Shown: piece by piece, positions 1 to 42,303 of the stretch
How positions within the stretch are numbered: position 1 is the first letter of the stretch
Layout of the letters: every line of letters starts with the position of its first letter
DNA from: Candidatus Hydrogenedentota bacterium
GTDB taxonomy: Bacteria; Hydrogenedentota; Hydrogenedentia; Hydrogenedentales; SLHB01
DNA length: 42,303 nucleotides
Assembly: GCA_016215105.1 (NCBI GenBank)
Contig: JACRLJ010000014.1
Coordinates: 17,506-59,808 of the forward strand
Direction of reading: 5' to 3'
The notes under the pieces: generated by a model
What the model was told of the DNA's origin: nothing
What the model saw: only the letters and a program-made list of their open reading frames with translations
The model's database searches: none
Position numbers and translations under genes: made by a program

Positions 1-10
1 AATTCCCCCT

Positions 11-50
11 ACAGCCGTAGACTTGAGACAAGTCTACGGCTGTTTCTGTT
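11..50 (+). terminator. Rho-independent terminator of an upstream gene outside the window
   Basis: A perfect 14-bp stem (ACAGCCGTAGACTT at 11-24, its complement at 30-43) closes a 5-nt loop, GAGAC, and runs into a T-rich tract (TTTCTGTTT). This is the classic intrinsic terminator layout. It would end a plus-strand gene lying left of the window and insulates the hydrolase gene that follows. Confidence 0.75.
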
Positions 51-156
51 TGTGCGAAACGGCCTCTATGGCCGTTGCGCCACGCGACGGCAACGCGTAT
101 ATTCAACGCTACGAATGGGCTCGAAGTGTGCGCGTCAAAAGCGGAGGTGTTGTCCT

Positions 157-1176
157 ATGCCATTCTCGCATCGGTCTCTTCAATCAATCCTTGCCTTGGC
201 GCTTGCGGGCGTGTTGGCGCCCGGCGCAGCGCCCTCCGAGGGCCAGCGAACGATGCGCTATAAGGCAGGTAGCGCGAACGCAGCCCACGCCTGGCAACAG
301 GACGTTCGCGGACAACTAGCGGAATTGCTGCACCTGACTGACTTGGCGAAGTCGCGGGCCACAATACCACTCGAAGCGGAAACCACCGGGCGCGAGGACC
401 GCGATGGATTCATTTTGGAGACCGTGCGGCTTCGGTCGACCAAGGGCAGGAGCATCACGTGCGCATTGGCGAAGCCCTCCCCCACGCCGTCTGGCGCTCT
501 CCCGGCAGTGGTCTGTATTCATGGTCACCAGGGCACGCAGATGACACCGTTCAATCCCAAGGAAGATATCTACAAGGAATTTGGAGCGGCGTTGGCGAAG
601 CGGGGGTTTGTGGTGATATCCACGAACGTGGGCCAACACGAAGTCTACGAGACGGGGCGCACGCTGATGGGCGAACGCCTGTGGGATCTGATGCGGTGCG
701 TGGACTATCTGCAATCGCTCACCGAGGTGGACCCGAAGCGCATCGGATGCGCGGGGCTGTCCCTGGGCGGAGAAATGGCGATGTGGCTCGGGGCGATGGA
801 TGAACGGATTGCTGCGACGGTAAGCGCGGGGTTTCTGACGTACATGGACCAGATGGAACAAAACCATTGCATTTGCTGGAAGTTTGACGGCCTGCGGGAG
901 CGGGTGGATTACCCGGACATCTACTGCCTGATCGCGCCGCGCGCGTTGCAGTGTCAGAATGGCTTGAAAGAACCGGAGACGCAGTTTACGGTTCCTCTGG
1001 CGCGCAAGGCCATGGAGGAGGTAAAGCCCATCTACAGGGATCTTGGCGCCGCCGGCAACGTCGAGCTTCTGGTTCACGAAGGGGCGCACGAGATCGCGCT
1101 CGAACCGTTGATTGCCTTTCTAGACAGACACATGAAGCGCCCGACGGCGCCACAGAAAGACCCGGCAGGGCGTTGA
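157..1176 (+). CDS. Exported alpha/beta hydrolase (dienelactone hydrolase/acetyl-xylan-esterase-like)
   Basis: A 339-residue serine hydrolase of the alpha/beta fold, probably an esterase acting outside the cytoplasm; the substrate is not readable from sequence. The start at 157 is chosen over an upstream in-frame ATG at 52 because GGAGG lies at 143-147 with a 9-nt spacer, and because the protein then begins with a signal-peptide-like stretch (basic MPFSHRS, then a hydrophobic Ala/Leu core). Visible motifs are an oxyanion-type HG in CIHGHQG, the nucleophile elbow GLSLGG with Ser202, and a late GAHEI with His311 as likely catalytic base. The acid is not obvious. The gene stands alone, after a terminator and before a convergent gene. 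Confidence 0.8.
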   Translation: MPFSHRSLQSILALALAGVLAPGAAPSEGQRTMRYKAGSANAAHAWQQDVRGQLAELLHLTDLAKSRATIPLEAETTGREDRDGFILETVRLRSTKGRSITCALAKPSPTPSGALPAVVCIHGHQGTQMTPFNPKEDIYKEFGAALAKRGFVVISTNVGQHEVYETGRTLMGERLWDLMRCVDYLQSLTEVDPKRIGCAGLSLGGEMAMWLGAMDERIAATVSAGFLTYMDQMEQNHCICWKFDGLRERVDYPDIYCLIAPRALQCQNGLKEPETQFTVPLARKAMEEVKPIYRDLGAAGNVELLVHEGAHEIALEPLIAFLDRHMKRPTAPQKDPAGR

Positions 1177-1182
1177 GCGGAA

Positions 1183-1300
1183 GAGCTTAGTAGTGAAGCT
1201 CCGGAGGCACTTGGACGCCAAGCCCGCCGCTGAGAAGCGGATAGCCCGACCGGCCGTACCTGGGGCCGTGTGGCGATCCCAGGAAATGGCACACCCACAC
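1183..1300. other. Cluster of hairpins between two convergent genes (bidirectional terminator or structured element)
   Basis: The 135-bp gap between two convergent genes is packed with perfect short stems: GAGCTT/AAGCTC (1183-1188/1196-1201), CTTGG/CCAAG (1210-1214/1218-1222), CCGCT/AGCGG closing a GAGA tetraloop (1227-1240), CCTGGG/CCCAGG (1259-1264/1278-1283) and GTGTGG/CCACAC (1268-1273/1295-1300). None is followed by a T tract. It may act as a two-way transcription barrier, but it is richer in structure than a simple terminator; see findings. Confidence 0.45.
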
Positions 1301-1311
1301 CAGTCTTGCGA

Positions 1312-2445
1312 TTACGGTTTCTTGACGAATTCCTTGTAGCTCGCGGCGAACTCGGTCTTCACTTTTTCGCGGGCGGCGCGAAGAGCCTGAACTTCCTTGC
1401 CGTCGGTAATCGGACCGAACTCGAGTGTGAAGGATTTGCTTTCGCCTGGCTTCAACGAGTGGAGCAGGCCCTGATCCTCGTCTATCTGACGGCCTTCGAC
1501 GCCGCAGTTGCAGGGTTCGAAGCCTACGGTGTAGTCCTGCTCCCCCATCTGTTTCCATTCCACGAAACGGGGTAATTCCTTCTTGTTGTACTTGACGTAG
1601 ACGCCGAATCCTTCGCCTTCGCCCTTTCCGAACCCGCCGTTCACGATGGCAGCGGTCACGGTACCGTCCCGGTCCGCGGCCATGTCGTGGTAGTAGCACT
1701 TCTCTTTGTACTTGTGCGTCGGTGGGTCGAGTTTGTACCAATTCTCCTTACCGTCGACCGCTTCGGCGTCGCGCGGCGCGACGTAACGGCTCGGGGTTAT
1801 CAGTTCCGACCCGGCGTCAACCGCCGGCCAACCGATATTGCAGTGGTAGAGCAGCATGTACTTGGTCTTGTTGAATCCTTCGTTGGTGACCGTGTCTTTA
1901 ATCCAGAAGCGGCGCTCACCGAGCTTGGTCGAAACCGTGCGTTTAAGGGTGAGATTCTCGCCGAAGACCACCGTCTCGCGCATCGTTCCCGTTACGCTAA
2001 GGACATAGTCTCTACCCTGCCATTCCTGAACAACTTGGATGTTGCGGGCCGGGGAGTTGCCGATGCGTCCGTGGAGTCCGTTGCCGAGCAATGCGCTCTC
2101 CGGACGCGGCGCGCCGACGTGGGTGAGCCCGCACGTGGTGACGAGCCCTCCGAAATAGCTACGCAACCAGCGGATGCCTTCGGCCTCGAAATATTGCGGC
2201 GCGACGTCACCGGTAGCGGAACGCCAGCCCATGGCGCGGCCGTTGAAGGAAGCGGATGCGATGTCGAGACACCGATCCAGCAGCACGGTCAATTCAAGAC
2301 CGTTTCCAGTATGGAGAATCGCCGCGCGGGTAGGACGTTCGTTACCGTCGTCCAATTGCACAGTGCGTACCCCCGCGATTTGATCCATATTTCCAACGCG
2401 TCGGCGCAGTTCGTCGGTCGCGTACTTCTTCCCGTAGATCTCCAT
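1312..2445 (-). CDS. DUF4432 family protein (aldose-1-epimerase-like fold)
   Basis: A 377-residue cytoplasmic protein of the DUF4432 family, which has the galactose-mutarotase beta-sandwich fold and is thought to bind or epimerise sugars or sugar phosphates. Characteristic stretches are LLDRCLDIASASF near residue 55, the conserved LYHCNIGWPAVDAGSELI around residue 200, and GFEPCNCGVEGR near 325. The start at 2445 is set by AAGGAGG directly upstream; a longer in-frame reading to 2493 lacks such a site. It is monocistronic, convergent with the hydrolase and divergent from the kinase-like gene. Its exact substrate cannot be deduced. Confidence 0.8.
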   Translation of the reverse strand: MEIYGKKYATDELRRRVGNMDQIAGVRTVQLDDGNERPTRAAILHTGNGLELTVLLDRCLDIASASFNGRAMGWRSATGDVAPQYFEAEGIRWLRSYFGGLVTTCGLTHVGAPRPESALLGNGLHGRIGNSPARNIQVVQEWQGRDYVLSVTGTMRETVVFGENLTLKRTVSTKLGERRFWIKDTVTNEGFNKTKYMLLYHCNIGWPAVDAGSELITPSRYVAPRDAEAVDGKENWYKLDPPTHKYKEKCYYHDMAADRDGTVTAAIVNGGFGKGEGEGFGVYVKYNKKELPRFVEWKQMGEQDYTVGFEPCNCGVEGRQIDEDQGLLHSLKPGESKSFTLEFGPITDGKEVQALRAAREKVKTEFAASYKEFVKKP

Positions 2446-2634
2446 TGTATCCTCCTTGTTTGATCCGCGATAGGGTAGCGTGAAATCACCCATAACCGGT
2501 AGTGTACTGGACGGCTAGGATAATCGTCTCAAGACCGCGTAATCAATTTCGTTTTGACCCGTCGCGTTCCAGAGCGTGATCTGTGGGCCGGGCATGCGCG
2601 GTAATGGAGCATTCTCCCTCGCAGAAAAGCTAAG

Positions 2635-2664
2635 TGGGCAAAGGTCAATGAAGAATGGTACGAT
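2635..2664 (+). promoter_or_regulatory. Promoter giving a leaderless mRNA for the kinase-like gene
   Basis: A -10 box TACGAT (2659-2664) ends 6 nt before the ATG at 2671; a weak -35 (TGGGCA, 2635-2640) lies 18 bp upstream. Initiation at the usual distance would fall on or beside the start codon, which has no Shine-Dalgarno sequence. The same geometry recurs at four other genes here. Confidence 0.45.
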
Positions 2665-2670
2665 TCGGCC

Positions 2671-4308
2671 ATGAAGACTAGACTTGAAGCTATTGAGCCT
2701 GCCTTGTCGTATGCGCGGGATCGCCTGATGGCTGGAACAGGCGCGACGCCTTCTGAAACCGCTATCGCAGCGTTGGGAGAAGCTCTGAGCGCGTTGCGCG
2801 CCTGTCACGGGTTTCTGGCTGTACATCGTCCGCCAGTGTATCGCACCGAGCGTGCCGGCGCATTGGTGTCGTCGTGTTATCCGGACGGCGCCAATGAAAG
2901 AATCGTGACACGGATCGAGAGTGTCGGCGATTGCGTCTACGACGCAGAGCAGGTTCGGGCGTGTGTGGAGGCCGTGGTCGGGTCGGTACGGCTTGAAGAT
3001 GACGCGCGGTTGTGGGTCGAGTTGTTTGAGGAAGAAGACGTGCCGCGCGTCGCGGTCAGTCTCGACGGTCCGGGGCGCGTTCCGGATACCGTGAGCTTCG
3101 GCGGGTTTGTTGAATTGCCGTTTGAGGAATTTGAAGCGCGTTGGACCGTCGCGACGCGGGGTGGGCGCATCGACAAGACGACCAATGGCTTGGCGTTGCG
3201 ACTGAAGGGCATCCGCGACCCTCGCGAGAGCGTCGAAGGGTTACAGCCACTGATTGATGCGGTGGCGGGCGCGGAAAAGAACGCAAGAACCGCGTTGCGG
3301 TGGATAGGAATCGCCGCTGAGGGATCGAGGCAGGCGGATAGCGCGAAAGAATGCGGCAAGGCCCTCGAGGCGGCTCGGGGCGCCTTGGACGGCGCGTTGC
3401 TCATCGTTGAGGGCGCGCCGGCGCCGTTGGAGCCGGCCGACCTGACCTCGGTTCTGGCAGAAGTCGAGAAGGAGCTTCGTCCCGGGCTCGAGCATGCCGG
3501 TATTCATATCGAAACGCTTTGCGACGCGCAGACGCCGCCAATTCTGATGCATCGCAGAAGTATGTCCGCGTTTTTCCGCTCCCTGTTCGGCTGGGGAAAG
3601 AAGGGCTTACCCGACGGCGGGCTAGTATCGCTGTTGATGGAGTACGATCTCCCCCGCCACTCTGTCGGTCTCGTCATTTCGTTCACGGGTCCCACGGCGG
3701 CGAAGGATGGGGCGTTCTACGAGGCCTCGCTCCGGCGGGCGCTGGTGGAGAAGCACGGCGGGACCTTGGAATGCTCGTCTGACGCGAAGAGCATAACGAT
3801 TTCGGCAAGCGTGCCCGATCCGGTGGGTAAGACGCTAGAGGAGTGGATTCCGGGGTTCGCCGTGTATTCCGTGCGCTCGAAGAAGATGTTGCGCCTACTG
3901 AAGGGCAGCGGTCAGGCCGCGCTGGAAGAAGCGATTATGGGTGGCGTACTTGAGGAAGAATTGGAGCGGTGGCTTCTGCCGCGGCTGGAAGACCCTATGA
4001 CGATTCATTTGGCGCGCGACCTGAAACCCGATAACCGCGCGCTGCCAGGCTCATCACCGGAACGCCTGGAGAAGGCGTTGGGGCAAGTTCAGCGGGGAAA
4101 ACCAAGGAAGGAAATCTGCAAGCCGCAGTATGCGGGGGAATTGCTGTGGGCGTTTCGGATCGATGAGCGTCATCGGGCAGCGTTGGGATTGAACGGACTT
4201 AATGATGCAGCCATTAAGGCGCTGTGCATCGCGTTGGTACAAAGCCCCCCGGCATGTCTGGAAGCGCTTCGGATCATCGCGAAGGTGGGCTACGCCGGCA
4301 GAGGGTGA
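2671..4308 (+). CDS. Degenerate histidine-kinase-like protein
   Basis: A 545-residue soluble protein with no signal peptide or membrane segment. Residues about 192-382 follow a sensor kinase core: a helical dimerisation-like stretch, the linker phrase around APLEPADLTSVLAEVE, an N-box-like region (296-317) and a C-terminal ATPase strand pair (LVEKHGGTLECSS, then SITISASVP). The phosphoacceptor His motif and the Asn of the N box (usually NLLxNA, here FRSLFGWG) are absent. A separate G1-box-like LDGPGRVP lies at 131-138, as if a second, more N-terminal GHKL-like fold were present. Residues 390-545 match nothing I recognise. Likely a non-catalytic sensor or scaffold; the family assignment is inference from pattern. 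The 3' end overlaps the convergent DUF433 gene by 19 bp. Confidence 0.55.
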   Translation: MKTRLEAIEPALSYARDRLMAGTGATPSETAIAALGEALSALRACHGFLAVHRPPVYRTERAGALVSSCYPDGANERIVTRIESVGDCVYDAEQVRACVEAVVGSVRLEDDARLWVELFEEEDVPRVAVSLDGPGRVPDTVSFGGFVELPFEEFEARWTVATRGGRIDKTTNGLALRLKGIRDPRESVEGLQPLIDAVAGAEKNARTALRWIGIAAEGSRQADSAKECGKALEAARGALDGALLIVEGAPAPLEPADLTSVLAEVEKELRPGLEHAGIHIETLCDAQTPPILMHRRSMSAFFRSLFGWGKKGLPDGGLVSLLMEYDLPRHSVGLVISFTGPTAAKDGAFYEASLRRALVEKHGGTLECSSDAKSITISASVPDPVGKTLEEWIPGFAVYSVRSKKMLRLLKGSGQAALEEAIMGGVLEEELERWLLPRLEDPMTIHLARDLKPDNRALPGSSPERLEKALGQVQRGKPRKEICKPQYAGELLWAFRIDERHRAALGLNGLNDAAIKALCIALVQSPPACLEALRIIAKVGYAGRG

Positions 4309-4511
4309 AACTGTTCTTGCTCCACTAGTTCACCAGCAAATTGGAGCGCCGCGAGAATGTCTTCACGCGTCAAATCGTATTCGCGTTCGACATCCTCGAA
4401 GCTCATGCCGCCCGCGAGACTCCCGACTACGTAGGCGACCGGCATTCGAGTACCGCGAACAACAGGTTTTCCGTGGCAGATTTTCGGGTCAATCACGATC
4501 CGCTCATTCAT
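4290..4511 (-). CDS. DUF433 domain protein (antitoxin-like), unpaired
   Basis: A 73-residue protein that is almost entirely a DUF433 domain: IDPKICHGKPVVRGTRMPV, then a short helix-turn-helix-like part (GMSFEDVEREYDLTREDILAAL). DUF433 proteins often act as DNA-binding antitoxins of VapB45-like pairs with a PIN-like (DUF5615) toxin. No such partner is encoded on either side. AAAGGAGA just upstream supports the start at 4511. Its 3' end overlaps the end of the kinase-like gene on the other strand. Confidence 0.8.
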   Translation of the reverse strand: MNERIVIDPKICHGKPVVRGTRMPVAYVVGSLAGGMSFEDVEREYDLTREDILAALQFAGELVEQEQFHPLPA

Positions 4512-4662
4512 CGACGGGGGTCTCCTTTACTCGGCTACAATTCATTATGCACCACCCCTTCATATCTGAGCACAAGTGCGCAGCGCTCACACTTGAAGCC
4601 GGGCAGCGCCAAATGCTACAACTGCGGCGGGAACCTTGGAACCACAGCCCGGAGAGGACAAT

Positions 4663-6576
4663 GTGGGTGTAACGTATCGTTCCGTCCTGATCGGCCTGCT
4701 GTTGATCCCTCTCAACTGCTTTTGGGTCGTTCTCGCCGAGATCATGTGGTATTCGGGTGAGCCCACCACCATCAGCCTCTTCTACAACGTCATCTTCATC
4801 CTCTCGATCATCATTCTGATCAATCTCGCCGTGCAGCGTTACAAGCCGTCCTGGGCGCTGCAGCCACCTGAAATTCTCGTCATTTACACCATGTTGGCCA
4901 TTGCCAGCGCCTTGTGCGGTCACGACATGATCGAGATCCTCATTCCGACCATGACCCACCTTCACCGGTATGCCCCCATTGAGCAACGGTATACGGAGGC
5001 GCTCAAGCATGTGCCCTCGTGGCTCGTGGTATCAGACCCAACCGCGCTCGAAAGCGCGTATATTGGCCAGGAATCCATGTACGCTTGGGCGAACCTGGCG
5101 CCTTGGCTGAAGCCGCTGGCCTATTGGTTCTGGTTCATTATGGCGCTGTGCGCGGTGCTGTGGGGAATGAACTTGATCCTGCGAAAGCAGTGGACCGAAA
5201 ACGAGAAGCTCTCGTATCCCGTCATTCAAGTGCCTATGCTGTTAGCGACGGAACCCAAGAGTCTGCTGACGAACCGTTTGTTTTGGCTGGCCTTCGCATT
5301 GGCGGGAACTATCGACGTCGTCAACGGATTCAACGCGCTATTTCCGTTGCTCCCCAAGATTCCCGTTGTCCACATCGTTGATTTGCAAACGCTGTTCCCG
5401 GAACGTCCGTGGAAAGACATGGGCGGGGCTTGGGTATCGTTTTATCCGTTCGCGATTGGCATGTGCTTTTTCATGCCAACCGATCTCGCGTTTTCGTGTT
5501 GGTTCTTCTTCATCTTCTGGAAGATACAGCGAGTCTTCGCGAGCTACATCGGTATTCACGGCATGCCGGGATTCCCATTTGTCGAGGAACAAACTGCCGG
5601 CGGGTACTACGCAATCGCGTTAATCGCGTTGTGGGTCACGCGTCATCACTTTCTGCGCTGCGCCCGTATTCTGGTGGGCCTGCCGGTGGATCGGGAGACG
5701 CCGTGGGAACGCCTCGAGGTCCGCATCGCCGTGGTCCTGATGACGGTCGGATTCGGATCGCTCGTGTTGTTCTGCCGCTGGGCGAACATGTCGTTCCCAA
5801 TCATCATCGTGTTCTTCATTTTGTACTTTTTGCTTTCGATCGCGGTGACCCGGATGCGCGCGGAACTCGGCCCTCCGGCGCACGATCTTCACGCCATCGG
5901 CCCTCAACTCCAAATTCTCAAATTCATGGGCATGTCCGAGATGGGCCGCAACTACGCATCCGACATGACGATGTTTGGCTTTCTGAATTTCTTCAATCGC
6001 GCCTACCGCGGACATCCGATGCCTCATGGGCTCGAGGCCTTTCGCATCGCAGAGCGCCTCAAGATGGACAATCTGCGTTATCTGCTCGCAATGGCTGTCG
6101 CGGTTGTCGCGGGAACGCTGTCGGCGTTCTGGGCCATGGTGTGGGTATTCGACAAGTACGGCGCCGCGGCGCAGATTGTCGGCCCCGGCGAATTGTTCGG
6201 ACGCGAAACCTGGGAACGGGTGAACCTGTGGTTTACCGCGCCGGAAATTCATCAGTACCAGCCAACCTACGCAATACTTATCGGCATAGTGTTCTCGCTG
6301 GGTCTCGCCGCGCTGCGCATGAACCTTACGTGGTGGCCGTTTCACCCCGTCGGATACGCGGTGAGCGGCTCGTGGTCCATGGAGCAATTGTGGGTCTGCA
6401 TATTCGTGGCGTGGCTAATCAAAGTGCTGATGATGAAATACGGCGGGGTCAAGGCGTACAAGCCAGCTGTGCCGTTCTTTGTTGGACTGATCATGGGCGA
6501 CTTCATCGTGGGCGCCTGCTGGAATCTCTACGGCGTCATAATGGAGAGGCAGGTGTACCATTTCTGGCCATACTGA
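4663..6576 (+). CDS. OPT-like polytopic transporter (DUF6785/DUF6784 type), first copy
   Basis: A 637-residue integral membrane protein with roughly 14 hydrophobic segments. Recognisable phrases are ENEKLSYPVIQVPMLL near residue 185, PTDLAFSCWFFFIFWKIQ near 270, EEQTAGGYYAIALIALW near 305 and MRAELGPPAHDLHAIGPQ near 405, which together fit the DUF6785 N-half and DUF6784 C-half of proteins distantly related to oligopeptide transporters. The transported substrate is unknown. I take the GTG at 4663 as start because GGAGAGG (4651-4657) precedes it by 5 nt; a TTG at 4636 would also be in frame but has no such site. It opens a membrane operon with the next two genes. Confidence 0.7.
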   Translation: MGVTYRSVLIGLLLIPLNCFWVVLAEIMWYSGEPTTISLFYNVIFILSIIILINLAVQRYKPSWALQPPEILVIYTMLAIASALCGHDMIEILIPTMTHLHRYAPIEQRYTEALKHVPSWLVVSDPTALESAYIGQESMYAWANLAPWLKPLAYWFWFIMALCAVLWGMNLILRKQWTENEKLSYPVIQVPMLLATEPKSLLTNRLFWLAFALAGTIDVVNGFNALFPLLPKIPVVHIVDLQTLFPERPWKDMGGAWVSFYPFAIGMCFFMPTDLAFSCWFFFIFWKIQRVFASYIGIHGMPGFPFVEEQTAGGYYAIALIALWVTRHHFLRCARILVGLPVDRETPWERLEVRIAVVLMTVGFGSLVLFCRWANMSFPIIIVFFILYFLLSIAVTRMRAELGPPAHDLHAIGPQLQILKFMGMSEMGRNYASDMTMFGFLNFFNRAYRGHPMPHGLEAFRIAERLKMDNLRYLLAMAVAVVAGTLSAFWAMVWVFDKYGAAAQIVGPGELFGRETWERVNLWFTAPEIHQYQPTYAILIGIVFSLGLAALRMNLTWWPFHPVGYAVSGSWSMEQLWVCIFVAWLIKVLMMKYGGVKAYKPAVPFFVGLIMGDFIVGACWNLYGVIMERQVYHFWPY

Positions 6577-6619
6577 TGAATAGACCGAGCGGAGTCATGC
6601 GCTCCATCCGAAACTCAGG

Positions 6620-9600
6620 ATGAAGACCACCCTGCATATTGTGTGGTGGACGATTGCGGCGGCGCTGGCCGTGGCGGTACAAGTCTATCTTAGTTACTGG
6701 GCGACGCAGACCGAGAAGGATCCAAATCTCCAGGAGACCGCGCAATTCGCCACTTCAGATTATCCAGGCATCGCCGCGCGTATTACGTCCGAGGGCTTGC
6801 AGGCGCATATTACCGCGCTGTCGAGCATTCCATCCCGGCTTACGGGCACGGAGGGGTGCGACCGGGCGGCGAAGTACATCGCGGATCAGTTTCGCGCGCT
6901 TGGAGCCGGCGAGCCACGGGTACACGAGTTTCCGGTCACCGTTCCGGTGTTCACGCGCTGCGAGTTGAAGACCGCGCAAGGCGCTTATCCCATCCACCCC
7001 GTGTATCCCAACGGGATGTGCCCGGCGGCGGTTCCGAAGGACGGCCTCAGCACTCGATTGATCTACGGGGGCTATGGCCGGCTGGGAAGTCTGGACGGAA
7101 AAGACGTTCAAGGGGCGACGGTACTTGTTGAGACGGGCGCGCGGGAACCCTGGCTGTACCTGATCGATCTTGGCGCGCGGGCCGTCGTGTTCGTTGAGAA
7201 CGGCCGTTCCGCCCGCGCACTCGAGGACTTCACGCAGACCGGATCGTCGCAAAACGTGCCGCGTTTCTGGATGACGGCCAAAGAGGCCAAGCCGCTGATC
7301 GATCGATTGAAGAAGCAAGATATGGACGCGACCTTGTACTCCGACGCGCGATGGGAACAGCGGACCGGCAAGAATCTGTGGATTGATATTCCCGGAGTAA
7401 GTAAGGCCGAGCACAATCGCTCCGAACGAATCGTGCTGGAGTCGTATTACGACAGTTTCTCGTTTGTGCCGGACCTGGCGCCGGGCGCCGAGCAAGCCTG
7501 CGGGATAGCGGCGTTGCTGGAACTGGCGAAAATCGTCAAGGACCACCCTTTCGAGAAGACCGTGCGTGTGTTGGCAATGTCGGGGCATTTCCAGGCGCTG
7601 GAAGGCCCGCGCCGGTACATTTGGGATGAGGTGGGACAATACGACTCGCCGATGCGCGACGTGTCACCGCAGGACTACGACGCGTTCCTGGGCCTGGACT
7701 TGTCATCCAATGGCGCACGCGTGGGACTTTTTTTCGGCGGGACATTCTACCAGCGGACCACGACCACGTTGCGGCCCCAGTTGTCGGACTTGGGACGGCG
7801 CGCCACCCAGTACGCGGGGGAGATTGCGAAGGCGCTCGATACAGACCCCGCGCTTGCGTTCGTAGACACCATCAATCCCACGCTGGGAATGGACTGGCCC
7901 AGTTTCATGCCCACTCCGCTGGCCTTGGACCATGAAGCAGCGTTGCTGGCGGGCGTTCCGTCGGTGTCGTTCGTGACCACCAACGACACCCGCTATTTCA
8001 CCGGAACGCCTGGTGACACGTCGGTGAACATCGACAACCTCGTCACGCAGACGCAAACGCTTGCATGTCTACTGCCCAACGCCTTCAACGTGGAAGGCCG
8101 CTATCTGAAGCGCTCCTTGGCGCGAAGCGCCTGCGAACTTAACGGACGTGTGGTGTCATTCGATCCGAAGACGAGTTACCTGCCCGACAAACCCCGGCCC
8201 AACGCGCTGGTTCGAATTCGGACTCAGTGGGGCTTTGACATGTTCCACGCGGGTGTCGCAATGCAGCCGATCGTCACCGCGGACGAGCGCGGGGAGTTTG
8301 GCGTGCCCGGCATGGCAATCAAAGAAGAGGCCTGGGCGCTGCAGCAAGCCGGCGTGGCCGCCGAACCGTTCGTGGTCGAGGAAGGCGCCATCACGTGGGC
8401 GGCAGATTACGGGCAAATGGGCAAGGAGAGTTACCCAATTACGACCACAATGGTGCAGAAACAGATGGACCTGATGTGCGTAGTTTTTCCCTGCAAGACC
8501 CTGGACCTCTACAACTTGATTGATCCGCGCACGTTCATGTACCTGAACACGCTCGAAGTGCTCGACGCCGCGAATGAGAGCAAGCCACCGGTGTTTGGAA
8601 CGACGATAGTTGACAGCACGTGGCTGGCGTACTCCTCCCCAACCGCCACCGTGTATGCGGCGCCCGGATCGCGCTTGAAACTTGCGGTGGGACCTGGGCT
8701 GGCGCAGAAACGCATGTTGTTGTTAAACGTCCCCGAGACGAAGCCCGCTAACGAGGTCTTCAATACGGGCGAAGGCTTCAGTGTGGACGAGACACCCGCC
8801 ATTCACCAGAGCTATCTGCAGAGCGCGCGCGACATGTGGCGGCTGGATGAATCGCGCATTGGCTTCTTCGGTTCGCGCGGCATCGAGAACGCGCGGGTCG
8901 AGCGCCTGCACGCGTTGGCCGGTGAAGCGTTGGAGAAGTCGCAGGCGGCGTTGACGGGCAAGCGTTACCAGGAGCATTTCGTGGAGGCCCGGCGCGCGTT
9001 GAGCCTTGAGTCGCGGGCGTATCCGGACGTGCTGGGCATGGCCAACGACGTGGTGCGGGGCCTGGTGTTCTATCTAGTCCTGCTGGTTCCATTCGCATTC
9101 GCCATGGAGCGTCTCTTTCTGGCGGGACGCCGCATCGAAACGCGAATACTCGGTATCGCGGGCATCTTCCTGTTGATGTTCCTGGCGCTGCGTTTCACCC
9201 ATCCCGCTTTTCAAATCGTGCTGAGCCCGATGGTGGTGCTGCTTGGCTTCGTGGTCGCGGTGCTGTCGACGGTCGTAATTTCGATTGTGATGGCGAAACT
9301 CGAAGCGTTGGTCTCCATACAGAAGACCGCGCAGGAAGGCGAGCATGAGTCGGGCGTGCAAGCGGTCAGCGGTTTCGCGTTGGCGTTGGAGATGGGCATC
9401 GCCAACATGCGCCGCCGTAAAGCGCGCACGGTGCTCACGTCCATAACACTTATCGTCTTGACGTTCTCGGTGTTGTCGTTCGCGTCGGTAACGGCGCAAC
9501 TTCGGACGCAGCAATATGTGTATGAGGAAGGCGCTACTCCCTATAAGGGTGTGTTACTCCGCACCCGGAATTGGGCCCCATTCCCATTCGACACGTTCGC

Positions 9601-11176
9601 GGCGTTGCGCAACGAGTTGGAAGCGACCTGCACGCTGGCGCCGCGCCGCTGGTATTACGGAACACTCATTCTCAACAGGTCCTTTGTGGACATCCAGATG
9701 GCCAAGACGGTGCGGACGGTCTCCGCGCTGGTGGGGCTCACGGCGCAGGAGACCCAATTCGAGGATGTGCGCTCGGCGCTGATTGGCAAGAGCCAGTGGC
9801 TCTCTCCCGACATCCAAGGTGAGGAGCCGAAGGCGGAAGTGCTGCTGCCCCTAAACCTCGCGGCCGAGTTCACAAGCAAGAGGCTCAGCAAGAAAGAACA
9901 AGACGATGAGTTGACCGGCGCCGAGAAGGAACGGATCGCGGACGGATTGCTTGGAAAAGAAGTCAAGATGTTGGGCCGCACCTTTACCGTGGCGGGAGTA
10001 TTCGACTGGAAGAAGATGAATGACCTCGTGGACATTGACGGAGAAAGCCTCAGTCCATATGACCCGCTGCAAATGGAGAAGAAAGCCCAGGAAGAGGGCA
10101 CGGCCGATCCCGAATCCGTTCAGCGCTACATTCATCACTCGTTCCGCGACGTGGTGGTTACGTCAGAGCCAATCCTTAGTCACTTAGGCGGCGACCTGCG
10201 ATCCATTGCGGTGCTTCCGAAAGATCCGGACACGTTGGAGGATTTGCTGGCAAGCCTGGTCCGCCGCATGGATTTCGTGCTGTTCGCAAATCTCGACGGG
10301 AAGTCCACGTTGCTCAGCAGCCGGGACGCAACGCGCATCTCCGAAATCTGGAACCTGATCGTACTGATGGCGATCGCGGGTCTCATTGTCTTCAACACGA
10401 TGCTGGGCTCGGTATTCGAGCGCACAAAGGAAATCGGAACTTACACCGCGCTTGGCATTGCGCCCTCGCACATTGGCCGTTTGTTCATGGTCGAGGCAGC
10501 CGTGTTCTCGGTGATCGGCGTGATGGCCGGCTATGTGCTCGGCCAGACCGTTTCGCGGGTGGTAACCATGGTCAACGTGCCCGCGCTAAACGCGCTGAAC
10601 CTGAATTACAGTTCCCTGGCGGGCGTCGGCGCGTGCATCGTGGTCATGGCTATGGTCATGCTGTCGTCGCTCTACCCGGCGCGAAAAGCGTCTCAATTGG
10701 GCGTCCCTGACATCGAGCGCCGGTGGAAGCTCCCCGTCACCAAACAGGCGGATATCACGCTCGAATTGCCTTTCACGGTTTCCCCGCGCGAGGCGCCCGG
10801 ACTCGTGGCCTTCCTGAAAGAGTACCTGGACTCGCACGTGGACGTGTCGGTCGGCGGATTCTACGTGGAAAACGTCAAGGCTGGACCGCAGGCCGCCGAG
10901 GGAGTCGGGACGGGCGTCACCGCGCAGTTTTGGTTGACTCCGTTTGACCTGGGTGTCAGCCAGTTCACCACGTTCACGCTGCATCCCCTCGAGGACATGG
11001 ACGTGTGCGGGGTGCAAGTACGCATCGAACGGTTGAGCGGTGACGCGGGCTCGTGGCGCCGTGCAAATGGTCATTTCATGACGTCCATGCGCAGCCAGTT
11101 CCTCATGTGGCGCAACCTCTCCCCCGCCGCCCGCTCCGGCTACGTCGAACGCGGAAAGGACTACGCGCTGGCATGA
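6620..11176 (+). CDS. Giant fusion: PA + M28-peptidase-like domain + FtsX/MacB-type permease
   Basis: A 1518-residue membrane protein. Order: N-terminal membrane anchor (about 8-27); a protease-associated-like insert (about 145-240); an M28 aminopeptidase-like domain (about 252-480); an unassigned extracytoplasmic region (490-810); three membrane helices (814-892); then a four-helix FtsX permease (first helix about 935-955 after ANMRRRKARTVL, later helices about 1243-1263, 1288-1307, 1335-1355 with the phrase FERTKEIGTYTALG) and a soluble C-terminal domain. The M28 fold is clear (AALLELAKIV, GTPGDTSVNIDNL) but the zinc sites are eroded: HYD is Y276-Y277-D278, the bridging Asp is E291, the Glu-Glu pair is H323-F324, and the final His is gone. 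Likely a non-hydrolytic binding module tied to a permease. No ABC ATPase is nearby. It starts 43 nt after the first transporter and its stop overlaps the next start as ATGA. Confidence 0.75.
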   Translation: MKTTLHIVWWTIAAALAVAVQVYLSYWATQTEKDPNLQETAQFATSDYPGIAARITSEGLQAHITALSSIPSRLTGTEGCDRAAKYIADQFRALGAGEPRVHEFPVTVPVFTRCELKTAQGAYPIHPVYPNGMCPAAVPKDGLSTRLIYGGYGRLGSLDGKDVQGATVLVETGAREPWLYLIDLGARAVVFVENGRSARALEDFTQTGSSQNVPRFWMTAKEAKPLIDRLKKQDMDATLYSDARWEQRTGKNLWIDIPGVSKAEHNRSERIVLESYYDSFSFVPDLAPGAEQACGIAALLELAKIVKDHPFEKTVRVLAMSGHFQALEGPRRYIWDEVGQYDSPMRDVSPQDYDAFLGLDLSSNGARVGLFFGGTFYQRTTTTLRPQLSDLGRRATQYAGEIAKALDTDPALAFVDTINPTLGMDWPSFMPTPLALDHEAALLAGVPSVSFVTTNDTRYFTGTPGDTSVNIDNLVTQTQTLACLLPNAFNVEGRYLKRSLARSACELNGRVVSFDPKTSYLPDKPRPNALVRIRTQWGFDMFHAGVAMQPIVTADERGEFGVPGMAIKEEAWALQQAGVAAEPFVVEEGAITWAADYGQMGKESYPITTTMVQKQMDLMCVVFPCKTLDLYNLIDPRTFMYLNTLEVLDAANESKPPVFGTTIVDSTWLAYSSPTATVYAAPGSRLKLAVGPGLAQKRMLLLNVPETKPANEVFNTGEGFSVDETPAIHQSYLQSARDMWRLDESRIGFFGSRGIENARVERLHALAGEALEKSQAALTGKRYQEHFVEARRALSLESRAYPDVLGMANDVVRGLVFYLVLLVPFAFAMERLFLAGRRIETRILGIAGIFLLMFLALRFTHPAFQIVLSPMVVLLGFVVAVLSTVVISIVMAKLEALVSIQKTAQEGEHESGVQAVSGFALALEMGIANMRRRKARTVLTSITLIVLTFSVLSFASVTAQLRTQQYVYEEGATPYKGVLLRTRNWAPFPFDTFAALRNELEATCTLAPRRWYYGTLILNRSFVDIQMAKTVRTVSALVGLTAQETQFEDVRSALIGKSQWLSPDIQGEEPKAEVLLPLNLAAEFTSKRLSKKEQDDELTGAEKERIADGLLGKEVKMLGRTFTVAGVFDWKKMNDLVDIDGESLSPYDPLQMEKKAQEEGTADPESVQRYIHHSFRDVVVTSEPILSHLGGDLRSIAVLPKDPDTLEDLLASLVRRMDFVLFANLDGKSTLLSSRDATRISEIWNLIVLMAIAGLIVFNTMLGSVFERTKEIGTYTALGIAPSHIGRLFMVEAAVFSVIGVMAGYVLGQTVSRVVTMVNVPALNALNLNYSSLAGVGACIVVMAMVMLSSLYPARKASQLGVPDIERRWKLPVTKQADITLELPFTVSPREAPGLVAFLKEYLDSHVDVSVGGFYVENVKAGPQAAEGVGTGVTAQFWLTPFDLGVSQFTTFTLHPLEDMDVCGVQVRIERLSGDAGSWRRANGHFMTSMRSQFLMWRNLSPAARSGYVERGKDYALA

Positions 11177-13119
11177 CAACACTCGATAATACGGACAGCG
11201 CACGAGCCCCGGCGGAGACGGACTACGAAAGCGGCTTCTCGATCCGCACGATGATCGGCGCGGTTTTCGTGGGCCTGGTGATGATGCCGGGAACGATCTA
11301 TCTCAGCCTGGTCGCGGGTTCCGGCCTGGGGCCCGCGGCGCAGTGGGTGACGATTATTCTGTTCACCGAAATCGCGCGGCGCTCGTTCACGACCTTAAAG
11401 CGGCAGGAAGTCTACATCCTCTACTACATGGCCGCGGCTCTCGCGACGACCGGCGGGCCTTTCGGCGGAATGATCTTCAATCAGTATTTGGCGCAGAGTC
11501 CGCAGGCCATCGGATTCGGTATCGCGGATCAGTTGCCCGAGTGGATTGTGCCTAGTCGGTTCTCGGAAGGCATTGTTGGCCGCAATCTGCTTCACGCGGA
11601 TTGGCGCATCCCCATTCTGCTGACCGCGCTGCTGTGGACGGTCGGCCGGGTCACGTCGTTGACCATGGGTTACGCGCTGTTCCGCGTGACCGCGGATATC
11701 GAGAAACTGTCCTTCCCGCTGGCGCCTATCGCGGCGGAAGGCGCCACCGCGCTCGCCGAGACGACGGGCAAGAAAGAGTCCTGGCGCTGGAACGTGTTTA
11801 GCGTGGGCGCGGCGATAGGGCTGGTGTTCGGCGGAGTCTACATCGGCATCCCGGGCTTCACCGGCGTATTGTTGTCCAAGCCCCTGCAAATCATTCCGAT
11901 TCCCTTCGTGGACCTCACGCAAACGACCGAGCACGTGCTTCCCGCCGCGCTGGCGGGGGTGAGCGTGGACCTCGGCGCGTTTATCGTCGGCATGCTGCTT
12001 CCGTTTGCGATGGTGGCGGGGACGTTCGTGGCGGCGGTCACGAGCGCGTTTGTGGCGAATCCGATTCTGCAGCGCAACGGTTTCTTGCCGCACTGGAAAC
12101 CGGGCATGTCGCTGATCCCGACGAAGATCGCGGTGGACTTCGATTTCTGGATGAGCGTCGGGATCGGGGCGTCGTTGTGCGTGGCGCTGATCGGCGTCTA
12201 CAAGATTCTGCAGACCTTTCTGCGAAAACGCGAGCCGTCCGAGCGCGGCCTGTTTGAGCCGCCACCGGGGCGCGGCGACATTCGCCTGCACTGGTGCATT
12301 CTGTTGTACATAGTCGCCAGCGTGGGGTACATTTTGTTGTGCCGCAAACTGCTTCGGCAAGACCAGTTTCCGATGTTCATGCTGGTCGCCTATGCGCTCA
12401 TCATCACACCGGCGATTTCGTATATCAGCGCGCGCATGATCGGATTGACCGGCAGCCCTGTGGCTTTCCCCTTCCTGCGCGAAGGCACGATCATACTTTC
12501 GGGGTACCGCGGCGTGGATATATGGTACGCGCCGCTGCCGCTCGCCGACCACGGCCTTTCCGCGCAGATGTTCCGCGAATTGACTTTGACGCGGACGAAG
12601 TTCTCGAGCTTGGTGAAGATCGAACTGTTTATGCTGCCCATCGCGTTGGTGTGCAGCTTCCTATTCTGGGCCTTCTTCTGGAATATCGAATCCATCCCGT
12701 CGGCGACGTATCCCTTCACCGCCAAGATGTGGCCTCTCACCGCGACCTACCAGTGCCTGTTCATGACCGCCACCAGCGGCGGCAACAATTGGCTGCTCGA
12801 AGCCATCAAAGCCAAATACGTCCTCGGCGGAGTGGGCCTCGGGTTTGGATTGCTCGGCGCCACCACCCTCGCGGGGGCCACTCCCCTCTTCTTTTACGGG
12901 ATGATCGGCGGACTCGGCGCCATCCCTAACGCGGCCATCCCCATGTTCCTCGGCGCGCTCGTAGGCCGCCGCTTTTTCGAGCGGAAATACGGCATCGAGA
13001 CTTGGCGCCGTTACACGCCTGTGCTGGCGGCGGGTTACGCCTGCGGCGTGGGACTGATCGGCATGCTCGCCGTGGCCTTCGCGATGGTGGCGAAGAGCGT
13101 GTCGTCGCTGCCGTTTTAG
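11173..13119 (+). CDS. OPT-like polytopic transporter, second copy
   Basis: A 648-residue protein with many membrane helices, related in layout to the first transporter of this operon (for example IEKLSFPLAPIAAEG near residue 185, compared with EKLSYPVIQVP in the other). A soluble N-terminal tail of about 25 residues precedes the first helix. The ATG at 11173 overlaps the stop of the fusion gene (ATGA), implying translational coupling; the reading frame is open further upstream but only inside the fusion gene. Its last 45 codons (from YGIETWRRYTP to the stop) are duplicated in decayed form at 14508-14648. Substrate unknown; peptides are a guess from the OPT relationship and from the peptidase-like partner. 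Confidence 0.65.
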   Translation: MTTLDNTDSARAPAETDYESGFSIRTMIGAVFVGLVMMPGTIYLSLVAGSGLGPAAQWVTIILFTEIARRSFTTLKRQEVYILYYMAAALATTGGPFGGMIFNQYLAQSPQAIGFGIADQLPEWIVPSRFSEGIVGRNLLHADWRIPILLTALLWTVGRVTSLTMGYALFRVTADIEKLSFPLAPIAAEGATALAETTGKKESWRWNVFSVGAAIGLVFGGVYIGIPGFTGVLLSKPLQIIPIPFVDLTQTTEHVLPAALAGVSVDLGAFIVGMLLPFAMVAGTFVAAVTSAFVANPILQRNGFLPHWKPGMSLIPTKIAVDFDFWMSVGIGASLCVALIGVYKILQTFLRKREPSERGLFEPPPGRGDIRLHWCILLYIVASVGYILLCRKLLRQDQFPMFMLVAYALIITPAISYISARMIGLTGSPVAFPFLREGTIILSGYRGVDIWYAPLPLADHGLSAQMFRELTLTRTKFSSLVKIELFMLPIALVCSFLFWAFFWNIESIPSATYPFTAKMWPLTATYQCLFMTATSGGNNWLLEAIKAKYVLGGVGLGFGLLGATTLAGATPLFFYGMIGGLGAIPNAAIPMFLGALVGRRFFERKYGIETWRRYTPVLAAGYACGVGLIGMLAVAFAMVAKSVSSLPF

Positions 13120-13204
13120 GTTTATTGCCGGTCAAGTGTAACCGTACTGTGTGGTCCGTGAATTACCGGAAACCTTCACCAGTCTTGCTTTCCGAGGCCA
13201 CGGC

Positions 13205-13260
13205 TTGACCTTTTCCGGTCTTTCGGCTATATTGCATTCAGAATGAAATATAGCCGAAAG
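13205..13260 (+). promoter_or_regulatory. Sigma-70-type promoter with an embedded long inverted repeat (operator)
   Basis: TTGACC (13205-13210), a 17-bp spacer and TATATT (13228-13233) form a good promoter for the ATPase gene at 13272. The -10 box lies inside the left arm of a perfect 14-bp inverted repeat, CTTTCGGCTATATT at 13220-13233 and its complement at 13247-13260; an inner CATTC/GAATG pair extends the symmetry. The right arm covers the expected transcription start. A dimeric regulator, possibly the ATPase itself, could occlude the promoter here. Confidence 0.6.
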
Positions 13261-13271
13261 GGTTGCGCGTC

Positions 13272-14495
13272 ATGTATCTCAAACGGACCCTCGAGACCTT
13301 CTTCCCCAAAGCGGCCGCGCAGTTTCCTGTGATGCTGGTGAACGGCGCGCGGCAAGTGGGAAAGACGACCTTTCTCCGGCGGCTCGCCAAGTCTAGCCGG
13401 ACCTATATTACGCTGGACGATCCGATGGCGCTTAGCTTGGCTAAGGAAGAGCCTGCGCTATTCATGCAGCGATTTCCTCCACCGGTGCTCATCGACGAAA
13501 TCCAGTATGCGCCGGAACTGCTTCCCTATATCAAGATGGCGGTGGACAGGGATCGAACGGCGGGGGCTTTCTGGCTGACGGGATCGCAGCAATTTCACCT
13601 GATGCGCGGCGTCTCCGAATCGCTGGCGGGCCGCATCGCTGTGGTGGAGCTTCTGGGTTTTGCGCGGAGGGAACGCATGGCCGGGCGTCAAGCGTTCGCG
13701 CCGTTCCTGCCCGTTCCCAAGGAGATTCAGCGGCGCTTGCGATCGGGCGGGACACTCTCCTTGCCCCAGCTCTACGCGATGATTTGGCGCGGCTCATTTC
13801 CGGCCATAGCCGTATCCGCCAAGATGGACCGGGACCTCTTCTACAGTTCGTACGTGCAGACCTACCTTCAACGGGATATTCGCGACTTGGCCCGCGTCGG
13901 TGACGAGATGGCCTTCTTGAGGTTCTTGCGCGCCACCGCGGCTCGTTCCGGGCAGCTCTTGAACCTGGCGGATCTCGCGCGTGACGCGGACGTGGCGCAT
14001 AACACCGCAAAACAGTGGCTTTCGATCTTGCAGACTTCAGGAATAATCTATTTGCTCGAACCCTACTTCACAAATCGCACGAAACGCTTGGTGAAGGCGC
14101 CTAAACTCTATTTCCTGGACTCCGGTCTGTGCGCGTATCTGACCGAATGGTCCAGTCCGGAAACACTCGAGGCCGGAGCCATGTCCGGCGCGATACTCGA
14201 GACATGGATTCTCTCCGAGATTCTCAAGTCGTGGCGCCACAATGGGCGTCACGCCCCATTTTTCTACTATCGAGACCGGGACCAGAAAGAGATTGACCTG
14301 CTCATCGTACAGGATGGGACGCTTTATCCTCTGGAGTTCAAGAAGACCGCGTCCCCCGATAAGGATGCAGTCAGCCACTTCCGGCTTCTGGAGAAACTGA
14401 AGATGCCCGTCGGCCCCGGGGGTGTCGTTTGTCTGGCCGCCGAGTACCTTCCACTGACGGACGCCGCAAGCGCCATTCCCATCAGCGCGCTCTGA
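13272..14495 (+). CDS. AAA ATPase with DUF4143 domain
   Basis: A 407-residue cytoplasmic ATPase. The N-terminal AAA part has a Walker A (GARQVGKTTF, about residue 23), a Walker B (PVLIDEIQYAPEL, about 72) and a sensor-like LTGSQQF. The DUF4143 part follows: YLQRDIRDLARVGD near 195, a winged-helix-like stretch (NLADLARDADVAHNTAKQW), then a nuclease-like fold with YFLDSGLCAYLT and KEIDLLIVQDGTLYPLEFKK, resembling a PD-(D/E)XK core. Family members are common, sporadically distributed and of unclear role. The ATG at 13272 is preceded by AAAGGG; a TTG three codons earlier is possible. The gene sits alone between a transporter and a decayed piece of a transporter copy, suggesting a later arrival. 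Confidence 0.85.
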   Translation: MYLKRTLETFFPKAAAQFPVMLVNGARQVGKTTFLRRLAKSSRTYITLDDPMALSLAKEEPALFMQRFPPPVLIDEIQYAPELLPYIKMAVDRDRTAGAFWLTGSQQFHLMRGVSESLAGRIAVVELLGFARRERMAGRQAFAPFLPVPKEIQRRLRSGGTLSLPQLYAMIWRGSFPAIAVSAKMDRDLFYSSYVQTYLQRDIRDLARVGDEMAFLRFLRATAARSGQLLNLADLARDADVAHNTAKQWLSILQTSGIIYLLEPYFTNRTKRLVKAPKLYFLDSGLCAYLTEWSSPETLEAGAMSGAILETWILSEILKSWRHNGRHAPFFYYRDRDQKEIDLLIVQDGTLYPLEFKKTASPDKDAVSHFRLLEKLKMPVGPGGVVCLAAEYLPLTDAASAIPISAL

Positions 14496-14507
14496 CCCGG
14501 CGATCCC

Positions 14508-14648
14508 GAACGAAAAATGCGGCATCGAAACCTGACGCCGCTACACCCCCTTCCACGCCGCCGGCTACGCCTGCGGCGTGGGCTTGATCGGCATGCTGGC
14601 GGTGGCGTTCGCGATGGCGGCGAAGAGCGTGTCGTCGCTGCCGTCTAG
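14508..14648 (+). pseudogene. Decayed 3' fragment of a second-transporter paralogue
   Basis: This stretch aligns with the last 45 codons of the transporter ending at 13119 (roughly 80% identical by eye). Read in the matching frame it gives GIET, a stop in place of Trp (TGG to TGA), then RRYTPFHAAGYACGVGLIG and MLAVAFAMAAKSVSSLP; the native stop TAG has become AGA, and a 1-nt insertion breaks the frame near 14515. Most other differences are synonymous third-position changes, so the copy apparently diverged as a working gene before being truncated. The remaining 500-odd codons are absent. Confidence 0.85.
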
Positions 14649-14694
14649 AGTGCTGCTCATTTCCCGCAAGATAACTCAGTCGTACCGTAGCCGG

Positions 14695-16395
14695 TTACTG
14701 CGTCGACTTGTCTGACGACTTTTCAACCTGCTGTTGTGAAATGATTCGCTCCATCCTTGCGAACACGGTCCGCTGCACTGGTTCCACGGCAATGGCACGT
14801 CCGCGTTGTTTCTCCAGTTTTGTCGGGCTGGACTTTATACTACCGAGCGTTTCCTGCGCCTTCGTCAGTTGGTCGAGTTGTTCCGCCCGCAGTTCCGCAA
14901 GTGTCCGTCGGCGATTGGCTGAATAGGATGCCTTCGCTTCTTCCGTGCTGAGATCTCGTGATTGCTCTATCAAGAGTCTGTTCGTGAGCGCGTCTAATGA
15001 ATCAACGTAATATATCCGAGCGTAGATCACATCGCGTTCGTACGGATCATCAATCTGGAAGACTGGCAGCATGACCTCCCGTAGCTTCTTCAGGCGTTCG
15101 TCCGACGGCCAGGAAAAGACATCATTCACGACATTCGTATAAATGTGCGCAAGATACCCGCGGAGATAGACGTTGGCGTCTATCTCACCCTGGCGAGATT
15201 CGCGCCAGGTTTCAGGAAGATGCTCCCAATCACGCGGATAGGTAGTAAGCCATCGGTTAGCTACTGCTTCCAGTTCATCTTTGAGACTCAAGCTTCCAGC
15301 CAGCAGAACATGGTGCATGGTGATCCACCGGACCAACTCAAACGGCAGACCATGGGCTTCCGCCAGTTCCCTGCAAATCTTGATTCGCTCCCGATAATCG
15401 TGTGTGGACGTATCCGAAAGGTCCTCGCATTTGGCGTATATCTCGTCCGAAATCTCATTTCGTGATTGCATATCCTCGAAATTGGGCTTGATGGCCGCAA
15501 GGCGTTGATAGTCCAGCACAGGTAGAATCTCATATGCGGTTGGCTCTCGACTGTTGAGAGAACTGAGCAGTGGAGAGGGAGCAAAATCTACTTGCACCTT
15601 TGGAGAATCCTCTATTCCGGCCAGGCGCTTCTTCGCCATATCTAAACGTCCTTTGACAAGGATCTTATACGGCTCTTTCTCGCCGCGCCTGGCCAGTATC
15701 GAGGGAAGCCATTTCACCGCAAAGCCCGGATCGTTGTGGGATATGCAGCTGGACGCCTTAGAGCGTAGCGTGTCCACGACGATGTCCGGGTCGTCCTTGA
15801 GAAGTGGGCTCGGGTCGCTGAGTCTCGACCCCGCAGCACGAAGGGCCCAAAACTCTGGCCGCTCCGTTGAAAGCACATAATCCCAATCACGCTTGTCGCC
15901 CGACTTAACTAATATAGTGAGGCACATCGTTATCAAGTTTTCATGGGGAATGAAATCAATTACTTGAGGCAGGGGAAGTTCCAATGTGCGTTTCGCGAGC
16001 GCAGAAAGCCTCGGCTCGGGGGCGATAATACTCCTTAGCGTGCCAAGCGCGCCTTCGCCAATGCGCCAAATCGCCTCTGGATCGTGCGCTAGCTTATGCT
16101 CCATAAGGCTGAAGATTCCCTCAACCAGATAGGATTCGAGGGGTACGACAGACTTGTCATATTGGTCGACTACTTTGGAGCGCCAAAGCTCCTGTTCAGT
16201 TGAAGACAAGCGGGGATAATCTCGTACCGCCGCTGCCAGGGCCTTCAATTCTTCGCGCGCTTGGTTGATATCCACGTTCGAAGGGTCTGCCGTTAGCGAC
16301 GGTAGGTCAAACTGCGCCAGCGCGACGCTTGCACAAAGTACTGTCGCGCCAAATACGCCAATGCATCGCCGTTGTATCGCGTCCGTTGAATACAT
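14695..16395 (-). CDS. Exported protein of unknown function, helical
   Basis: A 566-residue protein beginning with a signal peptide (basic DAIQRRC, hydrophobic IGVFGATVLCASVALA, cleavage likely after ALA). The rest is soluble, Leu/Ala/Glu-rich and predominantly helical in appearance, possibly HEAT-like repeats, with no catalytic motif I recognise. The C-terminus (from about 490) is charged and coiled-coil-like (RRTLAELRAEQLDQLTKAQE). AAGGGGA lies about 6 nt before the ATG. Base composition is a little less GC-rich than its neighbours. It is monocistronic and convergent with the ATPase region. Function unknown; confidence refers to the gene being real. Confidence 0.75.
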   Translation of the reverse strand: MYSTDAIQRRCIGVFGATVLCASVALAQFDLPSLTADPSNVDINQAREELKALAAAVRDYPRLSSTEQELWRSKVVDQYDKSVVPLESYLVEGIFSLMEHKLAHDPEAIWRIGEGALGTLRSIIAPEPRLSALAKRTLELPLPQVIDFIPHENLITMCLTILVKSGDKRDWDYVLSTERPEFWALRAAGSRLSDPSPLLKDDPDIVVDTLRSKASSCISHNDPGFAVKWLPSILARRGEKEPYKILVKGRLDMAKKRLAGIEDSPKVQVDFAPSPLLSSLNSREPTAYEILPVLDYQRLAAIKPNFEDMQSRNEISDEIYAKCEDLSDTSTHDYRERIKICRELAEAHGLPFELVRWITMHHVLLAGSLSLKDELEAVANRWLTTYPRDWEHLPETWRESRQGEIDANVYLRGYLAHIYTNVVNDVFSWPSDERLKKLREVMLPVFQIDDPYERDVIYARIYYVDSLDALTNRLLIEQSRDLSTEEAKASYSANRRRTLAELRAEQLDQLTKAQETLGSIKSSPTKLEKQRGRAIAVEPVQRTVFARMERIISQQQVEKSSDKSTQ

Positions 16396-16481
16396 ATTTC
16401 GATTCCCCTTGTGATCGGGCCGATGCGCGCTCTGATGGCCACGTTCTCACATTGAGTTGTGCGACTCTCAGCATGCCCTCT

Positions 16482-16511
16482 GATATAGTGAGCGCCCCGA
16501 GATTGTCTCGG
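16482..16511 (-). promoter_or_regulatory. Putative promoter with palindrome upstream of the exported protein
   Basis: On the minus strand GAGACA (16504-16509) and TATATC (16482-16487), 16 bp apart, could form a promoter for the gene starting at 16395. A perfect palindrome, CCGAGA-TTG-TCTCGG (16497-16511), covers the -35. The rest of the 452-bp gap 16396-16847 shows no coding region or RNA gene I can support; only minor stems such as TTTGG/CCAAA near 16800. Confidence 0.35.
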
Positions 16512-16847
16512 CATACGCGTCGCAGACATGCGATCACGCTTATCCTTTCACCCTGATCTCGATCTCCCGAGTCCAACGATTTATCCACTTTTCTGGCACA
16601 AGGATCAAGTCCACTAAAGCGCTTAGCCGGCCTCAGTCGCACGGCTTTCGGAGACAGACCGCGACGCCACCATTTCGGCATTGTCTCAATTCGTGGAATA
16701 CCTCCGCACGGTACGAAGCTCCAGGATACTGAGAAGCAGCTGTCGCCGACGCGGTATGTGTCTTGGTCATGTGCATAGAATACAGGGTTCTATCGTCCGT
16801 TTGGTCAGCTTGAGCCAAATAACAACTTCGCGTTGAGCGCGCTCTGC

Positions 16848-17942
16848 TCAATCCAGCAGCCCCTGCCCCACGACGCGGGTTTCGCCTTGAACTTGTTCGA
16901 GTTCGATGGGGGCTTCGCCGGAGTATTCCTGAATCGTTTCGGCGAGGGCCGGGGAATGGGTGGTGATCCAGAGTTGGGATTTCTTGCCGGCGTGAGCGAT
17001 CATGCGGGCGAGGGGCGGGAGCAAGTCGGGGTGGAGGCTGGTCTCGGGTTCGTTGAGGGCGACCAAGGGCGCGGGGCGTGGGCTCATCAGCGCGGCGAGC
17101 AGACACAAATAGCGCAGCGTTCCGTCGGAGAGTTCGTGGGCTTCGAGCGAGCGGTTGACGCCGGGCATACGGAGCGCCACACCGAATCGCGCACGGTCTA
17201 CGTCGGCTTCGAGATCGAGCGTGGCGCCGGGGAAGGCTTGGTCAATCGCTTGGGCCAGCGCTTCCGTGTCACCTTCGATCTCGATGGTGTGAAGCGCCGC
17301 TGCGAGGTCCTGGCCATCGTGACTTAACACCGGGGTGTGCGAGCCGATCTGGGGCTGGCGTATGGGCGCGTGGTGATCGGTTCGAAACTGGTGGTAGAAC
17401 CGCCAGCCGGTCATGATCTCGCGGATATGGGACAACTCTGGATAGAGGTGTGGCTCGCGAACTTGCGCGATTGCAGATTCGGACTTCGAGAGACGCATGG
17501 GATAGGCCTGACGCGCGCCGTCGCGGTCGCGAACCCACGTGGTACCCGTATCGCGTTCGAGGAGCCAGGACTTCTTTTGACGTGATGGCGTAAACCAGAG
17601 AGACTCCTCCTTCACGCAGGGGTCCATCAGAAATGCGGATAGATCGTTTTGCGTCGGAAGCCCGAGGGTAAGCGCATAGGTGAAATCATCGAGTGCGACG
17701 CCCAGACGGAGTTGTTCCGATTCTCGCTTTCTCGCGCCGGCCCACATCACCGATGGCATACCACCTTCCAAGGCAAGTGTGCGCGCGAGCTCATTCGAGG
17801 CAGCTTTGGCGAGCAGGAAGATGGATTGATAGAGATTGCTCTTACCGCACCCGTTCGGGCCGGTGAGCACGTTGATGCGCTTGAGGCGCAGGCGGAGCTT
17901 GCGAATCGAGCGGTAGCCGGCGATTTGAAGCTCGTTGATCAT
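16848..17942 (-). CDS. SMC/RecF-like AAA ATPase (COG4637/AAA_21 type)
   Basis: A 364-residue ATPase with the ABC-type head of the SMC/RecF/OLD group: Walker A GPNGCGKSN (about residue 28), a short middle region without a long coiled coil, signature-like ELSDGTLRYL (about 268), Walker B PLVALNEPETSLHPD (about 290) and a switch His in WITTHSPAL (about 325). There is no TOPRIM nuclease domain, so it is not an OLD nuclease. Such stand-alone ATPases occur in repair and in defence-like settings; the role here is not established. Its start overlaps the preceding gene's stop as ATGA, so the two are translationally coupled. Confidence 0.85.
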   Translation of the reverse strand: MINELQIAGYRSIRKLRLRLKRINVLTGPNGCGKSNLYQSIFLLAKAASNELARTLALEGGMPSVMWAGARKRESEQLRLGVALDDFTYALTLGLPTQNDLSAFLMDPCVKEESLWFTPSRQKKSWLLERDTGTTWVRDRDGARQAYPMRLSKSESAIAQVREPHLYPELSHIREIMTGWRFYHQFRTDHHAPIRQPQIGSHTPVLSHDGQDLAAALHTIEIEGDTEALAQAIDQAFPGATLDLEADVDRARFGVALRMPGVNRSLEAHELSDGTLRYLCLLAALMSPRPAPLVALNEPETSLHPDLLPPLARMIAHAGKKSQLWITTHSPALAETIQEYSGEAPIELEQVQGETRVVGQGLLD

Positions 17943-18313
17943 TCGTCCGCCAACGACACCGTGACGAAATCACCGGGTTTGATGAAGGCGAGTATGCTGG
18001 GATCGCCTTCGAGGCGGCCGAGTATGTTCACCGCGGTGACAAGGCGGCATTCCTGCCCGTGCGAGACGGGGGTTGGTCCGTAGGGCAGGGCGAGCGAGCT
18101 TCCCTGCACCCAATAGCAGATTGTTCCCGGGGGAACCACATCGGTCGCGTTCTTCTCCAAGCATGCTTCCACGGGGAGATCGAAGTACACTTCCTTACCC
18201 CAGGTATTCGCGCGAGAACGGTGCGGCAAGGCGTTCACGAGGCCCCTCGCTGTCGGTGTGTCTTCGAGTACTCCGACGGCTTCTCCCGTACCCCACGTAA
18301 TGCGGATGCGCAT
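17939..18313 (-). CDS. Cyclophilin-like fold protein (TM1367-like)
   Basis: A 124-residue protein of the prokaryotic cyclophilin-like family. Typical phrases are MRIRITWGTGEAVGVLEDTP, TARGLVNALPHRSRANTWG, EVYFDLPVEA, PPGTICYWVQGSSLALPYGP and a C-terminal FIKPGDFVTVSL. The family has a cyclophilin-type beta barrel without the known isomerase active site, and its activity is unknown. The start at 18313 is fixed by AAAGGAGG 6 nt upstream; a longer in-frame reading to 18400 has no such site. A -10-like TATAGT lies about 25 nt upstream. It is the first gene of a two-gene operon with the ATPase, with an ATGA overlap. Confidence 0.8.
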   Translation of the reverse strand: MRIRITWGTGEAVGVLEDTPTARGLVNALPHRSRANTWGKEVYFDLPVEACLEKNATDVVPPGTICYWVQGSSLALPYGPTPVSHGQECRLVTAVNILGRLEGDPSILAFIKPGDFVTVSLADE

Positions 18314-18837
18314 AGGTTCCTCCTTTTCGCGAACCACTATACACGATACACGCGTCTTACGGTCGGCGCGAAGTCCGCTGACGCGCCCTCTTGAGGACAT
18401 GAAATCGCAAGCCGCTTGTTTTCAACGGGTGGTTCTCGCGATAGGAAGCGACGATCAATTGGGGAGGCGAGCCTACGGTTGCGCACCGAACGATAAAGTT
18501 CTGTGCCGCCCCAACGGGAGGATGAGGGCCTCCCGTCCACGGCGGCAAACCGCGCTTGTGCTTCGGGGGGTAGCCACGCCGCGAATTAACACTGCTGTAA
18601 AGGTTTTGGACAGAGTGATCAATTCCTGGACGTATCGCGTCTGACGCGAAGGCTTGAAGAAGAACGACACGGAGGCGTTGATTGCGCCAGGATACTTGAG
18701 ATCCCTAGCGTTTCCAGCGACTGTAAGGAAATTCCTGGGACTTGGTACGCCACTTGCTCCCTATTCCGTGATTGTGGACAGTCGGGTGGCTTCGGAAAAA
18801 GCCCGGGGCCTTCAGGGCACAGTGGGCGGATATCGAA
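18314..18837. other. Intergenic stretch with one strong hairpin, no supported gene
   Basis: About 520 bp between divergent genes. Short open frames exist on both strands but none has a ribosome binding site, a recognisable motif or good length. The one clear structure is an 8-bp perfect stem, ACGGGAGG (18514-18521) with CCTCCCGT (18529-18536), closing a 7-nt loop. No T tract follows. Confidence 0.4.
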
Positions 18838-19053
18838 ATGGACGGGGAAGACAGCAAATCGGATGTTGCGAATCAGGACTGGTCGTTGCGCCGCTACAAC
18901 CGAGCGCACGTGTTTCGAGTATATGAGTTGTGCGGACGTGATGTTGGACGCGCTGCAAGCCTGCTCGAATTGACGCAAAACGAGGTGAAGCGATGGGTAG
19001 AGTCCTCCGACGACGATTCGATGGCGCCGGGAGGCAGGAGGCATATCCGGTAG
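18838..19053 (+). CDS. Mini-protein consisting of a Fis-type helix-turn-helix
   Basis: A 71-residue frame whose core, about residues 14-50, matches the Fis-type DNA-binding tail of NtrC-family regulators: RAHVFRVYELCGRDVGRAAS followed by LLELTQNEVKRWV. There is no AAA domain or receiver. GGCGGA lies about 7 nt upstream of the ATG at 18838; a TTG at 18772 would add 22 residues of unlikely sequence. It may be a free DNA-binding protein or the residue of a lost larger regulator. A V4R/AAA/Fis regulator is encoded on the opposite strand 600 bp away. Confidence 0.55.
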   Translation: MDGEDSKSDVANQDWSLRRYNRAHVFRVYELCGRDVGRAASLLELTQNEVKRWVESSDDDSMAPGGRRHIR

Positions 19054-19169
19054 GGCAGAAGGAGTTTCACGGAGTACATTCGCGCATTTGGCGCGGCCCG
19101 GTGCGTACACCGTTGACCGGGACCTAGAAAGCAGTTGCGGCCGTTAGTTCAGTGAGGAGAGCAATTATC

Positions 19170-19388
19170 ATGACGTACCTGATTTGGAAAGTGGAGACCT
19201 CGACGGGACAGGCTATCCGTGCGATGCCAGTCTTGTTTACAACACTCGAGCAGGCGCACGCCGAGGCCAGCGCTCTGAACGATCGCTTCCAGGGACACAG
19301 CACAGGGTACAAGTACGTAGCGAAAGAGGCGCGCCCTGACCTGATTCAGTCGGTAGCGCACGCAGAACGGATACTCGAGTCGCATTAA
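19170..19388 (+). CDS. Small protein of unknown function (72 residues)
   Basis: A short soluble protein (start MTYLIWKVETSTGQAIRAMP) with no recognised family. The ATG at 19170 follows GAGGAGA (19154-19160) at a 9-nt spacing, and a strong intrinsic terminator lies 90 bp downstream, so it looks like a genuine transcription unit. Predicted layout is beta strands, then two helices (LEQAHAEASALNDRF and PDLIQSVAHAERILES). No cysteines, signal peptide or membrane helix. Confidence 0.6.
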   Translation: MTYLIWKVETSTGQAIRAMPVLFTTLEQAHAEASALNDRFQGHSTGYKYVAKEARPDLIQSVAHAERILESH

Positions 19389-19480
19389 TCGCCGCTTCGT
19401 CTCGGCGCTGCGAGGCGCCGCCGCGGGGATTTCATCCGTGGTTTCAATGAGCTGCGCATCACCCCGAAGGTGGCGGGTTC

Positions 19481-19531
19481 GGCGCCGCGTTAGGCAAATG
19501 ACTCCTTGCCAAGCGCGGCGCCAATTTTTTT
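19481..19531 (+). terminator. Strong Rho-independent terminator
   Basis: GGCGCCGCG (19481-19489) pairs with CGCGGCGCC (19514-19522); an inner GGCAA/TTGCC pair (19493-19497/19506-19510) extends the stem around an 8-nt loop, and seven T residues follow (19525-19531). It ends the transcript of the 72-residue protein. The T tract is only on the plus-strand side, so it does not serve the convergent regulator gene. Confidence 0.85.
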
Positions 19532-19631
19532 GCTGCGGTCTCACACGGCAAGGACTCAGTCCGTGATGGCACGGTGGGTTCTCATTCGCGCGCTACGACG
19601 ATTGCGCACGGAGGGAAGTTCGCAGGTCCCC

Positions 19632-21299
19632 TTACTCCAACCCCATGCGCTTCAGCGCGCGCCACAGCGTGGTGCGGCCCACATTGAGCAATTTCGCGGC
19701 GTGACTGCGGTTTCCCTTGGTGCGGCGCAGGGCAGCGCGGATGACCTCCGGGCTCAATTCCTGAGGCGCCGGTGCGATTCGGGTAGCTAGGATGTCGTCC
19801 GGCAAGTCCTCGGCAGCCAGCGCCGCCCCGCTGCTCATCAGTACCGCATGTTCAATTACGTTGCGTAATTGCCGAAGATTGCCGGGCCACGCGCAGTCCA
19901 GAAGCGCTTTCTTGAACTCGGGCGCCATCGCGGTGTCCGCTCGCTGGTAGCGCGCCTGGGCCTCGCGCAGAAAAGCATCCGCCAAACGCAGGATATCGTC
20001 GCCACGCTCTCGCAGCGGAGGCAGTTCAATTTGCGCGATAGCCAACGCATAGTATATGTCCTCGCGCAAGACCCCGGACGCCATGGCCTGGCGCGGGTCC
20101 ATCTGCGTTGCGGCGATGATACGAACATCCACTTTCACAGGCGCTTCCGCCCCGAGCGGGGTCACTGTGCCGTCCTGCATGGCCCGCAGAAGTTGTCCCT
20201 GGGTCTCCGGGCCTAGCTTGGTAATCTCTTCGATGTATATCGAGCCGCCATTCGCCCGCTCCAGGGCTCCCGCATAGGGGCGGACCGCGCCCGAGACGGC
20301 ATCCTTGGCAAATCCGAACAGCTCCTGGTTCAGAAGCGCGGGGGTCAGCCCCGCGCAGTCAATCGCAACGTAGGGCCGATTCTTGCGCGGACCGCCAGCG
20401 TGCAGGGCACGCGCCAGGGTAGCCCGTCCCGTGCCTCGTTCGCCCACAATGAGCACCGGCGCGGGAGTCGTCATGGCCGCGCGAGCCCGCTTCATGGGGG
20501 TCTCCATCGATTCGGAGGCGGCGACCATGCTCTCGAGCATTAGGTCGGACCGCAGCCGGCGATTCAGGTCGTTCAGGGACGCCTGGACGCGGTGAAGCTC
20601 CTGTCGCGCAGCGGCGAGCCGTTCGTCGCGCTGGGTCAATTCGGCCTCGATCGAAGTCATCTTGAGGGCGAGTCGAGCCCAATCGGCCTCGCCGCCCCAT
20701 TCGGGATCGAGCTTGGACACGAAGCGGCAGCATGGATCTCCTTTGGCAATGCATTCCGTCTCGCTGGTGATGACTCTGCGTCCGACGATTTCGCTGATGT
20801 GACCCGCGAAGTAGCCCGCCGTGTACCAGCAGACCGGGTAGTCGAGCGGGTCCAGTCCGACCCGGTGGGTCGTAGCTTCCGTGTTTCCGCGCAGCAGAAT
20901 TTCCCCGTAGAGAGTCCGCGCGTCGAGGTCGAACTCAAAGCGAATTGGCTCGGCAGTATAACGGCCCTCCAACTGGCCGAAGACTTGGCCCGCCTGAAGC
21001 GCGAGCCGAGTATTGCTTTCAAACACGCCGAAATGGCGATGGGCGTCACGCCTGCCTTGCTCGAAGCCAACGCGGTAGGCGAGCATGCGCGATCGAGAGA
21101 CACCAAGGATCTCGAGCCAGTGTCTCCGCTCGACGGCAAGATGCTCGGCGTCAACGAACACGCCGACGCGGTCAAGTAAAGTTAACTTTCCACGACTTGG
21201 GTTAAGCTCGAGCCACTGACACCGATCCCCTTCAATGTAATGAGCGAGGACAGGAGGGAGTTCCAGAAAGATCTTGGAGCTTAGCTTCGTAGGGGGCAT
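19632..21299 (-). CDS. XylR/DmpR-like regulator: V4R sensor, AAA domain, Fis HTH, with altered sigma-54 motifs
   Basis: A 555-residue transcription regulator. Residues 1-205 form an XylR-N/V4R-type ligand-sensing part ending in a cysteine cluster (C183, C190, C191); 210-255 is a coiled-coil linker; 258-500 the AAA domain; 518-552 a Fis HTH (GNRSHAAKLLNVGRTTLWRA). Key AAA residues depart from active enhancer-binding proteins: Walker A is GERGTGR with Arg292 for Lys, the sigma-54-contact loop GAFTGA reads DAVSGA (333-338), and Walker B has E357-E358 for Asp-Glu. The arginine-finger region LREDIYYAL is kept. It may act without sigma-54. AGGTGG lies about 8 nt before ATG. Symmetric TGAAACA half-sites surround its promoter. 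Confidence 0.85.
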   Translation of the reverse strand: MPPTKLSSKIFLELPPVLAHYIEGDRCQWLELNPSRGKLTLLDRVGVFVDAEHLAVERRHWLEILGVSRSRMLAYRVGFEQGRRDAHRHFGVFESNTRLALQAGQVFGQLEGRYTAEPIRFEFDLDARTLYGEILLRGNTEATTHRVGLDPLDYPVCWYTAGYFAGHISEIVGRRVITSETECIAKGDPCCRFVSKLDPEWGGEADWARLALKMTSIEAELTQRDERLAAARQELHRVQASLNDLNRRLRSDLMLESMVAASESMETPMKRARAAMTTPAPVLIVGERGTGRATLARALHAGGPRKNRPYVAIDCAGLTPALLNQELFGFAKDAVSGAVRPYAGALERANGGSIYIEEITKLGPETQGQLLRAMQDGTVTPLGAEAPVKVDVRIIAATQMDPRQAMASGVLREDIYYALAIAQIELPPLRERGDDILRLADAFLREAQARYQRADTAMAPEFKKALLDCAWPGNLRQLRNVIEHAVLMSSGAALAAEDLPDDILATRIAPAPQELSPEVIRAALRRTKGNRSHAAKLLNVGRTTLWRALKRMGLE

Positions 21300-21311
21300 T
21301 TGTGTTCCACC

Positions 21312-21476
21312 TGAAACAGTTGCGATGCGAGAAGAATATACCCAGTGGCAAGAGAAGTCAACTGTTTCACACTAGCCAAGAAGGATCGCAAGTAACAACG
21401 AATTTGTAAAGCTGTAATCCAGACTGCCGCGCGGCATGAAACAGCACACAGACATCTCGTTCCATGTATGTTTCAG
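21312..21476 (-). promoter_or_regulatory. Promoter and four symmetric TGAAACA half-sites upstream of the V4R regulator
   Basis: On the minus strand TTGACT (plus 21356-21361) is followed after 17 bp by TATTCT (21333-21338), or after 15 bp by TATATT, a sigma-70-like promoter for the gene at 21299. TGAAACAGTTG (21312-21322) and its exact complement CAACTGTTTCA (21359-21369) bracket it, the latter overlapping the -35. A second opposed pair, TGAAACAG (21437-21444) and TGTTTCAG (21469-21476), lies further upstream. The layout suggests autoregulation by the Fis-type HTH. Confidence 0.55.
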
Positions 21477-21500
21477 CGCGAATTGCGCTCGGAACGTTAT

Positions 21501-22352
21501 CTATAAATTACTCTTGGTAGATTGGAACCGTTTCAGTACAAAGAACAGAACTACGGAGAGGACGGCGAAGGCGAGACTGAATATTTGCTGGTCGGAGAGC
21601 GCAAGAACATGCGTGGGGTTATGGTCACCCCGGAGATACTCGTTGAAAAACCGCCATAGCCCGTAAAGTATAAAGTACACCGGCATCGTAAAGCCTTGGA
21701 AGGGATGCCAGTACTTGCGCAACAATAGGAGGGAAACACAGATGGCAATCAGGGCCAAGAACTCGTAGAGCTGGGTGGGATGCATGGGCAAAGACCACTG
21801 ATCGTTCATGGAGATCTTGCTGAAGCGCTGCACATGGTCCAAGAAAGGGGGACTGCCAGTGGCGTCCTGACCCACGTCAAATGGAACACGTGGAAAGCGA
21901 ATCCCCCAAGGCAGTGATGTCGGCAACCCGTAGCAGCATCCGTTGAGGAAGCATCCAATTCTGCCGAAGGCGTGGCCTAACGCAAGATACGGGAACCCAA
22001 CATCCACGGTCTTCCAGAAGCTCATATTCCGGCGCTTCAAATACCAGTAACCGAAGAGAATAGCTGGGGGTGGCCCCCCCTGGAACACCAGTCCGCCGCG
22101 CCAGACGGCAATCCAACCTATTGGGTCGTTCCAGGAGTAGGAGTCGGAGAACATAATGATATGCAGGACGCGGGCGCCGGCTAAGCCAAGAAGTAGGACC
22201 CAGAATGCCAAGTCCGCGACTACGTTGGGGTCCAGCCCGGCTCTCCGGGCCTCTCTCTGAATGAAGTAAAGGGAGGTTAGGAAACCCAGCGCCATCATCA
22301 ACCCGTACGAGTGAACGGTCAGAGGACCGATCTTACACAGGGTTGGGAACAC
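21501..22352 (-). CDS. lgt: Prolipoprotein diacylglyceryl transferase
   Basis: A 283-residue inner-membrane enzyme that transfers diacylglycerol from phosphatidylglycerol to the lipobox cysteine, the first step of lipoprotein maturation. Diagnostic parts are the N-terminal HSYGLMMALG (His near residue 14), the signature GHAFGRIGCFLNGCCYG near residue 130 with its essential Arg and Asn, MHPTQLYE near 195, and about seven membrane helices. The start is GTG at 22352 with GGAGG 6 nt upstream. It overlaps the end of lspA by 20 nt and is the last gene of the ileS operon, so the first two lipoprotein enzymes are made together. Confidence 0.95.
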   Translation of the reverse strand: MFPTLCKIGPLTVHSYGLMMALGFLTSLYFIQREARRAGLDPNVVADLAFWVLLLGLAGARVLHIIMFSDSYSWNDPIGWIAVWRGGLVFQGGPPPAILFGYWYLKRRNMSFWKTVDVGFPYLALGHAFGRIGCFLNGCCYGLPTSLPWGIRFPRVPFDVGQDATGSPPFLDHVQRFSKISMNDQWSLPMHPTQLYEFLALIAICVSLLLLRKYWHPFQGFTMPVYFILYGLWRFFNEYLRGDHNPTHVLALSDQQIFSLAFAVLSVVLFFVLKRFQSTKSNL

Positions 22353-22863
22353 GTGGTTCCTCCGTGGGATTCTGTACGTTACGCCAACTTAATATGAGGA
22401 GAAATACTCCCGTGCATATCGCGGAGTCGGCTAGGTTAAACGCGGGAAAACGCTTCCAGGGGAATTCAAAGGGAACAAAGTAGAAGTTTACCTGGAGAAA
22501 ATCAGTAACGACTCCGAACCAGAAGCGATCAATGATGTTGCCGATGGCGCCACCCGCGACCAGCCCCCACGCGATAGTTTGAATACGGGACGCGGGATCG
22601 AGGTGTCTGTAAAGATAAACTAACACACCACAGGCAAACAACGGCATGATTTTCGCCAAGTAAGGCCGGTCTTGGAAAATGCCGTTCACGAGTCCGGGAT
22701 TCTGCTGGTGAGTGAAGAAGAAGAACACTTCCTCGCGGCCAGCAAACGGATTTGGCATGAACTGTATCTCACTTCGGACTATCGCCTTCGAGATCTGATC
22801 GGACACGACGACGAAGATGAAGATCGCGAGGATGAGGAGGAGCTGCTCTTTGCGGGATTTCAA
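22333..22863 (-). CDS. lspA: Lipoprotein signal peptidase (signal peptidase II)
   Basis: A 176-residue inner-membrane aspartyl protease that cleaves prolipoprotein signal peptides after lgt action. Motifs present: SDQISKAIV (about 24), NPGLVNGIF, GGAIGNIIDRFWFGVVTDF with the first catalytic Asp (about 110), and FPAFNLADSAI with the second (about 140). Four hydrophobic segments. The frame stays open upstream through the dksA-like gene, so length alone misleads; I take the TTG at 22863, 10 nt after that gene's stop, which gives the family's usual length. No strong ribosome binding site is visible, consistent with coupling. Confidence 0.9.
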   Translation of the reverse strand: MKSRKEQLLLILAIFIFVVVSDQISKAIVRSEIQFMPNPFAGREEVFFFFTHQQNPGLVNGIFQDRPYLAKIMPLFACGVLVYLYRHLDPASRIQTIAWGLVAGGAIGNIIDRFWFGVVTDFLQVNFYFVPFEFPWKRFPAFNLADSAICTGVFLLILSWRNVQNPTEEPRVPNPV

Positions 22864-22873
22864 GGGATCTACT

Positions 22874-23242
22874 TCACGCTGCGCCGTACTTCTCGCGCTT
22901 TGACTGGCATTCGATGCAGAAGCGTGCGGACGGGAAAGCTTCCAATCGTTTGACACTGATGTCTTTGGAGCAGCCCTCACATTCTCCGTAGGAGCCGCTG
23001 GTGATCCGTTTGAGTGCGTCGGTAACGTCCTGCAACCATTGGGACTCGCCACTCGCGATGTGCAGCGCGGTTTCACGTTCGAAATTATCCGTGCCAGCTT
23101 CCGCAAACCCCGCGAAATCCCCCCCGTTTTCACTGGTGGTTTCGTAGAGCGTGTTCTCTTCGATACCGCGGATGCTCGCCACCAAATGGTCGCGCTCAGC
23201 CAAGAGAAGTTTCTCGAATTTCTTGGCGTCCCGTTTGTTCAT
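22874..23242 (-). CDS. TraR/DksA-family zinc-finger regulator
   Basis: A 122-residue protein: an N-terminal helical hairpin (about 1-80) and a C4 zinc finger, CEGC-x17-CIEC (about 88-112), as in DksA/TraR proteins that bind RNA polymerase through the secondary channel. The helix-loop tip is acidic but the exact Asp-Ala pair of DksA is not evident (ENGGDFAGFAEAGTDNFERE). AGGAGA and AAGG precede the ATG at 23242. It sits between ileS and lspA in one operon. Confidence 0.88.
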   Translation of the reverse strand: MNKRDAKKFEKLLLAERDHLVASIRGIEENTLYETTSENGGDFAGFAEAGTDNFERETALHIASGESQWLQDVTDALKRITSGSYGECEGCSKDISVKRLEAFPSARFCIECQSKREKYGAA

Positions 23243-23317
23243 ACCTTAATGTCTCCTAGTCCGTCTTATCCGCAACAACCTAATCAAACAATGCCATCGA
23301 TTCATTACCGGCAGGTC

Positions 23318-26119
23318 TTACGTTTCCTGAACGAAACCTGCCGACGAGGAAGCCAATTGCTCCACACAGCGATCACATAGCTGAGGGTGCTCGGGATTGT
23401 CCCCGATCGTCTCCCGGTAGTTCCAGCACCGGACACACTTCGTTCCCGGCGCCCGCTCAACTTTGACAAGCACGTTACCGTCGGCCTTGGTGGCTTCGGG
23501 CGTTACGGGCAACACAACACATTTGGACACGATAAAAATCCAGGGCAACTGCGCCTGGTGTTCGGCCAGAATTTCGGCGAATTTCGGCAGCCCCGGCGTA
23601 ATCGTTACGAGCGCCTCGAGCGGGGCTCCGATGAGTTTTTCGCGCCTGGCGACTTCCAGGGCCTTCGATACAGCGCCTCGAATTTCCAGCAGCGTGTCCC
23701 AGCTTTCCAGACTTGGACCCTCGAGACGGTGCTCAGGTTTAGGGTCGGGGAATGTCGCCAAATGCACGCTTTCCGCTTCGCGCATGTGCTCTGGAAGATA
23801 GCCCCAGGCCTCGTCACATGTATAAGGAAGGATAGGGGCGAGCAGTCGCAAGAGATCGCCCAGCAGTTGAGCCATAACGGTCTGAGCAGCGCGGCGCTCC
23901 CGCGAATCGGTGGCGAACGTGTAGAGGCGGTCCTTTAGGACATCGAGATAGAATGCGCTGAGCTCCACGGCGCAGAAATTGTGGACGGAGTGGTAGACGT
24001 GATAGAACTCGTACTCCTTGTAAGCGCTAAGCACTTTCTCTTTAAGGAGTTCCATCTTGTGAAGGGCCCATCGGTCGGCCTCTTCCAAGTCGTCGAATGG
24101 CACTGCATCCGCAGCGGCAAAGTCACTAATGTTGCCCAAAATGTAACGAAAAGTATTCCTAATGCGCCTGTAAGCGTCTTCCATCCGAGTCAGTATCTCG
24201 GACGAAATCCGGATGTCCTGCCGATAGTTTTCACCAGCCACCCACAGGCGCACAATGTCGGCCCCGCGCTGCTTGACGAGGTCATCCAAGCTGAAGTAGT
24301 TACCCAGCCTCTTGGACATCTTCTTGCCTTCGCCATCGACCACATAGCCGGTCGTGAGAACTTCCCTGTAGGGAGGCTGGCCCTTGGTAGCGACAGCGGG
24401 AATGATGGAGGATTGGAACCAGCCGCGATGCTGGTCGCTTCCTTCCAAGTACATGTCCACCGGCCACGTTAAGTCGGGATTGTTTTCGCAGACGGCGCGA
24501 TTGCTGACACCGGAATCAAACCACACATCCAGAATATCGGTCTCTTTGTCGAATTGTTTATGCCCACACTTCGCACAACAGGCGCCTTTTGGCAATAGGT
24601 CGGCCGCATCGGTGTCAAACCAGCGGTCAATGCCGTCGGCAGCGGACAACGCGAGTTCTTCGACTCTCTTGAAACTCTCCGGAGTCGCGTAGGGCTCGCC
24701 ACACGAGGCGCAATAAAAGACAGGTATGGGAACGCCCCACGCCCGCTGACGGCTAACGCACCAGTCCGGACGCTGGGAGATCATGAGGCGGATACGCTCT
24801 TGTCCCCATTGCGGACTCCATTTCACCTTTTCCACGCCGGCCAGCACTCGGCGACGCAAGGCATTCTGTTCCATCGAGATAAACCACTGGGGCGTGGCAC
24901 GGTAGATGACTGGGTGCGAACAGCGCCAACAGTGCGGGTAGCTGTGCTCAAGCCTGGCGGACGCCAAGCATGCGCCGGAGGTCTTGAGGTCCTCGACGAT
25001 TTTGGCGTTAGCCTTGAATACGTGCATACCGGCATAGGGGCCCGCCTCGGCGGTAAAGACGCCGCGCCCGTCGACAGGCGACAACGGAGCAATACCGTAT
25101 TTGGCGCCGACCACATAGTCCTCCTGACCATGCCCTGGGGCGGTGTGAACGCAGCCCGTTCCGGCCTCGAGGGTTACATGGTCGCCGACGATGATGGGGC
25201 AAATTCGATCAGGGAAGAAGACGTGCCGGTAATGAAGGCCTTCCAGTTCATCGCCTTTGAAGGTCTTCACCGTCGAATAGCTCGTTACATCGCAGTCGGC
25301 AAGGGCCTTCTTGGCCAGTTCGGTGGCCATAAGGAGGGTCTCGTCCCCCACTTTGATCGCGCTGTATTCGAAGTCAGGGTGGACGGATACCGCCAAGTTC
25401 GCGGGGAGAGTCCAGGGCGTGGTAGTCCAGATGACGATCGACGTTCGGCCAGATACCCCGGGAACCGGGTCGGTTAGTTCAAACTTCACGTAAATCGAGT
25501 CCGAAGTGTGGTTTGCATATTCCACTTCGGCCTCCGCGAGGGCGGTTTGGCAGGACGCACACCAATAGATAGGCTTTAGACCTTTGTAGACGTAGCCTTG
25601 GGTGTACATCTCAGCAAACACGCGCACGATGGTGGCTACGTACGTGGGGCTCAGTGTCAGGTACGGGCGCCCCCAATCGCCGCTGACGCCAACCCGCTTG
25701 AAACCCTCACGATGGAGATCGACGTATTTGAGGGCAAATGCGCGGCATCGTTGGCGAATTTCTACTTGGCTGAGGGTCTTGCCTTTCTCACCGAGATCGG
25801 TGACCACTTTGTGTTCGATGGGCAGGCCGTGGCAGTCCCATCCAGGGACGTAGGGCGCGTCGAAACCGGCCATCTGCTTGGACCGAACCACGAAATCTTT
25901 GAGCACTTTATTGAGCACGTGGCCGGCGTGCAAGTCACCGTTCGCGTAGGGCGGACCATCGTGCAGCACAAACTTCGCGCGGCCCGCGGCCACGCGTCTC
26001 ATCTTGCCGTAAAGATCGCTGTCCTCCCAACGCTTGAGCGTTTCCGGTTCGCGCACGGTGAGACTGGCCTTCATGGGGAAGTCCGTCTTGGGAAGATTTA
26101 CGGTGTGTTTATAGTCCAT
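23318..26119 (-). CDS. ileS: Isoleucyl-tRNA synthetase
   Basis: A 933-residue class I synthetase that charges tRNA-Ile. The HIGH motif appears as HAGH (residues 64-67, in [12 protein letters not shown]), the KMSKS motif as [10 protein letters not shown] near residue 600, and the editing domain carries [13 protein letters not shown] near 230. A C-terminal zinc-binding region is present ([12 protein letters not shown], then CDRC). Full family length. First gene of the ileS-dksA/traR-lspA-lgt operon, on the minus strand. No Shine-Dalgarno is seen; a promoter only about 5 nt of leader away and a farther one are described separately. Confidence 0.97.
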
Positions 26120-26130
26120 ACGTGTACGGC

Positions 26131-26312
26131 TTTATATGCCTATCTGGCTTCTTTGTCAGCAACTTCAATGTCACTCGCGCGTATGTTGCTGACAAAGAAG
26201 TCGCACCATAGACTACCCCGTTGCGGACTAACCGCCGTGGGTGTCAGAGTTGTTCAGAAGACGGCCCAAAAGAGTGGCGGGGAACATAGCATGACAAACG
26301 AGGAAAAGTCAA
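26131..26312 (-). promoter_or_regulatory. Dual promoter and 16-bp inverted repeat upstream of ileS
   Basis: Minus-strand P2: CTGACA (26154-26159), 17 bp, TATAAA (26131-26136), predicted to start about 5 nt before the ileS ATG. P1: TTGACT (26307-26312), 18 bp, TATGTT (26283-26288), giving a leader of about 155 nt. A perfect 16-bp inverted repeat, CTTCTTTGTCAGCAAC at 26148-26163 with its complement at 26185-26200, overlaps the P2 -35 and would form a stable hairpin in the P1 transcript. No T-box sequence (AGGGTGG type) is present. Confidence 0.5.
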
Positions 26313-26416
26313 GGGAATTTCGACAGTATTCGCAGATTGCGCGAATTAATTGAAAGAGGATCGGAGGGATCTTTGTACCGTTCGTTTCGGACTGACGGCA
26401 GGACAGGTCAGGGCAG

Positions 26417-29065
26417 TCACGGAGGTGTTTCAATCTCCAAATTGAGTTCAAGTTCCTCCCCGTCGCCGACCGTCACCAGATGGCTAACGTGATGTCGATC
26501 CTGTTCGTATTCGGCGCCGGTCTTGCCCTTTCGGCCGAAGCAGAACGCGATGACGGTGTAGGTACCGGGGGAAAGATTCGTGATCTCGTAGGGTCCGCTT
26601 TGCCCCGACAAGTCTGCTGTGGCCCGGACAAGCCGCCACGCGGCCTCTTCGTCTTCCATCGGGGAAGAGGCCGGTACATGGCCCTCGTACACTTGAATCC
26701 AGCCGTATTTGTAAGTCTCCGGGAACAAAAAACTCCCATGGATCGTAGTGAATCCTTCTACGGTGAGATTGACACGCGTAGCCCGGCCTGCCACAACGTT
26801 CGCCTTAGTCCAACTGTACCGGTACGAAGGAGGCGGCCCGGGATTGGCGAGCGCGTCCGCTCGAACCAAATACTCCCCAGGCGAAAGCCCCTGAATGGAG
26901 AAGGCTCCATCTGGGGTCGCGTCAATCGCGCGTAACGGTACGGCGCCACTGCCAGATTCCAGTATCGGACGTCCGTCAGCGAGACGCACACTTACACGGC
27001 CTGAGACTGAGACGCCATTCAGCGTGACGATACCTTCGATACGTCCTTCGGGCGCCAAGTAGCCGATTACAGTACTGGTCCTACCGCTTTCCACCCGCGC
27101 CTGTACTTCGACAGGCGGATATCCGGGCGCCGAGAGTTGCAGGGTCGCGGTACCGTGCGAGACGCCGCGGATGACAAAGGATTTCTTGGCTTCATCGTTC
27201 GTAACGTCACCGTACCTCGGGTAGGGCTCCGACGGTGAAGCGACGGCGGACACCGCGACAGTGAAATTTGGGATGGGCTCGTTTGTGGTTACGTCCCGGA
27301 CGGTACCCGTGAGATCGCCCCGGTCATCCGCGGATTCGACAATGAGTTCGAGATCACGGATGGTGTCGCCGGCGCGCAATTCGAGGGGTTCGTTTCGCGC
27401 GTGGAGAAGGCCGACGGAGTCGATGACGGTCTGAAACACGTACCGGCCAGCGGGAATCTTCGAAATGCCGAATCCGCCGCTTTCGTCGGTCTTCACGTCG
27501 TCAGGAATGACTTTCTTAATTTCGAGGAGCTTTGGCTGACCCTGTTCAGGTTCCGCATACGCCAAGCGAACAGAGCCGCTTGCCAAAGGTATACCACGAG
27601 TATCTATCAGGCGTCCGCTCACGGTGGCTTCGCGCTCCAAAGCGAGGTCTACGCGAATGGCGCCACCGGGGTCGTACTGGAGGAGTTGTGTGGACGGGGG
27701 TGGGACTTTGCGCTCGTCAGGAATGTCGCGCAGCGAGGCCTCGTTCATGTACGCCTTGATGAACGCCTTCGCGGTATCGGCCAGAGCCCTCGGAATCGCT
27801 GGCAAATCCACTTGGGCGGTTGCGTATCCCGAGCCACGGGCGCGAATCCTGTACGCGTGCTCACCACCGCCAGATTCTCCGTTGCTCCACACAATTCCCG
27901 CGGCGTGAATGATGTGCATCGGAGTCAATCCAGATATGCAGTAGAGGCCTTGCTCGTCCGTGGTGGCCTCGACTTTTCCCGCGTCTGGGAGCACGGTGAA
28001 GCCGTCGCCCCGATCGCGAACCGGGAGTTCCGCGCTCAGTTGGACATCGTGAATGGGCTTTCCGCTTATGCCTGTGACACGGCCAGCCACCGACACGGAG
28101 TCCAAGCGAAACGAAAAGTCCACATCGGATACGTCTTTCGAGGCCGGGATGTCCACGGGACGGTACCGGCTGGAATGCTTTTCGTTCATGATTACGGCGC
28201 CAGCAGGTGGCTCCGCTACGATGGCATATTGTCCTGCGGGACAGTCCGCCAGGACGTAGCGGCCGGTTTCGTCCGAGACCGTTTGCTGGATGACGCGTTT
28301 CGCCGCGGTATCTGCCGCCTCCACAAGCATGATACGGACACCGGACATGGGACGCTCGGCCTCACGCATGAACTTTCGAAACAGGGCGTTTTCGTTATCC
28401 CCGCGGAAATTCCTGAGCACTGCGGGGAGCTGCTCCATGTCGTAGGAAACTGACATGTCAACGATCTTTCCCAAGACGGAGCCACCAGTGGCCAGAACAA
28501 TGTCCAGATCGGATAGAATTTCGCCATCAGCGAGCTTGATCCATCCGGGCCAATCTATCGTCTTGTAGCCGTCCATTGGGCCGTGCTCCTGAACGAACCG
28601 GGGCTTCTTGACCCACCCAGGCCCGTCAACTACCCGGTAACCTTCCTTTGTGCACTGGATTTCGATGATGTAGCCGGTTTCGGGTCTAAGGCCCGTCAAG
28701 GCGTAGAAGCCCCGATCATCGGTCGAGGCGCAGAACTCCGCACTTCCCGTGTGTTCGTTGACCGCCGCAACTCGAACTCGCGGAACTGGCATTCCGGATG
28801 CCTGGTATTTGACCGTTCCGGACACTGAAATGCATGGAACAGCCGGGATGGATTCGCGCGACATCGCCGACGCAGTCGGAGCATTCGAAATCTCTGCCGC
28901 GGACGATGACGCGCCTGCGTAAGATTGAGGAGACGTGACGAATGGTGACAACACGGGAGCCGAGATCGGCCGCCTCGAACTCCATACCAGACCGGCCAGC
29001 AGCGCCACCACGATTATCGCCGTTGCGGCGCCGCCTCTCCACAGTACGCGTCTCATCATAATCAA
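26417..29065 (-). CDS. Membrane-anchored protein of carboxypeptidase-regulatory-like beta repeats
   Basis: An 882-residue protein: a short cytoplasmic start (MMRRVLWRGG), one membrane helix (about 10-30), a Ser/Ala-rich linker, then seven or eight beta-sandwich repeats of the carboxypeptidase regulatory type. Repeats are marked by phrases such as VSGTVKYQASGMPVPRVRV, DETGRYVLADCPAGQYAIVA, SGRLIDTRGIPLASGSVRLA, FSIQGLSPGEYLVRADA and YEITNLSPGTYTVIAF. No enzymatic domain is attached, so an adhesive or scaffold role at the cell surface is likely. The start is uncertain: TTG at 29065 has AGGAG 7 nt upstream; ATG at 29059 and 29119 are alternatives. Third gene after uppS on the same strand. Confidence 0.8.
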   Translation of the reverse strand: MIMMRRVLWRGGAATAIIVVALLAGLVWSSRRPISAPVLSPFVTSPQSYAGASSSAAEISNAPTASAMSRESIPAVPCISVSGTVKYQASGMPVPRVRVAAVNEHTGSAEFCASTDDRGFYALTGLRPETGYIIEIQCTKEGYRVVDGPGWVKKPRFVQEHGPMDGYKTIDWPGWIKLADGEILSDLDIVLATGGSVLGKIVDMSVSYDMEQLPAVLRNFRGDNENALFRKFMREAERPMSGVRIMLVEAADTAAKRVIQQTVSDETGRYVLADCPAGQYAIVAEPPAGAVIMNEKHSSRYRPVDIPASKDVSDVDFSFRLDSVSVAGRVTGISGKPIHDVQLSAELPVRDRGDGFTVLPDAGKVEATTDEQGLYCISGLTPMHIIHAAGIVWSNGESGGGEHAYRIRARGSGYATAQVDLPAIPRALADTAKAFIKAYMNEASLRDIPDERKVPPPSTQLLQYDPGGAIRVDLALEREATVSGRLIDTRGIPLASGSVRLAYAEPEQGQPKLLEIKKVIPDDVKTDESGGFGISKIPAGRYVFQTVIDSVGLLHARNEPLELRAGDTIRDLELIVESADDRGDLTGTVRDVTTNEPIPNFTVAVSAVASPSEPYPRYGDVTNDEAKKSFVIRGVSHGTATLQLSAPGYPPVEVQARVESGRTSTVIGYLAPEGRIEGIVTLNGVSVSGRVSVRLADGRPILESGSGAVPLRAIDATPDGAFSIQGLSPGEYLVRADALANPGPPPSYRYSWTKANVVAGRATRVNLTVEGFTTIHGSFLFPETYKYGWIQVYEGHVPASSPMEDEEAAWRLVRATADLSGQSGPYEITNLSPGTYTVIAFCFGRKGKTGAEYEQDRHHVSHLVTVGDGEELELNLEIETPP

Positions 29066-29108
29066 CGTGACACTCCTGTGGTCGCAAACAAGCAAGCCAA
29101 TCTTATTC

Positions 29109-29417
29109 TCATCGCGCAAAGATACTCCATAGAAAGACTACTAACGTTAGCACGCTGAACACGTAACGGGCGCCACCCAGCCGCATTCCCAAGATCGCAT
29201 ACACAAAACAATCCACAACGGGACCAACGCAGAAGACAGTGTTGGCCATCGCGAGGATAACGAGGCCCCGGATGATGAATTCGATGAACCCCGGCCGGGA
29301 ACCCCGCATGACGAGAATCACGTAGGAAAACACGCCAATGAAGAGAACGTTGTACGCCACCCACAGCTTCACCCAGGAGCGGACTGCACGGTCCAAATAA
29401 CCTCTCGTATCGCCCAT
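29109..29417 (-). CDS. Small membrane protein of unknown function
   Basis: A 102-residue protein with three predicted membrane helices (about 18-38, 46-68, 82-100) and a short charged N-terminus (MGDTRGYLDRAVRSW). No family recognised. It lies 59 bp after uppS and 43 bp before the beta-repeat protein, all on the minus strand, which suggests one operon. A GGTGG-like site about 9 nt upstream is a weak ribosome binding site. Confidence 0.65.
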   Translation of the reverse strand: MGDTRGYLDRAVRSWVKLWVAYNVLFIGVFSYVILVMRGSRPGFIEFIIRGLVILAMANTVFCVGPVVDCFVYAILGMRLGGARYVFSVLTLVVFLWSIFAR

Positions 29418-29476
29418 GAGCTAGTTCCACCATCCCTTTGACCTTGGCGCGCCGTGCGGATAGGTCGAGCATTGAT

Positions 29477-30265
29477 TCAGTGAAGCCAGCAGTCCTGGTT
29501 GCCGCTGACAGCGAGTAGACCAGCATCGCCACGGACGCGATCGCTAATCGCAGGTGGAGTACCGCCGAACCGCCTTTCCCTGGACCGGTAGTTCTCGATA
29601 GCTGCATTGAGGTCCTCAGCATCAAGGTCTGGCCACATGGTGTCCGTGAAGTAGAGTTCCGCATAGGCGCACTCCCACAACAGGAAATCGCTGAGACGTC
29701 TTTCGCCGCCAGTGCGAATCAGCAGGTCTACATCGGGCGTGGCGCGGCGTGAAGGCGGATTCGAAAGGGCGGCGGAAAAATCGGCGCGGGAGATTGCCGC
29801 GGCGCCGCGCAAACGCATAGCCGCTTGGAGAATCGCATCGCGCGACGAATAGTCCAGCGCGATGTTAAGGTTCAAGACCTTACCGGACGCGGTGGCGGAT
29901 TCCGCGCTCGCGATGGCCCGGCGCAAGGTCCCTGGAAGTCTCGTTCGTAAACCAAGTACGGACAGCCGGACGCCTTCCTTGCAGCAGCGGGACGTTTCGG
30001 CGTCTAAGAACTCGCGAACGAGGCGCATCAGCGCGGAAACCTCGGACGGCGGCCGCTTCCAGTTGTCGGAGGAAAACGCGAACAGCGTAAGCGTGCGTAT
30101 TCCAAGATTTGGCGCGGCCTCGACGAGGGGGCGTACGACTGCAGCCCCGGCGCGGTGGCCTTCGATACGGGGCCAACCGCGCGCCTCCGCCCAACGTCCG
30201 TTGCCATCCATGATGATGGCGACGTGCAGCGGTTTTGTTGCCGCGGTGCGTGGTTTGAATCGCAT
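29477..30265 (-). CDS. uppS: Isoprenyl transferase (undecaprenyl diphosphate synthase)
   Basis: A 262-residue cis-prenyltransferase that extends farnesyl diphosphate with isopentenyl units to make the undecaprenyl carrier for peptidoglycan and surface polysaccharides. Signatures: [17 protein letters not shown] (catalytic Asp about residue 20), [25 protein letters not shown], and the C-terminal [19 protein letters not shown] with PPi-binding arginines, followed by [19 protein letters not shown] lies about 9 nt before the ATG. A CAAGTACTTT element lies 47 bp upstream of the gene, shared with the neighbouring regulator operon. Confidence 0.95.
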
Positions 30266-30311
30266 AAGTTCTACTCCTTCAGCCCGCGCTGTACGTTTTA
30301 TACTACTACGA

Positions 30312-30321
30312 CAAGTACTTT
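30312..30321 (-). promoter_or_regulatory. AAGTACTT palindrome upstream of uppS
   Basis: The 10-mer CAAGTACTTT with an 8-bp palindromic core occurs here and again, identically, at 31382-31391 over the -35 box of the winged-helix regulator operon. A small hairpin ACTTTG/CAAAGT (about 30317-30333) follows, and a TATAAA lies about 17 bp downstream on the uppS strand. It may be a binding site of the nearby regulator. Confidence 0.35.
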
Positions 30322-30341
30322 GCTAAACAAAGTCTGTATGC

Positions 30342-30379
30342 AAAAAAAGAGAAATCCGCGCCCCCTACCCTTGGCGGAC
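30342..30379 (-). terminator. Intrinsic terminator of the regulator/membrane protein operon
   Basis: On the minus strand GTCCGC (30379-30374) pairs with GCGGAT (30359-30354) and is followed by TTCTC and seven T residues (30348-30342). The stem overlaps the 3' end of the winged-helix gene, and the T run lies in the gap before uppS. The stem is short, so efficiency is uncertain. Confidence 0.5.
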
Positions 30380-30733
30380 GCGCTTGATCAGCGACTCCAT
30401 GTGGCTGAGATACTTTTCCAACGCTTTCCGGCCCTTGCTGGTCAATTGATACTCCGTTTTCGGCGTGCGGCCCTCGAAGAACTTCGAGCACGAGATGTAT
30501 CCCGCGTCCTCGAGTTTGCGCGCGTGGACGCTCAAATTGCCGTCGGTGGTGTTCAAGATACGTTTGAGTTCACTGAAGCTGAGTGTTGTGTTGACGGCAA
30601 GCGCGCTCACCACCGCCAGGCGCATGCGCTCGTGGATGACGCGGTCGAACCCGGCCGCCTCGCCCCGCGCGGGTTGGGGGGATGCGGACATGGCGGCGCC
30701 TTCCAAACGTTTTGCTGTGCTGTCTTTAGCCAC
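30365..30733 (-). CDS. Winged-helix transcriptional regulator (HTH_34 type)
   Basis: A 122-residue DNA-binding protein. Residues about 28-115 form a winged helix: FDRVIHERMRLAVVSAL, then the recognition part SFSELKRILNTTDGNLSVHA, then KLEDAGYISCSKFFEGRTP and a C-terminal helix. The family often sits beside a small membrane protein gene, as here. The start is GTG at 30733 with GAGGAAG 5-6 nt upstream; an internal ATG (residue 15) is the alternative. It overlaps the upstream membrane protein gene by 8 nt. Probable targets are the two identical CAAGTACTTT sites at 30312 and 31382. Confidence 0.85.
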   Translation of the reverse strand: MAKDSTAKRLEGAAMSASPQPARGEAAGFDRVIHERMRLAVVSALAVNTTLSFSELKRILNTTDGNLSVHARKLEDAGYISCSKFFEGRTPKTEYQLTSKGRKALEKYLSHMESLIKRVRQG

Positions 30734-31349
30734 CGTACTTCCTCGCGATTATGAGACCAAACACGATATGCAGCCCACCGAAACCGGCGGCCATGAACAA
30801 TTCGCCGTATTGCGGCGGAGTCAAGAAGGACACCACGCCCAAGACCATGAAGCACGCTCCCATTAACGGCACAAGCCGCATGGAAAACGCGCCCCCGGTA
30901 ACGATGCCGACACCGTAAAGCAGCAGCCAAACGCCCGGCAGAATCGCAAACAAGCCGGCGCTGTCGAGAACGAAGGTGAGAATTACTCCCGCCAAAATTG
31001 GAGGAAACATCCCCAGGGCAAATCGGCGTCCGGCCCCGGTAAAAAGCGACTCGTTCGCTCTCCGGGCTTTGATAAACATGGTTGCGGCGCCGCACGCGAA
31101 ACCGCCGATCGCCGTAGCCGTCCACACACTCATCCACGCGTCCATCGTGTGCGTCATCCAGGCGGCTAGTGAGCCGACGATGGCGACAATCCCCATGGCG
31201 ACGGTACCCCAGCCCGGGACCGCCGTAAAGGCGGTGGACCGCTCCATGGTCTCACGAATGAACCGGATATTGTCCATGGCATGGACATGCAGTTGGACAG
31301 GCTCGTCCGGTACATCTGCTTCGATCCGTGTTGTTGGCGATCCGCTCAT
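30726..31349 (-). CDS. Polytopic membrane protein paired with the winged-helix regulator
   Basis: A 207-residue protein with a soluble N-terminal 45 residues (including MDNIRFIRETMERSTAFTAV) and about six membrane helices grouped in pairs from residue 48 to the end. No catalytic motif recognised; it resembles unnamed membrane proteins found next to winged-helix regulators. The ATG at 31349 is chosen because a TTGACA-17-TACACT promoter ends 6 nt before it, which places transcription initiation at the start codon; the longer frame to 31379 would begin inside the promoter. First gene of a two-gene operon. Confidence 0.75.
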   Translation of the reverse strand: MSGSPTTRIEADVPDEPVQLHVHAMDNIRFIRETMERSTAFTAVPGWGTVAMGIVAIVGSLAAWMTHTMDAWMSVWTATAIGGFACGAATMFIKARRANESLFTGAGRRFALGMFPPILAGVILTFVLDSAGLFAILPGVWLLLYGVGIVTGGAFSMRLVPLMGACFMVLGVVSFLTPPQYGELFMAAGFGGLHIVFGLIIARKYGG

Positions 31350-31355
31350 GGTAAG

Positions 31356-31391
31356 AGTGTAGCGCAAAGGACGGCGCATGTCAAGTACTTT
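31356..31391 (-). promoter_or_regulatory. Consensus promoter for a leaderless mRNA, with AAGTACTT palindrome
   Basis: On the minus strand TTGACA (31384-31379), exactly 17 bp, then TACACT (31361-31356), ending 6 nt before the ATG at 31349. CAAGTACTTT (31382-31391) overlaps the -35, so binding there should repress. This is the best-matching promoter in the window, and there is no room for a ribosome binding site. Confidence 0.7.
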
Positions 31392-31444
31392 TCACTACAA
31401 AGCGAATACCCCGCAAACGACTTCCGGCGCTTGTGGTAACTCTC

Positions 31445-33934
31445 CTACGATCCGAATTTCCCCTTCAGCGCAGCCAACTGATCCGCGAGCAGCGTATTGA
31501 GTCCCCCGCCTTTTTCCTCATGGCGTGGCGCGGCGGCTGGCCGTTGCGATTTTCCGGTAGGCTTGCCGGGCCGTTGTGTTCTTGGCCGGCCATCATCCCG
31601 CCGCGGACGCTCTGTCCGATCCCGCTGCTCGGGGCGCTGTTCGCGGCGGGCAGGACGTTCGGAATGAGACGCCCGCGCACTCCGCGCTTCGGCTGGGGCC
31701 GCTTGCCCATCGCCCGAGGCCGCTGGCGCAGCTGGGGCAGGCCGCCTACGCGGTTCCGGGCGCGGTTTCTTCTCCGGCGGCGGCAACAACGCACGGATGG
31801 AGAGCGAGATTCGGGGCTGCGCCTTGTCCACCTTGAGGACCTTCACCTTTACGACATCCCCCACTTTGACGACCTCGTGCGCTTCGCGAACGAATCGGTT
31901 CGCGAGTTCGGACAAATGAACGAGACCATCCTGGTGAACGCCAACATCGACGAACGCGCCAAAGTCCGTGACATTCGTGACGACCCCTTCGAGTTCCATC
32001 CCGTCTTCAAGGTCGGTGACAGAATTGACTCCCTCGATGTACTTCGGAACCTTAAACGCCGGCCGGGGATCACACTGCGGCCTAACGAGCTCATTGCGGA
32101 TGTCGAGCAGGGTCTGCATGCCCGTTGTCTCATCGACGAAGGCGGCGAGATCTACCTTGCCGAGCGCCTCCTCATTGCCGATGATTTCGGCTAGTGAAAG
32201 GCCCAAGGACGCCGCGATTCGTTCCACAATCGGATAGGCTTCGGGATGAATTGCCGTCATGTCGAGAGGATTCTCGCCGGCCACGCGAATGAATCCAGCG
32301 CATTGCTCAAATACCCGGCGGCCCACTCCGCTCACTTCATTCAGTTGCTGACGCGAAGTAAACGCGCCTATCTTGGTTCGGTACTCGATGATATTCTTGG
32401 CGGTCTCGGGCAGCAATCCGCTCGCGTACCGCAGCAAGTACACGGACGCAGTATTCAGGTCGACTCCGACTCTATTTACGCAGGAGACCATGGTGCGGTG
32501 GAGTCCTTCGCGCAATTCCTTTTGATTGACGTCGTGCTGGTACTGACCGACACCGATACTGCGCGGCTCGACCTTCACCAATTCCGCCAGTGGATCCTGC
32601 AAGCGGCGCGCGATGGAGATGGCCTCGCGCACGTTGGTCTCCACGTTCGGCAGTTCCTCCCGCGAGATCTTGGAGGACGCGTACGCGGAGGCGCCGGCCT
32701 CGTTCACGAGCGCGGAAAACGCCTCGTGCCCTTTTACCTGCGCCAGCGCCGCCTTCACAAAGGCGGCAGTCTCCCGCGATCCGGCGCCGTTACCGATTGC
32801 GACGGCGAACGCCTGATGCTTTTGCATCAGCGCGAGCAACACGATCTCGGCTTCCGCGGCGTTGTTCTGCGGCGGATGCGGAAAAACGGCGGCGCTCTCC
32901 AGGTAGGCGCCCGAAGCATCCACGACGGCCAGCATGCAACCGTTCTTCAGGCCGGGAACAATGCCGACAACCGGGATACGCCCCGCGGGTGGCGCTAGAA
33001 GGAGGTTCTGCGCATTCTCACGAAATACGCGTATGGCTTCCAAGTCGGCGCGTTCGTGAAGCGCCGCCATGACCTCGCTCTCGATAGATGGACGAAGGTG
33101 CCGGCGGTACGCGTCTTCAACGGCCTGCCGGATGATGGGCTCGAACTCGGTTCCGGGGGCCTTCAGAAACCGCGCTCCCAACTCGGCGAGCGTCTTGTCA
33201 TCGTCAATCTTGAGTTCCATGCGCAAGACGCCATCTTTGACGCCGCGCTGTATAGCCAGCAGCCGATGCGAAGGAATCTTGACCGCAGCCTCGCTGAAGT
33301 TGTAGTACGCTTCGAACTTGGTCTTCGTCCCTTCGGCGTTCTTCGTCGAGTACGACGCTATACTGCCCTCTTTGCTCATGCGCTGCCGGATCATGGCGCG
33401 CACATCCGCATCGGTATTGATAGTCTCGATAAGGATATGCAGGGCGCCATCCATGGCTTCTTGGAGAGACGCGACGGCCTTCTCGGCTTTGACGAAGGTC
33501 GCCGCATAGTCTGCGACGCTTTACTCGCCGGCTGTTTGCGCCCAAAGAAAGTCCGCCAAAGGTCCAAGCCCCTTCTCACGCGCAACAGTTGCCTTGGTGC
33601 GGCGATCCTTGCGAAACGGAAGATAGAGGTCCTCGAGATCTGCCCGCGCGCTGCACGCCGCAATCTTCGCCCGCAAATCGTCCGTCAGTTTGTCTTGCTT
33701 GGCGATCGCATCCGTGATCGCCGCGCAACGGCCAGTCAACTCCGCGTAGTGGGCGTTGCGCTCCAGAATCGCCTCGATTCTCGCCTCGTCCAACCCACCC
33801 GTCTTATCTTTGCGATATCGGGCAATGAAAGGGATCGTGGCGCCTTTTTCGAATAGTTGAACCACAGTCTCAACTTGAGACGAAGACACGGCGACTTCTT
33901 TGGCGATACACTGAACATACTTCGGATCGATCAT
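31445..33934 (-). pseudogene. tex: RNA-binding transcription accessory protein Tex, interrupted by one in-frame TAA
   Basis: Read through, the frame gives an 829-codon Tex: N-terminal helical part (MIDPKYVQCIAKE, then FEKGATIPFIARYRKDKTGG), a YqgF-like domain (VGIVPGLKNGCMLAVVD), helix-hairpin-helix motifs (VSGVGRRVFEQCAGFI) and an S1 RNA-binding domain (GVVTNVTDFGAFVDVG), plus an unusual Arg/Pro/Ala-rich tail of about 110 residues. A single TAA at 33523-33521 follows residue 137 (QTAGE), and the same frame continues directly with SVADYAATFVKAEKAVASL, the expected Tex sequence. So a 137-residue fragment and a possible 669-residue restart (ATG at 33454) are all that normal translation would yield. 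No frameshift is needed. Nonsense mutation, sequencing error or recoding are all possible. Confidence 0.85.
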
Positions 33935-34186
33935 GCGAACAAGAACTCCACTCCACGGAACCGCAATTCTCAGGGATCGCGTCAGGAACTCCCGGCTTCC
34001 CAGGGCAAATCGCGCTCGCCGCGTGCCTTTGCGCCTGCTAGGCGCTATTTCTAACAACATGCCTATCGCGCGCAGCCCGCTCGACAGGGAACTCCACTAT
34101 GCGCTAAATGCGCGGTTCAGAGCAAGATTGTCGCGCCGTGCGCTAACGGCGTTACCGTACCGGCTCAATGATGCGCCCTTGCGCTG

Positions 34187-36340
34187 TTACAGATTGAGTA
34201 CAAATAGGACGTCCTGAGCGGAATTGGGAAACGATAGCCCCAGCGTCGAAGTAGCCGCGTCCCAGTCCTGCTTGACGTCGATTGCAGGCGTGGTCGTCAA
34301 TTGCTTGACATGCCCGGGAAGCAGAACACGGGCGGTGGCCGTAGAACCCTTGGGGCCGCGCGCATGGAAGCGGAACACCCCGTTGTTCAGTTCCTCCTGA
34401 CGGATACGGGCGCCTGCCGCCACGACCTTCGCCTTGACGGCGTGTCTCTTTGCCCAATCCAGGTTGTAAAGTAGAGTGCGTTGACCCGGCTGCAGAATTA
34501 TCTCGCGCACGACGGGCAGGGCCGCCTGAAACAAATCCACATACGAACCCGCTAACTTCAAGGAATCATTGCTGACGGACTCTTCGAGCACCGACGCGAT
34601 CACGAATGGGCCTCGGCGCACGACAAGGTAGTTCTGAGTCTTGAGCGGCTCGCCACGTTTTACGAACATTGCCTCTACTAGTGATCGCACCACGCCAGGT
34701 CCATCTGCAGCCGCCATCAATTCGTGAGGACGTTTCCGCAGCACCCGCACAAATCCCTTGTCCACGGACTGTGGCGCGGTTTCGGCCGCGCTTGTCACGC
34801 CAAGGCGCCGGAAAAGGTCGTCCTCGGGCTTCGCTTTTGTCTTGCCTTGCTCATTCCACCACTCGCGAACCCCGTTGTACGGATCAGACCCATCATCAAC
34901 AAAGACAAGCCCGCCTCCACCGCGAACCCAACGGTCCAGGGCTTCATGATAGGCGCTCTTCAGCGGCTTCTGGCCGTCGTACGTCAGCAGCAAGACTTTG
35001 TACGCGTCAAGCGTGTTCGCGTGAACGGTATTTTCGAGCTGGACCACTTCGATCGGAACACCGGCCTTGAGCAACGGCAGCGCCAGCGCGTAGAACGCGC
35101 CCAATGACGGATCGCTAGGCTGCGGCTCGGCCCGCTGGAACATGGTTGTGTCGGAAATGATTACGCCAACACCGCGTGAGCCGGTATCGTAACTCACGTC
35201 GCTTTGATCCATCTCGTTTAGCGCGTTAATAGAGACTAGCAGCTGTGTCGCGTAGTCTGAGGGTATTCCCTCACGGTCATTGGACTTGGCGTCCATGTTT
35301 ATCTTCGGATACGCGCCACGGAAGATGCGGTCCGGCCAGGGCATAACCTCGTACCGGTGAACGTCCGGCCACATGAGGGACGCAATCAGCGTACATTCGT
35401 AGTTGAGTTTGTAGTCATTCCAACTGTGATTCGGATCGTCCTCAACGGGGTCCGCGAGGAACCATACCTTGCGGCCCGTCGGGCGGACCATCCCCAGCAT
35501 CTGGCCGTATTCCAGGAATGCCGTCTCAAACGTGCGCTCCTTGCGCGCCCCCGCGTACATATTCGGCGAGCGCGCAGTACCCGTCCACACCTGGGCGACA
35601 TAGCCGTCCAGCGCGGGGATATCGATCAGGTGCGACTCCGGACTCACGATGCGCCACTGCGCGTAACTTACCAGGCTGTGAGTGGGAACTACGCAATCGA
35701 TATGTATATTGGCGGCTTTGGCGCGCGCGGCGACGTGACCAAAAACCTCTTTGAGAGCACGAAAGTACAACTCATATTTCAGTTTGCTCGCGCGGTATTG
35801 CGCATCGGGACTGGAATCCGGGGCCTGCCACGGTTCGTGATAGAAGTCTTGCCACTCCCGTTTGAACGCTTCGCTCCAACCGGTATCGGCCCAGTATTCC
35901 GGCTCCTCAAGGTATATGGCCTGAACTCTCGCGTCGACGGCCTTGTCAACGAGTGTCTTGATGTATTCGACGTACGCCATGGTGGGAACGTTGTAACCAA
36001 TCTCGGAATTGGGATTGTGAAGGCGCAGTGATCCGTCCTTCAACGTCTGTATCTCGCCGCGTTTCCAGGCGGCGCCCGTCCCGAAATACGCGCCGTAATC
36101 GCCCCACGCAATCCCCATCATCATCGCGGCGGCGTATCCTTGCGCGCGCCATTCCCCGATACGCGCCGGAAGAGTTTCGTTGACTCCATAGACTATGGCG
36201 GTATCCGACGCAATGTCGAGCTCAGGAGAATACGGGGCCGCGCTTTGGAATGTGGTAAAGTCCCGGGCGCTATCCGAGCCGCCCGAAGTAGCTCCAAGGG
36301 CAACCGAGGAAATATACGCGCAAATGCGGACGATGGACAT
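34187..36340 (-). CDS. Exported glycoside-hydrolase-like protein
   Basis: A 717-residue protein with an N-terminal signal-like segment (SIVRICAYISSVALGATSGG). Residues about 35-370 look like a TIM barrel of the GH42/GHL type, with a Glu-rich candidate active site at IYLEEPEYW (about 145) and W-rich strands (VAQVWTG, VWFLADPVEDDPNHSW). Residues about 385-540 resemble the class-I glutamine-amidotransferase-like trimerisation domain seen in beta-galactosidases (GVGVIISDTTMFQRAEP ... VRGGGGLVFVDDGS). A beta-rich C-terminus follows. Likely acts on an extracytoplasmic glycan; substrate unknown. Start at 36340 has GGAG 9 nt upstream; 36355 is an alternative. About 250 bp downstream (33935-34186) shows nothing I can name. 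Confidence 0.65.
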   Translation of the reverse strand: MSIVRICAYISSVALGATSGGSDSARDFTTFQSAAPYSPELDIASDTAIVYGVNETLPARIGEWRAQGYAAAMMMGIAWGDYGAYFGTGAAWKRGEIQTLKDGSLRLHNPNSEIGYNVPTMAYVEYIKTLVDKAVDARVQAIYLEEPEYWADTGWSEAFKREWQDFYHEPWQAPDSSPDAQYRASKLKYELYFRALKEVFGHVAARAKAANIHIDCVVPTHSLVSYAQWRIVSPESHLIDIPALDGYVAQVWTGTARSPNMYAGARKERTFETAFLEYGQMLGMVRPTGRKVWFLADPVEDDPNHSWNDYKLNYECTLIASLMWPDVHRYEVMPWPDRIFRGAYPKINMDAKSNDREGIPSDYATQLLVSINALNEMDQSDVSYDTGSRGVGVIISDTTMFQRAEPQPSDPSLGAFYALALPLLKAGVPIEVVQLENTVHANTLDAYKVLLLTYDGQKPLKSAYHEALDRWVRGGGGLVFVDDGSDPYNGVREWWNEQGKTKAKPEDDLFRRLGVTSAAETAPQSVDKGFVRVLRKRPHELMAAADGPGVVRSLVEAMFVKRGEPLKTQNYLVVRRGPFVIASVLEESVSNDSLKLAGSYVDLFQAALPVVREIILQPGQRTLLYNLDWAKRHAVKAKVVAAGARIRQEELNNGVFRFHARGPKGSTATARVLLPGHVKQLTTTPAIDVKQDWDAATSTLGLSFPNSAQDVLFVLNL

Positions 36341-36508
36341 CGCAGCGTTCTCCATAAATCCATTGTTTCGCCGACTCGATACGACGATGGCACGGCATGT
36401 GCGAACTTATTTGCGAGGACAGTGTGACCATAGCACGCGGTACGGTGTGGATCAATGCGAGATGCGGCGGACACCGATCGTGGCTTGGGGACCGAGACGC
36501 TCTGGCCC

Positions 36509-36534
36509 CAAGATTGTGGTTCAAGATTATGGTT
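36509..36534. repeat. Two tandem 13-bp repeats in the gap upstream of corA
   Basis: CAAGATTGTGGTT (36509-36521) is followed at once by CAAGATTATGGTT (36522-36534), one mismatch. They lie in the 322-bp gap between the divergent hydrolase-like and corA genes, which otherwise contains the corA leader hairpins and no gene. Confidence 0.6.
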
Positions 36535-36612
36535 GAGGGAATGACCATCGTCTGTTACCATGGGCGGCGGTAGCCCTCTCACATACGCGATGGTTGCGGC
36601 AATGGAACGGTG

Positions 36613-36651
36613 AAGGCCGGTGAACGGCCTTACCGCCTAGGCGGGTAAGGA
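36613..36651 (+). promoter_or_regulatory. Switch-like corA leader: two mutually exclusive hairpins, one covering the ribosome binding site
   Basis: Hairpin 1 pairs AAGGCCG (36613-36619) with CGGCCTT (36625-36631) around GTGAA. Hairpin 2 pairs CCTTACC (36628-36634) with GGGTAAGG (36644-36650; C34 pairs G44) and continues with GC/GC around CTAG, with one bulged G. They share 36628-36631 and cannot coexist. Hairpin 2 buries AAGG (36647-36650), the only Shine-Dalgarno candidate for the ATG at 36663. This is the minimal architecture of a translational riboswitch or thermosensor. Confidence 0.55.
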
Positions 36652-36662
36652 TTTCCAAGAAT

Positions 36663-37580
36663 ATGCTCAAGCAGTATCACTTAAGCGACGGTCGCTTGAT
36701 CGAGAATGGCGGGGCGGGCCAGGACGAGGTCCTCGTCTACGTAAGCCCGAACGAAGCCGAGAAACGTCACCTGGTCGACGCTTACCAACTGGACGAACAT
36801 ACGCTCAATTCAGCTTTGGACCCCGATGAACTTGCGCGTCTCGAGTTCGAGCCGGAACACGCGGCCCTGATTTTCAAGCGTCCCAGAAATTACTCTGTCG
36901 CCGAACACTTCATGTTCCGCGTTACCTCGATGGGCGTGTTTCTTTTCAAGAACAGGCTCATCATCGTGGTGACCGAGGACAATCCCCTGTTCGAAGGGCG
37001 GCGCTTTACCAAGATTCAATCGCTCACCGATTTGCTACTGAAACTGATGGGCGGGGCAATACAGCATTTCCTGGACCACCTCAAGATCATCAATATGGTT
37101 TCGGACGAGTTGGAGCAGAAGATCAACGCGGCAATGGAAAACCGGTTTCTTCTAAACCTTTTTGCGCTGGAGAAGAGCTTGGTGTACTACTTGAATTCAA
37201 TTCACACCAATGGCGTGCTAATCACCAAACTGACCGCGAACATGGCCAAGATGGGCATCAACCCGGAACAGTCGGAATTTCTCGACGACATCGCGGTCGA
37301 GAACAACCAATGCTATAAGCTGGCGGAGATTTACTCGAACGTATTGTCCGGTCTGATGGACGCGCGGGTGTCAATTGTCAGCAATAATCTTAACGTCCTG
37401 ATGAAGACTCTGAATATCATCACAATCGGCATCATGGTGCCGACCTTTGTAGTAAGCGCCTTTTCGATGAACGTGAAGATTCCCCTGGAGGACGCCCCGG
37501 GCGCGTTTTGGATGATCATGGGCCTGGCCTTGGTCTCCGTGCTCGGATTCATGTTGTTCTGGCGTGTGAAGAAGTTCTAG
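36663..37580 (+). CDS. corA: CorA-family divalent cation transporter with SMN in place of GMN
   Basis: A 305-residue protein of the CorA Mg2+/Co2+ channel family: a cytoplasmic alpha/beta N-domain (about 1-130), the long stalk helix (about 140-245) and two C-terminal membrane helices (about 250-271 and 281-300). The pore signature at the end of the first helix, normally GMN, reads S268-M269-N270 (AFSMNVKIPLED). The C-terminus is basic (RVKKF) as in other members. AAGGA about 11 nt upstream serves as ribosome binding site and is embedded in the leader hairpin. Mg2+ transport is the default inference; the altered filter could change selectivity. Confidence 0.85.
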   Translation: MLKQYHLSDGRLIENGGAGQDEVLVYVSPNEAEKRHLVDAYQLDEHTLNSALDPDELARLEFEPEHAALIFKRPRNYSVAEHFMFRVTSMGVFLFKNRLIIVVTEDNPLFEGRRFTKIQSLTDLLLKLMGGAIQHFLDHLKIINMVSDELEQKINAAMENRFLLNLFALEKSLVYYLNSIHTNGVLITKLTANMAKMGINPEQSEFLDDIAVENNQCYKLAEIYSNVLSGLMDARVSIVSNNLNVLMKTLNIITIGIMVPTFVVSAFSMNVKIPLEDAPGAFWMIMGLALVSVLGFMLFWRVKKF

Positions 37581-37586
37581 AGGCGC

Positions 37587-37610
37587 GGCCAGACAGCCAA
37601 CTTTCTGGCC
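37587..37610 (+). terminator. Hairpin just after corA
   Basis: GGCCAGA (37587-37593) pairs perfectly with TCTGGCC (37604-37610) around a 10-nt loop, starting 7 nt after the corA stop. There is no T tract, so this is a possible rather than a definite terminator. Confidence 0.4.
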
Positions 37611-37655
37611 AGATTCCTAGCCGCACCCGCAGCCCCATTTTCCCGCTGTCAAGCG

Positions 37656-37684
37656 TTGAGGGGCCGTCAATCGCGTGGTATTAT
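37656..37684 (+). promoter_or_regulatory. Promoter giving a leaderless mRNA for the first CgeB-like gene
   Basis: TTGAGG (37656-37661), 17 bp, TATTAT (37679-37684), followed by 7 nt and the ATG at 37692. No Shine-Dalgarno is present. Confidence 0.6.
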
Positions 37685-37691
37685 CCCGCGC

Positions 37692-38906
37692 ATGACTTCC
37701 ACACGCCTGCAGGTTACTCCGCGTTTGCGCGAACTCATGTCGTATGACAAGTTCGCCGGTCCCGCGCCACGCATGATGGTCCTGGAAAGCGGATACTGGC
37801 TGGACATTGCCTGTATCCACGCCGCGCGGCGCATGGGCTGGCAGGTCAAGAGCGTTTTCGTGTCGCACGAGGGGGTCATGCCGCGCGAGAACGTCGAGCG
37901 CCTGCTGCTGACCCTTCTGGAATTCAAACCTGACTTCCTCTTGACAATCAATCTCGGCGGCATGGATATGGACGGATTGTTCTCCGGGTTGTTCGAAGAT
38001 TTGGCGGTCCCTTATGTGGCTTGGTTTGTCGACGATCCCCGGACGATCTTGGGAAATAACACTGCTTTGGCGAATAGCTACGCAGTGTCCTTGAGTTGGG
38101 ATGATCTCTATTGCGAATACCTGCGGGGTGTGGGTTTTCCTGTCGTGCAACATCTCCCACTCGCGGTGGACGACATCGTATTCAATGCCGAACCGCCGGA
38201 GACGTGGGACCTTCCTCCCACTTTCGTTGGGAACTCCAACACCGCCACCGTCGCATATGAGTGGAGCTATTTTCAGGACAAGCCGGAGCTTGCCCAGGGA
38301 ATTCGCGCTGCGATTGCCGCCGGCAGGCTTAACCGGCAGACGTTTATTGCTGGACTCGACGCAGTTCTTGAACCCGGTATTCTCGCGCAGATGGACGCCG
38401 ACGCGCGGCGTCACGTCGAGTTGTTGTTGTTCGCGGAGGGCACTCGGAATTTGCGGGTCGCCCTCGCCCAGACACTCGTCCCTGAAGGCATGGTGTTGCG
38501 GGGAGACGACGCCTGGAAAGTGGGCTTTCCGGAAGCGGGCGGCGGAGTGAACTATTTGAAGGAACTCCCGGACTACTACCGCCGCTGCGAGCTGAACGTG
38601 AATATCACCAGCATCCAGATGCCGACGACGGTAAACCAGCGTGTGTTTGACTGTCCCGCGGCGGGGGGCTTTGTCTTGACCGACGCGCAACCCGAGCTGG
38701 AGCGACTTTTCGACTCAAAGACGGAGGTAGCTTCCTATTCCTCATTGGAGGAATGCCGGGACCTCTTCCGCTTCTACCGCGCCCATCCGGACGCACGGAG
38801 GCAGATTACCGAACGCGCGCGCAAACGCGTGCTCGGCGAGCACACCTATACCCACCGGCTGAATACGATTGTGGGGATTCTTAGGGAGAGATTTGGGTCG
38901 GGGTGA
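37692..38906 (+). CDS. CgeB-like glycosyltransferase family protein, copy 1
   Basis: A 404-residue cytoplasmic protein with two Rossmann-like halves, as in CgeB/DUF3880 glycosyltransferases: N-half with MMVLESGYWLDIACIHAARR and YVAWFVDDPRTI (about 112), C-half with the sugar-nucleotide-side motif QRVFDCPAAGGFVLTDAQPE (about 317) and the closing helix RARKRVLGEHTYTHRL. Family members transfer sugars, often onto surface polymers or proteins; acceptor unknown here. Start at 37692 fits the leaderless promoter; a 12-residue longer frame would begin inside it. It is convergent with a paralogue 62 bp away. Confidence 0.8.
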   Translation: MTSTRLQVTPRLRELMSYDKFAGPAPRMMVLESGYWLDIACIHAARRMGWQVKSVFVSHEGVMPRENVERLLLTLLEFKPDFLLTINLGGMDMDGLFSGLFEDLAVPYVAWFVDDPRTILGNNTALANSYAVSLSWDDLYCEYLRGVGFPVVQHLPLAVDDIVFNAEPPETWDLPPTFVGNSNTATVAYEWSYFQDKPELAQGIRAAIAAGRLNRQTFIAGLDAVLEPGILAQMDADARRHVELLLFAEGTRNLRVALAQTLVPEGMVLRGDDAWKVGFPEAGGGVNYLKELPDYYRRCELNVNITSIQMPTTVNQRVFDCPAAGGFVLTDAQPELERLFDSKTEVASYSSLEECRDLFRFYRAHPDARRQITERARKRVLGEHTYTHRLNTIVGILRERFGSG

Positions 38907-38942
38907 TATAGGACCTATACGACATATACGAACTATATAGGC
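38907..38942. repeat. Four degenerate 9-bp repeats between convergent CgeB-like genes
   Basis: TATAGGACC, TATACGACA, TATACGAAC and TATATAGGC follow each other without gap from the base after the stop codon of copy 1. CCTATA (38914-38919) and TATAGG (38936-38941) also make the block an inverted repeat. The AT-rich block contrasts with the GC-rich surroundings and may act as a two-way terminator. Confidence 0.65.
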
Positions 38943-38968
38943 GATTCGTGGCCAATTGCCCTCGGGGA

Positions 38969-40177
38969 CTACACGTCCGCGAAGCGTTCTTTGAGAAACC
39001 GCTCCAGCGCTTCGAGGCGGTGTTGCAGCGTGTGATGCGCTTGGATACGGCGTTGCGCGCGGCGAATCACGCCGATACGCTCTTCGGGATGGCCGAAATA
39101 GTAACGCGCCTTGTCTTCCAACTCGTCCAATTCGGCGTACGTGACGACTTCGTCCGCGTCGAACAATTCATCCAGATCCGATTGAGCGTCGGTGATGAGA
39201 AACCCGCCTGAGGCGGGACAATCAAACACGCGCTGGTTCACGGCGGATTTCATTTGGAGGCTGGTGGAATTCAAGTTGATCGCCGTATCCCGGTAGAACG
39301 CCGCAAGGTCATTGAAGTAGCTGATCCCCCCGTCGGCGTGCGAAATGATCTCCTTCCAGGCGGGATCACCGTAGACTTCGATTCCCAGCGGATCGAGACG
39401 CCGCGCCATGTCGCGGCGCTGCCGGTAGGTCGCCTCGTACACCAGCAACAGCTCGACGGCCCGCAACACGGTTGAACTCTGGTCATTCAGAATTTCGGCG
39501 GGTAATATCGATGATAGGCCGTCCGCGAATCGATCACGAGTCACGCGACCCTCATCGAAAGCCCGATTCAAGGCGTCGGCCAATCCCTGGGAGTCCGTCA
39601 GTTTCTCCCAGGCTTCCATGGCGTGGCTCATCATCGAGGAGCCAACAAAGGCGACACTCCGCGCGGGAGCGTCCGTAGGTTCGCCGTGAAACAGACCAGG
39701 GTCGGTGGCGAGAGGCATATGGAGAATGTGCTCGAAGCCAAGGCGCTCGAAGTGGGGTATATAGGCGCGTTCCCAGGTGGCGGCAACGGAGTAGCGCGAG
39801 CAATACACCTCCCGGTCGTAGAGGATCATGCGCGGAGTGTCGGTAAACCAACTTACATACGGAATGCCCACGTCTTCGTAGAACTTCGAGAACAGCGCCT
39901 GGGTGTCCATACCCGCGTAGTTCGAGGCGAGAATAAAATCCGGGCGGAAATCCGCGAGCGTGGTAAAGAGATTCTCGACGTCTTGCCGCGTGAGACCGCC
40001 CACAATCACCGACGGCACGAACGCCGTTTCCCAGCCCAGCGCATCTGCGGCGCGCTTCCAGCCCTGGTCAAAGAAGTATTGCGTCTCGAGAACGAGCATT
40101 CGCGTAGGGCCTGAGAATTTCGGATAGGTCAGCATGTGGCGCAAGCCGGGACTGATCTGAAGGCGTTTGTCGGACAT
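38969..40177 (-). CDS. CgeB-like glycosyltransferase family protein, copy 2
   Basis: A 402-residue paralogue of the convergent copy, matching it along its length: RMLVLETQYFFDQGWKRAAD, YVSWFTDTPRMILYDRE (about 110), QRVFDCPASGGFLITDAQSD (about 315) and the closing HHTLQHRLEALERFL. A glycosyltransferase role is inferred from the family. The ATG at 40177 is preceded by a -10 box ending 6 nt away; a longer frame to 40285 would run through the divergent promoter region. The two copies differ enough that the duplication is old. Confidence 0.8.
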   Translation of the reverse strand: MSDKRLQISPGLRHMLTYPKFSGPTRMLVLETQYFFDQGWKRAADALGWETAFVPSVIVGGLTRQDVENLFTTLADFRPDFILASNYAGMDTQALFSKFYEDVGIPYVSWFTDTPRMILYDREVYCSRYSVAATWERAYIPHFERLGFEHILHMPLATDPGLFHGEPTDAPARSVAFVGSSMMSHAMEAWEKLTDSQGLADALNRAFDEGRVTRDRFADGLSSILPAEILNDQSSTVLRAVELLLVYEATYRQRRDMARRLDPLGIEVYGDPAWKEIISHADGGISYFNDLAAFYRDTAINLNSTSLQMKSAVNQRVFDCPASGGFLITDAQSDLDELFDADEVVTYAELDELEDKARYYFGHPEERIGVIRRAQRRIQAHHTLQHRLEALERFLKERFADV

Positions 40178-40183
40178 GGGCGT

Positions 40184-40213
40184 ATCGTAACGGGACGGGA
40201 TGGAGCGCATCAA
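40184..40213 (-). promoter_or_regulatory. Promoter giving a leaderless mRNA for CgeB-like copy 2
   Basis: On the minus strand TTGATG (40213-40208), 18 bp, TACGAT (40189-40184), then 6 nt to the ATG at 40177. No Shine-Dalgarno is present. Confidence 0.5.
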
Positions 40214-40288
40214 TGCGCAGGAGTCCAGTGGCGTGGGCAATGGTGTTGGACCGGCGGCGGTAGTTATGGAATTCCGGTCCGCCAATGC

Positions 40289-40294
40289 TATAGT
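40289..40294 (+). promoter_or_regulatory. -10 box directly upstream of dprA (leaderless start)
   Basis: TATAGT ends 6 nt before the ATG at 40301. The -35 region is poor (TATGGA-like). No ribosome binding site precedes the ATG. Confidence 0.45.
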
Positions 40295-40300
40295 AAGCCC

Positions 40301-41494
40301 ATGGGGCTATCTGACGAACATCGGGAATGGCTATCGCTGGTGTTGGTGCCGGGTGTGGGTACGGCGCATTTCATCCGGCTTCTGGCGCGGTTTCACACGC
40401 CGCGGCACGTGCTCGAGGCGTCGCCGGGAGCGCTCAAGGAAGTCGTCGGGCCGGCGCTTGCGGAACGTATCAAGCAGTACGCCGACATCGCCGACATCGG
40501 CGCGCAAGAACGGCTGATGGCCGAATACGGCGCGTCGCTGATCACGCTTCAAGATACCGGCTATCCCCCACGCCTGGCAGAAATCTACGATCCCCCGCTA
40601 TGCCTTTTCCTTCGCGGTGATTTGCGCGAGGAAGATGAGTGCTGCGTCGCTATTGTCGGCACGCGGCGTCCCACGCCCTACGGCATTCGCATGGCCGAAA
40701 AGTTCGGGCGTGAACTGGCCGCGCGCGGCGTAACCGTCGTGAGCGGTTTGGCCGCGGGCATAGACGCGGCGGCCCACCGGGGCGCCATCGAAGCCGGGGG
40801 CCGGACCATTGCGGTCCTGGGCAATGGAGTGGATGTGGTCTATCCGCCGCAGAACGCCGATCTCATGCACGAAATCACTCAGCACGGGTGCGTGCTATCG
40901 CAATTCGAAATGGGAGTGAAACCGTCCAAGGGGCATTTCCCCTATCGGAACCGCATCATTAGCGGGCTGTCCATGGGCGTGTTGATCGTCGAGGCGCCGC
41001 TAGACAGCGGCGCGCTGATCACCGCGCGCCAAGCAGCGGAACAAGGCCGCGAGGTGTTTGCCGTGCCCGGCTCGGTAGGCGTGGACAATAGCCGGGGACC
41101 GCACGCGCTAATCCGTGAAGGCGCGAAACTGGTGGAGACGGTCGAAGATATCTTGGTCGAGTTGGAAGTTCCGAGCGCGGTACACCAAGCGTCCTTCCGC
41201 GCGGAAGCGCACGCCCACGCGGGCCCCCCCGCCCCCGAACCCGCGACAAGACCTCGGACAAGTCAGACGGGTCAGACCAGTCAGACGGGTCAGACGCGTT
41301 CGATCAACCCAGCGCCAACGGCCTCTCCCCAAGAAAAGGATGTGCTCTCCGTGCTCGCGCCGGAGGGGTCCTTTGTGGATGAGATCGCGGCGGCATGCCG
41401 GATCTCCGTATCCGAAGCATTGAGTTCGCTGACCCTGCTCGAACTGAAGGGGCTGGTACGCCAGTTTAGCGGCAAACGCTTCGCGCCCCGATGA
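40301..41494 (+). CDS. dprA: DNA-processing protein DprA
   Basis: A 397-residue protein that loads RecA onto incoming single-stranded DNA in natural transformation. Order: N-terminal HhH/SAM-like region (SLVLVPGVGTAHFIRLLARF), the Rossmann-like DprA core with VAIVGTRRPTPYG (about 116), VVSGLAAGIDAAAHRGAIEA (about 147), NRIISGLSMGVLIVEA (about 217), then a low-complexity linker (about 310-335) and a DML1-like winged helix (SVLAPEGSFVDEIAAACRIS). The ATG at 40301 is supported by a -10 box 6 nt away; the frame is open further upstream through the divergent gene. The linker contains 9-bp DNA repeats. It overlaps lpxK by ATGA. Confidence 0.95.
   Translation: MGLSDEHREWLSLVLVPGVGTAHFIRLLARFHTPRHVLEASPGALKEVVGPALAERIKQYADIADIGAQERLMAEYGASLITLQDTGYPPRLAEIYDPPLCLFLRGDLREEDECCVAIVGTRRPTPYGIRMAEKFGRELAARGVTVVSGLAAGIDAAAHRGAIEAGGRTIAVLGNGVDVVYPPQNADLMHEITQHGCVLSQFEMGVKPSKGHFPYRNRIISGLSMGVLIVEAPLDSGALITARQAAEQGREVFAVPGSVGVDNSRGPHALIREGAKLVETVEDILVELEVPSAVHQASFRAEAHAHAGPPAPEPATRPRTSQTGQTSQTGQTRSINPAPTASPQEKDVLSVLAPEGSFVDEIAAACRISVSEALSSLTLLELKGLVRQFSGKRFAPR
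41261..41296. repeat. 9/18-bp minisatellite inside the dprA linker
   Basis: The 18-bp unit AGTCAGACGGGTCAGACC occurs twice in a row (one mismatch at the last base), itself two 9-bp halves. It encodes SQTGQT repeats in the linker between the DprA core and the winged helix. Length is a multiple of three, so copy-number change would alter linker length without a frameshift. Confidence 0.7.
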
Positions 41495-42303
41495 GCTTTC
41501 TCCATCAACTCGCTGAAAAAGTGCGCCGGGGCGAACCTATTCCCTTTTCCGTCGCCGCCATCCTCTCTGCCGCGACGCCCCTAGTACGCCTGGGCATGTG
41601 GAAACGCCTGCGTGAACCCCGGGTGCGCGTATGTGCGCGGGTGATCAGTTTCGGAAACATAACAGCGGGCGGCACGGGCAAGACCCCCGCCGTCATCGAA
41701 CGCGCCCGAGCCGAGATGGCCGGGGGACGCAAGGTAGCCGTCCTGACACGCGGATACGGCAGCGCCAACCCTGGTGAACTCCGCATCATCGAAGGCGGCC
41801 CTAACGCGCGCGCGATGGTAGACGTGGTCGGCGACGAAGCGGCGTTAATCGCTATGAAGCTGCCCGGGGCCATCGTCGTGCGCTGCAAAGACCGTGTAGC
41901 TGGCGCCCGCGCCGCCGTTGAACAACACGGCTGCGATACGCTTATTCTGGACGACGGATATCAATACGTTCGCCTGGAGCGTGACGAGAACATCTGCGTA
42001 ATCGACGCCACGAATCCCTTCGGAGACAGGCGCCTGGTCCCGCGAGGTATACTCCGCGAACCGCTTGCCGCGTTGCGGCGCGCCACCCACATCATCCTCA
42101 CTCGATGCGACCAATGCCCCGACTTGGCGCCCTTGCTCCAGCAGTTAAAGAACCTCTGCCCCGGCGTCCCCGTCCGAAAAACGCGCCATGCGCCGACCAG
42201 CCTGTGGCGTGTCGCGGATGGCTCAGAAATGTCCTTGCCAGATATTCGAGGTCAGACCGTGTCAGCACTATGCGCAATTGGAAACCCGGACGGCTTCCGG
42301 CGC
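41491..42303 (+). CDS. lpxK: Tetraacyldisaccharide 4'-kinase, 5' part (runs off the window)
   Basis: 271 codons with no stop before the window ends. LpxK phosphorylates the 4' position of the lipid A precursor at the inner membrane. Visible are the N-terminal amphipathic/membrane part, the P-loop in ISFGNITAGGTGKTP (about 52-66), TRGYGSANPG, GDEAALIAMKLPGA, and the family signature LDDGYQYVRLERDENICVID followed by NPFGDRRLVPRGILREPL. The ATG at 41491 overlaps the dprA stop as ATGA, implying coupling. It shows that the organism makes lipid A. Confidence 0.95.
   Translation, partial: MSFLHQLAEKVRRGEPIPFSVAAILSAATPLVRLGMWKRLREPRVRVCARVISFGNITAGGTGKTPAVIERARAEMAGGRKVAVLTRGYGSANPGELRIIEGGPNARAMVDVVGDEAALIAMKLPGAIVVRCKDRVAGARAAVEQHGCDTLILDDGYQYVRLERDENICVIDATNPFGDRRLVPRGILREPLAALRRATHIILTRCDQCPDLAPLLQQLKNLCPGVPVRKTRHAPTSLWRVADGSEMSLPDIRGQTVSALCAIGNPDGFRR

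Follow-up and report, generated by a model that had tools for sequence, protein, structure and literature searches.

Two OPT-like membrane proteins and, between them, a fusion of an M28-like domain with an FtsX permease are encoded side by side in the window, by which is meant the whole 42,303 nucleotide stretch of Candidatus Hydrogenedentota DNA analysed here. The locus raises the question of which machine these three proteins belong to and what drives it. The original prediction regarded them as a self-contained system that operates without an ABC transporter ATPase.

The A-B-C locus

All three genes are located on the plus strand. Gene A (4663-6576) encodes an OPT-like membrane protein of 637 aa, assigned from Pfam, from AlphaFold and Foldseek and from its conserved position upstream of B. 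The start codon of A is GTG, with GGAGAGG upstream as a good ribosome-binding site. Gene B (6620-11176) encodes the fusion protein of 1518 aa with about 8 transmembrane (TM) helices, based on Pfam, phmmer and hydropathy, and gene C (11173-13119) encodes a second OPT-like membrane protein of 648 aa. The predicted three-gene set, ORF lengths and junctions, a gap of 43 nt between A and B and an ATGA overlap between B and C, were confirmed by an ORF check of the window. A relic of the 3' end of the C gene, 84-85% identical and with a TGA, was observed at 14509-14643 on the plus strand, 3' of an intervening DUF4143 gene.

In the 68 Hydrogenedentota genomes A-B-C was the gene order wherever contigs permitted, with identities of 60-77% in genomes of the window family and 30-50% in other families. 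Because the order is conserved both within the window family and in other families, it is not due to chance. The same three-gene order, which was to be sought in other genomes, was thus found, and A, B and C constitute a conserved unit.

Architecture of the fusion protein

Pfam detected Peptidase_M28 (3e-7) and FtsX (2e-15) in B, and phmmer matched the protein to the aminopeptidase 2ek8 and to YtrF, MacB, LolF and LolC. A single chain of 1518 residues joining an M28-like domain to an FtsX permease, as first proposed, is therefore real. According to the M28 alignment, residues 47-480 (6758-8059, plus strand) form an extracytoplasmic region at the N terminus that includes the M28-like domain; in our reading of the sequence this region may also hold a PA-like insert. 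Hydropathy indicated a hydrophobic segment, probably three TM helices, at residues 804-901 (9029-9322, plus strand) between the ectodomain and the FtsX module. The latter, residues 934-1359 (9419-10696, plus strand), consists of a TM helix, a periplasmic domain of about 275 residues and three TM helices, and PF02687 matched at 1247-1359. A weak match to MacB_PCD was seen in the B homologue of one locus (L035). Past the last TM helix, the alignment of B homologues revealed a conserved C-terminal domain at residues 1370-1518 (10727-11173, plus strand).

For analysis of the M28 site, B was aligned to 2ek8 and the site was then surveyed over about 80 homologues. The canonical first His was replaced by Tyr in 57 homologues and kept in 9, and the canonical last His was kept in 8 of 80. 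The EE pair was mostly His-Phe: the general base Glu was His in all 78 aligned homologues, and the adjacent ligand Glu was mostly Phe (57). D278, H323, D360 and E439 were near-invariant in the homologues surveyed. B thus has the M28 fold as judged from sequence. Among the zinc ligands and the general base Glu, most canonical positions are lost in most homologues, and B was therefore not assigned as an M28 peptidase. Replacement of the canonical residues means that the canonical di-zinc catalytic site is absent, and that a different conserved site remains. A role in binding or sensing is consequently likelier for B than canonical M28 proteolysis, and the alignment suggests that the M28-like domain has more likely been repurposed, either as a binding module or as a non-canonical enzyme.

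OPT-like proteins A and C

A contains DUF6785 (3.1e-143) and DUF6784 (5e-35). C of the window had no Pfam match, and the OPT family PF03169 matched neither A nor C of the window in Pfam; one of 17 C homologues matched PF03169 at 1.5e-5. BLAST detected no similarity between A and C, and a profile comparison gave a weak, co-linear match (E 5e-4, probability 32%). PDB sequence searches with the A sequence and with the A and C profiles were empty, so folds were compared instead. The AlphaFold model of A (pLDDT 87.8) had 7wsr and 7wst, structures of HvYS1, as its top Foldseek matches with TM 0.61-0.68 and probability 1.00. The model of C (pLDDT 84.4) matched HvYS1 with an E value of 7e-10, TM 0.62/0.66 and probability 1.00. 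HvYS1, an OPT-fold transporter from barley, was the sole significant PDB fold match for both models. In terms of predicted fold A and C are both OPT-like, as had been proposed for them. YS1 is a proton-coupled symporter (PMC9691689).

C was found in 13 of the 68 phylum genomes, every one of them B-bearing, and is usually located directly 3' of B, in many cases overlapping it or separated from it by no more than about 10 nt. Paralogues of A standing alone were observed in three genomes (4-6 matches in G057, G067 and G060).

A probable ABC motor encoded outside the window

The window itself contains no ABC transporter ATPase gene, exactly as had been noted. Five-gene A-B-C-D-E operons were identified in four genomes from related families of the phylum (G003, G042, G018 and G020), and C adjoins D-E also in G056, G058 and G019. 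D is a small FtsX permease of about 230 aa with PF02687; hydropathy indicated that TM1 is separated from TM2 by about 20 residues, which leaves almost no periplasmic domain. E is an ATPase of about 246 aa that scored best against LolD, MacB and YbbA models. Its best NCBIfam match was LolD at 1e-68, which is under the cutoff of that equivalog. The E protein of the window genome has the motifs GPSGSGKST, LSGGQ and DEPTGNLD. Two features of a Type VII ABC system are thereby present, the FtsX domain (PF02687) in both B and D, and Walker A, signature and Walker B in E.

E lies outside the window, and its tie to A-B-C is gene order in relatives. The window genome carries the pair on another contig (G000:C139, locus L120; E at 7471-8223 and D at 8399-9031, minus strand). 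Separate D-E pairs are also present in six relatives of the window family, giving seven genomes with a split pair. Identity of the separate E of the window family to the operon copies is 66-70%, and no other ABC ATPase in these genomes exceeds 52% when the second, E-like copy of G058 is set aside. In G057 the A-B-C and D-E pieces share one contig, about 270 kb apart, and in this genome the split is therefore not an assembly artefact.

Co-occurrence of D and E with B

B was found in 14 of the 68 Hydrogenedentota genomes, and orthologues of D and E were present in all 14. Besides these, E was found in G026 and G060, two fragmented MAGs (83% and 80% complete) in which D-E is accompanied by a PqqD-like gene and a gene of family G, yet B and C were not found. 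Fisher tests of the association of B with E gave 1e-12 when genomes were counted and 4e-9 when genera were counted, in both cases with no correction for phylogeny.

A single-sequence scan of genome contigs for B relatives yielded nothing, and a scan with the B alignment worked. Beyond the phylum, 359 relatives of B were detected in several phyla; the best 80 came from Armatimonadota, Latescibacterota, Omnitrophota, Zixibacteriota, Gemmatimonadota, Lentisphaerota, Sumerlaeota and others. The following counts refer to the loci fetched for these best 80 of 359. C was near B in 58 of the 71 loci that extend 700 nt or more downstream, and was missing there in 13 that had room. A was near B in 24 of 80, and is hence missing from most. 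Four arrangements (A-B-C-D-E; B-C-G-PqqD-D-E; D-E-B-C; G-PqqD-D-E-A-B-C) were seen among the 21 of 80 loci in which D and E accompany B. The last of these, found in a Desantisbacteria locus (L161), corresponds exactly to both pieces of the window genome joined together. Where the B locus lacked D-E, a clear E orthologue with 68-81% identity was present elsewhere in 23 of 25 genomes; of the remaining two, one had only a more distant paralogue of E (57%) and the other had none. D adjoined E in most of the 20 loci inspected.

The idea of a self-contained system is not supported by these loci, and the condition under which it was to be abandoned turned out against it, with E and D beside the fusion gene in the 21 loci. 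A co-occurring ATPase was looked for, and E was found elsewhere in all seven split window-family genomes as well as in the 23 other genomes. In a phylogenetic tree the E copies from operons and those encoded separately grouped in a single clade (support 96/91), to the exclusion of 22 other ABC ATPases. Distances between B proteins correlated with those between E proteins (Mantel r 0.74, permutation maximum 0.17), a correlation that shared vertical descent alone could also produce. Since A, C, PqqD and G are each missing in several lineages or loci, only B-D-E is close to universal and the other components are variable. Near B, L146 and L149 encode generic ABC ATPases of the sugar type with TOBE. 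These were considered as partners and rejected due to their low score against E; for L149 an E orthologue lies elsewhere in the genome.

Genes next to D and E

A PqqD-like gene (PF05402) was located upstream of D in six, and family G in four, of the seven split window-family genomes. The PqqD match was 27.0 bits in the window genome against a cutoff of 23.4, and 31.3 bits in a second member. PqqD has a peptide-binding fold. G is a soluble family with no Pfam match. In the phylum, G and this type of PqqD occur only in genomes carrying D-E, and both are missing near D-E in several lineages. No RiPP enzyme was present among those neighbours that were scanned.

The neighbours of separate D-E pairs vary by lineage and include an Opp importer, P5CR and glycosyltransferases. 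D-E adjoins the Opp peptide importer in one Omnitrophota genome. Glycosyltransferases adjoin D-E in Latescibacterota, and in the window family one of LA_3751 type is located 3' of E. Because of this variation a peptide ligand is weakly supported: hints of one come from the M28 and OPT folds, from PqqD and from the Opp neighbour, and the glycosyltransferases of other lineages may fit a substrate of lipid or glycan type. Several lineage-specific neighbours were dropped from consideration, namely a TPR protein located ahead of B in Omnitrophota, glycyl-tRNA synthetase, PhyH, DUF1559 pseudopilins and P5CR.

Proposed mechanism and alternative explanations

The explanation we favour, with somewhat better than even confidence, is that A, B and C make up the membrane portion of a more extensive Type VII ABC system of the MacB/LolCDE/FtsEX class, which is partly split and seems not to have been described before. 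This system would work with OPT-like carriers and probably act on a peptide or peptide-like ligand. Its composition, as read from sequences, gene arrangement and modelled structures, can be regarded as very probable when taken alone; for the mechanism our confidence is about half of that. The core would consist of B, an FtsX half-permease with an M28-like ectodomain, D, a small FtsX half-permease, E, the LolD/MacB-type ATPase, and C, an OPT-like carrier. In many lineages A as a second OPT-like carrier, the PqqD-like protein and soluble G would join this core. The system appears split in the window family, with A-B-C at one site and (G)-PqqD-D-E elsewhere in the genome, which places E in trans.

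Type VII systems pass ATP-driven motion to the periplasm and do not pass substrate through the permease pair (PMC5985334). Two E subunits would bind ATP beneath an asymmetric B-D pair, and mechanotransmission would shift the periplasmic part of B. Through this movement the M28-like domain could bind a peptide or a peptide-like compound, e.g. a metallophore, and let it go again, to be carried across the inner membrane by the OPT-like C and A. In this way the motor would load or gate the OPT-like carriers by means of the M28-like domain. Complex formation, ATP-driven movement, the class of ligand and the direction of transport are, like all function described here, what we infer from sequences, gene arrangement and modelled structures. 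More tentatively, and on balance rather doubtfully, the system could represent a hybrid transporter class. One complex would then unite ATP hydrolysis with an OPT carrier: OPT-like secondary carriers would be loaded or gated by a mechanotransmission (Type VII) ABC motor, itself equipped with an asymmetric permease pair and a repurposed M28 ectodomain.

Instead of handing a ligand to carriers, B-D-E could extract lipids or lipoproteins. Similar to LolCDE or YbbAP-TesA, it would pull a membrane-anchored substrate such as a lipopeptide or a lipid-linked glycan into the M28-like domain, with the OPT-like proteins as secondary exits or scaffolds. The scores of E against LolD, MacB and YbbA models and the glycosyltransferases beside D-E in Latescibacterota and 3' of E in the window family agree with this, as does the coupling of a Type VII ABC system to a periplasmic hydrolase in E. 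coli YbbAP-TesA (PMC12646458). However, B lacks the canonical hydrolytic residues and the glycosyltransferase neighbours are lineage-specific. Furthermore, we know of no OPT protein that acts as a lipid transporter, and lipid extraction is considered unlikely. The same residues bear on peptide scavenging, in which B would be an active peptidase digesting periplasmic peptides with help from the ABC unit, and A and C would import the products. This would account for the M28 fold of B, the OPT folds of A and C and the Opp importer adjoining D-E, but it is difficult to reconcile with a His for the general base Glu in 78 of 78 homologues, the frequent Phe at the ligand Glu and the rarely kept first and last His, and is judged improbable.

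The remaining two alternatives concern which of the proteins act together. A, B and C alone as a sensor or gate with no need for an ABC ATPase, the form of the original prediction, would be consistent with the ATPase-free window and with the seven window-family genomes that hold A-B-C apart from D-E. It is left with very little probability, since each genome of the phylum that carries B also has specific orthologues of D and E, and since these adjoin B in many loci elsewhere. Equally small is the chance that the OPT-like carriers and the B-D-E unit are co-transcribed bystanders acting separately. Stand-alone A paralogues and the B loci from which A or C is missing point in that direction, whereas the restriction of C to B-bearing genomes among the 68 of the phylum and its usually tight position 3' of B argue against it.

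Relation to known systems

The original prediction knew of no described system with this composition, and likewise none was found in a keyword search of the open-access literature, nor is one known to us. The same type of search found no publication on DUF6785, none on an M28/FtsX-like permease fusion and none that brings together three of PqqD, FtsX, ABC transporter and Armatimonadetes. The analysis points to a conserved multi-gene system, a Type VII ABC motor with OPT-like carriers, common to candidate phyla and some named Armatimonadota (Chthonomonas and Capsulimonadaceae). DUF6785/6784 and the unnamed OPT-like family C gain a context. The case illustrates that a system may possess a motor which a given gene neighbourhood does not encode, and it makes testable whether secondary carriers can be driven or gated by machines of the Type VII ABC class.

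In predicted fold A and C agree with OPT/YSL transporters such as HvYS1, at about 11-16% identity in structural alignments, and differ by their tie to an ABC system; to our knowledge no OPT protein has such a tie. With the M28 aminopeptidases (2ek8 and YwaD, 6hc6) B has the domain fold in common, as judged from sequence, but the canonical catalytic Glu and His ligands are exchanged for a different conserved set. The FtsX fold and a LolD-class ATPase with intact motifs are common to this system and LolCDE, MacB and FtsEX. B differs from these by its M28-like ectodomain and extra TM helices, and the system by its OPT-like partners. D appears too short for the Porter subdomain that is thought to be present in all Type VII members (PMC5985334).

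YbbAP-TesA is a Type VII motor that serves a hydrolase in E. coli (PMC12646458), and likewise couples an FtsX-type permease and a separate YbbA/LolD-like ATPase to a periplasmic hydrolase-fold module. A further difference would be the proposed participation of OPT-like proteins in the A-B-C-D-E system. The YbbAP-TesA hydrolase is separate and active, whereas the module in B is fused and without the canonical catalytic residues. Both permease halves are contained in the single chain YbbP, while here the second half is the small D.

Genes surrounding the A-B-C operon

At the 3' end of the operon (window 13263-14644), a DUF4143/AAA_14 gene was found between the intact gene for C, the second OPT-like membrane protein, and a relic of the 3' end of C. 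The relic is 84-85% identical to C and carries a stop codon. This placement of the DUF4143/AAA_14 gene, which matches the PADLOC PDC-S01 models, suggests that an insertion or a duplication took place where the operon ends.

An AAA_21-type ATPase gene (window 16848-18400), matched by the PADLOC HEC-01A models, is overlapped by 4 nt by a small cyclophilin-like gene. A XylR_N/V4R sigma-54 activator is encoded at window 19632-21299. The minus strand at window 21501-26119 carries lgt, lspA and a gene for a class I tRNA synthetase of the isoleucyl type. The lipoprotein maturation genes lgt and lspA overlap each other, adjoin the synthetase gene and lie about 8 kb away from A-B-C.

Related loci in other genomes

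Around the separate pairs of the small FtsX permease D and the LolD/MacB-type ATPase E, the neighbours were recorded. Throughout the loci of the window's family (L120-L126), a conserved gene, F, matching an LA_3751-type glycosyltransferase model, was found directly after E, except in L123, where one gene lies in between. At L245 (Omnitrophota, G069), an Opp-type oligopeptide importer, assigned by Pfam, is followed directly by D-E and then by pyrroline-5-carboxylate reductase; L247 (G072) is similar to L245 in the sizes and order of its genes.

Two tandem E-like ATPases close to D were observed in G058 (L128, 1249-5334), with a PqqD-like gene between them, and in G026:C193. G026 has the order G-PqqD-D-E-E, G being a soluble family, and the M28-like/FtsX fusion B was not detectable in this genome.

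The DUF6785 family, to which the OPT-like protein A belongs, is expanded in G057, G067 and G060, with 4-6 matches per genome, mostly not near fusion B. The contig of L129, a record titled Nitrospiraceae OTbin.67, matches that of G046 in length and in its fusion gene, and the genome search assigns G046 to the window's own family; the L129 record is probably a mislabelled MAG.
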